Shown here: positions 1 through 64,000 of the stretch, in pieces
Layout: each line of letters opens with the position of its first letter
Position numbering within the stretch: the first letter of the stretch is position 1
NCBI RefSeq assembly: GCF_019649055.1
Contig: NW_026570221.1
Coordinates: 2,480,001-2,544,000, forward strand
Length of the DNA: 64,000 nt
From: Paramacrobiotus metropolitanus
Lineage: Eukaryota > Tardigrada > Eutardigrada > Parachela > Macrobiotidae
Direction of reading: 5' to 3'
Translations under genes and position numbers: made by a program
The notes under the pieces: model-generated
Told to the model about the DNA's origin: nothing
The model's database searches: none
What the model saw: only the letters and a program-made list of their open reading frames with translations

Positions 1-9
1 CGGCTCTGA

Positions 10-945
10 GGAAACCAGAATGAGAGCTCGAGTGACGGAAGTCAAAACTCTGGACGGCACGCCGATGACGGCACGGTAGACCAGTCAAAGGTCACCGAAG
101 AGAGAACGGCTACGGATGGACAGAATAAAGATGACTTGAAGGCCGAGACCGGAGGAATGGCACGGTCGGCCGAAAAGGTCAAGGAGGAAAACGCGGATCA
201 AGTTGAGAAGGGAAGTGACGAAGTCAGTCAAAAGGTCACCGAAGGTGGTGGCGCCGTCAGCAGCAACGAGCTGATCGACGAGGGAAAGGTCAAACAGGAT
301 GACCTTTCGGAAAACTCACTGTTCTTACAAGAACAGCTGGAAGAGAACGGTACCAGCCCCACGTCAAGTGACAAGTTTTACACTGACGATGAAGACGAAA
401 CGACGGTACAGACGTCTTTCCATACGGCAATGAAGGAGGCAAACTTAACGAAAGGAATGTTTGATACGACCCTCCAGGACAAGCCAGAAGAGACCTTTGA
501 AGGAATGGCGTCAGGAAGAGCCGACGACCGGGACCAAAGGTCACCATCACCAAAAACATCCGTAATGAATGGATTAAAGCAGCGTGTCAAGGAACTCGAG
601 CAGTTACTTGACGAGAAGAAGAGCCAAGCATTCGCTGCCATTCGAGAACAACGGAATAAAACTATCGAAGTCGAAGCAAGGCTGTATGTGATGGAGCAAG
701 AAAAGGTCACGCTCGAAGACGAAGCGCAACAATGGAAAGTCAGATTTGAAGTTCAGAAACAAGCAGCGGAAGATCTAAGGAAAATGGTCGAAGATCGAGA
801 CGCGGAAGGCATACTCATCGCAGAAGAAGACGGTCTGTCCGAGGAAGCAGCTGAAAGGTCACAGGAAATAGCAGAATTGAAAAATGAGCGTGACCTTTTA
901 CAGTCAAAGGTCAAGGAGGCCGAGAAAAACGTGACGAATCTCTAG
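10..945 (+). CDS. Gag-region N-terminal coiled-coil segment (partial)
   Basis: Open from base 10, after an in-frame TGA at 7-9, with a first ATG at 157, to a TAG at 943-945. The first half is acidic and low-complexity; the second half (from about base 565) is a long charged heptad-type coiled coil rich in E, K and Q. Coiled-coil sequence continues without loss of character in the -1 frame right after the run of five A near 937, so the stop is probably a frame break and not the true C-terminus. I recognise no enzyme domain. Inferred role: assembly or oligomerisation part of Gag, or a separate structural protein upstream of it. The true start may lie left of the window. Confidence 0.6.
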   Translation, partial: GNQNESSSDGSQNSGRHADDGTVDQSKVTEERTATDGQNKDDLKAETGGMARSAEKVKEENADQVEKGSDEVSQKVTEGGGAVSSNELIDEGKVKQDDLSENSLFLQEQLEENGTSPTSSDKFYTDDEDETTVQTSFHTAMKEANLTKGMFDTTLQDKPEETFEGMASGRADDRDQRSPSPKTSVMNGLKQRVKELEQLLDEKKSQAFAAIREQRNKTIEVEARLYVMEQEKVTLEDEAQQWKVRFEVQKQAAEDLRKMVEDRDAEGILIAEEDGLSEEAAERSQEIAELKNERDLLQSKVKEAEKNVTNL

Positions 946-1310
946 CAAATGCGACGAAGTTCACCGGAAAGGTCACCAGCTTGACGGCTGACATCTCGAA
1001 ACTGAAGGATGACCTTAAATTACGCGAAGACCTTGTCAACACGTTACAAGCAGAATTAAAAGAGATGAAAAGGAAACACAACGAAGCGGAAAGCCAGAGA
1101 GATCAAGCAGCAAAGGAACTGCTTGAACTGGCTGAAATAACAAAAACTGAATTCAAGCGACTCAATGACGAAATCGACAACCAAAAGAAAGAAGCAAAGA
1201 AGTGGTTGAAGGAAGCACAACGGTGTGACGAACGGGTCACTGTGCTAGAAGTCGTGAATAAAGAAGGAAAGACAGAAAATGAAAAACAAAAGAAGAGATC
1301 GCCAAATTGA
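939..1310 (+). CDS. Gag-region coiled coil, continuation in the -1 frame
   Basis: This frame takes over from the preceding segment at an A-rich stretch and carries about 120 residues of uninterrupted coiled coil before a TGA at 1308-1310. Within the last 25 bases the coiled-coil character again moves one base back, into the frame that runs to 3910. It is therefore best read as the middle slice of one coiled-coil protein cut by two single-base frame breaks. No catalytic motif is visible. Confidence 0.55.
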   Translation, partial: SLANATKFTGKVTSLTADISKLKDDLKLREDLVNTLQAELKEMKRKHNEAESQRDQAAKELLELAEITKTEFKRLNDEIDNQKKEAKKWLKEAQRCDERVTVLEVVNKEGKTENEKQKKRSPN

Positions 1311-3910
1311 GCGATGAATCAGTCGGATTGGCTACTTCCGTAATGGAAAAGGATGATAAAATTACGGAACTAAAAGTCCAACTGAAAGCAGTTGAGGAAG
1401 AGTGCCAAGCGAGAGGAAGGACCCTCGCAGACAGAGCGGATCGTATTACACGATTGGAAGCAGAAGCTGAGATCCTAAAAGCAGCGAAAATGGATCTCGA
1501 TAAGACCCTTGATAACAGGGCCAGTACAATCTTCGAGCAAATGAGAAAGGTCACCGAAGCAAACAACGATTACGAGAAACTGCGGAAGGACGCAAATGAA
1601 ACCGTGAGACAGCTACAAGAAACAATTAAACAAAGAGACGAAGAAATCAAGACTCTCAAACGCTCGGCAAAACAGAAGGAAACTGAGATCCAACAGCCGG
1701 AACGAATCGAATCTCCGCCCCCTGGATACGGTGAAGTCCACACCGTCGAAGGTAGCTTTCATTTCCAAGCTCCCTTAAAGACGGGGACTGGCCGAGACGA
1801 CGGCCATGATAAAGATAAGGTCAAAGCTGAAAAGGTCACCGACGATACTGAGTTGGCGAAGGGGCACTCAGGACCGACCGGTGGGGTCAATCCTCGGCAA
1901 CAAGAAACAGGACCGAGGGAAACAATCGTCTACAAATCTGACCATCAACCAGATAATCATGAAGATCCACGAGTTCGCCAAAACGAGCAGGAAAGGGTAG
2001 CTCGTGAAGAAGAGAGGCGAGAAAGAGAATACCGCGCGGAATATCACGCTGAAGCACAGCGACTCCGTCGCGAAGAACGGGAATTCAGAGGGATTATGAG
2101 AGCAATGTCTCGAAAGTCAGCGCTGATCGACTACAACGGCAACCGAGAAGCCTTACTCGGTTGGATCCGTCAGGTCAAGGAGACTCAGAAGACGTATGAC
2201 CTTTCGGATGCAGCAATGATGCTGGAAGTCGCCAACGCAGTCAAAGGGGACGCGAAGGCATGGTTTGACGCGGAAAGAGAAATCGATGACGAAGAAGAGG
2301 CGGAAGAGTTAACCGTCGATGAATGGATGACAAAGTTCAAAGAACATTTTGGCGATCGTGACGAAGGGGTCAACGCCTTACGAGAAGCGATGACGAGAAA
2401 GTTCGAGGCTGGCAAAGAAACGCTTGACCAGTTCTATCAGGCGATCATGCGCTTCAAGTCGAAACGGATCATAACTGAGAAGCAGGCTATCGGATTCCTG
2501 ATTCAAGGATGTAAGAATGACAGTGACCTTTATAAGGCACTCCGAGCACAGAAATTCCATAACCCAATGGATATCAAGGAATTCTTCCGCACCTGGTCGA
2601 CTGGCGAAGAAAAGTATAAGGTCACGAGAGGCAATCGAGTCCAAGATGATTGCGTGATCATCCGATCGGGCCAGATCGAAGAAGTCGCGAATGGGCGACA
2701 GAACCAGTTGTGCTCGACGCCGGTGCCAGGATATAATACGGAATTCCCGCCTTTAGGCACCCAAGAAGTGACCTTTGGCAACGGTCGAAATGAAGGTCAG
2801 GTATCGTACGCGACGATCGCGGCGATACAAACAGCTGTTCAGGAAGTAGCCAAGCCTGCGATTGCGGCGATCCAAGCATCAGCTCAGCAAGCGGCAAGAC
2901 CAAAACAGAATCCGCAAGGGAACGCGCAAAGGAATGCCCTGAATGGAGGGCTCGGTGGTCAAGGAATGGCTCAGGCGAATCCGGGCTTTGCTGGCCAGGG
3001 ATTCAACGGCGGCGGGGGAAACCAAGGAAACTTCCGACCGAACCGCGGACAAGGAAATCAAGGACCACGATACGGGTCGCGAGTAGAGCGCCTGTTCACC
3101 ATGATCGACGGATGGGTGGTCAATAACGCGCTGACATGCCAGAACTGCATGTACGGCAACCACTACACACAAGCGTGTTCGTTCACGGGAACACCGTGGA
3201 ATCAGAACCCCAACCGGGTCGTGTATGAAGAATGGTTGATGCTGCGTAATAATCATGGCGGATGGCGCAACGCAATGGCAAATGGTTATGTGCCACAATC
3301 ACGCCAAGGCGGACGGTATGCTGGTCAAGGTGGCCAAGGGAATTTCGCCGGTCAAGGTGGCCAGGCTAACTACAACAATCAAGGAGGCCAGGGCAATTTT
3401 GGCGGCCAAGGGAATTTCGCTGGTCAAGGTGGCCAGTGGAACAACGCTGGTCAAGGTGGCCAGTGGAACAACGGAGGTCAAGGCGGCCAGGATAACTTCG
3501 GAGGCCAAGGCAACTTCGCCGGTCAAGGTGGCCAAGGCGGAGGAAACGGCGGATATGGCCCGGTTAGAGGCGGCTTCCGAGGTAGAGGCAGAGGCCGCGG
3601 CGGAAATCGCGGAAATTACGGCGGCGGCCAATGGAATGGTGGTGGTCAAGGTGGCCAATGGAACGGTGCTGGTCAAGGAGGCCAGTGGAATAATGGTGGT
3701 CAAGGTGGCCAGAATTTTGCCGGTCAAGGTGGCCAGGGCAATTTCGCCGGTCAAGGTGGCCAGGGCGACTTCGGCGGGCAGCAAGGCGGCTTCGTCGGTG
3801 GGAACCAGAACGGTTTCGGTCAGCAAGGCGGAGGCTTTAACTTCGCCCCGGCGAATGGTGCCGGTCAGGCGCAAGGTGCGCCGGTTCAGGGAAACGCTCA
3901 AGGTCAGTAG
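1289..3910 (+). CDS. Gag: coiled coil, capsid-like domain, CCHC knuckle, GQGGQ/RGG tail
   Basis: The N-terminal ~150 residues finish the coiled coil. A helical capsid-like domain of the retrotransposon Gag type follows at about 2,090-2,620 (motifs such as ALLGWIRQV, AWFDAER and FKEHFGD). Then comes an A/Q-rich linker, a zinc knuckle CX2CX4HX4C at about 3,134-3,178 (CQNC...H...C) and a glycine/glutamine-rich tail of GQGGQ repeats with an RGG/RGRGRG patch near 3,575-3,610. Expected role: RNA binding and particle assembly of the retroelement. Because GGTCAAGGTGGC repeats are open in several frames, long overlapping ORFs here on both strands are artefacts. The frame ends in TAG at 3908-3910; sequence of similar character resumes in the -1 frame. 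Confidence 0.75.
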   Translation, partial: KEEIAKLSDESVGLATSVMEKDDKITELKVQLKAVEEECQARGRTLADRADRITRLEAEAEILKAAKMDLDKTLDNRASTIFEQMRKVTEANNDYEKLRKDANETVRQLQETIKQRDEEIKTLKRSAKQKETEIQQPERIESPPPGYGEVHTVEGSFHFQAPLKTGTGRDDGHDKDKVKAEKVTDDTELAKGHSGPTGGVNPRQQETGPRETIVYKSDHQPDNHEDPRVRQNEQERVAREEERREREYRAEYHAEAQRLRREEREFRGIMRAMSRKSALIDYNGNREALLGWIRQVKETQKTYDLSDAAMMLEVANAVKGDAKAWFDAEREIDDEEEAEELTVDEWMTKFKEHFGDRDEGVNALREAMTRKFEAGKETLDQFYQAIMRFKSKRIITEKQAIGFLIQGCKNDSDLYKALRAQKFHNPMDIKEFFRTWSTGEEKYKVTRGNRVQDDCVIIRSGQIEEVANGRQNQLCSTPVPGYNTEFPPLGTQEVTFGNGRNEGQVSYATIAAIQTAVQEVAKPAIAAIQASAQQAARPKQNPQGNAQRNALNGGLGGQGMAQANPGFAGQGFNGGGGNQGNFRPNRGQGNQGPRYGSRVERLFTMIDGWVVNNALTCQNCMYGNHYTQACSFTGTPWNQNPNRVVYEEWLMLRNNHGGWRNAMANGYVPQSRQGGRYAGQGGQGNFAGQGGQANYNNQGGQGNFGGQGNFAGQGGQWNNAGQGGQWNNGGQGGQDNFGGQGNFAGQGGQGGGNGGYGPVRGGFRGRGRGRGGNRGNYGGGQWNGGGQGGQWNGAGQGGQWNNGGQGGQNFAGQGGQGNFAGQGGQGDFGGQQGGFVGGNQNGFGQQGGGFNFAPANGAGQAQGAPVQGNAQGQ
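3310..3790 (+). repeat. GQGGQ-coding minisatellite (GGTCAAGGTGGCC units)
   Basis: Irregular tandem repeats of a GGTCAAGGTGGCCARGG-like unit interleaved with short NNAG/NFAG-coding spacers, interrupted by an RGG patch. Units contain GGTCA but mostly GTGGTCA or CTGGTCA, so only a few add to the AGGTCA count. The repeat encodes the low-complexity tail of Gag. Confidence 0.8.
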
Positions 3911-4236
3911 GCGCCGGTGAGCCTACTGATCGTCCGGAACCGAAACCACCGGATATAGAGGAGCAAGGTGCTCCGCTGCAGGCAAGGACCGCAGCGAGAA
4001 AGGGATGCTGCGAAAGTAACGCAAAGACCCGGAAAAGAAATCCGAGGATTCGAGAAAGTAACTCGAAATCGAGCGAAGGGGCTCGTAAAGGTCAAGAGAA
4101 GGGTGTTAAAAGATTGCCGCAAGGACGGAAGAATTTGACCGAAAGGTCACCGCAGAAAGTCAACTTGACGGGAAGTCAAGAAAGTAACTGCGGGAACAGG
4201 GCTGATGGAAGCAACTCTGCATCCAGCAGAAAGTAA
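3901..4236 (+). CDS. Charged linker after Gag (-1 frame), rich in small hairpins
   Basis: Open in the frame one base behind Gag from before the Gag stop to TAA at 4234-4236. The translation is basic and low-complexity with repeated ESN and KVT triplets, which are two readings of the same GAAAGTAAC words that form hairpin loops in the DNA. No domain is recognised. The -1 relation to Gag is what Gag-Pol fusion by ribosomal frameshifting would need, but I see no canonical XXXYYYZ slippery site at the junction. Confidence 0.45.
   Translation, partial: RSVGAGEPTDRPEPKPPDIEEQGAPLQARTAARKGCCESNAKTRKRNPRIRESNSKSSEGARKGQEKGVKRLPQGRKNLTERSPQKVNLTGSQESNCGNRADGSNSASSRK
3974..3996 (+). repeat. Hairpin, 6-bp stem CGCTGC/GCAGCG
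   Basis: Perfect inverted repeat 3974-3979 with 3991-3996 and an 11-nt loop. It opens the dense hairpin cluster between Gag and protease. Confidence 0.6.
4009..4023 (+). repeat. AAAGTAA-loop hairpin 1 (TGCG/CGCA)
   Basis: Stem 4009-4012 with 4020-4023 around the 7-nt loop AAAGTAA at 4013-4019. First member of the constant-loop family. Confidence 0.65.
4049..4067 (+). repeat. AAAGTAA-loop hairpin 2 (TTCGAG/CTCGAA)
   Basis: Perfect 6-bp stem, 4049-4054 with 4062-4067, around AAAGTAA. The stem sequence is unrelated to hairpin 1 although the loop is identical. Confidence 0.7.
4070..4085 (+). repeat. GAAGGG-loop hairpin 1 (CGAGC/GCTCG)
   Basis: Perfect 5-bp stem, 4070-4074 with 4081-4085, around GAAGGG. 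It begins three bases after AAAGTAA hairpin 2. Other members of this second constant-loop family lie 9-14 kb downstream. Confidence 0.65.
4150..4193 (+). repeat. Nested hairpin: a hairpin inside an AAAGTAA loop
   Basis: Outer stem CCGCAG (4150-4155) pairs with CTGCGG (4188-4193), the same arms as the simple hairpin at 4268-4286. Between them the loop AAAGTAA appears split and enlarged by a second hairpin, CTTGAC (4164-4169) with GTCAAG (4175-4180), followed by another AAAGTAA. It reads as a hairpin inserted into the loop of an older one. Confidence 0.6.
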
Positions 4237-4267
4237 CTGACGGGGAACAGGGCCGACCGAAAGGTCA

Positions 4268-4286
4268 CCGCAGAAAGTAACTGCGG
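4268..4286 (+). repeat. AAAGTAA-loop hairpin 3 (CCGCAG/CTGCGG)
   Basis: Perfect 6-bp stem, 4268-4273 with 4281-4286, around AAAGTAA. An AAAGGTCACC word sits at its left shoulder. Confidence 0.7.
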
Positions 4287-4298
4287 GAACAGGGCTGA

Positions 4299-5513
4299 TG
4301 GAAGCAAGAAAGTCACGAAAGTAACGTGACGCTGCAAGGACAGCAGACCCAAAGGTCACCGCAGAAAGTAACTGCGAGCAAAGGTCACGAAAGTAACGTG
4401 ACGCTGCAAGGACAGCAGACCCAAAGGTCACCGCGGAAAGCAACCGCGAGGAAGAGTGAAGCTACTCTGCGAAAGACGCAAGCGGAAATCTCAAGCGAAG
4501 AGGATGATGAAACACATCACGCGAGATTCCAAAAGTTCGTCGAAAACACGTTTGAAGTTGACGGAATGACCGTAACCGTGCAACGAACGCACGAAGGCGG
4601 TCCAGATAGACCGAAATTCCTTGAGCAGATGGCAAAAGTATTTCAAGCAAGAGCTGCCGAGAAAGATCACGGAAGGGCCGTGACTGCGCAAGGAGCGCAA
4701 GAGACCGAAAGGTCACCTCAAGCAAGAGTTGAAGAAGTGAAAGGTCACGAGGGACAGCCAGTGCAACAGACTCAGGAGTCACTGAAAGAGAAAGGTCACG
4801 GTGAAGTCGCCGATGAACCGAAAGGTCAAGAAAGTAACTTGACTCTGCGAATGGCGCAGCAAACAGTGAAACAGAGCGAAGGGGCACAGCAAGTCTCAGA
4901 TGACTCTCTCGATGAGGCAAACACTCTACAACAGAAGATGGAGTGGCAAAAAGTGGTTTACAGACCAAATGGACGACACGGTATGTGGAAACCAGTTCCT
5001 CCGCCACAAAGGTCACCGCAAGATGTGAGAATTCCCAGAGAAGCTTACTGGGAAGAAAGAGAGAAACAAGATTGGCGGATGAGAAAGCATCTCGAGGAAA
5101 TGGTAAAAGCTTCACAACCGAAAGTTCAAGAGTACTGGAAAGAGAAGAACCAATGTGACGAAAATAACCGTCAGTTTCGAGAGCGGATTGAGAAGGGTGA
5201 ATTACCGCCTCAGTATGGTGAGAAAGTGCCTTTACAAAGGTCAACAAATGGCGGATTTTTCATGTCAAGACCGGAAAGGTCACCGGACTTAGCGCAAACT
5301 CCGCAGAGGGAGAAGTCGTATGACATGACAGAAGCAATCCGGAATGACAATGAAAGGTCACCGCCAAGAACTGACGGATTGTCATCTCAAATCGATCCAA
5401 CTCGCACGAATAACGAAATTGCGAAGAAAATTACAGATTGGATGAAAGAAAACGACCATAAGATGGTTGTGTACGAAAGGTCACCAGAGAAAAGAGTGAA
5501 GATGACGAGATGA
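4299..5513 (+). CDS. Linker polyprotein segment with ERSP/KGH/KVT words
   Basis: Open from 4299 to TGA at 5511-5513. The protein is polar, rich in Q, K, E and R, and has no recognisable domain. Its most frequent words (ERSP, KGH, KVT) are three frame readings of GAAAGGTCACC, so they reflect the nucleotide motif and not a peptide repeat. The first 50 codons are a 72-bp tandem repeat. The character continues in the -1 frame after the AAAA at 5490-5493. It probably forms the disordered region between Gag and protease; function unknown. Confidence 0.5.
   Translation, partial: WKQESHESNVTLQGQQTQRSPQKVTASKGHESNVTLQGQQTQRSPRKATARKSEATLRKTQAEISSEEDDETHHARFQKFVENTFEVDGMTVTVQRTHEGGPDRPKFLEQMAKVFQARAAEKDHGRAVTAQGAQETERSPQARVEEVKGHEGQPVQQTQESLKEKGHGEVADEPKGQESNLTLRMAQQTVKQSEGAQQVSDDSLDEANTLQQKMEWQKVVYRPNGRHGMWKPVPPPQRSPQDVRIPREAYWEEREKQDWRMRKHLEEMVKASQPKVQEYWKEKNQCDENNRQFRERIEKGELPPQYGEKVPLQRSTNGGFFMSRPERSPDLAQTPQREKSYDMTEAIRNDNERSPPRTDGLSSQIDPTRTNNEIAKKITDWMKENDHKMVVYERSPEKRVKMTR
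4312..4448 (+). repeat. 72-bp tandem duplication with four AAAG(T/C)AA-loop hairpins
   Basis: Two in-frame units with a period of 72 bp. Hairpins: GTCACG/CGTGAC at 4312-4330 and again at 4384-4402; CGCAG/CTGCG at 4360-4376; CGCGG/CCGCG at 4432-4448 with loop AAAGCAA. The last two are the same position in adjacent repeat units: both stem arms changed together (CAG/CTG against CGG/CCG) so pairing is kept. Confidence 0.75.
4825..4859 (+). repeat. AAAGTAA-loop hairpin (GTCAAG/CTTGAC) plus CTGCG/CGCAG hairpin
   Basis: Stem 4825-4830 with 4838-4843 around AAAGTAA, inside coding sequence and 380 bp away from the main cluster. It is followed at 4845-4859 by CTGCG/CGCAG around AATGG, a loop like that of the hairpin at 18,499-18,516. 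The left arm of the first contains AGGTCA. Confidence 0.65.
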
Positions 5514-5653
5514 CCTTTGCGGATGAAATTACGCAAGAGATAATGGCAAAGTTGCAAGAAAAACCGTCCAAAGATGTGCGCAATGAAAGGTCACAATACG
5601 AAGTTATTGCGCAAGTGATAAAGGTCACGAGAACGCACAAGAGAAGGGTTTAA
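5492..5653 (+). CDS. Linker segment in the -1 frame before protease
   Basis: This short frame opens at the AAAA of 5490-5493 and ends in TAA at 5651-5653. It keeps the charged, ERS-containing character of the previous segment. Its main value is as a link in the chain of -1 frame steps; the next segment again continues one base back, near 5,617. Confidence 0.4.
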   Translation, partial: KSEDDEMTFADEITQEIMAKLQEKPSKDVRNERSQYEVIAQVIKVTRTHKRRV

Positions 5654-5964
5654 TGTGCGAAGTGGCAAAGGTCACGGGTAAAGAAAACGCTGCGAAGGAG
5701 CAGGCGAATGTCTTACCGAAATCAAAACGGATCGAAAAGTTCTCAGATGTGCGACCCGACGTACCGAAACGGATAGATCGTTGGAGCTCAAAAGGTCTGA
5801 TAGAGAGCAAGCACACTGCACCAATTCCAGTCAAGTGTCGAATAAGAGTCTTGAAACTCGAAGATGGAAATTTACCGAAACGAATAGAAGCTTACACCCA
5901 CGAAGTCAAAATCGGAAATAAAAGGTCATGGCAATGCTTGACACGGGCGCCGAGACGTCTTTGA
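5617..5964 (+). CDS. Segment leading into the retroviral-type aspartic protease
   Basis: Open to TGA at 5962-5964. The first two thirds are basic linker. The end, from about 5,840, has the beta-strand pattern expected just before an aspartic protease active site (a VKIGN-type strand). The active site itself follows in the -1 frame after AAAA at 5920-5923. Processing of Gag-Pol is the expected role of the complete domain. Confidence 0.5.
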   Translation, partial: DKGHENAQEKGLMCEVAKVTGKENAAKEQANVLPKSKRIEKFSDVRPDVPKRIDRWSSKGLIESKHTAPIPVKCRIRVLKLEDGNLPKRIEAYTHEVKIGNKRSWQCLTRAPRRL

Positions 5965-6029
5965 TTTGTCAACAGTTCTGTGAAAGGAATGGCCTCCAGA
6001 CTGTAAGACTACCACCGAAAAGAAGGTGA
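5922..6029 (+). CDS. Aspartic protease active-site segment (DTGA)
   Basis: In this frame LDTGAETSLIC at 5937-5969 is the catalytic motif of a pepsin-like retroelement protease. The frame ends in TGA at 6027-6029, and protease sequence goes on in the -1 frame (VMIKGISG, then the VLLGFDFL strand near 6,150-6,180). The protease is thus spread over three frames within 300 bp. The domain call is firm; whether it is made as a working protein depends on whether these frame steps are real. Confidence 0.7.
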   Translation, partial: KVMAMLDTGAETSLICQQFCERNGLQTVRLPPKRR

Positions 6030-9000
6030 TGATCAAAGGGATCAGCGGAACGTCAGGCTTCGAAGTAACGCACTACTGCGTAGCACCAGTGACCTTAAGA
6101 AGGAAAACGAGTCAACACTCGTTTTACGTCAGACCAGCGTCAGACGATGTCCAAGTCTTACTGGGATTCGACTTCCTCGCAAAGAAATTCATCCTGATAG
6201 ACGGGGATGACGAGGAAGAACGAGAAACTGAAGCTGAAGATGACGAGCCGAAATCCTCTGCAAAAGTCAATGCAGGAAAGGTCACCGAACTTCAACAAAG
6301 AAATAATTCGGGGCAAACGGCTATCCCAGTACCAGAGGCACAGGGATCGAAAGATAATAAACAAAACGAGAACGGTGAAAATCTAATCCCAGTACCAGAG
6401 GCACAGGGATTAAAAAAGGCTGAAAGAAGCAAAAGGTCACTGAAGTCGAAAGGGACACAAAGGTCACCAACGATGGAACAAATCAAGATAATGCAAGCAG
6501 AAGCACTGATTGCAAAGAAACAGTCGCTAGTGCCAGGAATGGAGTGGTCAAGGCTACTCCCAGTACCAGAGGCACTGGGCACGAGAATGGTTGGGCCCAG
6601 GACAGAGCCAGGACTGATGAACAGCGACGAAAGAGCACTATTCTCGGAAATACGAGATCAAGCCATAAAGCAACTGGATGCAAGCCATAAAGCAACTGGA
6701 TGCAAGGAAAACGGAGCATGCAAGGAAAACGGAGCACCCTCTTGCTTTATCACGTGGTTCGAAAAACGGAGCACTTTCGAGCCGCGTGATAAGGCAAGAG
6801 GGCGGATGAAAGGTCGAGACACGCGCCTGCGCAAAGAGGTAGCAGAGAGTAGTCGTCGTCTTACTTCCGAACCACGCTCTGCAGATGAAGAAATCGAAGT
6901 CATCGAAATATCATCAGATAACAGCGTAATCGAATTCATAAACGATGACGAATGGACAGATACCGATTCCGGAGAAACGGATAAGCGAGTTATCGTCCGT
7001 CCTGAACCGAGACAACGGATGCCGGAAGGGAACAATCGCGTCATTTCCCGCAAACCAAGAGAATGGACTGCGGAAGAGAGAGCAACCTCTTGCCATCACG
7101 ATTGGCACGACAGCGATGACCTTTCGATAGCGCGACCTCAAGAAAGATGTGCAAAATGCATGCAAGAAATGACACAAGATGACCTTTCGGAATGGCCGAA
7201 ATGCAATGCAGCAATTGCGCGTCATAAAAGACAAGAAGAAATAGAGGTCAAGTCGATTATGAGAACACTTCCCATGCCGGAACTGTCAAAAGCAACTTAC
7301 CTTTGGCAATGTTATCGAGAATGGTTATCGGTAGTTAAGAACTACATCATCTCCAGAGGAAAGTGGCTCCATCATTGGCAGCAAGAAGCGGATAACTTCA
7401 TTCCCGAAAAGGCGGATAAAAGCGACCCGTGGTATACAAACCCGATTACAAAGCTCGACAGAGAAAGGCGACGAGCAATGGAAGAGAACGAAATATGGGA
7501 GCAAGCGAGAGTTGACTTATTTTGGGAATTCAGAGTCAATTATCTATGGAAAGGTCAAGGACGAGCAATCATTTTCCCAATCGGACTCGGCACAGTAGTG
7601 TACGAATTATTTGACCTTTACCAGGCCTGCCTCAAAAAGGGAAATTTAAGAGAATGGAACAAACAATGGGGCAAAATCCTCGAAGAAGTACCGATATATA
7701 CAGGAGAAATCCCTGAATTAAAGGTCACGCGAAAAAGACGCGAACTCGGATTATTTGGCTATCTGAGAAAAAAGGTGACCTTTGCACCAGATCCAGATGG
7801 AGTGGAGTATCCCGAAAGAGGCGGAGATACTTGGTGCATGTATGAGACGGTACCGAACAATGACTGGACTACAGAAGAACTGATGGCAAATTGCGTCTTT
7901 ATCGGCGATAAGAGACCGAAAGGTCACAGCACAAGCGCTGAAAAAGAAAGCGGCACAAGCGCCGAAGAAGAAAAGAACAAAGATAACGGCACAAGCGCCG
8001 AAGAAACCAAAGAAAAAGAACAAGAGGTCAGCACAAGTGCTGCTCAAGAAAACGGCACAGGCGCCGAAGAAGAGGAACCAACGCACACGGCGTATGAGTT
8101 GGCTCAGATGATCAAGGAACTGAACCAGGCGTTTCGGGATAAGGAAAACGGAATCCCGGTAACAGAGGCAAAAAAGGCTCAAATGTCGCCGCAAGAGAAG
8201 AAAGCAGCGTCGTTAGTGGCTTCACTACAAAGGTCACTCGGTAACGGTGAGGAAGGGCCACCAACCGAGAAGAACGAAAGGTCACTAAACGCGATGCTGG
8301 AAGAGGAGCCAGAAAGGTCAGTTCCGAAAGTTGACGAAGGGTCACCTGAAACTGGCGAGGAAGGGCCGCCAGTTGGAAAAGCAAAAAGGTCACAGAATAC
8401 CGCTCAAGTAGATGATAGCTCGGAAGACGATGAAAGGGATAGGTCACGAGCAAGGATTCGTGCAACACGAACAAATCCGAGGATAGCAGCACGAAACGGA
8501 CGAAAGTCCAAGGAAACGGACAAACCTCTGCCCGAAAAGCGAAAAGCGAAAAAACTTAGCGCTCCCAAGGATGAAGGCGATGACCTTTCAACAGAAAGTG
8601 AAGACGAGGGTGTCGATGAACGACCAATCGGAAAAAGGAGTGAAGGTCAAGCGCTTGAGGTTAATAATAGCAGCGAATCCGACTCGGAATTCTCGAGCAC
8701 AAGTGACAACTCGACCACTTCTGAAGATTCTGGAGTGAGTGACCTTTCGGATCAAGAAGATCTGCTTGACCTCGACGAAGACGATGAAAAGAACGAACAA
8801 CAAGAGAAAGAGATCATTGTTCGAAGAATTAAAGTGCAGAAAGCAAGAATCCCAGAAGGAGCGATCAAGGTTTACAGCGATCAACGAGTTAAGCTGAGAC
8901 CAAACCTTGGCACTCGCGTGAAGGTCAAGATGGGCGTTCATGTGCCACGGAATCAGAAGCTGATGTATACAGCAACTCCTCAAAAGGATAATGAAGTCCA

Positions 9001-11386
9001 ACCGAGAACGGGAGTCACGGACCATAACGGCACTCGATTCGAAATCATTATCGAAAACCGAAGCAAAAGCCGAAAGACCGTAAGGAAGGGCCAATTTCTC
9101 GGTTACGTAGAACATTACGAACACCTCGAGAATGTAAAGGTCAACTCGGCTACTGTCGTGAAAAACATCCTTGAAGATCCCGAAGTGGACGCAAAGACGA
9201 AAGAAGAACTGAACGACATAATTGAAAGATTAAAGTTAGGACCAGACCTAACTGAGGAACAAAAGAATGACGTGCGAAACGCATTTTGGGAGTTTTGGAA
9301 AGTTCTCCCCACGTCAAAGAAACCGTATGGCGACGTCAAAGGGGTAACGCACACTATTGACACAGCCGATGCCAAACCGGTTAAATGCAATCCAGCAAGA
9401 ACAAGTTGGAAAGGTCGTGAATTCATCACAAAGCACATCGAAGAGATGCTACAGCAAGATGTTATTGAACCATCCGATGCGGAATGGAGTTTTCCGGTCG
9501 TACTCGCCGCAAAGAAGAATGGCGACGGAACTATGGGAACAAGATTCTGCGTCAATTACATTTTGCTGAACAAGCTGACGAAAAAGAACAACTATCCACT
9601 GCCGAACCCAGACGAACTGCTTGACGCATGCGCGGGAAACAAGTACTACGGCAAGATGGACTTACAAAGTGGCTTCTGGCAGATCCCAATGGATCCAGCC
9701 TCGAAAGATAAGACAACTTTCGTCACGCAGGACGGAATGTTCCGTTTCAAAAGAATGCCTTTTGGAGTCTGCAATGGACCTGCGACCTTTCAACTTTGTA
9801 TGGATAAAGTCTTGTCGAACGCAAAGAGAATGGGATGCGTTTTCGGCTATATCGATGACGTGATCTTCGCAGGGAAGACCTGGGAGATCTTCATGCAGAA
9901 CTTAAGGAACGTCCTCCAAAGTTTAGTCGACGCAGGCTTCACAATTAAGCCGACGAAATGCGAATTTGGCATGCGCGAAATGGGATTCCTGGGGCATATC
10001 CTCAGCGAGAATGGTATTAAAATGGATCCCGAAAAGGTCATGGCAGTTAATGGCCAAAAGAAACCGACAACTGAACGGCAGTTAAGGTCATTCCTCGGAT
10101 TAGCGAACTATTACCGAAAGTTCATCCTTGGATACGCGCAAAAGACGGCGCATCTCTACGAATTGCTAAGACATGACAAGAACATCAAAAGAGATTGGTC
10201 AGCAATCCATGACCAAGAATTCAATGACCTTAAAGAAGCGCTATGCAAGGATCCAGTATTAAAGAAGTTCGATCCGACAAAGCCGACAGTGATCGAGTGC
10301 GACGCATCAAAGGAAGGGCTAGGTGCGATCTTGTCCCAAGATGGACATCCCATTGCATACGCGAGCCGCGTTTTGCATGGAGCGGAAAAGAATTACGGAG
10401 TAACAGAATGGGAATGTCTGGCGGTAGTCTTCGCCGTCAGAAAGTTCAAGTCGTACATCGACTACTCCGAATTCACAGTGAGAACGGATCACAAAGCTTT
10501 GACGAACCTTTTAAGGTCGGAGTCGAACAAGTCATGCATGAATCCCCGATTGACAAGATGGGCATTGGCACTGCAAGGTCACCGATTCAAGATCGAATAC
10601 AAGCCGGGCAAATACTGCGACAACGCAGATGCCCTTTCAAGAGCGCCAATTGAAGGTCCCACTTGCAACGAAGAAGAGTACGACGAAATCCCAAACTTCG
10701 AAGATTACAAGAACGAACTCAACAGAGAAGAACCTCCGATTGAAGTTTGGCAACTTTTCGTGCAACTAGCTGAAGAAAGGGAAGAAAGGCTGAAGGCCGA
10801 CATGAGAAGGGTTGTGTCGGAAGAGAAAGGAAGCGGAGATATGCGCTCGAGCATAAACGAAGCAGAGCGTAGTCGTCGCCTTACTTTCGAACCCCGCTCT
10901 GCTACCAAGATAAAGGTCAACAGGGTGAGAAAAGAAGCTTCCGAACGAAAAGATGGAAAGGTCACGAAAGACGGTCAGAAAATGGTAGACCAGAATGACC
11001 TTCGCGAAGCAGAAATTCTCTCCGAATACATTCCGGAAGAGTGTCCCATCAGATTGCTGAGATTCCCAAAGAAAATCGAGAAAGGTCACAAGCCTCTTCC
11101 GAGATGCAAGGTCATCAAAGACTGGAATGAACTCAGCACTCCAGTGGTCCGCATCGTCAACCTTCAGGGAGATGAAGAAGAAGAAGATGATACGAACTTG
11201 CAGTTGCGGAACAAGCAGCTAAAAGATCCGCACTTAGCAATGATCATCGATGAATTGGAGCACCTGCAAGATGCAGATAAAAGGTCAAAGTTTGAGACGC
11301 ATTATCAGTTATGGAATGGCATACTGTATCGCGTCAAAGACCAAAAGGAAGACTTGAAAGGACATATGTTGTACCGCTGCAAATGA
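6014..11386 (+). CDS. Pol: protease C-terminus, giant spacer, reverse transcriptase, RNase H, start of integrase
   Basis: Protease C-terminal strands lie at about 6,020-6,200. They are followed by roughly 2.6 kb (about 860 residues) of low-complexity and charged spacer with PVPEA, STSA and EPRS repeats. A conserved pre-RT region starts near 8,820 (IPEGAIKVY). RT runs about 9,400-10,000, with YIDD encoded around 9,848-9,859. RNase H follows (ECDASKEGLGAIL at about 10,295-10,330; RTDHKAL near 10,482-10,503). A spacer then leads to the start of integrase (LWNGILYR near 11,308-11,331). The frame stops at 11,386, and integrase continues in the -1 frame from about 11,355. The inserted spacer between PR and RT is the odd feature; ordinary gypsy pols have little there. 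Confidence 0.85.
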   Translation, partial: TEKKVMIKGISGTSGFEVTHYCVAPVTLRRKTSQHSFYVRPASDDVQVLLGFDFLAKKFILIDGDDEEERETEAEDDEPKSSAKVNAGKVTELQQRNNSGQTAIPVPEAQGSKDNKQNENGENLIPVPEAQGLKKAERSKRSLKSKGTQRSPTMEQIKIMQAEALIAKKQSLVPGMEWSRLLPVPEALGTRMVGPRTEPGLMNSDERALFSEIRDQAIKQLDASHKATGCKENGACKENGAPSCFITWFEKRSTFEPRDKARGRMKGRDTRLRKEVAESSRRLTSEPRSADEEIEVIEISSDNSVIEFINDDEWTDTDSGETDKRVIVRPEPRQRMPEGNNRVISRKPREWTAEERATSCHHDWHDSDDLSIARPQERCAKCMQEMTQDDLSEWPKCNAAIARHKRQEEIEVKSIMRTLPMPELSKATYLWQCYREWLSVVKNYIISRGKWLHHWQQEADNFIPEKADKSDPWYTNPITKLDRERRRAMEENEIWEQARVDLFWEFRVNYLWKGQGRAIIFPIGLGTVVYELFDLYQACLKKGNLREWNKQWGKILEEVPIYTGEIPELKVTRKRRELGLFGYLRKKVTFAPDPDGVEYPERGGDTWCMYETVPNNDWTTEELMANCVFIGDKRPKGHSTSAEKESGTSAEEEKNKDNGTSAEETKEKEQEVSTSAAQENGTGAEEEEPTHTAYELAQMIKELNQAFRDKENGIPVTEAKKAQMSPQEKKAASLVASLQRSLGNGEEGPPTEKNERSLNAMLEEEPERSVPKVDEGSPETGEEGPPVGKAKRSQNTAQVDDSSEDDERDRSRARIRATRTNPRIAARNGRKSKETDKPLPEKRKAKKLSAPKDEGDDLSTESEDEGVDERPIGKRSEGQALEVNNSSESDSEFSSTSDNSTTSEDSGVSDLSDQEDLLDLDEDDEKNEQQEKEIIVRRIKVQKARIPEGAIKVYSDQRVKLRPNLGTRVKVKMGVHVPRNQKLMYTATPQKDNEVQPRTGVTDHNGTRFEIIIENRSKSRKTVRKGQFLGYVEHYEHLENVKVNSATVVKNILEDPEVDAKTKEELNDIIERLKLGPDLTEEQKNDVRNAFWEFWKVLPTSKKPYGDVKGVTHTIDTADAKPVKCNPARTSWKGREFITKHIEEMLQQDVIEPSDAEWSFPVVLAAKKNGDGTMGTRFCVNYILLNKLTKKNNYPLPNPDELLDACAGNKYYGKMDLQSGFWQIPMDPASKDKTTFVTQDGMFRFKRMPFGVCNGPATFQLCMDKVLSNAKRMGCVFGYIDDVIFAGKTWEIFMQNLRNVLQSLVDAGFTIKPTKCEFGMREMGFLGHILSENGIKMDPEKVMAVNGQKKPTTERQLRSFLGLANYYRKFILGYAQKTAHLYELLRHDKNIKRDWSAIHDQEFNDLKEALCKDPVLKKFDPTKPTVIECDASKEGLGAILSQDGHPIAYASRVLHGAEKNYGVTEWECLAVVFAVRKFKSYIDYSEFTVRTDHKALTNLLRSESNKSCMNPRLTRWALALQGHRFKIEYKPGKYCDNADALSRAPIEGPTCNEEEYDEIPNFEDYKNELNREEPPIEVWQLFVQLAEEREERLKADMRRVVSEEKGSGDMRSSINEAERSRRLTFEPRSATKIKVNRVRKEASERKDGKVTKDGQKMVDQNDLREAEILSEYIPEECPIRLLRFPKKIEKGHKPLPRCKVIKDWNELSTPVVRIVNLQGDEEEEDDTNLQLRNKQLKDPHLAMIIDELEHLQDADKRSKFETHYQLWNGILYRVKDQKEDLKGHMLYRCK
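6323..6579 (+). repeat. Three PVPEA-coding repeats, each inside its own hairpin
   Basis: CCCAGTACCAGAGGCAC occurs three times. Copy 1 is closed by ATCCC/GGGAT (6323-6327, 6343-6347), copy 2 by TAATCCC/GGGATTA (6384-6390, 6406-6412), copy 3 by CCCAGT/ACTGGG (6559-6564, 6574-6579). A degenerate fourth copy near 8,145 lacks the right arm. Confidence 0.6.
6737..6802 (+). repeat. 28-bp uninterrupted RNA hairpin inside pol
   Basis: 6737-6764 pairs with 6775-6802 at all 28 positions if G-U is allowed. I traced each pair: 25 Watson-Crick and three G-U, at 6746/6793, 6755/6784 and 6758/6781, around a 10-nt loop. It lies in the open frame. The right arm includes CTTTCGAGCC, a variant of the TTTCGAACC core of the GCAGAGC family, and the encoded peptide contains the related word TFEPR. 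Confidence 0.8.
6842..6882 (+). repeat. GCAGAG...TTCCGAACC...CTCTGC hairpin, copy 1
   Basis: GCAGAG 6842-6847 pairs with CTCTGC 6877-6882; after one mismatch, 6849-6850 pairs with 6874-6875. Encodes a SEPRSA-type peptide. Family member. Confidence 0.6.
7927..8066 (+). repeat. Five STSA/GTSA repeats, each with complementary 4-bp ends
   Basis: Copies at 7927-7940, 7951-7964, 7987-8000, 8029-8042 and 8053-8066. Arms are CAGC/GCTG, CGGC/GCCG, CGGC/GCCG, CAGC/GCTG and CGGC/GCCG around ACAAGC, ACAAGT or ACAGGC. When the first codon is Ser (AGC) the closing Ala codon is GCT; when it is Gly (GGC) the Ala codon is GCC. The synonymous third base tracks the distant nonsynonymous base in all five. Confidence 0.75.
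10861..10903 (+). repeat. GCAGAGC...TTTCGAACC...GCTCTGC hairpin, copy 2
   Basis: Perfect 9-bp stem AGCAGAGCG (10861-10869) with CGCTCTGCT (10895-10903) and a 25-nt loop ending in TTTCGAACCC. In-frame, between RNase H and integrase. Confidence 0.7.
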
Positions 11387-12756
11387 GAAGGGCTATCATC
11401 CATGCACTGCATGATGAAAAAGCAGCAGGTCACCTCGGCTTCGAAAAGACGTTGTCCGCGATCCGGCTCAGATATTACTGGGACCGTATGAGCACGGATG
11501 TGAAGAATTACATCCTCGCATGCCAAGGATGCCAGTTCATAAAGACGCCAAGAAAATGTCCACCCGGAAAGCTCCAAGAGATCAAAGTTGGTCATCCATT
11601 CTTCAGAGTCTATGCGGACTTGAAAGGACCTTTACTCCCAACAAAGAAAAGGGGATATAAATACATCGCGGTCTTTATCGACCAGCTGACGAAGTACGTC
11701 ATAGCGGAGCCAATGAAAACAGCCACCGCAAAAGAATTCGCAAAGGTTTTCGTGAAACACGTAATCTTGGTGCACGGAGCGCCCCATATCCTCCACACGG
11801 ATCGCGGAAGACATTTCACCGCAGAAGTACTGAAAAAGGTCACCAACGTGTTTAAAATCAAACACACGTTTGGAACAGCGTACCATCCTGAGGGCCAAGG
11901 ACAGGTTGAAAGACAGATGCAGACCATCAGCGATGGACTGTCGCAATACCTGAAAGCGGGAAACGAAAGGAAGTTTAACAAATATCTTCCATACGTCATA
12001 TCGGCAATGAACCGTGCAGTACACGCAACGACAGGGTACTCAGCATACTATATGCTCCACGGAAGAGAGATGACCATGCCAGAAGACGTCGTAACAAAGA
12101 CGAACGTTCCCGACGATTATGGTGCACCAGATGAATGGGTGGAAACCATGAAAAGAAATTTGACCTTTTCAGAAGAAGTGGCGAAGTGCAATATCAAAGA
12201 TGCATATGAAAAGCATGCAGAAATCTACAACAAGAAGAAGTCAGAACCTGAATTTAAAGTCGGAGATAGAGTCTTAATCAGACTGCCTAAAGATACAAAG
12301 CAAGGAAAGAAGGAAAATCAAACTGACTTCAAAAACAAATACGACAAAGTGTGGAAGATTCTCAGCTTTCCGAGACCGAACGAAGTCGAGGTCATCGAGC
12401 AAGATGCGGTAAAAGAGCCGGACTTACGGGTCGTTTCGGTAGATCGTCTAAAATCGTGGCACCCGCCGTTACCGGTTCAGAAAAATCAAGCTGGAAGGGC
12501 AGCTTCGGAATCACCTGAGAAAGGTCATGAAATTGCAGAGCATGGCTCTCATACTTTCGAACCACGCTCGCGTAACGACATAGCAGAGCGTAGTTGTCAG
12601 CATACTTCCGAACCACGCTCTGTACCAGCTATGGCAGAAGAGCCGAAAGAGGCAGAAGAGCCGAAAGAGGCAGAAGAGCCAAAAGAGGCGGAAGAGCCAG
12701 GAACGAAAAGAGAGGAAGAAAGAAGAAAGAGAATAAAGATTTCGAAACACCAGTGA
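11311..12756 (+). CDS. Integrase (HHCC zinc domain and DDE core)
   Basis: Integrase sequence starts in this frame near 11,355. The HHCC domain spans about 11,408-11,540 (AGHLGF, CQGCQF). Catalytic-core residues fit at the DLKGP aspartate near 11,616-11,622, the TDRG aspartate near 11,797-11,808 and the GQGQVE glutamate near 11,896-11,913. A C-terminal chromo-like or GPY-like stretch (KVGDRVLIRLP, about 12,260-12,290) follows. The end is repetitive: EPRS hairpin copies and KEAEEP repeats, then TGA at 12,754-12,756. Joined to RNase H by a -1 step. Role: insertion of cDNA into host chromosomes. Confidence 0.85.
   Translation: MEWHTVSRQRPKGRLERTYVVPLQMRRAIIHALHDEKAAGHLGFEKTLSAIRLRYYWDRMSTDVKNYILACQGCQFIKTPRKCPPGKLQEIKVGHPFFRVYADLKGPLLPTKKRGYKYIAVFIDQLTKYVIAEPMKTATAKEFAKVFVKHVILVHGAPHILHTDRGRHFTAEVLKKVTNVFKIKHTFGTAYHPEGQGQVERQMQTISDGLSQYLKAGNERKFNKYLPYVISAMNRAVHATTGYSAYYMLHGREMTMPEDVVTKTNVPDDYGAPDEWVETMKRNLTFSEEVAKCNIKDAYEKHAEIYNKKKSEPEFKVGDRVLIRLPKDTKQGKKENQTDFKNKYDKVWKILSFPRPNEVEVIEQDAVKEPDLRVVSVDRLKSWHPPLPVQKNQAGRAASESPEKGHEIAEHGSHTFEPRSRNDIAERSCQHTSEPRSVPAMAEEPKEAEEPKEAEEPKEAEEPGTKREEERRKRIKISKHQ
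12535..12570 (+). repeat. GCAGAG...TTTCGAACCACGCTC element, decayed copy
   Basis: Same core as the other copies but only GAGC/GCTC of the stem survives, as the right arm reads GCTCGCG. Confidence 0.4.
12583..12623 (+). repeat. GCAGAGC family hairpin, copy 4
   Basis: CAGAGCGT 12584-12591 pairs with ACGCTCTG 12615-12622, with an outer G-T wobble pair. The loop contains TTCCGAACC. Confidence 0.65.
12635..12695 (+). repeat. 18-bp KEAEEP-coding tandem repeat
   Basis: About three copies of a GAAGAGCCGAAAGAGGCA unit at the end of the integrase frame. Simple slippage-type minisatellite. Confidence 0.7.
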
Positions 12757-13247
12757 CAATGAAGCTGAATCAAGAGGCAGGAGACCTCGAAGCAGAGCAT
12801 GGATCTCAAGTGGCGCCTAAGTCAAAGCTTACTCTCGAACCACGCTCTCAAGTAGCAGAGCATGATTCCAAAGATGCTTTCGAACCACGCTCTGCCACCA
12901 ACGGCAAGAATGACCTTTCAAGAGCGGAACAGATAAAAGCCGTCAAAGAACAAGCCGACCAACTTGGCCAACGGATCGCGAACGAAATTGAGAAGCGAAA
13001 GGTCAAGAAAATGAAGAAAACTCCGAAGCCGACTCCAGAACAGATTCTGAGAGGAGAAGTCCAAGACGAAGATGAAGCCGACAAAGCATTACTTGATCGG
13101 ATAACTAAAGGACGAAAACAAATAAACCCGAAAATCAGGCTTATAGGAGTTTATGATATTAAGACTGGAAGTTGGGACGGCGTAAAGGTCATCAGAAATA
13201 AACCTGCTAATCGGAGTCATTTTCGTTGTCGTAGTAGGTTTGTTTAA
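12700..13247 (+). CDS. Post-integrase basic protein segment with EPRS repeats
   Basis: Continues the charged tail of integrase in the -1 frame to TAA at 13,245-13,247. It holds two further EPRS hairpin copies, a lysine-rich helix and an IRLIGVYDIKTG segment. No domain is recognised. Just before the stop, another frame (13,204-13,245) encodes a 14-residue hydrophobic run, LLIGVIFVVVVGLF, followed by basic residues, which would look like a membrane anchor if it were the frame used. Confidence 0.45.
12791..12848 (+). repeat. GCAGAGC family element, copy 5 (weak stem)
   Basis: AGAGC 12794-12798 pairs with GCTCT 12844-12848. The loop is longer than in other copies and ends in CTCTCGAACCAC. Confidence 0.45.
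12855..12895 (+). repeat. GCAGAGC family hairpin, copy 6
   Basis: GCAGAGC 12855-12861 with GCTCTGC 12889-12895, perfect 7 bp, enclosing CTTTCGAACCAC. Confidence 0.65.
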
Positions 13248-13261
13248 CGATAAGCTGAAAA

Positions 13262-14398
13262 ATGGAAGGTCAAGGCGGCAGAAGTTATTGGAATCCGGGA
13301 ACGCCGTCATCGACGAGCGGAACGATTCAGGACCCGGACTTATATGACGATTCAATGAATACGGAGGGAACATACGAAGGGGGATACGACCCGTCTACTA
13401 CGTATCAACAACCCGACGTGGGAATGAGCTCGAACACATGGGGGACTTACGGCACGCAGGTCGGGCCCCAAGGACAAATGATGCCGAATCAGATGATGCC
13501 AAACCAGATGATGCCAAATCAAATGATGCCAAATCAGATGATGCCGAACCAAGGAATGATGGGACAGAATTTCCCATTCCAGCAATTCCCACAGATGTAC
13601 GGCCAAAATATGCCCATGATGAACCAGGGTCAACCGATGCAAGGTCAGTTCGGATATGGAGGAATGGCCCCATTTCCGAACCAGATGCAGGGATTCCCAA
13701 ATCAGATGCAGGGATTCAACCCTCAGCAAAGTCAAGGGCAATTTCGAACACCGAAACCGTCAAGAGGTCAACGTTACCCGGGAGACAGACAAAACACACC
13801 GCGAAGGGGCGGTCAGTCGTCTATTCCGAGAGCGTCGACGAGTGGCCAGGGAACGAGAATGGAGATCCCATCACTTACACCAGTCCGAATCCACTCGCCA
13901 AGATCGACCGGAAGTATTCCGTGGGCAGTGTTAAATGCACCCAGATTCAACGACCCAATCACGGAAACGGATCCGCAGTACAACATTGTGATGGATCCAA
14001 AGGTCACTCTCACAGAGGAAGAAAAGAAGGCTGTGGCGGAGTTTAATGAAAAATGCCGCGAGTTCGTCCAGCTGCATAACGATATCAACGATAACCAAGA
14101 TCAGTACAGGACGGCTCGAAGAACTCACAAGATAACCAGGGGAACCCACCTCCACATGAAACTGGATAAACACGAGGCGGAAGAGTTGCGAAAAGAAAGA
14201 GGTGTTGAAATCAGAACACTGAAGAACAGTAATCCAGTGTTGCGCAACAGGGAATGGCCGAGCGCAGTAAAGACGATACTGATCTTCATGAACCTCATTC
14301 CCCCGGAACCAAAAGAAGAAGAACAGGAGAGAGGAGTCAAAACTCCGGCCGAGAAAGCCCTACTAAGGAAAACCATACGGCAAGCGAACGAGGAATGA
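13262..14398 (+). CDS. Accessory protein with MMPNQ repeats, 378 aa
   Basis: ATG at 13,262 lies directly after an in-frame TGA AAA, so this is a credible independent start. The N-terminal half is G, Q, M, N and P rich with five perfect MMPNQ repeats and is probably disordered. The C-terminal ~120 residues (from about 13,990) form a charged helical region ending in RQANEE. It has no resemblance to Env or any enzyme that I can recognise. It is the first of the post-pol genes. The next coding frame follows within a few codons but in a +1 (or -2) relation. Confidence 0.6.
   Translation: MEGQGGRSYWNPGTPSSTSGTIQDPDLYDDSMNTEGTYEGGYDPSTTYQQPDVGMSSNTWGTYGTQVGPQGQMMPNQMMPNQMMPNQMMPNQMMPNQGMMGQNFPFQQFPQMYGQNMPMMNQGQPMQGQFGYGGMAPFPNQMQGFPNQMQGFNPQQSQGQFRTPKPSRGQRYPGDRQNTPRRGGQSSIPRASTSGQGTRMEIPSLTPVRIHSPRSTGSIPWAVLNAPRFNDPITETDPQYNIVMDPKVTLTEEEKKAVAEFNEKCREFVQLHNDINDNQDQYRTARRTHKITRGTHLHMKLDKHEAEELRKERGVEIRTLKNSNPVLRNREWPSAVKTILIFMNLIPPEPKEEEQERGVKTPAEKALLRKTIRQANEE
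13478..13552 (+). repeat. 15-bp MMPNQ-coding tandem repeat, five copies
   Basis: ATGATGCCRAAYCARATG-type units with a 15-bp period. Differences between copies are synonymous, so the peptide is constant. Confidence 0.85.
13798..13813 (+). repeat. GAAGGG-loop hairpin 2 (ACCGC/GCGGT)
   Basis: Perfect 5-bp stem, 13798-13802 with 13809-13813, around GAAGGG, inside coding sequence. Confidence 0.65.
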
Positions 14399-14399
14399 C

Positions 14400-15806
14400 C
14401 CGTTTCAGCCACCGAGTGACCCGTTGGTAACTCGAGAAAGAGAACTGTTGAGAGAAAGGGATAAACTCGACAGAGAAATCATGGAATTGAGGTCTCGTAC
14501 GGCATCGGTAGTTCAATCAGGATCATCGCGTACCAGCCCGGCGAGAGAAACTAAACCGAAACTGAAATATGAAAAAGATTTTCTCCCGGTGGAGGAAGGT
14601 CACACCGGTCAAGAAGAAAAACCGAAAGGTCATCCTGGTGCGAGCACGCGAAGGGGCGCAGCTCGAGAAACAAAATGTAGATCGCACACCAGAGTTTTCC
14701 GGCTTAAAGATAAAACGGAAGGAGTAGTCAGCGCATTCCTAGTCCATAGAGACACTGATCAACCAATTCCATCAATGGGGGAAGGAGCTGACCGAGCCGC
14801 ATATCAGCTGATGTGCAAAGAAGCCAGCGATGCCGCGGAAGCAGCGATTGGTGAACTCATTAAGTCAGAACGGAATAACCCGACCATGATAGGAAGAATC
14901 CTGAGAGACCTGTTGAGAGAAACAGCATTCAAAGAGAAGGCGAATATCATGGTCACAATTGATGCGAAGGGTAGAATGGAGAAACAACTCTATAACCCGC
15001 AAGGCGAAAAGATTGATATGCTCTCGCATGGAGCATATCCGGCGTCAGGTGCGAAGGGGCACGAGGCGGAAGAAGAAGGAGAATGGGAAGATGAAGAAGT
15101 CGAAGATGAACCGCCATACAGAGAGACGGTGTGCAGATGTCTAAAGGTCAACTATCACATGGCAGACGGAGACGAAGGTTATGTCCACGGCTTTATTATC
15201 GATCCGACAACATACATGCCGATCCCCACAGCAGGAACGAATGCGACTCCTGAAGAAGTGGAATGGCAAACACAGAAGTCGTACAGTGACCTTAATAAGA
15301 TGCTCAATCTCCTGCCAGAGGACCAGCGGAATGACACTGCCGCGAATATACAAGCAGTGATGAGTATCCTCAGGCACAGGACCGAAGAAGATCGAGCCTA
15401 TTTGGTAATCTTTTGGAAAGATGACGAAGGAAAGTGGAAATCACTCTTCGACTCCAAGGGCAAAGGGCTCTATTTTCCGGAAAACTTCCAATTTAATCCG
15501 ACGGCGGAAGAACACAATAAATATTACTCTGGCGACCCGCCGGCCCAAGCCGAAGCCATGGAGACTCAAGAAGAAGTCGATAGAGGATCACCGTGTCGAC
15601 GCATCGATTATAAGTTTATGAACCAAGAAGGAAGAGAAGGAATCCTCAGAATCGAAGTGGTCGATCCTCAGACGGGACAGATAGTGTCAAACGCAGGCTT
15701 CACTCCAGAAGAGGAAGAAGAGAAACATCAAAACTTATGCAAGAGGTGGAGCAAGTACTGCAGGTCCTGCCACAAGAGGAAGAGCGCGAAGAATTCGAAG
15801 CCATAA
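14400..15806 (+). CDS. Accessory protein with three tandem ~125-aa domains (third split by a frame step)
   Basis: The frame is open from before 14,400 to TAA at 15,804-15,806. After a helical N-terminus and a linker, three related domains follow: about 14,670-15,045, 15,110-15,490 and 15,590 onward. Each has an opening C-R strand (CRSHTRVF, CRCLKVNY, CRRIDYKF), a phrase naming an option (QPIPSMG, MPIPTAG, QIVSNAG), a long helix, and a second strand pair ending in K-G/E-L (QLYNPQGEKI, SLFDSKGKGL, QLYTSRGETL). The third domain finishes only in the -1 frame, from AAAA at 15,730-15,733. I do not recognise the fold. An internally triplicated structural or nucleic-acid-binding domain is a reasonable guess. 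Confidence 0.6.
   Translation, partial: PFQPPSDPLVTRERELLRERDKLDREIMELRSRTASVVQSGSSRTSPARETKPKLKYEKDFLPVEEGHTGQEEKPKGHPGASTRRGAARETKCRSHTRVFRLKDKTEGVVSAFLVHRDTDQPIPSMGEGADRAAYQLMCKEASDAAEAAIGELIKSERNNPTMIGRILRDLLRETAFKEKANIMVTIDAKGRMEKQLYNPQGEKIDMLSHGAYPASGAKGHEAEEEGEWEDEEVEDEPPYRETVCRCLKVNYHMADGDEGYVHGFIIDPTTYMPIPTAGTNATPEEVEWQTQKSYSDLNKMLNLLPEDQRNDTAANIQAVMSILRHRTEEDRAYLVIFWKDDEGKWKSLFDSKGKGLYFPENFQFNPTAEEHNKYYSGDPPAQAEAMETQEEVDRGSPCRRIDYKFMNQEGREGILRIEVVDPQTGQIVSNAGFTPEEEEEKHQNLCKRWSKYCRSCHKRKSAKNSKP
14641..14665 (+). repeat. GAAGGG-loop compound hairpin (CGAGC..CGC/GCG..GCTCG)
   Basis: Inner CGC/GCG around GAAGGG and outer CGAGC (14641-14645) with GCTCG (14661-14665), separated by a 1x2 internal loop. 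Confidence 0.6.
15015..15062 (+). repeat. 9-bp perfect hairpin followed by GAAGGG-loop hairpin
   Basis: GATATGCTC 15015-15023 pairs with GAGCATATC 15031-15039 around TCGCATG. Ten bases later GTGC 15049-15052 pairs with GCAC 15059-15062 around GAAGGG. Confidence 0.65.
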
Positions 15807-16051
15807 CCGAAGTATTGGTTAACGTCATGATGCCAAGAGCACGCCAGGACGGAGCATACATGCGCTTGACCCATATTGACCCTTTCCATGGAGAAGTGTA
15901 CAAGCAGCTTTACACTTCGAGAGGCGAGACGCTGACTAAATTGTCGGGTGCGAAAAGGTCAAGAAACCGGCTGAGAAGGGTCAGCCTGAACCAGTTAAAG
16001 CAGAAGAGAAGGGTCACAAAGAAAAGAAGAAACGAAAAGTCAAGAGACTAA
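15722..16051 (+). CDS. Third tandem domain, C-terminal part in the -1 frame
   Basis: From AAAA at 15,730-15,733 this frame carries the long helix and final strands of domain 3 (to TKLSG, about 15,950). Alignment with domains 1 and 2 shows the domain is complete only if both frames are read. After the next AAAA (15,953-15,956) the linker again moves one base back, so the last ~30 codons of this frame are probably not used. Confidence 0.55.
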   Translation, partial: ETSKLMQEVEQVLQVLPQEEEREEFEAITEVLVNVMMPRARQDGAYMRLTHIDPFHGEVYKQLYTSRGETLTKLSGAKRSRNRLRRVSLNQLKQKRRVTKKRRNEKSRD

Positions 16052-16095
16052 GGAAAGACCGCAAGAACAGGAGGTCAAGAAAGAAGAGCATCTGA
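15952..16095 (+). CDS. Basic linker segment (KGH-containing)
   Basis: A short lysine-rich stretch continuing the previous segment by another -1 step, ending in TGA at 16,093-16,095. It is supported mainly by composition and the KGH word, so the assignment is tentative. Confidence 0.35.
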   Translation, partial: EKVKKPAEKGQPEPVKAEEKGHKEKKKRKVKRLRKDRKNRRSRKKSI

Positions 16096-16259
16096 CTCCT
16101 GTGAAGAAAGATGAAGAAGGAAAGAAAGAAGGTCAGAAGAAGAAAAGGAAACCAGTAAGGGTCACGGCACGAGAAGGTAGCGCCGGTGAAACTTTCGTTA
16201 AACAACCGAAATTACTGGGAGTAATGGAAAGAAAAGAGAAAACCCAGATCGGACTCTGA
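16032..16259 (+). CDS. Charged linker segment in the next -1 frame
   Basis: Opens at AAAA 16,035-16,038 and runs to TGA at 16,257-16,259. K/E-rich linker ending in KQPKLLGVMERKEKTQIG. The next protein begins two -1 steps further on, around the A runs at 16,230-16,246. Confidence 0.35.
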   Translation, partial: TKSQETKERPQEQEVKKEEHLTPVKKDEEGKKEGQKKKRKPVRVTAREGSAGETFVKQPKLLGVMERKEKTQIGL

Positions 16260-18135
16260 GCCAGAACAATTGGCTATCAACGCAAAAGCAGGGTCGTCAC
16301 AAGCCGAGACCGACGAAGAGAAGGACAAAGGTCAATCACGCAAGGTGATGGAGGAAGCGATGACGATGCAGCCGATCTATGCGTCGACGATGAAAGAACG
16401 CAAGGACAAGGCTGATAAAGAGAAGAAGAAAAGGGATACTTCTGTCGAATCGGCGAAATCGGAAGTCAGCGTCACATCGTCGAAGTCGTCAATAAAAGAG
16501 AAAGATACAAGAAAGAAAGGTCAGAGAGACACAAGAAAATCTGACCCCAGCTTGGCAGATTATATGGATGCACAGAAGAAACCAAAGGTCACTGTCAAGA
16601 ACAGTCTTATCGGAAGAGTTGACGCGGCTGACATCGTAAATTGGAGACCTGTCGAAGGGGACAGTGAATTGGATTATACGGATGACGAATACGATGACCG
16701 ATTCTTCGTCTGTGAGTCAAACGAACAAACAACTATAGAAGAAATTGACGAAATCCTCATTGGAGCGACAGCCAATTGGGGAAAAGCGACGAGGTCAGTC
16801 ACGTCAAAATTCAGAAAGGATGTCAAGGCGTATTGCGAGGAGACAAATAAAAGACTGCCGCAGAGCAAGTACAACGCCGTTCTGGAATACGCAAGGAGCA
16901 CAGGAAAAGTCCTTCAGAAACATCCGAAATATGGCTCCAAAGCGAAGCTTTACATCACTGGGAACAATAATGAACGGAAGTTGGCTACAGCAAACGCAGA
17001 TATCCGAGAACGGATTGAACGTGCCATCATCGGGATGTGTAGCCCGATGGGTACGACGAAACACCGTATGGCACAGTTCATCAACGGAGTTTGGAGCAAA
17101 GAGAAGGGAAATGCTTCAATCATCGAAAGGTCACTCGGAAAAGCGTTAACACAGATGGTAGCGGAAAACAAGCTGCACACCACAAACCCTCACAAAGGCG
17201 TGACTATCAGATACAGTTCATTGAACGCTGTACCAGAAGAGTTGAGACAATACAAGAAGGAAGAGATGAGCGAAGATACGACCATTATATTGGATCCCAG
17301 ACTCGATGCGGAATGCCCCATCTTGAGTCAGATCAAATTGGACAGTGAAAAAGCGACAACTTCATCGAAGAAAGAGAAAGAAGAGCAAATAGAGGAATCA
17401 ATGGTCGTTGAAGAAAATGTCGTTGAAGAAAAAGAGGCAGAAACGGTAGAGAAGGGTGAACCGAAACTGCATGCGCCGAAATCGGCTGAAGAGGCTATTG
17501 CGTTGGTGGGACCACCGAAACCGATGTCGGTACAGGAAGCACTTGCCGCCGTACGAAGTCAAAGGGCAAGTGGATCCAGTTCAGCAGTGGATACCCAAAA
17601 GATCCACCGATCGACAACAGCACTGACATCGTTAAAGGCAGCACACGAACAAGCGACGCAAGGAAAAAACGACGTTAAAGGTCATGCTGCGGAAGAAACA
17701 GCTAAAGGTCATCAGACTTCAGCGCAAAGTGGAGTCGAGGAGAAAGGTCATCCGAGCTCAAGTCATGGAAAGATGGGGCAGCCTACTGGATCGCAACCGC
17801 CGGTAGAAGCTACACAGCAAGTGCAGTCCCCATCGCAGAAAGAGGAGACGGACGACGAGCTAAACGAGAGTAACGTCCCGTGGATGACAATTTACGCTGC
17901 GATCGGTGCAGCCCCGTCGAGAGAAATGGATAAGACGGATATTTCAAAAGCAGTCGGCGACGCCGGAGTCAGCAGGACACAAGTCAACAAGCTCATAAAA
18001 AGAGCGTATAAAGAAGGAAAAGAATCGGTGTACGATACACGAACACGAATCAACCGAACTACTACATTCCTCCGGCGGAAGAACAACGAAAGCAGAGACC
18101 GAAACCAGGTCCCCAGGCTTGGAAGGACGCTTTGA
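16225..18135 (+). CDS. Probable multi-winged-helix accessory protein
   Basis: Open from 16,225 to TGA at 18,133-18,135. After a basic, coiled N-terminus there are at least three segments of about 70-80 residues shaped like winged helices: about 16,760-16,965, 17,005-17,215 and 17,860-18,075, the last running into the -1 frame. The middle one (RERIERAIIGM ... ASIIERSLGKALTQMV ... GVTIRY) has the helix-helix-recognition helix-wing pattern of linker-histone-like domains. The segments are separated by acidic, alanine-rich linkers with three KGH words. Inferred role: DNA or RNA condensation or binding; no homology is proven by eye. Confidence 0.5.
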   Translation, partial: WKEKRKPRSDSEPEQLAINAKAGSSQAETDEEKDKGQSRKVMEEAMTMQPIYASTMKERKDKADKEKKKRDTSVESAKSEVSVTSSKSSIKEKDTRKKGQRDTRKSDPSLADYMDAQKKPKVTVKNSLIGRVDAADIVNWRPVEGDSELDYTDDEYDDRFFVCESNEQTTIEEIDEILIGATANWGKATRSVTSKFRKDVKAYCEETNKRLPQSKYNAVLEYARSTGKVLQKHPKYGSKAKLYITGNNNERKLATANADIRERIERAIIGMCSPMGTTKHRMAQFINGVWSKEKGNASIIERSLGKALTQMVAENKLHTTNPHKGVTIRYSSLNAVPEELRQYKKEEMSEDTTIILDPRLDAECPILSQIKLDSEKATTSSKKEKEEQIEESMVVEENVVEEKEAETVEKGEPKLHAPKSAEEAIALVGPPKPMSVQEALAAVRSQRASGSSSAVDTQKIHRSTTALTSLKAAHEQATQGKNDVKGHAAEETAKGHQTSAQSGVEEKGHPSSSHGKMGQPTGSQPPVEATQQVQSPSQKEETDDELNESNVPWMTIYAAIGAAPSREMDKTDISKAVGDAGVSRTQVNKLIKRAYKEGKESVYDTRTRINRTTTFLRRKNNESRDRNQVPRLGRTL

Positions 18136-18350
18136 CTCAAGATGCCATGCAGAACATAGGCGGGACTAACGGGTTCACCGCAGAAGACCTCTCCAATTAC
18201 ATGGCAGTTCAGTATGATTCCGGCCAAGAAAATATGAACGGGGATCGATTCAAGATCCAGAACGCGTTGGACAGTTTGGTCAAAGACGGAACCATCAGAA
18301 CATGGAAGAAGGATGGAGTCGACCAATACGACTGGATCGCGAAAGCGTAA
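18060..18350 (+). CDS. Final winged-helix-like domain in the -1 frame
   Basis: Continues the preceding protein from about 18,060 (YYIPPAEE) to TAA at 18,348-18,350. The segment at about 18,165-18,335 has the same helix/wing layout (NGFTAEDLSNYMAVQ ... KIQNALDSLVKDG ... WKKDG) as the earlier repeats. If the frame step is bridged, the protein has four such domains in all. Confidence 0.5.
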   Translation, partial: YYIPPAEEQRKQRPKPGPQAWKDALTQDAMQNIGGTNGFTAEDLSNYMAVQYDSGQENMNGDRFKIQNALDSLVKDGTIRTWKKDGVDQYDWIAKA

Positions 18351-18424
18351 AACGGAAGAACATGTGTGGGAGGAAGGTCCACCACACAAAAGAAGAATCA
18401 GAATCAGATAAGAGAAAGAAATGA

Positions 18425-18465
18425 GCAGACCGTAGTTCTCAAATTACTTTCGAACCACACTCTGC
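18425..18465 (+). repeat. GCAGAGC family hairpin, non-coding copy
   Basis: GCAGA 18425-18429 pairs with TCTGC 18461-18465; inner G-T (18432-18433) pairs with A-C (18457-18458). Contains TTACTTTCGAACCAC exactly as in coding copies. Confidence 0.6.
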
Positions 18466-18479
18466 AAAAAGAGTTGAAT

Positions 18480-18516
18480 TAGCGAAGGGGCTATTTTACT
18501 TAGCGAATGGGCTAAG
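18480..18516 (+). repeat. Two GAA(G/T)GG-loop hairpins, non-coding
   Basis: TAGC/GCTA around GAAGGG (18480-18493) and CTTAGC/GCTAAG around GAATGG (18499-18516). Confidence 0.65.
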
Positions 18517-18708
18517 ATGAGAAAGGTCACCATACAGTTGAGAATGGTTCAGTTAAAGAAGGATGACAAAGGTCACCATGAAACAGCGAGAAAGTCTCAG
18601 CTCAGCACTGCATAGCCTAGTTACCATAGGCGTAAAAATAGGCGTTGAGAAGGGTAACGTAAAGGTCATAGCATTATAATGTTTGAGATTGCAGGCTGAG
18701 ACATCAAA

Positions 18709-19116
18709 ATGACTGAACGGAGCCAATCCAACCAGAACGCGGCGAAAAAGGGACAGCGACCAGCTGTAAAAAAGGTCACGGGAGACCCTTTGACGAATTA
18801 CAACGAGGACTGCCCGGACTGTAAACGAAACAACATCCTATCGAACGAACGTTTCCCATGCTGGACTTGCGTGGTGGCAGTACCGAACCAAGCAGTGGTG
18901 GTACCAGAAGAGGCGAGAAGGGGTAACCTCGATGTGTTCCGGCATTTGGTTACGGGAGACACATGGATGAAACTGTCACCAGAAGACCGGATGATTTTGG
19001 AAGATAAGTACAGAATGTGGGTCGGACGTAGACCGGGTTGGGATATCACCCTTGAACCTCCGAAAACACCAGGAAGCGGATGCGTTCAGGAAAGAAGTTT
19101 GAAGAAGACACGATGA
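18709..19116 (+). CDS. Small CxxC...CxxC protein, start of a larger accessory protein
   Basis: ATG at 18,709, 135 codons. CPDC and CWTC, about 14 residues apart (near 18,811-18,870), form a possible zinc ribbon. The end of the frame overlaps the start of the next long frame, which is one base back from AAAA at 19,062-19,065. It is therefore probably the N-terminus of the 776-aa protein and not a separate gene. Confidence 0.55.
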   Translation: MTERSQSNQNAAKKGQRPAVKKVTGDPLTNYNEDCPDCKRNNILSNERFPCWTCVVAVPNQAVVVPEEARRGNLDVFRHLVTGDTWMKLSPEDRMILEDKYRMWVGRRPGWDITLEPPKTPGSGCVQERSLKKTR

Positions 19117-21410
19117 GAATGGTACAGGAAAAGCGCGAGGCAGAGCGAAAGCGGCTAGAAGAAAAGGAAAAAGCTGCGGCAGAGAAGGGTTTAGCCGAAG
19201 CAGCTAAAGGTCACGCACCTACCCCATTTGCGATATTGAAGAAACAAGATGAAGGAGAAGCAGCTGTAATCAGACAGTCGCTGATACAGCAGATTGACAT
19301 CATCTTGCAAGATCCACTCGCGGTATCGAAAGAGGAATACAAGATATTCCTGGACGAAAAGGTCAGCCTAACGAAAGGAAATAGACCGTCCCAGGTTATC
19401 AAAATCGCGATCGAAGAACGAATCGACAGGATGAGAAATTTCCGAAAACGAGAGAAAGATGTGGTTGAGGCACTCAGAAACTTCAAGAAAGACGAGTTCA
19501 AGCGCCCGAAATCGCCCCAAAGAGATGACCGGAACCGCGGTTATGAAAGGTCATCAGACCGCTCCCGAGAAAGGTCATGGGACAGACACCATAACGACCG
19601 ATACAGTGGATACGCGAGAGACACGCGTACGTCGGAGCAAAAGAGAAGGGATGAAGAACGTATCCGACGTGAAAAAGAACAAAGAGAAAAGCGCCGCCAA
19701 GAAGAAGCGGAAGAAAAGCGCTTGGCGGAGGAATACAGGAAAATCAACGAAACCTGTAATAGGCAGCAGGAGAAGGAACGGGCTGCTAAGGAAACGCAAA
19801 ATCGCGATTTACAGAATCGAGAAGGAAGAAGTGAAGGCTCGAGTAAATCAACATCCTCAAAGGGGCCATATGATCAAGAGTGGGTCCAGGATAACCTGAA
19901 CATGGCTGATTATGAGTTTGGAGACAAATCCTACAACAGCAAAAGGTCATCCAGCTCAGAAAGCCACCGCACGCCTAAGAGCCCGCGCAGAATGCAGTCA
20001 GTAGTCCATTCTGTTTGTTCAACGTTCAAGTCAGCCGAGAAACAACCGGAAAAGCAATTGGACGAGGTCATGGAATGCAGCCCGTCATCCTCGAATGTCA
20101 TTGAAGTTCACGGAGACGAGGATATGCGACCGTCAAGACGAAACATCATCTTCGATCTTGAGCATCAGCTTACAAGCGCGGAGATGGCGAGTAATGCACC
20201 GCCAGAATCAGATTCAGAGAAGGGCGACCAGAAAGGTCAATCAAAGGTCACCGCTCCGAGGAGACATTCCCTCCAAACCATCGAGCTGGTATATGAAATG
20301 AACGACATCATGGAGCAAACGAACGAGATCTGCCGTTCGGTGGGCATCGCGCCAGATAATAAGGATGAATTCGACAAAGTTTATTGGCTTCTCATGAACT
20401 TGCGCCAGGTCATCAACGACTCGGGATACGCGAAAGAGTACGAGTATGGCCAATGGGAAGACCTGATCATTACGCAAGAATCGGCGAATCTTCATTACTT
20501 CCCGACGAGAGAATGCGGCCTTGTCAGTTTGATCGACCTGAGTCTCTTGGAAACACCGTTGGACACACCGGATCCAACAGGAATGACACAGTTCCAGTAT
20601 AGAGACATCAAGGAAAGACGTCTGCACGTGGCACAATTTGTGTTACGCCATGTAAATCCGGCGTTGAGACTCCTCGCAGGAAGGGCTGCGTTAGGATTGT
20701 TGGTCAAACCAGATTCTCCGCCTGATCACCGCGCCACGATTCAGAAGATTTTTGCAGCAAGGCTCGGCCATTATGAATCGCATCACCAGCTGCGAAAGAG
20801 CGCTCAAAGAGGTATAGAGATACCGCCAGCACTGACCGCGCAAGTTATAAAGCTGGGAATGCCTGTTAAGAACTTTAACTCCTCGGAAACGGCCAAGAGG
20901 CAGCTGAAGGACGTCCAGAGAGCAATGAATTTCGACGAAAGTCTGAGACGTCAAGCGAAAATGCATGCCCACCGATGTGCGGAAAGAATCAGAATCACGA
21001 TGGGTACGAGATTCATCCAGCCATCCGACTTCGTCTATGATTTCATCCAAGAAATCAGTGTAAATAGAAGCAGCTACCGTCCAGAGCTTGCGAGACAGCC
21101 GCAGGAAAATGAAATGAAACGAAGAGGACGAAGAAACCAACAGCTGCATTTGGACTATGTCGAATTGTGCAAAAGGTCACGGGATAATCCATACGATGAA
21201 GGATTAAAAGCGCGAATGGTCGACGCTCGAGATCATCTGATCCGTATTCAGCGCAGACGTGACCGAAATCGGCACAGTGGTGCTAGCAGCCGGAGCGAAG
21301 GAGACGAGCTGCCTGAGAGGGAAAAGGAACCTCGGGATCGAACGTCTGATCAGAACGAAAAACAAAGACGTTTCGATCGGAACCGCGACAATGGTTCAAA
21401 TGATCAGTGA
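19056..21410 (+). CDS. Large basic accessory protein, 776 aa or more
   Basis: The first ATG in this frame is 19,080, but the frame is open from 19,056 and probably continues the zinc protein. The N-terminal ~300 residues are a highly charged K/E/R helix with RS-like stretches (RSSDRSRERS). The C-terminal half (about 20,270-21,200) is a globular helical region with repeated helix-turn patterns (ALRLLAGRAALGLLV, CAERIRITMG). The C-terminus is again RD/RE-rich. No motif of Env, methyltransferase or helicase is visible. It could be a second capsid-like or nucleoprotein. Terminates at TGA 21,408-21,410. Confidence 0.6.
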   Translation, partial: TSENTRKRMRSGKKFEEDTMRMVQEKREAERKRLEEKEKAAAEKGLAEAAKGHAPTPFAILKKQDEGEAAVIRQSLIQQIDIILQDPLAVSKEEYKIFLDEKVSLTKGNRPSQVIKIAIEERIDRMRNFRKREKDVVEALRNFKKDEFKRPKSPQRDDRNRGYERSSDRSRERSWDRHHNDRYSGYARDTRTSEQKRRDEERIRREKEQREKRRQEEAEEKRLAEEYRKINETCNRQQEKERAAKETQNRDLQNREGRSEGSSKSTSSKGPYDQEWVQDNLNMADYEFGDKSYNSKRSSSSESHRTPKSPRRMQSVVHSVCSTFKSAEKQPEKQLDEVMECSPSSSNVIEVHGDEDMRPSRRNIIFDLEHQLTSAEMASNAPPESDSEKGDQKGQSKVTAPRRHSLQTIELVYEMNDIMEQTNEICRSVGIAPDNKDEFDKVYWLLMNLRQVINDSGYAKEYEYGQWEDLIITQESANLHYFPTRECGLVSLIDLSLLETPLDTPDPTGMTQFQYRDIKERRLHVAQFVLRHVNPALRLLAGRAALGLLVKPDSPPDHRATIQKIFAARLGHYESHHQLRKSAQRGIEIPPALTAQVIKLGMPVKNFNSSETAKRQLKDVQRAMNFDESLRRQAKMHAHRCAERIRITMGTRFIQPSDFVYDFIQEISVNRSSYRPELARQPQENEMKRRGRRNQQLHLDYVELCKRSRDNPYDEGLKARMVDARDHLIRIQRRRDRNRHSGASSRSEGDELPEREKEPRDRTSDQNEKQRRFDRNRDNGSNDQ

Positions 21411-21432
21411 TGACCTTTAGGGCATCGCTGAT

Positions 21433-21462
21433 GTGCTAGTTACGGCCACCAGTCGGCAGCAC
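21433..21462 (+). repeat. AGTTACGGCC...AGTCGGC element, arms GTGCT/AGCAC
   Basis: Outer arms 21433-21437 and 21458-21462 enclose a core shared with the element at 21,671-21,706. Confidence 0.6.
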
Positions 21463-21616
21463 GAGAATGGTAGTGAAGGTACAGTATTAGGGCGAAGGAG
21501 ACGTAACTTTTTGAACTGTCATACCGTTCGTGTTTTGTTGTTTTCAGAATTTTGTTGCAGGGGATCAAGGTGATCTGCAGTATGGGGAGTTACGGAGGTC
21601 ATCCGGCCCTCGAAGC

Positions 21617-21647
21617 AGGAAGAGTAACGGCGTTAACCGGCCTTCCT
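21617..21647 (+). repeat. TAACGGCGTTAACCGG element, arms AGGAAG/CTTCCT
   Basis: Outer 6-bp arms 21617-21622 and 21642-21647; inner TAAC/GTTA around GGC. Confidence 0.6.
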
Positions 21648-21670
21648 CATTACATTTAAACGTCACTTCT

Positions 21671-21706
21671 AGAGTGTAGTTGCGGCCTACTTAGTCGGCA
21701 CACTCT
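21671..21706 (+). repeat. AGTTGCGGCC...AGTCGGC element, arms AGAGTGT/ACACTCT
   Basis: Perfect 7-bp arms around the same core as 21,433-21,462, with completely different arm sequence. Confidence 0.65.
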
Positions 21707-21780
21707 TAAGGAATGTCAGAAGCCACAAGGGTGAAAAAGAGAAAGAGTTCAAGAAAATAGGGGTAAAACTTTCAGATGTT

Positions 21781-21838
21781 GAGGTTACGGCGATAACCGG
21801 CCTCAGAAGAAGAGGAGTTACGGCGTTAACCGGCCCTC
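21781..21838 (+). repeat. Two TTACGGCG(A/T)TAACCGG elements with GAGG/CCTC arms
   Basis: 21,781-21,804: outer GAG with CTC and inner GGTTA/TAACC. 21,812-21,838: outer GAGG with CCTC and inner GTTA/TAAC. Core shared with 21,617-21,647. Confidence 0.6.
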
Positions 21839-21928
21839 GAACCTGGTGAGGAAAAGAAGGAAAGTGCGCGTCAATTAGCACTAAAAGAAAGGAAAGGATG
21901 TGCGACAGAAGAAAATGGTTGAAAAGAT

Positions 21929-22178
21929 GGATGACCTTTATCAGGGAGGCAAGCAGAATTGCTTGAAAGCCAAAAATCGGCTAAGTCCCTCCATGACCTT
22001 TAATATGGAACTTATGACAGAAATGGATGACCTTTTGGGTTCGTCACCTCCCAATTGAGTCGCACATCAGACGAGAAAGGATGACCTTTGAGAACTTCAC
22101 TGCTCAAGAGAGTCATCAAGAAAAAGAGAATGACCTTACCAGGGAGGAAGCATTAAGCTTGTCTTTCAAGACGTCCCT
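21929..22178 (+). repeat. Two paralogous blocks, each with two internal hairpins
   Basis: Blocks begin TGACCTT..CAGGGAGG and end GTCCCTCCATG (about 21,931-21,995 and 22,130-22,183). Block 1 hairpins: CAAGCA/TGCTTG (21,950-21,965) and AGCC/GGCT (21,968-21,982). Block 2: AAGC/GCTT (22,148-22,160) and GTCTT/AAGAC (22,161-22,172). Positions correspond; stem sequences do not. Confidence 0.55.
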
Positions 22179-22400
22179 CCATGTCCAAGAGGAAGAATCT
22201 CATTTTGACAGAAGTCGTACTTTGATACGCAATTATTCCAAAGATGAAGAAGCAGTATTCAGAAGTCGTACTTGATACGCACCTATTCCTACAAGCGGAT
22301 CTCATTTGTGATTAAAAAGATTGCTCAAAAGAGCGGAATGGATCAAAGCGGATTACGGTTGACAGGACCCAGTGACCTTTACGAGTCGGAGGATCCTAGT

Positions 22401-23722
22401 CGTTTTGATAATGAATTCTGTTGATATTTTTTTACTGTTTTTACTTTTGTTCCGAGATCTCTTTATTCACACATGTAATTGGAATTTGTGATGTTAAAGG
22501 GAGATTAAATCTCGATGTTTTATTAATCGCACAGACGAGCCGTCAAGGATCCCAAGGAATTGGACGTGGATTCTGCTTCGACGGAGCTCAGCCTCCCTCC
22601 CAGAGGCATGTGAGCGCAGGCGTACATGCGTACACCCTCGCTTTGGCAGTCTGTTGTGTTTTGCTGCACGCCCGCCTTACGCGAGGCGGAAGCACGCTGT
22701 TCTGCACGCACCCGCACTGTGTGGCGGCTACGTGCACATTTTCCACGCTTGCTGCAGTCAGCAATGCGGAGTTGTCCACGAGGAAATTCTTACGAATTTA
22801 GTCTGGTTATAAATTTCTAGCAATCACGCCGTTTCTCGCTTTCTGTAGCGTAGGCGTATTTATAGCATTGCTAGTCTTTTTGGTAGGCAGAATTCCGTCA
22901 ATTCTGTTCCTACGCGTGAACCTTCATCAGGTCCACGCTCATATTGGTATAAACTTATAAATGTTCTATGTGCTTTATTGTCCACCAGAGCATTGCCAGC
23001 GACCTTCCACAATCGAGACTAATGCTTTAGTTAGTTAAACGAAATCCAGTTACAGAAGTCCGTTACAACATAGTTCTACGAAAGTTGTTTCGGAGGTAGC
23101 AGTATCACGTCACGCGACTGACCGCTGTAAAGTCACCGCTGCCATTCCATATAATGTCACTGCTCACTGATGTGATGTTGGGGGTCTGTAAATCGGTACT
23201 GCTGCTTTTGATTTCTAGCCGTCGCTTGAACATCGCCATGAACTTCTTGCTGGTCATGCATGGGCATAACGCAACATTCTTGATATGGGCTGTGTAATTT
23301 CCAAAAAAAAGGAAATAAATTTAAAACGAGGCTGAAAACAGTTGCCAGCTTCCTTAAAATCTGTACAATTTTCCTGTGTTCCAGATAATCTCGTCGGAAG
23401 TCAGAACCAGTAACCAAAGTCAGAATCAATTTACTCAGTAGACAGCATCCAGTCCCACATCTGTGTAGGGCGTAGGTATTGCGTGGGAAAGATGGGATAT
23501 CACTCCGTTCCCTCCACCGACGCAGCGCTTGTTCTTTGTGGCACTTTGAAAAGACATTAAGCACCCTCCCAGCATTCCCTATTCACTGCGAAAAACATCA
23601 CCTGCACAGAAAACGTACAGTGCAAAATGAAATTCTTCTGCCAAAAAACTTAAAATTCGTTATCGGTTGATAGAAGTGTGTACCGGTGTTGCGAGATAAC
23701 CCAGTTGGTAAAACTGCCTAAA
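22401..23722. other. Intergenic, no gene recognised
   Basis: AT-rich start, then a CpG-containing stretch with CGCACGC-like words (22,590-22,790). Short ORFs on both strands overlap each other and show no domain. I see nothing I can support as a gene. Confidence 0.5.
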
Positions 23723-24592
23723 TCAAAATCGGATCATTGGATGACGACGAAAGAGTGATGCGGCTGCTGATGAAACCAGCGGAACTATGGCGAAGAACAC
23801 CAGATGTCCAACGGCCATAGCGCAGAATAATTTTTCTATGCGGATCCTTCGACGAATATTCTGCGCTCGGACGTTTAACGTCCCTTCCGCGCTACTTTGA
23901 ATCTGGCGCCTCCGTTTGATATCCAGAACTTTTAGGAACACCAAAGTGTACATCATTCCCGTTAACCCTAATGGCAAATACGTACCGATCACGTTCGCGA
24001 CTTGGAACGATGGTCCGAGCGCGCCGAACCCACAAATACGGAACGACTGAATCACCAGGAATCCGCCGTCGGTACCCAGCGTAAACGGCAGATAATCCGC
24101 TAATGCGATCAACCAGGCCGTGATGATACAAACCGCATTAACGCTGACCCGGTTCCACTGTGGATAGATGTGCGGGAATGCCACGGCCGCGAAACGGTTC
24201 CCAGCCAGTAGAAACAGTCCCCAGAACGCGGTCGCGCTGGTGGTCATGTACAGTAGCATGTAATAGCTGCAGAATTCCGTCGATACTGTAAAGCCAAAGG
24301 GCGCGAGGCCGAACTGGAGAATGTACACGGGCCAGTGGAGAATGACCAGCTGGGATTCCGTGCACAGCTGATGGAGTAATAGCAGGCGGGTACCGACAAA
24401 TAAAGACGGGCGCTTGATTATTGTAGTAAGTAGGACAACGGTCAGAATGCTGGTGATTAAACACAGCGAGCTGGACACGCAGAGGAAGAGGATGAAACCA
24501 AAAGAGTTCTCGCGCCGTATCAGACCGATAGCAGAGTTGTTGGGGTTAATGATGCCCTGTATCGTTTGATTACCGGTGGCCTTGAGCGACAT
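23723..24592 (-). CDS. Rhodopsin-like GPCR, lacking TM7
   Basis: ATG at 24,592 on the minus strand, 289 codons. An N-terminal glycosylation site (NQT) is followed by TM1 (about residues 31-57), TM2, TM3, then GNRFAAVAFP at the place of the DRY motif. TM4 and TM5 follow, then a basic third intracellular loop (KRRRQ, RRRIR), and TM6 near 262-285 with VGHLVFFAIVP. The frame stops at a TGA eight residues after TM6, so TM7 and the NPxxY motif are absent. Either a 3' exon to the left has not been recognised or the gene is truncated. Family assignment is by topology; the ligand cannot be told. Confidence 0.7.
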   Translation of the reverse strand: MSLKATGNQTIQGIINPNNSAIGLIRRENSFGFILFLCVSSSLCLITSILTVVLLTTIIKRPSLFVGTRLLLLHQLCTESQLVILHWPVYILQFGLAPFGFTVSTEFCSYYMLLYMTTSATAFWGLFLLAGNRFAAVAFPHIYPQWNRVSVNAVCIITAWLIALADYLPFTLGTDGGFLVIQSFRICGFGALGPSFQVANVIGTYLPLGLTGMMYTLVFLKVLDIKRRRQIQSSAEGTLNVRAQNIRRRIRIEKLFCAMAVGHLVFFAIVPLVSSAAASLFRRHPMIRF

Positions 24593-25846
24593 TATTTCGA
24601 CCAGTGCAAAAATGCAAAATATGAATCACTGTAACAGGTTACAGGAGTATTAATGTCTATTTTTGAAAATGGATTCTATATCGTTATTGTTTAACCATTC
24701 TGCGTCTTTCCGGGTTCTGAATAAATTTCACGCCTTAAAAATTTTAATTGTCTTAGAGAAAATGAATAAGGTGAAAGGTGTATGCGTATTTAATAGCCTA
24801 ACCAGTTATCCGCATTTAAAATGCGGCTGCTGCTTGCTCTCTGCCGGAAATCATCCAGCGCGCTCTCCCTGTATTAACTGTCCGCTTTTGTTAATAGAAG
24901 AGCATGGAACGCATGATGTGGAACAACGATCCAATATGTTTACACTCCCTTGCGCACCTGTGGGAGCCAGCTATTATGCTCAGTGCGGTTTGAGGCGTTA
25001 TCGATGCTGACAAAGAAAGAATCTTAGCCTTTTTTCTCGGTTAGCATAAAGTGTGGGAGGGTCACAGATGCCTTACCTTAATCGGGAATAATGGCTGATT
25101 TCTTAATAACTTATGTAGGATATATGGGAACCAGTCTCTCGAAAGGCTGCGGGTAGGAATATGTAATACCTATTGCAACCGTGCTTTAAAAGTCTGGTTT
25201 CATTAAAGCGGATAAATGTTCTCTTAGCAATTTACCGTTTAACAATTAAAACAGTGTCCACCCATAAGGATTTTGCCCGTCAATAAAAATATTCATATTT
25301 TGTTTTGGGTTATAACTGCTTCAGCAAGTGTCTGTTCTTCTGGAATTCACAGAAGAAAACAAAATTTATTATAACCCGAACAGCGTGTGCCCTGCCCATG
25401 CATTCCCCTGTACAACTAATACACACACTCTGGGTGCCGTTTTCCCGTACACAGACTCTGTGGTATAACTTGGTGGACCCGATACAGTACGTTTTCAAAA
25501 CATTACGCCTGTTTTTACCTTACTGACATAACCTAACACGCTATAACGTCTACTTAACACACAGTAGTTTCTCTTCAAGCATAAAAAAATTGAGAAAAAC
25601 TTCTGCATATTACGTGTTGCGTAGCTTTGAAAGCTCTTCTTGAAAGAAACGCCCAATCGGTACCTCGCAAAAAAATAGGGTCCCTTACGGTAAGCGCCAA
25701 TTCACCGTCAGCAGTAAGACTGTTGGAACAGGAGCAACTGTTTGTGAATAATTGTCACAAATTTATTCAGCCCGCGACCATCAGCTTTGACACAACATAA
25801 TAAGATAAAATGATAGAGGTGTACCGTTTTATATACACACTATATA
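24593..25846. other. Intergenic, no gene recognised
   Basis: Short ORFs only. No domain, tRNA or clear repeat was found by eye. Confidence 0.45.
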
Positions 25847-26138
25847 CTTCGCTTTGACCATTATTTCGAACACTTGCACTGTACGACTCAATATTTCTAA
25901 CACTCACCACACACTTTTGCCCGTGTTGGTCTGCGAGTCTAACACTCGGCATTTCAGTCGGCGCATTCAGTCGGCTTACATGCTACACTGCGTGCTACAT
26001 GCTGCAGCCTATGTGACTCATAGACATTTCAGTTATCCTGTTCAAGTAGTCGCCGGCTAAAGTGGCTGTTTGCTCGGCCGAGTGTTAGAAATATTGATCC
26101 ATACAGCGCAAGTGTTCGAAATAATGGTCAAAGCGGAG
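25847..26138. mobile_element. 292-bp MITE with ~60-bp TIRs and TA target duplication
   Basis: The left end CTTCGCTTTGACCATTATTT is repeated in inverse at the right end (reads CTCCGCTTTGACCATTATTT). Similarity extends about 60 bp inward (TTTCGAACACTTGC, then CAATATTTCTAACACTC). TA flanks both ends (25,845-25,846 and 26,139-26,140), typical of Tc1/mariner-mobilised MITEs. It lies just downstream of the GPCR gene. Confidence 0.75.
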
Positions 26139-26207
26139 TATCTATTATTACAAACTACCGTAAAGGCTTAATAGTAACATATGGGCAAGCAGTCTTATTG
26201 GCCCCCT

Positions 26208-27296
26208 TCAAACATCGTTTTGCCGTGTTTTTCGCCTCCCTGGTAAGCGGCGGATGTACTGCAAAGCAGCCTGACGCCACTGCTTGGAAGCCGCCATGCA
26301 CAGCAGCGGATTTACGGTGCAGTCCAGCGCGAATAGTAAATTCACAACAGCCAGCGCCCTCACAGGCAAAGAACGTGAGGATGTCATCATGACAGAATAC
26401 ACGATGTGACCCGGCGTCCACAACAGCAGAGAAGTGGCGAAAAGGATGGTTAAAACCGTGAAATGCGCATAACGCTTTTGCACACGGCTTTCGTCTTCGA
26501 GGTAAATATTTCTGCGAGGACTACCCGCCGCCACAATAGACTCAGCAACTCGTGACGTGGAAGTAACCGCCTGCGTAGTTTTCTCAGCACAAGTTTTGCG
26601 CAGCTTTCTCGTTTTCCAAAAAACTACAGGATAGATAACAGTGACCAGCGCTTGTGGCAGCAAATGCGCGATGCAACCGTAAACGACGCTGTAAAAGAAA
26701 TCATAGCCAAAGCTGTAAATGCACAAATTTCCAAGCGCGGCACCACGGGCGCGACTGTCGTGATGGAAAAACACTGGCAGCGTTAAAACATTGATGATGA
26801 CGATGACCGCCACGATTAACTTAGCCGCCAACTTCTGTGTGTGCCGCACGCGGTAACTGAATGGAAAGGTCACCGCCCACAGCCGGTTAACGCTGATGAG
26901 GGCGTGAACGGACACAATACACGCACTGGTAATTTGTGAGCAGTAAAGAGCGAACAAACATCCGTGTTCTCCGAACGCCCAGCGAAATTGCAGATAATTA
27001 CTGATCTGCGCCACATTACTGGTGCAGGATTTGATGAAATCCAGAGCTGACAATGTCACAATGTAGCTGTTAAATGGGGCCCAGAGCAGGGGAGATTTGA
27101 CATAGATAACCAGGAGGGAACTGTTGCTGCAGCAGCTGATTATGGTCAGAATCAAGTATAAATAGCCCAAGTAAAGAGTGTCAGGCTGCTTCGCCGGTGG
27201 AAATGCCACGGAGGCATTTGGTGCGTTGCTGCCGTTGACCAGTGATGCATTTGCAAAATAATCATCAGTTACACCAGTATTACTACGATGTGTCAT
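26208..27296 (-). CDS. Rhodopsin-like GPCR, complete seven-TM frame
   Basis: Single-exon frame of 362 residues, ATG at 27,294-27,296. The N-terminus has several N-glycosylation sites (NAS, NGS, NAS). Seven hydrophobic helices can be placed, starting with YLYLILTIISCCSNSSLLVIY. SVNRLWAVTFP replaces DRY after TM3. A long third loop follows. TM6 carries LLLWTPGHIVY and TM7 carries LDCTVNPLLCM, where NPLLC stands for NPxxY. A basic C-tail follows. The missing acidic DRY residue and the altered NPxxY suggest a lineage-specific orphan receptor. Together with the neighbouring GPCR it hints at a small cluster. Confidence 0.8.
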   Translation of the reverse strand: MTHRSNTGVTDDYFANASLVNGSNAPNASVAFPPAKQPDTLYLGYLYLILTIISCCSNSSLLVIYVKSPLLWAPFNSYIVTLSALDFIKSCTSNVAQISNYLQFRWAFGEHGCLFALYCSQITSACIVSVHALISVNRLWAVTFPFSYRVRHTQKLAAKLIVAVIVIINVLTLPVFFHHDSRARGAALGNLCIYSFGYDFFYSVVYGCIAHLLPQALVTVIYPVVFWKTRKLRKTCAEKTTQAVTSTSRVAESIVAAGSPRRNIYLEDESRVQKRYAHFTVLTILFATSLLLWTPGHIVYSVMMTSSRSLPVRALAVVNLLFALDCTVNPLLCMAASKQWRQAALQYIRRLPGRRKTRQNDV

Positions 27297-29785
27297 TACG
27301 CGCCTCGGAGATCGATAGTTAACTTTGAAGTATTGATCACTGGAAAACGATGTTGTTGGAAAAGCGGAAAGCAGGAAACCGATTTTTTATAATTGATATG
27401 TCGGTTTATGAGCGATAAGACTCGTAAAGTGAGTAGGGATACATAGAAAAAATAAATTTTTCTTCTGGAAATCGATGTCGTTCGCAGTACTTGATCCTTG
27501 TCTTTTATACTGGCAGCTGCGGATGTAGGACAAGCCAAGCTCCTGTGAGTGGTGCTAATTATTTTTCCAGGCGCATTAAAGGTAATTCGCCTTGACTCTC
27601 CAAGGAAGTCATTCTTTTGCTGCAGTTCAACGGAGAATTGCCGTCAACTGCAATTTTCTTGGCTTTCACATACATCGATATTACGGTTTTACTGCAAGCT
27701 CATCCGGGTTCTATCCGGAAGCGTAAACACGACAAGAGTCAACCGAAGAAATACTGAACTTACGGAGAATACGTATCCAGAATAATTGCGCTCGTGGGCT
27801 GTTTGTTTTAATTTTAGAACGACGCGTGGCTTATTATCCCCAACAGTGATTTGGGCGGAAATCATTGCAGGATGTCCTAGTTGTGAAATGATACAAACCG
27901 CCGTACTGTTACATTTGGAATGCCGTTTGTTATGACTGGCTGTTGAGATCAGCTTTTCAAGAGCGCAGCATGCGAACAGGTTATTTACATATACTTCAAT
28001 TACACTTACGCTGATTGCATATGCTTTAAACTTTGAGGTATGTATGTCACATACCTTCGCCTCAGGCGGCGTTACTTTCTTGCCTGCTTTCAGGGCGCTT
28101 TAAAAGTGTGCTGCGTAATACTCTGTTCCAAATTTACTTTTGTCAGAGGAAATGCGGCCGCTTTCTTGGGTACTTTCAAACGCGTGTTACGCGCGATCGA
28201 AAGTTTACAGTCACAGTAATGATTTTGGTTGTCTTTCAATGTGCTAATTCTAAAATTTTTAATTAGTATCTACCAGCGCAGGCTTGTTGTTCTGTTAATT
28301 GGCTATTACCCGAATAATTTTACTTTGATTTTATAAATAACGTGGCTATAGCTATGTTGCCGCTCTCTTTATGGCAAAACGTTCAACATAAAGAGGGTGA
28401 CTCCGCCAAGTTGAGGCAGTTATCGCAAATTTTATTTTGCTCTCCTCAGCCCAGCTATTCATAAAAAAAATATATATCTGAACGCCCATTTTGTTTTTAG
28501 TGGTCCAATCAAGTTGTTTTAATGAAATGCAAACTGTTCTGCGCGTCCTAGGATTTTGGAAACAAAAGTGGATCTGCGAGGTAGCAGAGAACAAACTGCA
28601 AGAAATCAACGCACTATATAACAAACTCCTTTCCAAATCCTAGTCTTTCAGAAATTTCTGATTGAAAAGTGCACAGGATAGCTTGTTCCCCAACTCCTTA
28701 GTGCATATTCATTGCTGTCTGTCAGTTCCGAGCAGGTGGTAGGGTTTCTTATGCTGCGTAGTGCGTAGGAGGAATTTCTGGAGGATTATTCCCAGCTTTG
28801 TTCCCTGGATACAGCTTCGGGGCTTAAGAACATCGCATAGGGAGACTGACAACCGTTTTAATTGCGAGAGGGGCTATATGCATTGCGATGGTACCGCCTT
28901 GCACAGCTTCTGCCAGAGGAATCTCTCACTTTCGATTTTATTAAGGTTTTACTGATTTTTCTTTCTCGAATTTTTTAACAGCTAATATTTTATTTGGCTT
29001 ATCTCGAGGGGTTTGCTGAGGTAGCCTCTCGGTTCATCGTTTGTGATTAATCATCATCGGCAGCAAATTTCAGGTGCTAAAAATTCTGTGAGATTTAATA
29101 ATATCGAAAAGTTCTGTTTCAAAAATAAAAATTTCGTTTTAAAAGAAAGAAACCTTTTTTGTTCAAACATGTTTACTGGTGCTAAACGGCTGAGCGCGCT
29201 AATAAAAATATACAACAGTGGCGGATGAATGATAACTTCAAAATGGAAATTTACCGAGAATTATTTCCAGTGGTCTCTCCAGTTGGCCGGCAAAAAAGTG
29301 TGTTGGCAATTCTGCCGAATCTGTGACTGAACTGATCGACAGCATTTTTCATAAGTCGGAACAGGCCGTGAACTGTTTATTGTTCGGCTTCTTTTTTGTT
29401 TCGATCTTGAGATACCTTGAATGTTTTAGGTGTTTTAGTTTTCTTGGCTTTCAGATTCTTAAAATTCTGAGATTTGCTCACAGTTTCCTTTGATTTGCTA
29501 AAGATTTTTTTTGTTGTCCAGTTTCCGGTCCATTTTATTGAGCTGAAAACTTAGAAATTTAACAACTAAGACCGGCAGATCCTCTTTAAACATATCGAGC
29601 GGTCACATAATTAACAAAATATTTTCGAACGCATATTGAAAGAGTTACATTCAGTGCTCTCAAAGTGGAAAGCTGTTAAGCGGCCCTCGGAGCCAAACAC
29701 GACTGTTTTGAACTGCTGGTGTCGTTCAAAGAAAAAAAGGTCACAAACACGATCACAACACACGAAAGTACGGCTCACAATTTAG
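27297..29785. other. Intergenic, no gene recognised
   Basis: AT-rich with short, unconvincing ORFs on both strands. No exon with good splice sites and a recognisable domain was found. Confidence 0.45.
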
Positions 29786-29905
29786 GCTAAGGCTATTTTG
29801 CCGCAGTTTTCTACAGTTTGTCAAAATAGCCTTTTGCTATTTTGCTGCACACGGCGTTTAAAGAGCCTTTTGCTATTTTGCCGCACTATGGTTGTAGCTA
29901 ATCTG
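29786..29905. repeat. GCGGCAAAATAGC / GGCTATTTTGCCGC hairpin repeat, locus 1
   Basis: Multiple forward and reverse copies of GCTATTTTGCCGCA with C/T variants. The same words occur at 38,690-38,860 and 51,598-51,736. Confidence 0.7.
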
Positions 29906-30227
29906 CCACAGTTATGCGTAAAGGGTCCAGGCCATCTCCAGCTACATTTTCTACTAGATTCGAGCAATTGCCGTAAGCCGACTCTGACTTCGTTGGATTT
30001 CGTAAAAGGACATCCTTGGGAAGGTCCTTTTACAACTGGGACAAAATATTGCGCATGGATCTAGTCGCGAGCGGACGGCTTTCACTGAGTGTATATTCGT
30101 CATAAAGTGCATTTAACGAAACGTTACGAAAGGTAAACATTTCTTCCGATTTAAGAAAAAAAGTGTTAGCCGCATAAACACTAACAACGGTCGCCACGTG
30201 TGCGTGTGAAAGCGAGGACGCGCAAGG

Positions 30228-30318
30228 CCAGTGAGGATATATCCAAGATATTTCTGGATATATCCGGATACGTTTTGGATATATCCCATATCCAGAGGCT
30301 TTCTCCTGGATATTACCA
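30228..30318. repeat. Cluster of GGATATATCC palindromes
   Basis: GGATATATCC occurs three times (once extended as GGATATATCCGGATA) together with GGATATATCCC and ATATCCAG. A local palindromic simple repeat. Confidence 0.6.
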
Positions 30319-32619
30319 TCCTTATTGGGTGTTATATTGGAAAGCGTGATAACGGAGAGGAATGTCGTTGGAAATCTTGTGAACTGTATGCATGGCATGT
30401 GGCCACTGGCTAGACGGCCTAGTTTCGTAGCAATGCGCTTCTGGTGGGAGATATGCAATCATTCTAACTTTACAATGTGTTCAAAATACTGCATACCGTA
30501 TTAAACGATTAAACATCGTTGTTGCGAGATATCGTAAAGGTCATCAGGTGTAGCCGTGTAAAGATACGGGGAACAACTTGCCGAACAATGACACAGAAAT
30601 ACAAATATATTGGGAAATATACTGAACAAACCACCGGCATCTAATCGCACAGTGGGAAGCTACGAAAACCGTCTGTGCACGAAATTCACACTCCGGCAAA
30701 ACCATTTGGATGCGTCACATGGGGCATCCTGGGCCTAAACCTTACGAGGCCCGGTTGTGGACATCGCTGCGTTACCACAGCCGTCGTAGCTCCGTAGTAG
30801 AAGCCTTAGTTCGTTGTGGCACCGATGTATGTGTGAACGGCGATGAAAATACATAATTTAATGAAAAATACATCACATTTGAGTGATCAAATTAGCTATG
30901 TCGTGCCGTAAAATAAGAACATATCCCATTTTTCGGAAGAAAACTTTGGTAATCTCAAATAAACAAGACTACGATTTTTTCGCTTTGGACTGTTTCGCAC
31001 GATCCTCTCCAAAAACAACCTTGCCCGTGTGACAATCATGCGCGGGTATCCAGTCCATGGGTCCGGGGCAACGTTTCTCATAAGCCGTGGTTGCCGGTGC
31101 TAAGACGGCCCACCCTGTACCGTATGAAGGCATCCAAGACTGTCTTGCCCGTCGAGACGGCGAGTCGCAAAATGATGCTAGCGGATGGCAATTTCCATCT
31201 GTGGAGATACCAGGAATGATGCCGCAACAATACAGGATTTGCTCTAGCAGCCGAGCGGCTCGATGTATCAGCCTGCCGTTATAGTTTCCAAGAACCCGAC
31301 ATGGCGTTGCAAAAATCCGTCACCACGGGAAAACAGCTTGTCTTGGGCGAGGACAAGATGGCCCGGCAAAGTGGTCAGCTGTTGGAGAACAGCTTTCGCT
31401 CGCAGGTGCCCAACCACCCCGAAGATGTATCTCGCCGACCCGAACGGACGGTGCGGTACAGGATCGACAAAGGATCAACGGGATCGATCGGAAGGCCGTG
31501 ACAGCTGGATAACGACAGTCACAACCAGGCGACCGATACCGAGGAAGAGTGTCGCCGCCAATATTGGTCGACCCGGCCTCGGCGAGACGGAGGGGAATCG
31601 GAGTCGTAGGAACTGACCGAAGAGCGATCCAAGAAAACGGCGGAAAATACAGTGGTAGCCTTGATTACTGAGGGAACTTCGGGCAGCCACGTGGCGGCCA
31701 AGGAAAGAGGCCGAGGAGGCTCTGGCGGTGTACAGCTTAACTGATTGGAATGGCCAATGATAAAACGAAGCACGCCAAGATTCGGTGACAGTGGGCACGG
31801 GAAGCCCAAATCGACCTAGCCGGGCACGGCGCTCGGGAGCGGAGACGATGGATATCTACATCGAGCGGAATTTCAAGTGCTGAACTTGAACGCCCGGGCC
31901 CGCAACTGGAACCATGCAGCGGCAGCGTGCGGATTCGCGGTAGGCGACTGGAACCGGAATTCGTACCGAGGTTGGCACAAGGATTGTTACCGTCGGACTT
32001 TGCCTGACTGTCCGTCAAACCGGCGAGTCTTAACATGGCCGGTCCAGAGCTTCCGCCAACACGAGTTGGAACGGGTTTGGCAGTACTCCACCGGAAAAGC
32101 CGGGAAGTGCTGTCCCGGGCTAGTATCTGAAACCGGGCCGACGTGCCATAGTAGTTGGGTCGAAGTCGTCGCCCGGATCCTCTATGTCCGCTGGATTTCT
32201 CGTCTCTGCCGGGCCGTTCCATAGGTCGGATCCATCGCCCGCTGCAAAATCCATGGTCGACCGTTCCATCCGGTCACCTATTTTCCCGACTTGTTAGGGT
32301 CGTCTCATTACCGGTTCAGCCGGTATTCTCGGCTGTACGAGCGATGTCGCCGCCTCATCGGTAGTCCGCGTGCTACTGTTGTAACCAAGTCCTCGGACGC
32401 CGGAAGCTTCCTCGTGCTGAGCGCGGCGTGTCGGCACTTCCCGCATCATGTCAACAATGAACCCTGCGGCCGGAGCATTGGTCCTTTCAGGTCGTTCGTA
32501 CGGTCCCGTGCTAGTGCGGTAACTCGTCTTCCTCGATTGTGGACGGCATCTGCTGGTGCTCGGCTTAGCCACCATATAATAGTCGGCTCAACTTGTTACC
32601 ACAGCCGAGGTTGGCGGGG
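30319..32619. other. Intergenic, GC-richer than its surroundings, no gene recognised
   Basis: From about 31,090 to 32,620 the base composition is clearly more GC-rich, with ORFs open on both strands but no domain I can name. It could be an old transposon relic, since it ends in the inverted repeat at 32,620. Confidence 0.4.
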
Positions 32620-32749
32620 CAGGGTGTAAAACCTGGCAGTGGCACCTGCCAGTGGCAGTGCCAGTGGCATGGCAGGCGATAAAACCTGGAGACTCTGGCA
32701 GCTGGCAAACAATAAAACCTGGCAGATGCCGCATAAAATGTGGCACCAT
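32620..32749 (+). repeat. 130-bp interspersed repeat, left copy of an inverted pair
   Basis: Rich in TGGCAG/CTGCCA and AAAACCTGG words. Near-identical reverse complement at 36,664-36,793. Confidence 0.8.
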
Positions 32750-33905
32750 ATATAAGCAGGTACGGAGTGTGTACCACGTGTAAGCGGTTCAACTCAAACG
32801 CAGTGCTTGGTCAACTCAACTCAGTGCTTGGTCAACTCAAACTCAGCTGTATATTCTTGAAACCCTTTGTCAGCGCACAGCAACCTATTATTGTACAGTG
32901 TTAACAGTATTAGTTATTCATAAAGTTCGTAAGTAAGGTTCGGCATACTAAGATTCGAAAAGGTCACGTTCTATTTGCCGTTTTGCGCATAGTACCGTAT
33001 TGCAAAACGATAACACGACGTATTAAAAAAACGATCGCGGCACTTTCAGATCTAGGAGGTGCTCGGCTGGAACATGCTTGCCAAGTGTCAAAATAAGCAT
33101 CGTAGCTACTAGCGGAGTTCCTCCGCACACCCCTTTAGCGGCTTAGCTTATGAAGATCGTTACCGTAAGGTATTACCAGTCATAAAGTAATTAAGGCTTC
33201 GGTCAAACCGAAGCAGAACGGGCATCATTTTATAAAACATTTGTTAATATAAATGCTCAGAGCAGGTTTACTGGTTTTAATTTAATTTTACCAGTTTTGG
33301 GGTTATTCGTACTTCAGCACAGTAGTGCACTATAGTATCCAAAGGTTGTATGCACACATACACATAGCAATACCAAAGTTAAATTGTATTATTGCCACTC
33401 TCCTCTAGACTAATAATTCAGAAATGATCAAACGGTTGATGCTACTACGGGAGAGTGGCAACGATTATGCCCAAAACTACACCGCTCACTAGTAAAGCGA
33501 TTAGAGTATTTTTGTAATTTTTTCATACGTACCCCATTCGGCTAATTTGGATAAAAATATTTTCTCTGTGATTAGGCTGCTCGTTTCCGCTTTTTGATAA
33601 CAATTTATAGCGAGGTTGTACGTACTGCATGTCTGCCAGTTTAAACGCTAATGTTGAATGATAAAGTTGACGCTTCTACGTTTACATTTATGCAACTGCT
33701 AAGCAGGGTGTAGTGCTAATTAAACACACCCAGTAACATTCCACGGCTTGGTTTCAGTACTGTATTATGAAAGACAAACATAGTTTTGAACCGGAAATAC
33801 ATTCAAATCGAGTGCTATAATCCCTTGTAAACACCACAAAATCATGTCTAACTGCAGAGAAAAAACTACTAAAGTGAGTGATTCCGCGCTTTTGTGAGTG
33901 TTTCG

Positions 33906-34432
33906 ACTACAGACCAGACTTTGCCCATCTTTTGGTTGGGATGAAAATTTCCCCCATCTTTTCCAGCCCATCCCATTTTTTAGATGAAATGGGGATGGGA
34001 TGAGGACAAGCAGCGGATGGGCTGAGAATGTTGAAAGATGGGATGGGATCAAGAAAAGCGATTTTTAAATAAAGTTTTAGAATTTTCATAATTTTTTTCG
34101 CTAAAAACTCAAGGAAATTTATCTTTTCAGCCGAAAAAATCAAAAAATTTTAAGCTATTTGCTGTTTAAGCTTCTAAATTCGCCTGGAATTTTTGCGTTG
34201 CGCGTTGATTTCTACGAGTTAAAACTTCGTTATTTTTCTCACTTTACGTAATTTTGAACAATTTATAGTACTGAAAAGTTTTTGAAAAATGGGCTGAAAA
34301 TGGGGCCTTAAAGCTGGACAGGGCTGGTGAACTAAGGTGGCTGGAGATGGGCTGGGCTGGGAGTTGCGTGCGACAGTTGGGGATGAAATGGGGATGAGAA
34401 AAGTCGAAGATGGGCAAACTCTGCTACAGACT
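33906..34432. mobile_element. ~530-bp MITE-like element with GAAGATGGGC ends
   Basis: The left end ...CAGACTTTGCCCATCTT is matched in inverse by AAGATGGGCAAACTCTG near 34,406-34,423. Between them are many GGGATGG/CCCATCC words. Target duplication not resolved. Confidence 0.5.
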
Positions 34433-36663
34433 GCAGGCACATGCTCTGCAAGGACATACAAATGTTTTATTGTTGTGCGAATAGCAAGTTTGATGTGCGA
34501 ATAGTGTTTATACTACGGTATCGGCTTGGCTCAACTGCTCGGCATACGTGCACGTAAACTTCGCTGTTATTGCAAAAAAACCGGCGCCCTGTATACACGC
34601 ACTTTTACATTCACGGGGTAACTCCATGGGCCTGCGCTGGTGCGCCAATTCCACGAACAGCTAGCCTTCCTTATCTTCTGGTTTTGTTTGCTGATTATTT
34701 TGCTTTGTCGTAATCACTTGTATATAACGGCGGAAAATAAGCTATGGACACAAGCAGATGAACCCGAGCGATACGCGAGTAGTACATCATATCCTCCTTT
34801 GCGGTGTGCGTACGGTGCAATCCGGTGCGTTGAAGATTTACATCTGACTCTGAGTCTGGTGCTGTTTTTAGTGCTTAATAGTGCCGGCACCTGCCGTTAC
34901 TGTCACGTTCGAGGAATGTATGGACTCCATTTAAGGTGGACAGGAATAACAGGACAATGATGAAGCGTTACGAGAAACTAAATTCATATCAGTTTATATC
35001 TGCGGTCTCGTTATTCGACGAAGATGTCGGTCTGCGTAAGCAGTAAGTAGTTTAATCGTTATTTCTAGTATTTTTGCCTTATTTATTATTGGTATTTGAG
35101 AGTTTGACAATTTTTTTACTTGACAATTGGCTTTTTAATATTTGACAGTTTTTTACCGTAAAGTTTTCGATAAGTCTGCGCACACTACAATTTATTTTTA
35201 ATGATCGTATCACAACCGTATATATCTATATGAAATTTTGTTGGTGCACAGGTTAATTTAACAGATCATAATGATAACTAATAAATTTTGTATAGAATTC
35301 AAAATTTGCAAATATCTGTGCTGGCAGCGCGATATTACTTGTACATCATTGGTGTTATAGTTACAGTATATTGTCAGCAGCATTGTTTATGTATAATACT
35401 ATAATTTCATGTTTAGGTCACTTTTGTGCGCCCGGAAAATTTCTGGCGTGTAGTCTGTTTGCACGAAATTTAAGGTAAAAGTGTATCTTGGCCGTTGGCA
35501 ATCGGTTTTACGCAAAAGGTGATTTTCCTGGTGAAAAACCAGAGCGTCACTGAAATTCGGAACCATCACACCAGGTACAACATATCCATACTTCCATAGA
35601 AGTACCGAAAGTATATTCCTGATAAGTAAATTCATCCAGCTGCTCCTTTTCCCTAAGAGGTTTGGCCAGTTGCAGTTGTTCGCGTGTATTTAAGTCTTTC
35701 ATGGTCTCAGGTTATGGTCGATGAATGCGTATATTTCAAAAGTTGGCAACTTGCACCGTACACCATTCCAGTTTTGAACTTCCGGTTGCACAGTGCCCGA
35801 TTAAAAAACACCATAAGTAGCCGTTTAAAAAACAGGCAAGACGCTTTTTAATCGCACATCTTAATAGCTATTGTTACCAGATTTTTGAAATTTGTTTCTG
35901 AATTAATTAACGCAATCCTGGGGTAAATAGCTGCCCTTTGAATTATATATGAACAAAGATTACTTGGACCACTTCTATTTGCACCAATTTTTAAGTTGGA
36001 CAGGATGGGATAGATTTTAGTCGCAGCGCTGAATAACATTAACAGATATGCAGTGGCCAGCACCACCCGCTATTAAATACTAACTTACCGGCTACTATTA
36101 TTGCGATTTTCTGTGTATTGTACACAATCGTACTGGTAACTGATGCACAGTACAGATAATACTTTGGATGACATTTACATCCTGACGTGGGAGCGCAGTA
36201 AGAAGTTACTAAAAACGCGTAAATATATTTGCCGAATGAAGGATGTAACACGTGCAGTCTGTACACCACTCAGTAATATACTAATAATAATAAATAATAT
36301 AGTGTCAAAGCGTTCTGACATTAGTAGCGGAAATTATATGCTTTGATCATAAGTGTTCCCCCAGTCTCAAAGATGTTGAAAGTCGTAGTAAAAGTCGCAA
36401 TCTGAAAGATTTTCAACGTAGCTTTCCGTTTTTTATTACCGAACTTCGCGCGAACAGTAAAATGAAAAGTCGACCTTTTTGAATTTCATATGCTGTCGCA
36501 CAATTACGTACTTGATGTACTGTACATATAGCCGATGCTGTTAACAATTCCCAGGAAGAACTGACTGTGTTCTGGAAAGAGTTTTAAGAATATGCGAGTC
36601 ATCAAGCACTTCGAACCGCTTTAATATTAATTATCATGGTAAAGACTCCGAACCATCTTTTAC

Positions 36664-36793
36664 ATGGTGCCACATTTCATGCGGCATCTGCCAGGTTTTA
36701 TTGTTTGCCAGTTGCCAGAGTCTCCAGATTTTATCGCCTGCCATGCCACTGGCACTGCCGCTGGTAGGTGCCACTGCCAGGTTTTACACCCTG
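36664..36793 (-). repeat. 130-bp interspersed repeat, right copy of the inverted pair
   Basis: Reverse complement of 32,620-32,749 with only a few mismatches over the whole length. The two copies bracket 3.9 kb without a recognisable gene. Confidence 0.8.
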
Positions 36794-37933
36794 CCGGTTG
36801 GCGGAACGTTTCTCCGCCATGGCGGCCTTCTTTTCCGTCTCCACCCGGCATCCCGTTTCAATGTGGCCTGCTGTCGACGTTTCCGGGAGCTGCTTCTACT
36901 GGCCAGCTATCGTCTGCCGTGTTGGCGAAAGGTTCGACTCTAAGCCAGCCGCTCTTTTCTCCAACTGGTCGGCCCGGTGTTTCATGATTTACCACACCCT
37001 GTCGGAATTATTATAGAAGAAATGTAGATCCGACATCTAATTTGTTGATGGGACGGAGTACAGCCGGCCGCATCCACCAGCACCTTATCGTACTTTTTCT
37101 TGTTCGTGCCCCTCTCGTTTAGTTCGCCGTTCTGTGTCGTCGTTGCAGCATTCCCATTACTTAGGCTCCGCTATTGTTCTCAGCCGCTTTTAAAACCAGA
37201 TGGTGGCTTCTGCCAGGTCCGCATTCTTCATATTCAAAGTGCCGATGGCCAAGAAATCACGCACCCCGTCAACCTCGTTTCCCCCACCCGTTAAGCTATG
37301 CGTATGCGAACTTTATCTAGTTCTAGATCTTTATTACCACGAACAGAAAAAATTGCATACACCAATGCCAGAATCCCAGACCGAATTAACAAAAACCACT
37401 GCTATCATCGGAAAGCCAATGTTCTAAAACGCGGCCAGAGCGTGTTCGTTTTTTTTCGAAAATGCATTCAAGCGACCAAACAAATCACCTCCACAAGCCG
37501 GGTCTGCCATGTAAAGTTAAAGTGCCGCCATACTTAAGAATAGTATGTATATACTTAAGAAATTACTGTTGCTACGTTAAAAATATTAAGTTTGAAAATA
37601 AGTGACCTTAAAGAAGACAAATATTCGGTTAATCCCATATGGGATTAATTGGGTCTTATGGGATTAATTGCCCCTTTCTAATTGTCGAACATCTGAAAAT
37701 GCGTGAAATGTAAAACATTTTCATCTTACTGTTAACTATTTCGGGGAAACGTCGAAAATATTACGTTGATCAGAAATCTTTCAATCACAAAATCGCTGAC
37801 AAAAATTCTGCATCGTGTACCCAGACAGGTGTTCAAATCGTAAATGCAGTTGTGCAAAATATAGTACAAATCACTACGAGGTAATTAGTACTAATTTCAC
37901 TGACCAAACACACGAGATACTCGTAATTACACT

Positions 37934-38060
37934 GAATGAGTGACCAAATTACCACTGCTATCTAGTGCACATTCACTGCACACTTCCCGTTAGGTGAATG
38001 AGTGACCACACTACCACTGCTATCTAGTGCACACTTCTCGTTATGTGAGTGAGTAACCAA
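37934..38060. repeat. Imperfect tandem repeat (GAATGAGTGACCA...ATCTAGTGCACA)
   Basis: Two long units of 62 and about 51 bp plus the start of a third (GAGTGAGTAACC). Confidence 0.65.
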
Positions 38061-38689
38061 AGTTTGGTTCATAAACTACCAGTGCACACAGTCCGCCAGG
38101 TTAGTAAGTGACTGCCCTACTATAACTGTTGCTTTCAGTTGGGTACGTAAGTTCTCGCTTCTCAAATTTAGTAATGTTCACCTGCGAAGCCAGTTGGCAC
38201 GCGTAATGAGTACCAGGAAGTCCGAAACCGATTCTTCTTTAAAAATTGCTGTTTTGGAGAAAAAAATTAAATGAAGTTAAATTTTTCGCACTTTTGGAAA
38301 TCTAAGATGTTAATACGTATACCTATACAGACCCACTGAGGACCACAAGAAATGCGGAGGCGAAGCCGACGTCATTTCTTGTATCAGTTAAGACCAAATG
38401 TATGGCAACTGTACGCACAGACCAGAACCTTGGGATATGATTTTCAAAGGAAGCCAATAATTCTTGCAGGGAAACGCGAAAAACACTGTGTGGGTGAAGT
38501 TTACGCTAGACGCTTTGGAGGCCCGGAACTAACTGGAACTTGATCTTCTTTTGGACGTCTGGAAGCTATGGATGGCTGCACCCGTAAACAGGGTCCCAGA
38601 GCATTGCAGTGCCAGCACTACGCTACCGAATTCGCCGGAGACTGATAATTATCAACAGCTGCCTAAATTGTTTTATGTTAACCGGAAAC

Positions 38690-38860
38690 TGCGGCAAAAT
38701 AGTTAAGGGCTATTTTGCCACCCATACTGCGGCAAAATAGCTAACGGCTATTTTAACGCAGTGTGCGGCAAAATAGGAAAAGGCTAATTTACCGACCATA
38801 GTGCGGTAAAATAGCTAATGGCTATTTTGCCGCAAGTACTGGGGCAAAATAGCCACTTCG
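38690..38860. repeat. GCGGCAAAATAGC hairpin repeat, locus 2
   Basis: At least three head-to-head pairs of GCGGCAAAATAG and CTATTTTGCCGC separated by short variable loops, so the array folds into serial hairpins. Ends in AGCCACTTCGCAC, as does the locus at 51.7 kb. Confidence 0.75.
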
Positions 38861-40549
38861 CACAAGGTTATTCTCAAACACACGTTAATCTACTCAATTA
38901 TTAACCGTCACGTAAGACGGGCCAAACTCAGTTCGAAAGATTAGAATTTCTATCTCAACACCGCATCATCAAACAGCCTGTTAATCAGCGATTAACAGGT
39001 AAGTTCCTGCATATATGACGTAGTTTGCTCTTGGCGTCGCACTCAGCTCTGGAAAGCCACTGTTCGTCAATTTTGTGTCGTCTTCTTCTATGACTGAAGC
39101 TTATTAATAACCCAATACATGACTTTAAATTTTGTGGAAATCATCCTTCTTGCAGATATTTTTCCTTTCTCGTATTGGCAATCTCTTTTCGGCGTTATCT
39201 TATGACATTTGTAGCCAAATAATTTACATTGTGCATTCTTTTGCATGAAAAGCGTTTGGCGAGAAATATTCAGTTGGGAGTTTTTAGTAAAATAAGACTT
39301 ATCAGTTCAAGTGCCCGTTAGTCACGGTTCGTGTACACGAATTTGACACCAAGTTCTCGTACATAAACTGGGTCACTGGCGTTAAATACAGTTTTCTCCC
39401 GTACCACCTGGGGTATTGTTATGTGACTACGAAGGGAAAAAACTACGGCTTTGCAATTCACGTTAACAACTTGGCGCTCAGCACTAAAAAATACTTCTGT
39501 TTACAAGCCTGTGTACAAATCGAACACTCGCAAATACACCGAACTTAAGAAATTTACGGGTAACGCTTAAATCGGTACTACAGCGCGCCACGCCGCACTG
39601 CTTTGTACGTAACATGCATTTGGGTGGCTGGTGGCTTTAGGTAGCTTGGTACACACCAGATATTTTAATGCGAATAAGTGTAATTGCCTGGCGGAATGTG
39701 ATTTTTTAAGGGACAACTAAACTGCGTACCGCAGTTACGCATTGTGATAAACGTTGAGCAGTGGCTGTCGCTCAATCGCCAACTTTGCGCTAATAATTTA
39801 ATTTATAGTCTTTTGCAACGGGAATTTGTCCCCTCAAGGCATTCGACATTCCAAAGAAACATAATAAACAACAAAGGTCACACGGACGATGGTTTATTTG
39901 GTAAAGAAAAATCATTAGCACAGTATAATCTAATCAAATTAAGTACGGCTAGACAAACAACAGAAATCGCACAAAGAAAGGACACGGCTAGACAAACACA
40001 GAAATCATGAAAAGAATGTACACAAAGTGAGCAGAAGATTACGGAGGATTACATCTTGTTGGTTATGTGAGATATAGAATATTGGCTTAATAAAGTGAGT
40101 AGAAAGGGAGGGAAGCGATCGCACTGGTGTCCATGCATAAAACCAAAACCCACTTAACAAAACTATGTGCGAATTTACTGTTATTATTTTAACAAATTTT
40201 CGAAAACTTTAATATTCTTGTGGGAGAAATGGAAAGCATGGACACTTACGTACGTAATCGCATTACGGAATTTACAAGCCAATATCCATGTAGCGGCAAC
40301 TTTTTTATACAAAATTGCTAAACCGATTCCTAGTAGCGCACAACCACTGAACTTCGGGACCATCCACAAGCGTTCTTGAAGTTCCGCATACCATGATCGG
40401 TTAGGAGTGAGTCAGAAGGAACTAGTAACCTGAAAAATGTCAAATTAGTTAACTATATCAGGTTCTGCAAAAACGTTTAAAAAAGTCCAGTTGCTCCAAC
40501 AAACGGTATCCAGCGCATTCTTAAACACGTTCAGTGCGGTGTAGTCTTT

Positions 40550-41638
40550 TTAATCCAGAGTAATTTCGTTCCACAACTGAGCCAGACGATCTGTTAGGGA
40601 GTCAGAGGAAGAAAACAACGTGATCCCGCATATTCTTGTAGGTGCCACCGTTATAGGGAACGGATGCGTCAACAGCCGTTTCACTGATCTTGTATGACCT
40701 GAAATACAAGACAAGGCAGCAGCAGTTTGCTCAAAGGGCAAGAAAAACCGTTCTCCCAGAGGGATATGGTTAAAAACAAGTTTGTAAACTAAAACCAAGC
40801 TACGTTTCAATCTGCGCAGTTCAAAACAGTCCCACTTAAGCTCCAGTAATTGTTCGCTAAAGCTTTCACTACCAAGATAAAGAGAGTACACAAAACGTTC
40901 TAAGAAGCGCTCTAATTTGCCTCGGCAAGTTTTGTTAGCGGTAGCAATAAAAGGGCAACAGTAATCAGACGACGTGAACACCAAAGACTTGTACAACTGA
41001 ATACGAGCAGCGGAATCGGCTTTTCTGAACGAGACGTTAATCCATCGGCTTTTCTTACGCAGTTTAGTTACCACATTATCCGTGTTATCTTTAAATTTCA
41101 AAAAACGGTCAAGGAGAACTCCTAAGTATTTCACGCATTCAGTTTTAACTATCGGTTCACCATTGAGATAGTACTGAGAAATACAGTTTGGAGCTCGTTT
41201 TCTGAAAAAAGAAACATGAAACGATTTCGAAGCGTTGAGCACCAGTTTGTGACCACGTGCCCAGTTTTCTACTGCTGTGAGATCTGACTGTAATGCCATT
41301 TCATCATCCTTCGACATTATGGGTCTGTACAGAGCTATGTCGTCGGCAAACATGAGCAATTCGCTGTTGTGAATTAGGGCTAAAGGTAACAAATTTAGTA
41401 CGCAAATGGAGAAACAAGTCCCTACCGTTGAACCTTGCGGTACGCCGCTGGTGACCTCTACCAATTCCGATACACAGCCATTTACCATTATACACTGTTC
41501 CCTGCCCTTTAAATAATCGCAAACCAGATGCACAACCTGACTATCGATCCCGAGATTAATCAGAGCACCCAAAATAATCTGATGATCACATTTGTCCAAT
41601 GCTTTCGAACAGTGCAAGAACAACCCATGCACTTCCAC
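40550..41638 (-). pseudogene. LINE reverse transcriptase domain
   Basis: Carries the RT core: a KALDKCDHQIIL block, TSGVPQGS, the catalytic FADD in LLMFADDIALY, and YLGVLLD of the thumb region, with a C-terminal extension. The fingers region upstream (41,640-41,880) lies in other frames (HQLGYRE near 41,720 on the minus strand). Supports a non-LTR element of the jockey/CR1 group. Upstream frame breaks make it a likely pseudogene. Confidence 0.8.
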
Positions 41639-41886
41639 ATTATTCTCAATAAAATCAGTTGTTGATTTGATAAACCAAGAAATCTGTAATTCACATGAGC
41701 GTTTCTCCCGGTAACCAAGCTGGTGATCCGTTAATTTATGATTTTTTTTTCAAAAATTACGAATGTATTCATCAATGCAACGTTCAAAAATTTTCGAAAC
41801 AGGGTTCAGCAATGAAATTGGCCGATAATTTTGAGGATTGGTGTGATCTTTGCAACCTTTTGGAATAGGAGAGATGTAAGAAATTT

Positions 41887-42555
41887 TCAAGGGTAACAAC
41901 CTTCATTTAACGCTGCTATAAAAATCAGTTTAAGTGGCTTAACAATTGCATTAGCACACAATTTTAAAAGTTTGGTCGTAATTTTAAAAGGGCCACTAGA
42001 CGATGAAGATGAAGAGTTTGCAATATGGTAAAAAATAATTTCCTCTGTTATTTCAAAAGGTTCAGCGTTGCTGTTATCAGATAAATCAATGCTAGATCCG
42101 TGACAATGACGATCGCATGGCCCCTGCGACTTAGCGTACATCCCGTTCAGAGCTGTTGCTTTTTCGAAATCGGTACCAAGAACTGAACCGTTGTCTATTT
42201 TCAGCGGCGGAATTCCATTTCTGTCATCGGCTGACTTAACGTACTGCCAAAACTTTCGCGAATTATTGCGTGCTGCCGTTCCTGCCTCACTGATCTGGCA
42301 GTTTTCGAAATTGCGTACCAACCTTTCTGCATACGTACACAGATTTTTCCATTTAAGCTTATAGCGTAAAGCAACATTGGCATCGTTATTTCTCAGGAAA
42401 TTTTGGTAGTTTTGGAATGCTGTATCTCGTTTTCTGATAGCCCGTTTGACGTTAACAGAATAAACAATGCCGCCTTTACGTTTAGCTTGACCATAGACAA
42501 AATACCGCTTCGCAATCGACAGAAACAAAAATTGTCGATTACTGTCGATTAACAA
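41887..42555 (-). pseudogene. LINE segment between endonuclease and RT
   Basis: Linker typical of jockey-like ORF2 (NNSRKFWQYVK, ITEEIIFYHI, GPFKITTKLLK). The C-terminal half of the endonuclease seems to be missing or shortened at its upstream end. The frame breaks before RT. Confidence 0.65.
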
Positions 42556-43005
42556 CCCTGTCGATTACTGGAACTTCAACAAAAATCGCCTCAACAGATG
42601 TTAGCTCATACTCACTTCGCCTAAAACTTTTCATGCTTTTACGAACAATTATTGCTACGCCACCACCATATCCGTTTTCTCGTCGTTTACGAACAACATT
42701 AAAAGAACGTAGATCAGCGAATTTGTTGTCGGTTACAGCCTCATTATCCCACGTTTCAGTAAGATCAGTCACATCCGCATTTGCACAAAAGAGCTTACCT
42801 GGCCACTTTTGTTCTTTACACTGTTAATGTTACAGCAACGAACAACCACTGTCTTCAGATTACGTACGTTTGTGTTGGTCGTTAACTTCTGCTTATCTTG
42901 GAAATCCAAAACTTCAATGTTAATTATCACGGAACTATCGTTTAAGCAAATATTAACATAATTAACAGAACTGTGAAAACTCTGAGCTGTATATTCGGCT
43001 CCCAT
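42539..43005 (-). pseudogene. LINE APE-type endonuclease, two overlapping fragments
   Basis: 42,769-43,005 has CCNINSVKNKSGQV, matching the RxxNINSxxNK start of APE domains. 42,539-42,772 continues with LTETWDNEAV and YGGGVAIIVRK in a second frame that overlaps by four bases. Later APE motifs (the SDH region) are not seen. Confidence 0.65.
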
Positions 43006-44126
43006 TAAATTTTGCGGAGAAGTTGCACGTTTTCTACAGAACTGTTATAAAACATTCTCGATTTATACAGATTCTGGTAAACAGTACAGTACTCATGAGC
43101 AAAAGCCGCATGTGGATTATTGGCATCAGATTTACGGTTACCCGCTTTCTTACAGTTAACGCAAACGCAGTTAAACGAAGAATCAGTTTCTGGACAGTCA
43201 GCAGAAAGATGTGGTTTCGCACAGTATCCACACACTGCATCTTTTTCACACTTCACCGCTACGTGGTAAAATTCACAACATTTCTTACACTGTGGCACAT
43301 AAAAATGGTCGCTGACAGAGCAATAATACCAACCAAGCAATACGGATTTTTTAGCAGTCAAAACATTACGCGTTTCTCCATCAACATCGATAACAACTGC
43401 ATAGGTCAAAGGATTAGGGCGGGTGCTGTTTAACTTTTTCACGATTTTAATTTCGCTATCAGCACGTTAATTCTTCAGTTTTAAATCACTCACAAGATCC
43501 TCTTCAGACATAGCAACTGGAATCCTACGAATTATCATGCGATGCTTGCGAGATTTCTGCTTTTTGACGTTTACTCCAAGCGTATCACTGTGTTCTTTTA
43601 ATAATGCTTCACCCTTAACTGCATCATCAGCAGTTTGAAAATCAATAATTACCGACTTACCAAAGCCTGAGCGGACATTTGTTACATTGGTGCCTTGGGC
43701 TCCAGCTGGGATCGCATTCGATAAGATTTTGCAAAAATCCGTCATTTCTTTCGCTGTTTTGCGGGACTGGTTGGACACTGGCAAATCTTTCGGTTTAAGG
43801 ACAAGGACGTTCTTGTTGGACACATTTTTAGAATTCGTCACTGCGCTGTTGGAGGTCATGGTGGCAGACGTTGGTTTCGATTCGGCTGGCTGGAAATTTT
43901 GTCGTTGAAGAGATACGATTTCCGACAGGGCGGCTTTGTGCAGTTCATGGAGGGAATCGGTCAACTCCAACACAGAACGTCCGTCAGTGGTCAAAGCATT
44001 ATAATCAGTCAATTTTTTACACGCAAGAAAATTCGTAACGAACCGATTAATTTTGGCAACTGACTGGGAAAAATCCAGAAGGGGGATTTCGCACGTAATA
44101 ATGGAGCTATTACTGTTTTCCCCCAT
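43005..44126 (-). pseudogene. LINE ORF1 with zinc knuckles, one in-frame stop
   Basis: ATG at 44,126. The N-terminal half has a helical segment and an RRM-like segment (SVIIDFQTADDAVKGEALL). A TAA at 43,467-43,469 interrupts it, but the same frame reopens, reads on through a Cys/His-rich region (CKKCCEFYHVAVKCEKDAVCGYC at residue scale, about 43,195-43,280) and ends at 43,005. This is therefore one ORF with a single nonsense change. Confidence 0.7.
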
Positions 44127-44630
44127 GATGGGGAAAAAACTAAAAGGTCACACCGTATTTACCACTTGGAAATTCAACCCGGATATGTAATTCTTCTCTG
44201 ACAAGAAAGTTAGATCCGCACGCGAGACGCTCAAGCGAAGAATGATTTTTTTTTAATATCTCTCTTACCTGTGTTTTTACATGCTCAGTTTGTCGACGGG
44301 CTTGTACAGACCTCTCTGTACGTGTAGCTTTGACAAAAGCAGGAATGCGGTAATTCTATGAGTGGAAATAAAAAAAACGCCCTAACGGTGCGTTTGAGCG
44401 AATTTCTCTTCCAATCAAGAAAATACTGCAAATGACCATTTTGCTACTGTTATAACCAAGCGGTTTCTCTTGTCATAAACAAGCACACTCGCATAAGTCC
44501 TCAACCAGAACATAACAAAAGTCATCTTCGCTGGTCTACAGTCAATTCGCTAAAAAACAATTGTTGATTTAATTTATTTTTGAGTTTGGTTTTTGTATGC
44601 TTTTTACATTGTACGGTAATACGCAGTGTC

Positions 44631-44698
44631 TTTCGCTCGTAGCGTGCTTTGATCACGAAACATCACTTTCGCTCGTAGCGTGCTTTGATCACGAAACA
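44631..44698. repeat. 36-bp-period duplication with CGCTCGTAGCG palindrome
   Basis: TTTCGCTCGTAGCGTGCTTT plus GATCACGAAACA occurs twice without mismatch, separated by TCAC. Confidence 0.75.
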
Positions 44699-45107
44699 GT
44701 TACTTTATATTAGGACAAACTTGTTAGTACCACGACTACGTACTGAGTAGTAACCGAAGACCAATGCTTCGTTTCTAATAACTGCTCCGGTAATTTTTAG
44801 TAACTAGTGGAATCTGTTTGGATCTTAGACAATAATGTTGGTATTGCTCCCGTTATTCTTTATCAGTTTGCGCGGTAGTGTCTGGCCATAGCGCGCAATC
44901 GTGAACTCACGGAGTGCTCGCTGCTCATCATATGTCCTGAGTTACCGAGCGTATTCTTGAAGTGCTGCTATCAAAACTGTCCATGTAATGTTTTGATTTT
45001 CCCAGTGGACAAGAATACCGACCAGACCAGCCAAACGAACGGAATCCACAGGAACTGGCATTACTGTTGCACCGCTCCGAGAAATTAAGACCGTTACATA
45101 GTACGTA

Positions 45108-45571
45108 TACGAACGGTTAGTGACTGGCGATCTGGACGGCAGCATACTCATGCAGCAGATTGTTTGTTGTGTGGCTGATGCTGACCATCTCGCTGGCGCT
45201 CTGCATTTCATGGCTCCGGAGGTTCTCTGAAAGGTTCTCGCACTTTCGACAGACGAGCAACTGGGACGATAATCAGATATCTGGAGTCTTGGGTGCATCC
45301 TTCTGGATCTGGCGGAGGGCGTTATCGGAGCGAGTAGGAAGTACTTATGGAAGAGAAACCATAAAGGTGCCAGGTAAAATACGACACGTACAAAGAAATC
45401 ACGGCAAATACGACAAGGTTTGCGTACGCCAAGTTATTATTGGATGATGGGTATTGTCCGCTTGTTGATCCGGACTTTCCAGCTTGCTGTTTCGGTCTGG
45501 CTAAAGAGGTCGAAAAATGTTTGTTCATCCGGCCAGACAACAGAAGTTTTGCCGAGGAAATTTCAATATAA
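45108..45571 (+). pseudogene. Protein kinase pseudogene related to the gene at 52 kb
   Basis: Matches the second exon of the intact kinase over its whole C-lobe: the GDLDGSI motif, FMAPEVL (APE), the DIW and CILLDLAE block, and VDPD...CLFIRPDNRS. In-frame stops occur right after APEVL (TGA) and at DEQLGR (TAA); an indel breaks the frame near 45,370. Upstream the similarity starts at the DLD loop, so the N-lobe and catalytic loop are missing. It is an old partial duplicate without the first exon. Confidence 0.8.
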
Positions 45572-46754
45572 ATGGGGACAAGGGAAGACAATTAGTCAGT
45601 TTTTAGTTTGATTTCTATACTGCGAGAAGGTTTAATCTGACGAAATCACCATCTGCATTATGTGATGGTTAAGTTTGTATTCCCAAGGGCATGGTAGTCA
45701 CAGATCAACGCAGCGACGTTGCTGGTGTAACCGCATTATCGCATCTTCATCGAACCGAAGACGCTCTGAGACTGCCATTAATAGCTCCTGCCCCTCATTC
45801 CATTCCCTGCCATCACGCTTAGCATGTCCTGACCCGCGATACTTCGCCCAATCAAAGTCGGGCTTGTTCCCGCCGTCATGGGATACGCTCAATACCACAC
45901 AGGCCACATTTTCACATGAATGCAAACAGTTATTCCTACCAAACCAGGACACTGCGCCAGCGAGTATCCGTCTTGCATGTTATTCTATTATTATGTTGGA
46001 GATTGGTGACACGTACGTAGTCACGCACAATCGAGATTGTAACCGTAGTGGAATTGTAACCGTAGTGAAATAATTGTTGCCACACAAATAAGAAACGAAC
46101 AAATAAAGAACGATCGAAAATGGCTTCGTTGTTGTAATTTATTGTCGCCGTAATATTGAAACTTTTGGAAGCAAGATTTCCATAAATACAGTATTCATGT
46201 TGAAGATACAACCGCACTAAAAAATTCCGGAAATGGTAAAGTGTTTGACGGCAATCTGTCATGCCACGGCTAAACCAACGGTAAAGGTTATTTGGTACGG
46301 TTTTTTGGAACGGTAAGGTAATGGCGGCGGCAAAGGTAAAGGTGAAGTTGAAAAAGGCAAAGGTAAAGGGGAGGCAGAGGAAATCTACGCCTACCACTCA
46401 GTAACTCATTTCGCTGGATCACTGCAATGTTTAATACAGAACTGGAGAAATATGAATTTTCGTTTCTGGGACACCCTCATACTTGTATACGCAATTTTTT
46501 AAATTATTTCCTAAAAACTTTAATTCTTATGTTTGCCATGAGCAAGGATATTAAGTGGATCAGCTTACTTTGCCCAGGAGCAACAACTTTGAAAACTTCG
46601 ATGATGGATCAGCTCATTATGCGGAAGTTAATGGATTTATGTTTGATTTGCTTTACTCAAACGCTGCTTTAATGTTAAGAAAATGACTCCCGATTTATTA
46701 TGGTTGCCGAGTTTGTCAACAATTCGGTTTGGAAAGTTCCTCCGTAGCTGTATG

Positions 46755-48658
46755 CCGGGGCCAAGGTCAAAAAGAGGAAGGAATAATTAAAGGAAGGAAA
46801 TTTTTTTGGTCAAAAAGAGGAAGGAATAAATAAAGGAAGGAAATTTCATGGTCAAAAAGAGGAAGGAATATTTAAAGGAAGGAATGTTTTTTTGACCAAA
46901 ATGGAAGAAAATTTCGATGGTAAAAAAATGAAGAAAATTTTCGTGGTCAAAAAAGGAAAGAAATTTCGATGGTCAAAAACAAAAAAATTTTTTGCAGTTA
47001 ATGCGCTAAGAAAATTTTTAAAAAGTTTGGGGAATTAAGTACTTACGCGTTACTTTCCGTTTGATCAAGTAATGCAGAATAAGCGTTACAGCCGAACCTA
47101 TTAATTTTACGATAAGAGTACGAACGGCGCAAACTGTTCTTACAGAATGTTTTAGAAGTCGGACGTTTAAATAATAATGATGCGGTCTTTCGATTAAACT
47201 GTGATGGTATCCAAATTTACGCTGCAAATTCACAGTTTCAGTGTTAAACTTAAACAAGGCATACTATGTTCACATAGATATCTTAACGTGCACAAAATAA
47301 GTAACCGCAAAAGAAGAACTTAAGTAAACACAAAATTAGTATGTCCATCTGACCACAAATTCCACAATGTACACTACTACATATCAGCTGAACAAATTAA
47401 GATCAAGGAGATATTAACTGTTGTCAGACCAACGAAAAATTAGCTGCTGTCAAATAGCTCTCCGAAACTCTACGATAACTTTGAGTTCTTGCAAAATGTA
47501 AAATGTATTGTCAACTGAGGTGCCGGTGTCCGTTTGCTATAGTCACAATGACAGATTCGTATGTACTCAACATCATCATCGTGAGCAGAAGACTCGATAC
47601 TTATTATCAGCTGTAGTTGCGTCACATTAATTGGCCACATTAATTGTTACATTAATTAGTTACATTAATTGGTCACATTAATTGGTATTTGCGAGAATTT
47701 GTCTAGAACCAGACATAACCCACGAGTTTGCTACCGGAACGTGAGACTACACCATGCCATGGTGCTTTACTGAAATGAGTGAATGAGGAATAACGCATCT
47801 TTCTTACCCAGTCTGCCGCTGCTTGTGATTTCACTTCATTTTGTAAAAAAGGCAGGTGACTTACTCTTACTGATAAGTCACGTATCACTGCATGAACGCA
47901 GAGTCGCAGACTAAAAAGTTTTAACCCCCGCAAAAACGGCGCAAAGCTTTTGTCTGTTGTGTGTCAACCGTTAACGTGCTGCGGTGTATGTACACTGTAA
48001 ATAAGGAATATTAATAGCAGGAAGTATTCAGCAGGATATGATTTTAAAATGGGGGCTGCCTCATCGGGCATCAAAGGCGACCGCCACTGCTGTTATTCTT
48101 TCATTGAGAGGCTGATTCAGGCCTCAACGATTCAGCACATCAAAGCGAATAACGTTGTACTGCACTGAAGCACTACCGTATTTCTTATGTAATTCTATTG
48201 CATTTGTTGTTGTTAAGTATTCGTTTTCTTGTTATTTTGGCAACAAAATATTCCTAGCACCAAGGCACACTAAGAGCACATGTATTTACTTGAAATCGTA
48301 AAATTAATAGGGTTTGCTGTAACGCTTAATCTGCATTACTTGATCAAACGGACAGTAACGCGTAAGTACTTAATTCCCCAAACATCTTAAAAATTTTCTT
48401 AGCGCATTAACTGCAAAATTTTTTTTTTGTTTTTGACCATCGAAATTTCTTTCCTGTTTTGACCACGAAAATTTTCTTCGTTTTTTTTACCATCGAAATT
48501 TTCTTTCTTTTTGGTCAAAAAAACATTCCTTCCTTTAAATATTCCTTCCTCTTTTTGACCATGAAATTTCCTTCCTTTATTTATTCCTTCCTCTTTTTGA
48601 CCAAAAAAATTTCCTTCCTTTAATTATTCCTTCCTCTTTTTGACCTTGGCCGTATGCC
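46755..48658. mobile_element. 1.9-kb foldback-type element with ~360-bp inverted arms
   Basis: Left arm about 46,755-47,115, right arm about 48,295-48,658. The arms consist of tandem 40-45-bp GGTCAAAAAGAGGAAGGAA-like units next to unique parts (TTAAGTACTTACGCGTTAC, TTTGATCAAGTAATGCAG), all matched in inverse. Outer ends share GCCGG/GGCCAAGGTC. The 1.2-kb centre has a short TTACATTAATT tandem repeat (47,630-47,690) and no transposase. Non-autonomous. Confidence 0.8.
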
Positions 48659-49449
48659 GGAGAGAATGTAATGAATGGGTACAGTGTACTTAGCTATTCG
48701 CATCAACAGACCACCCAAGCATTCAAATATCCTGATAGTAAAAAATGAATGTAGTCAAAAATTTCATCTAAACTTTCTCTAAAATCTGCAAACACTGAAC
48801 GCAAAATCTTTTGGTAAGAAACTCCGAGCAAGCCACATAAAGGAACGTTTACATATTATTGTAGCTGCTGTGATCAGCAGTTTATCATGTTTGTGTATGA
48901 GGAATCCGGACTTCTGATCTGCATATTTATAAAAAAACTTTAGTTGGAAGCAATGACTGTGTAAAATAGTTGATTTCGTAAATTTTGTATTACCAGAAAA
49001 TTCGAATACGCGGGCGTCCGTTCATCAAAACGTACAGTGAACATGATCCGTTATTCAGACAAGACGGAGTAGTCAAACAACTAGGTAGCACGGCAAGGCC
49101 GCAGGCAGCAATTGTATCATCTGTCTGGTGTCTGTACAAAGGTTTTGCTCATACATGCGATGACTGGCGCAGTAGGCATTCGGTTTGACGGTACTTTGAG
49201 TTTGAACCTCGTGACTTAAGAAATCGTGTTTCTGTTCTGATACCGTCGTTTCGTAGCCGTAGTGCATGAGAAGAAGACAAACTACGTTAAGTCTTTTATA
49301 GCCATATTTCTGTTGCTGTACGTAAAAATATTGAAAAATTTGTTGAACTTACAACGAGCGCAAAGGAAATGCCTTAGTAAGTCCATCAGCTGACAACCAT
49401 GTTCTTAACATTTCCATACGCCTACAATTTGTAATGTTTGTCTTTACAG

Positions 49450-51073
49450 CCTCCCAGCACTTCCCTTCATAAGACCATGGGAGCTTCTGCTGGAAAATGA
49501 GCTGCCATCGGTAAGAAAATAACCCATCTCACAATAAAAATATTACGTCTTGTCTTTATTGCGTGGCAGTATTTTGAACCATGCAACACGTAAAAACTTA
49601 TTGGCTCTTAAGTCTTGGCTCGTGGACTTCTGCCATTGCCTCGAGCGCCCATACAGATGAATTCTTACGTTAGAAATATTTTTCAAAAGTGACGATAGCC
49701 AAATCACGATATATTTTGAAACTAGTACCAAACTGTATTGCACGATTTTGCAGTTACCAGATGTCTTCCGTCAAGTTCTGGTGGCTCACGAGACCAACGG
49801 GCGACGCTATGACGAGTTGTCCCATACCGCTTACGAAATCGTTTCACGCCAACACGGCGCAGAACTGTACGAAATGTTGCAGGGTATGATTGTTGAATAT
49901 CTCAATCAGGTATGTAAAGTATCTGTAGCAAGTGTGTTGTATCGATCACGATCATCAGCCAAAGATGATAGCTAAAGCTCTGTAAAACCATTGCACCCCA
50001 AATCGGATACCTGCATGAGAGAAAACAGTGCAGTCTCTTGGCTTTCTCCAGCGCATACCAACCAAACAATAAGTAATTTAACCAAAGAATAATTGAATCT
50101 ATGGTAAGAAAGAATAATTTATTCTATTGCTGGGCTATAAAGCTCAACTTTTTATTAAAATTTTTCATACAGTATTTCTGCTGTCCGGAAACTGAACATT
50201 GTGTTTTGTCAACTTTCTTAACTGCGTTGCACGGTTGCAGAATTCTGAGCCTGAAAACGTTTTGGGCTTCCCAGAATTTGAGCGAAAAGAATATCAGAAA
50301 TGTTGACAATGTTGCGAAAAAAACACAAGATAATTGTCATAAATCGTCAAAAGCCCTTTTAGGAATGTTCCCAGTATGAACGAGTATTGCCTCCATTAAA
50401 TTTTTCTATATTTAGTTAATGAATGGTACTAGTAAAATTGTGGGTGGAATGGGCTGAACGAGATTTTGAGAGCAGATAAAAAATAGGTAAAAAAAACTTT
50501 TGGAAACCTTTTGAACCAAGTTTCTGTATCCCTTCAACGCTTCGGGTACGCAGTGCCCGTAAAAGAGTGCACTTTCCTTACCGCTCTTCTTAAAAGCAAC
50601 CAAACTGTTTGTACAATCAGGTTCGCGAAGATGTTACTCAGCTATCCGAAGACGAATTTCTTGCCGCATTAAATACCACGTGGAACCATTTTAAAAGAGG
50701 TTTGTCACTCATCAAGGTTATTACGGCGTACATGGTAAGTCCATTACACTGAATGGTCAAATTTAGTATCAAAAGAGTATCTTGATGCATCTTCCTCTGC
50801 ATCGTGTAGGACAGAGCGTACGTAATACGCAATGAGCTGGACAATACAGAAAATCTGGGTTTCCGAATCTTTCGGGATCACGTTGTTTATCATGAAGGCA
50901 TCCGTGAAAGAGTACGAGTGAATATGTTGGATAACCGGCGCCGAGACAAAATTATTGATGGACTTGTACTGCGCAATGCGTATGAAATGCTGATAGATCT
51001 CGGCAAGGGAACGGTCGAAGTTTACCAGGAAATCTGCGAACACCCGTATTTAGCGCTGTATGCCCACCTTTTG
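49450..51073 (+). CDS. Cul3: Cullin-3-like, N-terminal exons only
   Basis: Spliced exons on the plus strand: tentative 49,450-49,510, then 49,754-49,909 (LPDVFRQVLVAHETNGRRYD, HTAYEIVSRQHGAELYEML), 50,621-50,734 (VREDVTQLSEDEF) and 50,810-51,073 (NLGFRIFRDHVV, LRNAYEMLIDLG). Each is flanked by a good AG and GTAAG/GTATG; the last three are phase 0. The order and motifs match the first cullin repeats of cullin-3, the scaffold that binds BTB adaptors in an E3 ubiquitin ligase. After 51,073 no further cullin exon is found before the next gene, and the usual first exon is unclear, so this may be a truncated duplicate or have distant exons. Confidence 0.7.
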
Positions 51074-51431
51074 GTAAGCAAGAAAACAGTAATAGTCACG
51101 TTGTCATAACGGAACCAGTGCGTCTCGTAGTCTATGACACAGGTTTACCTCGCGTATATTGAGCACCTCACTAAAGTGAACATCGAACAAATCAGCTGAA
51201 GCCGATCTAATCATTTACTAATATTTAGTCTTTTTGAAATGGAAAAAAGCGCCAGAATCTGGTTTCAGGAGCGAAAATACAAAAAGTGTACCCGGGTAGC
51301 CATTCGCTCGTTACAACAACACCACACGATTTTTGATTTGTTATGCGCGAAAATAGCTTATAAAAGGCTCGCTAACGGGGCTGTCCCCCTTGAGGCGGCG
51401 CCTGTTCGCCCTCAGGAGCAGCTTTAGTGCG

Positions 51432-51476
51432 CAGAACCAGTGCCCCCAGGGGCGGCTCCTGGGGGCACCTGTTCTG
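51432..51476. repeat. 17-bp GC-rich hairpin
   Basis: GTGCCCCCAGG (51,440-51,450) pairs with CCTGGGGGCAC (51,458-51,468) around GGCGGCT. After a 2x2 internal loop CAGAAC (51,432-51,437) pairs with GTTCTG (51,471-51,476). A TATAAAA box-like word lies at 51,358. Confidence 0.65.
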
Positions 51477-51597
51477 TACATTGAGCAAGCGTCTACATCG
51501 AACGAAAAATTTGGAACCGCAGGTGTTCAATATACGCAGGTCTTATTGTACCAACTTCAGCAGAGTCAAATACGTACCGTTATTACCTTACACTACC

Positions 51598-51736
51598 GTG
51601 GTGCGGCAAAATACCCAACTGGCTGTTTTGCCGGCCATAGTGCGGCAAAATAGCTTAGCAGCTTTTCTAACACAGTGTGCGGTAAAATAGCCTACAAACT
51701 ATTTCGCCCACCATAGTGAAGCAAATAGCCACTTCG
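51598..51736. repeat. GCGGCAAAATAGC hairpin repeat, locus 3
   Basis: Same family as the loci at 29.8 and 38.7 kb, more diverged, ending in AGCCACTTCGTAC. Confidence 0.7.
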
Positions 51737-52029
51737 TACTTGAAATTACGTGTTCTCCGTGCGGACTGGGTAATTTTTAAGCGTGATTTTTGTAATTTCA
51801 AATTTTAGATAGTTTTATCAACATATACTTTCCGGTTTTAAGTTTTGAGTGTTCCCGATTAAAAACAGTAGACAAACATATCGAGAAACAGATAATGATT
51901 TTAAAATAGACTCTAAAGAAAACGGTTCTCTCCCCTCTGAATGAAGCCCGTAAGCGGCCTTGAAAGTTTCTACCCTTTTAATTTTTCGTTTAAGTATTCA
52001 AAGACTGATTTCAGAGCTCGGTGCAAAAC

Positions 52030-53309
52030 ATGGGAAGCCAAGAAGTTTGCTTGTATGGCCGCAAGCAATACCACTACAATCTTCTCGATTACATTGGAAG
52101 CGGCGCCTTCGGAAGAGTGTTCAAGGCAGAAGTAACTAATCGGGTTTTACAAGAAGAAGCTCCATCCGTGGCGGTAAAAGTATTTCCGTTGCGTGCTAAA
52201 GTGCAAAATGATCCGGCAGCCTGGAATGACTGGTGCCGGCGACTAAGAGTTCTGTCGGAGCTATCTCATTTAAATCTTGTTCGCTACCACAAAGTCGCTG
52301 TAGTCCCCACAAGCGACGATCGACAAGTTCAAATTGTCATGGATCTATGCAGTAAGTAAGAGAATCTGAAGCTTCCTGCGTTCGAACGTCTCCATATTTA
52401 AATAATATGTAAAATCTTTTGAAAGGTGAGCGTCCGGGAATTTCGTCAAAACAATAACAACAGATTGATAACGCATTATCTTATTTTTACGAGTTTTGAA
52501 CCAATAAGTTAACAAATTTTTGTTTTACTGTATTATTAAATTGTTTTGCTTTTATTATTCCTAACGTACCTTTCGTTGTTATCTTTTCACTGCCCATTAC
52601 ATCATTTCATTTTAATAAATAATTGCTTCTTTAATTCGTGATTCGCAGTCTGCAAATTTTTCTAGACGGTGGTGATCTTGCAAAGTTATTGGGGCAGCAC
52701 AGAGAAAAGAACACACTTCTTGAGGTTGACAAAGCCGTTTGTTACGCAGCGGACATCGCCGACGGTTTAAATTTTCTACACTATAATAATATCATCCATG
52801 GGGATCTGAAACCGGGAAATGTCCTGGTACAGTCCGATCGGTTAGTAATTGGCGACCTGGATGGTAGCATACCCATGCAACAGTTTGTTACCTGTACGGC
52901 TGATGCCGAAAACCTTGCTGGTACTCTCCACTACATGGCACCGGAGGTTCTCGGAAAGCTGCTCACACTTCCGACAGAGGAGAAACTGGGACGAAAAGTG
53001 GATATTTGGAGTTTTGGGTGTATCCTTCTGGATCTGGCTGAGCGCGTTATTGGAGTGGGTAAAAAGTACTTGTGGAAAGTGAACCTGGACGGTACCACCA
53101 TAAAGAAAGAAATCGGGGCAAACACGACAAAATTTGGGTACACCAAGTTATTACTGAACGAAGGCTATTCTCCGTTTGTCGATCCTGATATCCCGGCTTA
53201 CTGTTTCCTTCTGGCAAAAGGGATTGAAAAATGTTTGCTCCGAAAGCCGGATGATAGGAGTTCGGCTGAGGAATTACCGGGCTTACTGAGAATAAGTAAA
53301 GACATTTAG
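52030..53309 (+). CDS. Protein kinase, two exons, non-RD type
   Basis: ATG 52,030; exon 1 ends at 52,351 before GTAAGT; exon 2 runs from 52,666 (after TTTCTAG) to TAG at 53,307-53,309. This junction keeps the frame and restores the usual C-x-GGDL hinge region. Exon 1 has the glycine loop (GSGAFGRVF) and the VAVK lysine. Exon 2 has the catalytic loop HGDLKPGNV (HRD replaced by HGD), DLD in place of DFG, and MAPEVLG for APE. About 320 residues, kinase domain only. The architecture resembles STE/MAP3K-like kinases; HGD and DLD suggest an unusual activation mode. A 5'UTR intron probably ends at 52,019. The pseudogene at 45.1 kb is a relative. Confidence 0.8.
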
Positions 53310-54558
53310 TCATTTTCCGGTATGATGGCAACATGCCGATACGGTTTAGGCTGACAAATTTAACATATTATTGGCATTACGCCGAGTGCTTATTATTGGT
53401 AAAGTTTGGTAGTTTATAATTATTAAATTTGGTAAATGGTTTATTTGGTAATCGTTATCCGCCGGTGGCATGCGTTATCCAAATAAACGCTGTTTGTTAT
53501 CCAGAAACGCAACCAACTATACGTTGCACCTTGCCCCGAGCGGAGGAAAGCAATGCCGGTCAGCCACCGGGTCCGGATACACGTGGAAACCGAGCATCTG
53601 GAAACGTCTGCAAAAGAAACCGCGATGATTCGTTGCAGAAATCTAACAAGCGGCGGAATTCCCGTGGTGATTCCATGGTACCTTCCGTTGGGAACCTACT
53701 CAACATAGCATCCTGCTGACCTTCACCAAGTACAACTAGGTCGTCATGCAGCGATTTTGTTGACCGGTAATATGATATTACAGATTCAGCTGTCGATATC
53801 GGCGTTACTGCAATTTATGGGTATCAGTACTTATCATTAATTTTGTAATTGCTTTGTTTATGTTTAAGAAGCCAGCTAATCATCGTATAAGTTGCGTTAT
53901 CTAATTGGTATACCCCACTGTGACTGATTATTTCGGCCAGTGACCGTTTTCCGTGAGAGTTGCAGGACTGCATGTTTTTATTGATCATTAATTTGGATTC
54001 ATTAAGCGTGGGACAACTGTAGAAACTGGAAGACTTGGAACGAATTTATTATAAACGGGGCACGCTGAATTAATCTGACTTTAATTTCGGCTTTTTCGCT
54101 TTTCATCATAGTAAAATTAATAAATGTCTAACGAAGTCAGCCGGTTAGCAAATGTTTTGCGATTATGACAATGGCAACCATGGTTGGATCGGTGACCTTA
54201 ACTTTTTTCTGCTCTTGTTATTAGCGTACACATACTAGCAACAATAGCGTATAACATCACTGGTAATAACAACCATCAAAGCTACAAAGCAGCAAATGTT
54301 GTCGGTTTCGCCTTGCTGTCATATTTTAAATCAAAAATCGACCTTGAAAAGAATTTTTTACGAACTTCAACCGATTTAAACAGAAAAAATCAGCCATTTG
54401 CACAGGGACAGCCCATTTCCTAACCGCTTGCACGCAGCCAGAACCCGTGTAAACACCGGTATGTGCAATCAACACCGCAGTAACGACGTAATAATACTTA
54501 ATTGCGTCCCCGTCTAGCAGCGCGCCCTGTTGGTTGTCGCACCGCACTATAGCACGCA
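53310..54558. other. Intergenic, no gene recognised
   Basis: AT-rich with only short ORFs; nothing supported. Confidence 0.45.
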
Positions 54559-54994
54559 TGTAACCGGCAAAACTGTCCGGACGGATAAACCGTCCGCCGG
54601 TCGGTTTTGCCTGTAAGCCGACAAAACCGTCCGGCGGTCCAAAAAACGTCCGCCGCAAATTTTGCCCACCCAATTTTTTTAATGCTCTATTCGATCTTGT
54701 GAACCACCCAGACGGCATGTTTTGGGTATTGCCGGAGTGTATATTCGGGGTGGGGGGGGGGCGGACGGTATATACACTCCGGAATTACCGTCCGGCTCCA
54801 AATATACACTCCGGCAAAACCGTCCGCCCCCGATTTCGCACTCCGGGTCGTTCCAAAGATTGAGTAGTGCATAAAAAATTGGGTAGGCGAAATCTCCGGC
54901 GAACGTTTTCTTGGACTGCCGGACGGTTTTGCCGGCATACAGGCAGAAGTGTCCGGCGGACGGTTCATCCGTCCGGACACTTTTGCCGGTTACA
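54559..54994. mobile_element. 436-bp GC-rich MITE with 42-bp TIRs
   Basis: TGTAACCGGCAAAACTGTCC at the left is matched by the inverse of the right end with two mismatches over 42 bp. The interior is full of CGGACGG and GGCAAAACCGTCC words in both orientations. No target duplication could be assigned. Confidence 0.75.
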
Positions 54995-55747
54995 CGTTAT
55001 CCCGCTGTGGCAAGCTTGATGCAGTTCGTATCCTCTACGATGACATGGTGCTGGTGGCATTTCCAATATAGGGATTACCAGGAACTCCACAAAATCACGG
55101 ATGATGAAAACCTGAAGAGTCAGTGTCTATTCTTCTAGCTGCTCATCCACCCTCTTAATCTGACAAACTGTTTGGGAGTTTTGTTTCTGTTTCGAGGTGA
55201 ACTGCGGGTTTCCTGACATTGAGTCGCTACATGAAAAATTCCTGTGAAATGGCGCTTTTGTGATGTATCTGTTTATTAGTGGGCAACCGTTGTATTCCTG
55301 CCGTAACAATCTCGTTAAAATATAAATTCTGTCTGTCTGCAGCAACTTTTCTCGAATCGTGCCAAGAAGGTTGACTTGGTGTCGGATTTCCTACTTTTGC
55401 ATATCCATTAATCATTACTATCACAAACGGCAAGTACAACATAAAGACATTACGTAATCAAACCTGTTAAGTAGTATAGCTTTTAGCAGGTTCGAGTTTG
55501 TTACTTCCTTCCTGTCATTCAAACCGTTATATTTTCCGAAAGCAGTCTATAGAATACTGTTGGTTACGACAGTACGACGGATGTCAGCAAAACTGAACCG
55601 GCTCAGTCTTTTTCCAACACCGAAGAAACATTAACAATTTTTATGCGGTCTCAAACAGTTTCCGTTCTCGGGCACTGCGGAGTAATAAAGGCAAAAAATT
55701 ATACTTTTGTTTGTTATTGGATTTGGGATCAATGTTGATAGTATATC

Positions 55748-58700
55748 AGCAACCGGCAAGCAGCAACCGTCAACGTCTGTTTGCACATCTGAGCTATGCC
55801 ATCACGTTGGTACGTATACCATTCGCAAATCATTCAACAAAAGCAGTAATATGCGGAGATTAGCGCTTATGGAGATTTCCTCGTTTGATGATTTTAGAAT
55901 AAATTTCCGTTACAACTGCTTTTTTGAAAACCATTGTTGCCAATGGGCATTGACTAGGAAGTCGACATTTAGCTTTCGGTGATTTAATTTGTAATTTTGT
56001 CAGCCCATGATATCATCTCCACCATGGATCCGACCGTCGATCCCTGCGTGGATTTCTACGCATACGCCTGTGACCGTTGGAACGCCAGTGATCCGTATGA
56101 TTATGGTCAAATCGGCGTTTTAATGACAAAAATTCCTAATCAGCTTCAAGGTACTGGTTTTTACGGTTAGGCGTTCACTATGTGGTGACTCTCCATAATG
56201 CCCAGTGTTACGCAATACCGCAGTTTCTTTAATATTGCATCCATTGTGTCCGGTACGGTATTTGGCATTTTGTCTCGCAGTGATCGGTCAACGCTATTAT
56301 ACTGTAAATATAACGAAAATTAAAACAAACCACAGAGCATTGTTACTGTTAGGATTGGAAATGTATTACGTGTGCGTAATCAGTAGCTGATCTATGAGTG
56401 TACAATCTTCATAGCTGATCAGTGAGTGTAACGTCCACTCAGTACACCTATCCCTAATGATGATCAGACTTCTGGGAGAAGTGCTGACTAATGTATGACT
56501 GTTATGTTACCAACTGTGGTATATAAGCGCGTGTTGTACAGAACATCTATGAACATCTTGTGGACATCACTGAATGAACAACTGCGGATGTGTCTGAGTT
56601 GGTTCGTTAGTACAGTTAGTACGGTAGTCAGTTATCACCTTCCTACAGACCACTATTTAATTTTCAAGAGATTATGAGACCTGGTTTTGCTCTTGGATGG
56701 ATCTGTTGGCTCAACCAGTATCTTGCGCGTATGGTGTGTTGTTATACGGCGGATGGCTGTGTTGAAGAGATCGAAGGTGACGGAACTGAATAGCTCCAAC
56801 TGCTCCGGATGCGAGTGCATGATGGAGTAGTGCTAACTGGTGAGGGAGAAAGGTCAAGCGTGGAGGGTACGTGTCGGATGCCGGTGAAGGATCCGAATGA
56901 CGAGGAGCGAAACCTCTGACAAGGCGATTGGCAGGAAGCCAGTGCTTGCAAGTTTGCCCGCGTCGTGGTACGCCTCGATCGTGGCATCATGGAGAATGGT
57001 GGCCAGACCTGCCCCTCAGATGTCGGTGTTCGGGAAGATCTGGTAAAGAGTGAAGATCAGAGCGACAAATTGGACGCAAGATCGAAAGAAGGCGTGGACT
57101 GTGTTCTCCACGAAGTGAATCGGCAGATGGATGGGATTACGAGCCAATTCGACGTTTGGATCGTTTGGGTCGTACGACTACGGACCAAAGAAACGGATAC
57201 CCGACGGGTGCGAACAGTCTCGTGTGAATCCTACCAGTCAAGCCAGCGGACCGAGAAGAATTACGACGAGGGAAGTACGCTTCAGTACAGCGTAGTGTAG
57301 TCGTCGAGGAACCAACAGAGAAAAGTGAAGGTAAAGCGATATTGCCGACAAGCGGGCGACATGCTGTTACCTAGAAAGCGATGGAAGTCCAAAGGTCAAC
57401 TCCAACGGTCAAAGCTATGCGCAGGAGGTTTGTAATTATAGGAAACTTTAGTACGTCCAAATTTTGTATTTAGAAAAGATGTACGAACCCGGATTGTAGC
57501 TTTACGAACCCGGATTGTAGGATAATAGCTTTACTTTAGCGCCTTATGTTAAACTCCTTCACACTATGCCGGGATTGTGTGAAGTACTGCACAGTGGTGT
57601 AGTCATCCACATGTACCTAATTCCGTAAATCGGTGAAAACTGAAAAGTCATAAAGTCAGTACTTTATGTAAAGTACTGCCAATACTTTGTACCTCCCGCA
57701 TGCCGTGAATCCGTGAATCGGTGAAAGGTCAGTACTTTTCATAAAGTCAGTACTATATGTAAAGTACTGCCAATACTTTGTTCCTCCCGCATGCCGTGAA
57801 TCCGTGAATCGTTGAAAGGTCAGTACTTTACATAAAGTCAGTACTTTATGAAAAGTACTGCCAATACTTTGTACCTCCCGCATGCCGTGAATCCTTGATT
57901 AGGTGAAAGGTCAGTACTTAACATATAGTCAGTACTTATGTAAAGTACTGCCAATACTTTATACCTCCCACTTGCCGTGAATCCGTAAATTGGTGAAAGG
58001 TCAGTACTTTACATAAAGTCAGTACTTTATGTAAAGTACTGCCAATACTTTATTCCTCCCGCATGCCGTGAATCCGTGAATCGGTGAAAGGTCAGTACTT
58101 TTCATAAAGTCAGTACTATATGTAAAGTACTGCCAATATTTTGTTCCTCCCGCATGCCGTGAATCCGTGAATCGTTGAAAGGTCAGTACTTTACATAAAG
58201 TCAGTACTTTATGAAAAGTACTGCCAACACTTTGTACCTCCCGCATGCCGTGAATCCTTGATTAGGTGAAAGGTCAGTACTTAACATATAGTCAGTACTT
58301 TATGTAAAGTACTGCCAATACTTTATACCTCCCACTTGCCGTGAATCCGTAAATCGATGAAAGGTCAGTACTTTACAGAAAGGCAGTACTTTATGTAAAG
58401 TACTGCCAATACTTTGTGCCTCCCGCAAATTATATCAGGGTGTTAGAGGTTTACTTGAATCTTGCACGACGTTGTCAGGAGTTCGTTCTATGGACGCTCC
58501 ATCAGTTACGCGGAAGTGGACCAATAAATTCTATGAAAACTGCAACTCAGTCTTCTCGTGAGCGAGCACACGAGAATGTCCAATTACTAATGGTCCTATT
58601 ATTGAAACTTTCTTAATACAAAGTACTATAAACATAAGGGTTGTGTAACGGTGTTGCCCACTAACCTTTTAATGTTTCTGTGTACAGGTTGGCTGTTATT

Positions 58701-60239
58701 AGCTTATACGTAATAATTTAATGATTAACCCAGTTTTTGTTTTCATTAGTTGCTAGTAAGGTGAACTCCATTATTTCCATCAGATGTCATTAGTGACCAT
58801 TACCACTTTAAATTTTGGAGTGCAACTTTCCAGAGTACAAAAAGCACAAGATTTTATCGTTATCTGTAATACAGGGGTGCCGCGCCAAGTTCGGACAGTT
58901 GCGAAAATTAAATTTGAAATATTTGTGTGCTTGGTTCTACTCTTTATTTTGCAGTTTTCTAGTGTAACGTTTTAATGCGGATTTGAATATGCTAAAATTT
59001 GAAATGCTAAATGGCATAATAAGTAGTCAGCCAATTAAAACCTGGATGGGGTAGTAGTCATTTCCAGAGGGCTCACAACTGACCTTCTAGAAAATTCCCC
59101 ACGTGACATTTTTTCATGGACATTTTTCTAAACTGTTTGGTAGCGTTAAAGGTATGTAAAAGTGGTCAGTAGAAACTTTCCCGTGGCTGGTGCTCGAGGT
59201 GACCCAGAAAGAAGGTGCACGCACCTCCCATCGACTTGTATGTTAAAAAGTGCTTCCGGAAAAATGTGGTTGCCAAGCGCGCAGAGATTCATAACTTCGA
59301 GATCATGTTTTCGAGGAACGAGACATGCATCAAAGTAGAGGATTTTTGTATCCTATCTGTTATCTACCAAGCATGCAATAAGTAATATAGAGGTGGCAGA
59401 AGAATCGGAGAAAACACCGACAAAGCAGTGGCCAAATAAATTTTGCGCTGGTGCGAAAATCTCCTGAAACGGGATGTCGCAGGCCTTTTGGGCAAACAGA
59501 AAAGCCTAAAATGTTGCTCAATGCTTAGCCAACGAGTTTTTTTTACATACTTGACTCATCCGACCTACTGCGATTCCTGTGCGAGCTCTCGCAGAGCACC
59601 GTCCACAACTCTGACAGTGCCTCCAGTAATACTGCAAAGGTCACGTCGCCATCATTGGAACAGAATGGAATCAAAAGAATTTAGCAAGGGCTTTGAATGA
59701 CAAACAGTTTAGCGTAAACTTTTTTGGACTGTAGCACCTGTGGAATTTCTTGACAAATTTTAGATGGGAGGGAGACTAGGATGGTCGTTGGGTCGAACCG
59801 CATTTTTAATCAGGTTTGCATTACTTTAAATCTCGCTGTAGTGCAAGCCACGCCCTCAGCCGCGCCACTCATAGTGAAAAAGATGCGTAACACATACGGT
59901 AATAATAAAAAAATCGAATAACTGGTAATTTGTTGGTGGGTGTCCTATAGTGATTTTTAAGAGGAACTGTCCGAAATTGGCGCGGCACCCCTGTAATATA
60001 TTCAATATGGCTGCGTGCGCGGGTAAACACGGGCGTTGGTGGGGTGCACCGGGTGGATCTTAGTGTCCACGCGGGTGTTGGCTATGGGCACGGAGTTCAT
60101 GCACGGGCGCTGGGTGTGTGTACAGCTAATTTATTTATTTTCTGATCTTCTGTTTCGCGGATTTTATAATAATATATATAAAATATTCAAATATAATATA
60201 TATATATATAATAAATTTATATATATTGTAAATATATAT

Positions 60240-60312
<73 letters not shown>

Positions 60313-63300
60313 TATAAAATATATATAAATAATATAATATTTATATATACATATATATATAATATATAAATATATATATTATATATATATTCTTATGTTT
60401 TCCTATATTTTGTCATGTTTTTTATGCTTTCTGATGTTTTCTTACGTTGGGAGGGTCGAAATAACAGCGTATCGTTTCCTGTTACTTATCGTTATTGTTC
60501 AGGCTACACGAGACTTCGGCTGCCTGAATCTTGGGCCGGCCAGCTGCTTGCATTAATATTATATTGTTTGAGAAGTGTGATAATTAACTGCTGAATGTCC
60601 CGGACAGGACAGGCTGATGGTGCAAATAAATGGTGATGCAATGCAAATTTTTTCTACGGTTTAATTTAAGGTTTGTTCTTATTGGAAAGCCAAATCATGA
60701 CACCATTTAATCGGGGTGCTAAATTAAAACAGCTTTGCGGTACCGTACATCATTTTTTAGCATGTTATTTTAATAAATGAGTGCACTTGCTTTGTAACAT
60801 TTGTGCTTACTGTAAAATACGGTAAACTTACGCCTGTTTTGATTGAAGATTTTTTAGGCTGTTTAAGAAAGTACAATAACGAGCTTTGCTCGAGCGGAGC
60901 GGAAAGCTAACAAGCGGCTTTATTGCAACTCACTCAGCCGTGTCACTGGACTGCCTTCCCTTGGTGGCTGGCTGTTCTGCACAACCTGGGCACGGTGATC
61001 ACGAATTCTCGCTAGTTTTTATGTGATCACGAATACTAAGCCTGTCCTCGTACCAATGCAAAAGAAAATACGAGTAATTAAGTAAGTTTTCAGAGTTTTG
61101 CAAGACCGGTTGCGATTTTAAGCAGTGCCCCCGTCTAAATTTTTTTAAGTACCCACTTTTCCGAAATTCTAAAAGGGCACGTCCTCCATCTCACCCATCC
61201 TACAGTTTGTTTCCTATTTTTTGGTTCAGAGACGAAAAAAAGGTGTGGCTCATTCACAACTTTACACAGTTTACAGAGAATGAGAATATTAAATTTTCGA
61301 CTCTGTGCATTCTTTATATACAGATAAATCCATCAGGTTTAAAATCAGTCTTACAGCCGTAGTAGCACAGTGCGCACACAACCGCACTCGCTGCAGTAAG
61401 TCGGAACCAAAAATGCGCCGTGGTAACAGCGGTGGTAAAATGGAAAATACTGTTGCCGCAGGATGATGTTATACCCCAGAATCTGGTGTTTTAAACATAG
61501 AAACGCATTCGCATAATTATGTATGTAGTAGAAAAGTCCCGATTTTGGATGCCTCCTACCATTACAGATTTTTGCGCAATTGCGCGTGCCAATATTAGCA
61601 TCAGGCTGCGATGTGAGAACCCCCCGGCCCCCAGGGGCCAAATAAATTTCAGGGAAGGTAAAAACAAATTATACCATGCAAGCAGTGCAGTCAACTATCG
61701 TACGGTTCGTACCTACTTATCAATTGTCACAGGTTGCTATGTAACGTACGATGCGCAGTACAGCACCGCAGTACGAAACTCCTGCGCATAGCCACTTCGC
61801 AACTCCAACAGCGGAGTGCTTGGACCGGAAGCCGGTGTGCTTGGATTGAACGATAGGCGCACTGAGTGAAGGGGGGTGTTAGGATTGGAAATGTATTACG
61901 TGTGCGTAATCAGTAGCTGATCTATGAGTGTACAATCTTCATAGCTGATCAGTGAGTGTAACGTCCACTCAGTACACTTATCCCTAATGATGATCAGACT
62001 TCTGGGAGAAGTGCTGACTAATGTATCTGTATGACTGTTATGTTACCAACTGTGGTATATAAGCGAGTGTTGTACAGAACATCTATGAACACCTTGTGGA
62101 CATCACTGAATGAACAACTGCGGATGTGTCTGAGTTGGTTCGTTAGTACAGTTAGTACGGTAGTCAGTTATCACCTTCCTACAGACCACTATTTAATTTT
62201 CAAGAGTTACAGTTCCTGAACGTACCAGAAGAGCCTTTATTACGTTGGTCCAGAGTCTACTGGCTATTTTTTCAGACCTCTTTGACAGTGGGAACTACAG
62301 CCATCCAACCGAAAAGAAAGCCATAGATATTTACCACCAGTGCATGAATCAAACGCACGAAATTTGTAAGTTACTGAAGCACGCGTCAGCTTGGCTAATC
62401 ATAGTTCTATATTGTTTTATCAGAATCGTTTCCCATGTATGGCATTGCATAAGAAGCACTACCATCCGCTTCAGCGCGCGACTACACACTGTATTCTGGG
62501 GTTAAATTGAGCCGAAATCTACAGTATGCCCTATGTTATACGGTTGGGGTACACTTTGCAACTCTAGCTCAACTGAACCCGAAAATATAGTGAACAGCGA
62601 CGACTGGCGGCGGTTGGCATTGAATTTCGGAAAACTTTTCGCTCAGATATTTACTTACGGTACTATTATACGAGTACTTTGTGTACTTAATTCTGGGATG
62701 GACTTGCTCATTAGCGACACAAGTCTGAATTAATTTGTTCATATGCGGAACCGTTGATCCATTTGGACCAGCTGCCAACATAAAATTAGTTATGTCCTGC
62801 CGCGCACTGCAATACCCGGCGTTTTACGTAGAGGGTGCTTCTTTGCGACGGCATATCAAAAAATGCATTTGTGACGCAAAAACTTCGAATCACAAAAACA
62901 TCCCATTGAATAATGTTTCCACAGCCTCAGAATCCCGCGACCAAACCTTGTTTAGCACCGTGAACGACCTGCTGGGTGGATGGTCACTGCTCAATGAACA
63001 GTCCAATGTGTCCGCCGTTCGTCTGAAAGACACTCTCATTCGTCTGCAGCAGAACAACATCCAGACCTTCGGTCTTCTGTACGTTGGTGACAATATCGTG
63101 TCCGGCGACGAGCAGATCCTGTACTTCATGGCGCCTGAACGTCTCGCACTGCGGGCCGCACAGTGGCAGCCAAATGCACTGGACAACGCCCATGTCAACA
63201 GCACCATTAATAACACATTCGTAAAACTGTTCCAAGCTTGGATTCCCATCGTGCAGCAGTTAGCTAATGCGACCAATACGAACGTCCAATGGTCTACAAA

Positions 63301-64000
63301 CTGAAAACCGGCTAAAGGGAGCCATTATGTTAGAAGCCGTGCTAAATGCGGTGAGCCTCGATTCTATCAGTCATTAGCGGGTTTATTTTTTCTGATTTAC
63401 AGTATGTTTGGATCATTTTATGTTGTGATCATTATTTGTTTTATACAAAATTTACTACATTTAACCTTACATTTCATTTTATTTTTTCAAAATCGCTTTA
63501 TCTTTGAAAAAGGTTTCATTAATTGCTCAAACGATGTTTTACTTGTTTCCGAATTTCGTTGTTTGGAATTTTAGAGATTTTTTATTCAGGGTGTAAAAGG
63601 AAGCCAGGATGGTTTGAGGCGGATAGCGTTCGGTGACCTTTCGGCATCGCCATACCGTTCGCAGTTTCTGGCCAATTTTCTGCCGGTCTTCAATGCCATG
63701 CTGAAAGCTTTCAGGGTGAATTTCCAAGCCACAACGACCACAAAGTTTGGGGACACCAGAACAGGGTATCTTCTTCATCTGGACAAAACGATGGCGCAGT
63801 TGGAAGCGCAGGGAAACGCGGGACAGACGACATTGGCCGATTGGTTATGGTGGAACGCCGTCCATCGTTATCTCTATCAACCGACGCACCAGTGCGTGGA
63901 GCTGGTAAAAGCAAGCATGCCGTTGACCGTCTCGGGGTTGTTCTTTAAGACATACATCGGGCACAGAGCTCTACAAAAGGTCAACACAAAAACTTTTATT
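55748..64000 (+). CDS. M13 (neprilysin-like) metallopeptidase, N-terminal part, continues past the window
   Basis: Exons: about 55,748-55,809 (SVCTSELCHHV), 56,004-56,150 (MDPTVDPCVDFYAYACDRW, the cysteine-rich start of M13 ectodomains), 62,213-62,365 (EKKAIDIYHQCMNQT), 62,925 to about 63,350 (LLGGWSLLN, then LLYVGDNIV and AIMLEAVLNA) and 63,590 onward (LADWLWWNAVHRYL, CVELVKASMP). Phases fit across the first four (1-1-1). Between the LLGGW part and AIMLEAVLNA, near 63,280-63,305, the frame must shift by +1 or -2, so either a small indel or an unrecognised micro-intron exists. The zinc-binding HExxH motif lies beyond the window. The intron 56,151-62,212 contains a complete LTR retrotransposon. 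Confidence 0.75.
56347..56669 (+). repeat. 5' LTR (TGTTAGG...CAAGA)
   Basis: Includes a TATATAAG box near 56,519 and ends directly before the primer-binding site. Confidence 0.9.
56670..56682 (+). promoter_or_regulatory. Primer-binding site complementary to an internal part of tRNA-Met
   Basis: GATTATGAGACC is the complement of GGTCTCATAATC. Elongator tRNA-Met anticodon arms carry GTCTCATAATC, so priming by an internal (half-tRNA) site is suggested, as known for copia-class elements. Confidence 0.55.
57650..58425. repeat. 91-bp satellite array with 363-bp higher-order unit
   Basis: About eight and a half units of about 91 bp. Each contains the palindrome CAGTACTTTA-TG-TAAAGTACTG, GGTCAGTAC and CTCCCGCATGCCGTGAATCC. 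Variant units recur in the same order 363 bp apart (57,656 and 58,019), giving a four-unit higher-order repeat. Confidence 0.85.
58872..59993. mobile_element. 1.12-kb Tc1/mariner-type non-autonomous element, TA target duplication
   Basis: TIR CAGGGGTGCCGCGCCAAGTT, extended to 29 bp, matches the inverse of 59,965-59,993 with one mismatch. TA flanks both ends (58,870-58,871 and 59,994-59,995). No transposase was recognised inside. Nested in the LTR element. Confidence 0.8.
60165..60392. repeat. AT/TATA microsatellite
   Basis: About 230 bp of mostly (TA)n with AATATAT variants. Confidence 0.95.
61868..61876 (+). promoter_or_regulatory. Polypurine tract before the 3' LTR
   Basis: GAAGGGGGG directly abuts TGTTAGG of the 3' LTR, the expected place for plus-strand priming. 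Confidence 0.75.
61877..62205 (+). repeat. 3' LTR
   Basis: Matches the 5' LTR almost base for base, which implies a recent insertion. Its right end lies seven bases upstream of an exon of the M13 gene. Confidence 0.9.

Follow-up and report, generated by a model that had tools for sequence, protein, structure and literature searches.

Several viral and retroelement RNAs provide points of comparison for stem-loops in a genomic RNA. In STNV, stem-loops are numerous and their loop motif is degenerate (PMC3662417); Gag of MMTV binds a purine loop at the apex of a stem-loop (ssPurines GGAGAAGAG) (PMC8096270); and PEG10, a retrotransposon-derived gene with a relation to sushi-ichi, has a −1 frameshift signal (PMC2800197). 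Packaging of Ty3 needs POL and both UTRs, and a precise definition of the cis-acting sequences is said to be lacking (PMC11381356). It is poorly understood by what means LTR retroelements select their own RNA. We analyzed a stretch of 64,000 nucleotides from Paramacrobiotus metropolitanus, hereafter the window, in which a family of hairpins with a constant loop had been predicted. These hairpins are carried by a ~25-kb Ty3/gypsy LTR retrotransposon and form a dense array in the 5′ part of pol (3960–4480, plus strand, as are all features of the window given below unless stated otherwise), just 3′ of a conserved, predicted −1 frameshift signal.

LTRs are present at both ends of the element, the 3′ LTR (22609–22949) matching C1:2478093–2478432, upstream of the window, with 99.4% identity in 341 aligned positions. 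Translation of the gag ORF (1307–3910), which has no Pfam match, revealed a CX2CX4HX4C zinc knuckle at about 3137–3178 and an RGG-like tail. Reverse transcriptase, RNase H and integrase follow in Ty3 order, with Pfam matches to RVT_1 and RT_RNaseH in part of the pol ORF (6026–11386), then to Integrase_H2C2 and rve in the integrase ORF (11311–12756); database relatives of the reverse transcriptase are named 297, 17.6 and 412 (identity about 43–46%). At the junction of gag and pol lie a slippery heptamer GGGAAAC (3889–3895) and an H-type pseudoknot that spans the gag stop codon (3902–3952). Its stem S1 (3902–3912/3921–3931) has 11 bp with one wobble, and its stem S2 (3914–3919/3947–3952) has 6 bp and is fully paired in 30 of 34 loci, in one of them with a wobble. 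The GGGAAAC frameshift-signal pattern gave 62 exact matches against none in the control, and pol is open from −69/−81 over at least 2000 nt in 8 of 20 copies. With the heptamer in the gag frame, a short spacer, the pseudoknot and pol in −1, the sequence is that of a predicted −1 programmed frameshift signal.

All hairpins of the original prediction, seven with the loop AAAGTAA and one with AAAGCAA, are present on the plus strand. They are TGCG-AAAGTAA-CGCA (4009–4023), a site that reads GGTG-AAAGGT-CACC in three other copies (L026, L027 and L033), TTCGAG-AAAGTAA-CTCGAA (4049–4067), CCGCAG-AAAGTAA-CTGCGG (4268–4286), GTCACG-AAAGTAA-CGTGAC in the first (4312–4330) and second (4384–4402) 72-bp unit, CGCAG-AAAGTAA-CTGCG (4360–4376), CGCGG-AAAGCAA-CCGCG (4432–4448), and GTCAAG-AAAGTAA-CTTGAC (4825–4843), which is like the GTCACG/CGTGAC sites except for an A-T in place of C-G. 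The 72-bp tandem duplicates (4312–4450, 95% match) do carry CGCAG/CTGCG in one unit and CGCGG/CCGCG in the other; at the latter site, L007 has an A-T pair and L028 a G-C pair, both with the loop AAAGTAA. Two more AAAGTAA words have stems of 2 bp (4181–4187) and 3 bp (4230–4236) in the window copy, and the site corresponding to the former reads AGTCAAG..CTTGACT in many other copies, where stems reach 7–8 bp (AGTCAAG, GAGTCAAG). Further array hairpins have other loops (3960–3974, 3974–3996, 4136–4149 and 4164–4180). The hairpins lie in several reading frames, as had been stated, the loop being read as KVT and as ESN in the ORF 4326–5513.

Perfect stems of at least 4 bp were found at seven of the nine AAAGTAA words of the array (2e-15 in a scan that tried every 4- to 8-mer as a loop) and at all 11 AAAG[CT]AA words of an orthologous copy. 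Elsewhere in the window AAAGTAA occurs 12 times, with stems of 0–3 bp, and the word itself is not enriched in the window (21 versus 14.7 expected). Arm swapping is a weak control for this loop because the stems recur, 10 of 72 swapped pairs still giving 4 bp. Hairpins exceed those of shuffled sequence as counted over loops of 3–12 nt: positions 3900–4920 hold 11 with stems of at least 6 bp, whereas 30 dinucleotide shuffles gave 1.4 on average and never more than 3. Fold z-scores are alike on both strands. An Rfam search of positions 1–23000 with E up to 1 returned mir-306 on the minus strand as its sole match, below the gathering cut-off (22.5 bits versus 52). Outside the array, hairpins with stems of at least 6 bp are also in excess at 1–3900 (15 versus 6.2) and 9000–12800 (14 versus 7.6) of the element, and the host region 50000–64000 holds 166 versus 34, probably through tandem and AT repeats. 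A genome-wide meaning of GAAAGTAAC was rejected (881+793 versus 841+844 for the reversed control).

In an alignment of 35 copies, which leaves out L036–L040, stems change at 2.2% and loops at 2.5%, versus 6.4% for flanks, as counted over 298 of 385 site-rows, those in which length is unchanged. Another method gave 6.8% for the arms of AAAGTAA sites and 11.8% for flanks. Covariation among paralogous sites (eight of the window, and three of L002 replacing those weak or rearranged in the window) gave 90% of cells paired versus 56% when shuffled and a score of 0.83 versus 0.21. The search for compensatory pairs among the 35 copies had a mixed outcome: nine double changes keep Watson-Crick pairing and six do not, while 43 cells are single-sided, 11 of them wobble. 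Few of these changes are independent events. RNAalifold found a kept double change in 4 of 104 predicted pairs, with an unfavourable covariation term of +2.38, and synonymous constraint in arms is weak (40/1111 codons versus 148/3108 in flanks). The claim that pairing is under selection is supported by the slower arms, several compensated changes and the several frames; most single stem changes are uncompensated. Because wobble is not preferred over A.C among stem changes (11 versus 15), RNA over DNA is left unproven.

The original prediction covered the dense part only; a second, dispersed set of hairpins with the loop GAAKGG runs through the element. Over ~20 kb, 14 of the 73 sites of this motif carry a stem, and their inner stems are of 13 kinds. 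In the scan of all 4- to 8-mers, GAAGGG scored at 9 of 35 sites, with nine different inner stems (1.8e-13), and GAATGG at 5 of 38 (1.7e-6). The set includes TAAT-GAATGG-ATTA (563–576, in a stretch without a copy for comparison), TGAC-GAAGGG-GTCA (2359–2372), GTCGC-GAATGG-GCGAC (2684–2699), GCCCT-GAATGG-AGGGC (2936–2951) and CGAGC-GAAGGG-GCTCG (4070–4085). It continues with TATG-GAATGG-CATA (11310–11323, a single copy for comparison), AAGCTG-GAAGGG-CAGCTT (12488–12505, loop AAAGGG in the other copies listed), ACCGC-GAAGGG-GCGGT (13798–13813, loop GAATGG in L045 and L046), GTGC-GAAGGG-GCAC (15049–15062), GGCTGA-GAAGGG-TCAGCC (15969–15986) and CTGTC-GAAGGG-GACAG (16649–16664, unformed in L044 and L045). 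The remaining sites are TAGC-GAAGGG-GCTA (18480–18493, loop GAATGG in L049, deleted in two copies), CTTAGC-GAATGG-GCTAAG (18499–18516), whose inner four pairs are those of the preceding site, and CGCAG-GAAGGG-CTGCG (20675–20690).

Controls for the loop scan were arm swapping, the word GAAAGG, the reverse orientation and the motif without a hairpin; reversed sequence is unfit as a control because reversal keeps hairpins. Among swapped arms, 122 of 19740 pair. As a loop, GAAAGG has a stem at none of 52 sites, GAACGG at one of 16, and the reverse orientation CCNTTC at none of 17. The last result bears on the idea that the hairpins are double-stranded DNA sites, namely palindromes for a dimeric DNA-binding protein, perhaps with a half-site word AAAGGTCA overlapping some arms. 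Arms such as GTCACG do overlap AAAGGTCAC, a word that is conserved and found on both strands, and the lack of wobble preference would fit. A dimer, however, would be expected to read the arms and not the loop, whereas almost every GAAKGG site has arms of its own, and hairpins with the reverse-complement loops were not found (0/17 and 0/3, which are small numbers); we regard DNA sites as quite improbable.

Rates of change were compared in copies with flanks differing by at least 4%, which left usable copies for 13 of 15 GAA[GTC]GG hairpin sites. Pooled GAAKGG hairpins have arms changing at 7.5% versus 14.5% for flanks, while the motif without hairpin changes at 15.2% versus 14.0%. Arms are slower than flanks at nine of the 13 sites and not clearly so at four (4075, 16654, 18484 and 18505): they are no slower in the hairpins at 4070–4085 and 16649–16664, about as fast at 18499–18516, and faster at 18480–18493. 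The GAAKGG set consists of many stem-loops with a common loop motif and unrelated stems, four of 13 sites being unconserved above flanks. Selection on the pairing of hairpin stems is well supported because pooled hairpin arms are slower than flanks and the stemless motif is not.

The same data weigh on a mutational origin, in which hairpins arise when template switching, in DNA replication or reverse transcription, places inverted copies next to loop-prone words, with no need for function. The mechanism, as described in PMC8794818, accounts for perfect stems and can produce linked compensatory changes in one event. The first array hairpin may be such a case: between L040 and L037–L039 several changes, which are unpolarised, jointly lengthen the stem (CGCAG/CTGCG versus GAACACAG/CTGTGTTC). 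Template switching is, however, a mechanism of mutation that predicts neither slower arms solely where a hairpin exists nor strict loop specificity (GAAKGG 14/73, GAAAGG 0/52), and the excerpt of PMC8794818 describes no fixed loop words dispersed over 20 kb. The inverted-copy mechanism originally proposed may have given rise to hairpins; alone, it fails to explain the slower arms, and as a full account we find it rather unlikely.

Hairpin arrays with covarying stems occupy the same position in related copies within this genome and have other 7-nt loops (AATCGGA, AATGGTA, AATGGCA and others), so the loop is constant within one family only. Across families, Watson-Crick pairing occurs in 64 of 75 cells (pairs 3–5), a value never reached in 5000 shuffles, using a hairpin pattern that omits hairpins with C-G closing before the loop. 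Compensated changes were seen among copies, paralogous sites and related families. The proposed covariance-model search, in which hairpin model R1 was run on the window, L041 and six related loci, gave 18 matches at E up to 5. Eight of them had E<0.001, all in the window array; the six related loci yielded no match, a probable consequence of their different loops. At GAAKGG, these six loci have stems at 2 of 21 occurrences, both at the same site.

In related copies too, GGGAAAC and the H-type pseudoknot directly precede the array, and in the ~460 nt after the pseudoknot the hairpin count was reached in 0–1 of 300 shuffles for six of seven loci (16 of 300 for L059). Both observations would suit an array that is part of the gag-pol decoding signal, its hairpins slowing or spacing frame-shifted ribosomes or preventing mispairing of the pseudoknot. 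A slippery site and a pseudoknot are, however, already known as a sufficient signal, and this role leaves unexplained the constant loop as well as the GAAKGG set dispersed over ~20 kb; we consider it unlikely. The units of the related arrays repeat at 66-bp (22-codon) steps, and the array falls within the pol ORF of several copies, as would be expected of a coding minisatellite in which a disordered pol linker peptide is repeated and hairpins are a by-product. Against this very improbable explanation, hairpins occupy different frames, compensation is seen in some stems, and no GAAKGG site of the dispersed set is a repeat of another.

We tentatively favour the interpretation that the hairpins are stem-loops of the genomic (gag-pol) RNA under selection for both pairing and loop, and putative docking sites for a protein, most likely Gag. 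The loop would be the part read by the protein and the stem would merely present it; the genomic RNA would therefore carry many equivalent docking sites. Most likely, that protein would be the Gag of the element itself, with a CX2CX4HX4C knuckle and an RGG-like tail that would suit RNA binding, and the sites may help to select and condense a very long genomic RNA in particle assembly. Counting against this reading are the uncompensated single changes, the change of array loop between families and the rarity of GAAKGG stems in the related loci. A more doubtful extension is that the genomic RNA of this giant-retrotransposon lineage is marked, all the way from gag to the 3′ ORFs, by two loop-coded classes of stem-loops, one dispersed (GAAKGG) and one dense in gag-pol with a loop drifting between families, which would amount to a genome-wide Gag recognition code and a dispersed packaging-signal system. 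If true, many equivalent, sequence-defined stem-loops would allow RNA selection to be tested directly, using short RNAs and a fragment of Gag. The element would also be a natural test case for stems kept by selection versus template switching, since one genome houses many copies of differing age.

We know of no hairpin array behind the PEG10 frameshift signal, and the element has one. Common to both are the GGGAAAC heptamer, the short spacer and the downstream pseudoknot at the frame overlap (PMC2800197). Yeast Ty3 belongs to the same Ty3/gypsy superfamily but uses +1 frameshifting whereas the element has a −1 signal, and a constant-loop stem-loop set, present here, is not described for its genomic RNA in the excerpted PMC11381356. 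MMTV likewise has a stem on its genomic RNA that presents an apical loop rich in purines; there, it is one stem-loop (SL4) in the packaging region of the 5′ UTR and gag start (PMC8096270), whereas here many sites lie in gag, pol and downstream ORFs. The dispersed packaging signals of STNV and MS2 are alike in that a single RNA bears numerous short stem-loops, which can be recognised only through a short loop motif within a stem (PMC3662417). Coat-protein contacts are described for these viruses, whereas the element is an LTR retrotransposon known from its sequence, with GAAKGG as a stricter loop.

One LTR retrotransposon, with reverse transcriptase (RT), RNase H and integrase, occupies the first ~23 kb of the window (G000:C1:2480001-2544000, in a 169.8-Mb genome). 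Its LTR at 22609-22949 shares 99.4% identity with a stretch 1.6-1.9 kb upstream of the window, which indicates from sequence that the element is ~25 kb long and that this copy is young. Relatives of its RT in the protein database reach 32-47% identity (best 120 of 4667; 8000 candidates scored), and a first look within the genome gave 1658 candidate relatives, with 86 scored. The Gag ORF (1307-3910), for which Pfam returned no match, contains in translation a CX2CX4HX4C knuckle and an RGG-like tail. Four long ORFs of 378, 460, 621 and 776 aa lie 3′ of integrase (13262-21410), none with a Pfam match up to E 0.01.

The gag/pol overlap carries a predicted −1 frameshift signal (3889-3952, + strand), kept in related families, in which GGGAAAC and a 6-nt spacer precede an H-type pseudoknot (S1 of 11 bp; S2 CCGGTG/CACCGG) that encloses the gag stop codon. 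S2 is fully paired in 30 of 34 loci, one of these copies with a wobble, and the genome contains 62 exact instances of the pattern versus 0 for the reversed control. Of 20 copies, 8 have an uninterrupted −1 frame for pol that runs from 69-81 nt 5′ of the gag stop over at least 2000 nt; the window copy is not one of these. Directly 3′ of the pseudoknot, within pol, starts a dense array of hairpins (~3960-4480, plus 4825-4843).

The hairpins with loop AAAGTAA and varying stems reported in the original prediction are present: perfect stems of 4-6 bp occur at 7 of the 9 AAAGTAA words of the array, and the AAAGCAA variant has a 5-bp stem. L002, an orthologous copy, has stems of 4-7 bp at each of its 11 AAAG[CT]AA words; the 12 AAAGTAA words elsewhere in the window have stems of 0-3 bp. 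Region 3900-4920 holds 11 hairpins with a stem of at least 6 bp versus a shuffle mean of 1.4 and maximum of 3 (30 shuffles). Mean folding-energy z-scores (150-nt windows, +/− strand) are −2.55/−2.71 in the array, about −1 in the rest of 1-12800, −0.70/−0.51 in 12800-22400, −0.21/−0.34 and −0.09/−0.22 in host 22400-57000, and −0.72/−1.03 in 57000-64000, a stretch that holds tandem repeats.

Among 35 aligned copies, counting the 298 of 385 site-rows that keep their length, changed positions number 73/3308 in arms, 52/2086 in loops and 170/2652 in flanks. Recounting with the window copy taken as reference, for 7 AAAGTAA sites and copies whose flanks differ by at least 4%, gave 86/1260, 62/784 and 1348/11389, respectively. 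Third positions of pol codons changed at 60/1111 in arms versus 292/3108 in flanks, with little difference in synonymous changes (40/1111 versus 148/3108). The compensatory pairs sought among copies to substantiate selection on pairing were found in part. Fifteen cells of the 35-copy alignment carry double stem changes and 9 keep a Watson-Crick pair (site 4, A-T to C-G in L023, L026 and L033; site 10, A-T versus G-C in five copies; a single case at site 1), against 43 single-sided cells (11 wobble, 15 A.C, 17 other); thus, pair loss went unrepaired in many copies, as expected of dead ones, and compensated changes amount to few events. The first array site reads GGTG-AAAGGT-CACC in L026, L027 and L033, replacing TGCG-AAAGTAA-CGCA. 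In an analysis of 16 sequences, a pair of the array hairpin CGCTGC..GCAGCG is U-A in 10 and C-G in 5 (1 gap), 4 of 104 predicted pairs underwent a double change that preserves pairing, and the alignment has an unfavourable covariation term (+2.38). Between paralogous sites (alignment A3), 90% of cells are paired versus 56% when shuffled.

Six related loci with diverged arrays (L037-L040, L058 and L059) have hairpins at the same position with different loops: (C)GCAG..CTGC(G) stems enclose AATCGGA, AATAGTA, AATGGTA, AATGGCA and some others, and there are also GATGGC..GCCATC versus ACGGC..GCCGT stems. For instance, AAAGGTCACCGCAG-AATGGTA-CTGCGAG in L058 is the counterpart of AAAGGTCACCGCAG-AAAGTAA-CTGCGAG in the window. 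Distinct hairpins of at least 5 bp in the 452-460 nt 3′ of the frameshift signal number 9, 11, 11 and 9 in L037-L040, 9 in L058, 6 in L059 and 12 in L002, versus shuffle means of 2.2-2.9; of 300 shuffles per locus, the observed count was reached by 0 for each of L037-L040 and L002, 1 for L058 and 16 for L059. At 25 distinct AG[AG]ANNNNACT sites (36 in all), selected regardless of outer stem, pairs 3, 4 and 5 are Watson-Crick in 24, 22 and 18 versus shuffle means of 20.3, 16.2 and 11.4, p-values being optimistic as the sequences are related.

A scan in which every word of 4-8 nt in the element served as candidate loop (stem of at least 4 bp) singled out GAAGGG (stems at 9/35 sites, with 9 different inner stems) and GAATGG (5/38) beside AAAGTAA. 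Controls gave 0/52 for GAAAGG, 1/16 for GAACGG, 0/17 for the reverse orientation and 122/19740 for swapped arms; host stretch 22951-57000 has stems at 0/29 GAANGG. The 14 GAAKGG (K = G or T) hairpin sites are distributed over 563-20690, and the 10 in ORFs occupy the three phases 3, 3 and 4 times (hand count from coordinates). The motif came from a scan of the same element, and its independent support is the conservation test: in diverged copies, 97/1300 arm, 53/774 loop and 2093/14442 flank positions changed at hairpin sites, versus 668/4400, 292/2640 and 7089/50618 at 55 sites with the motif and no hairpin. Of 13 GAAKGG-type sites, 9 show slower change in arms than in flanks, 11314 on the basis of one copy, and the remaining 4 (4075, 16654, 18484 and 18505) do not clearly do so. 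At 13798 and 18480 the loop alternates between GAAGGG and GAATGG among copies.

Other repeated words were also observed. The 8-mer AAAGGTCA, identical in sequence to the nuclear-receptor NBRE half-site, occurs on both strands over 87-22380 (73 forward and 20 reverse in 1-22400; 112 in the whole window versus 3.4 expected), its forward words in nine ORFs using the three frames 16, 22 and 19 times. In other copies, 3.2% of its positions changed versus 11.3% in flanks (595/721 intact); random 8-mers gave 12.8% versus 12.7% (297/702 intact). The opposite orientation, TGACCTTT, accounts for 8/8 words in the leader (window −644 to −301, in copy L041) and 6/6 in the 3′ region 21411-22380, and body 1-21400 has 73 AAAGGTCA versus 14 TGACCTTT; in RNA, base pairing would be possible between body words and those of the leader and 3′ region. 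The consensus unit of a 91-bp tandem repeat of 8.6 copies (57649-58427) includes AAAGGTCA as well as multiple occurrences of a word resembling GTCAGTACTTTA. A small coding set of five repeats in pol (7927-8060) has ACAAGC-like loops framed by AGC..GCT (2) or GGC..GCC (3) codons; the synonymous choices compensate one another, giving matched CAGC/GCTG and CGGC/GCCG stems.

The constant loop, free stem, + orientation and use of several frames suit recognition of the loop by an RNA-binding protein. Translation control, template switching and a role as DNA sites are possible alternatives. We favour hairpins that would serve as Gag docking sites for packaging and condensation, given the loop/stem pattern, the Gag knuckle with its RGG-like tail, and precedents. 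Titles and abstract openings of the matches listed contain no report of LTR retrotransposons with dispersed stem-loops of constant loop sequence. The precedents are the purine loop of MMTV (PMC8096270) and the packaging signals of STNV and MS2 (PMC3662417).
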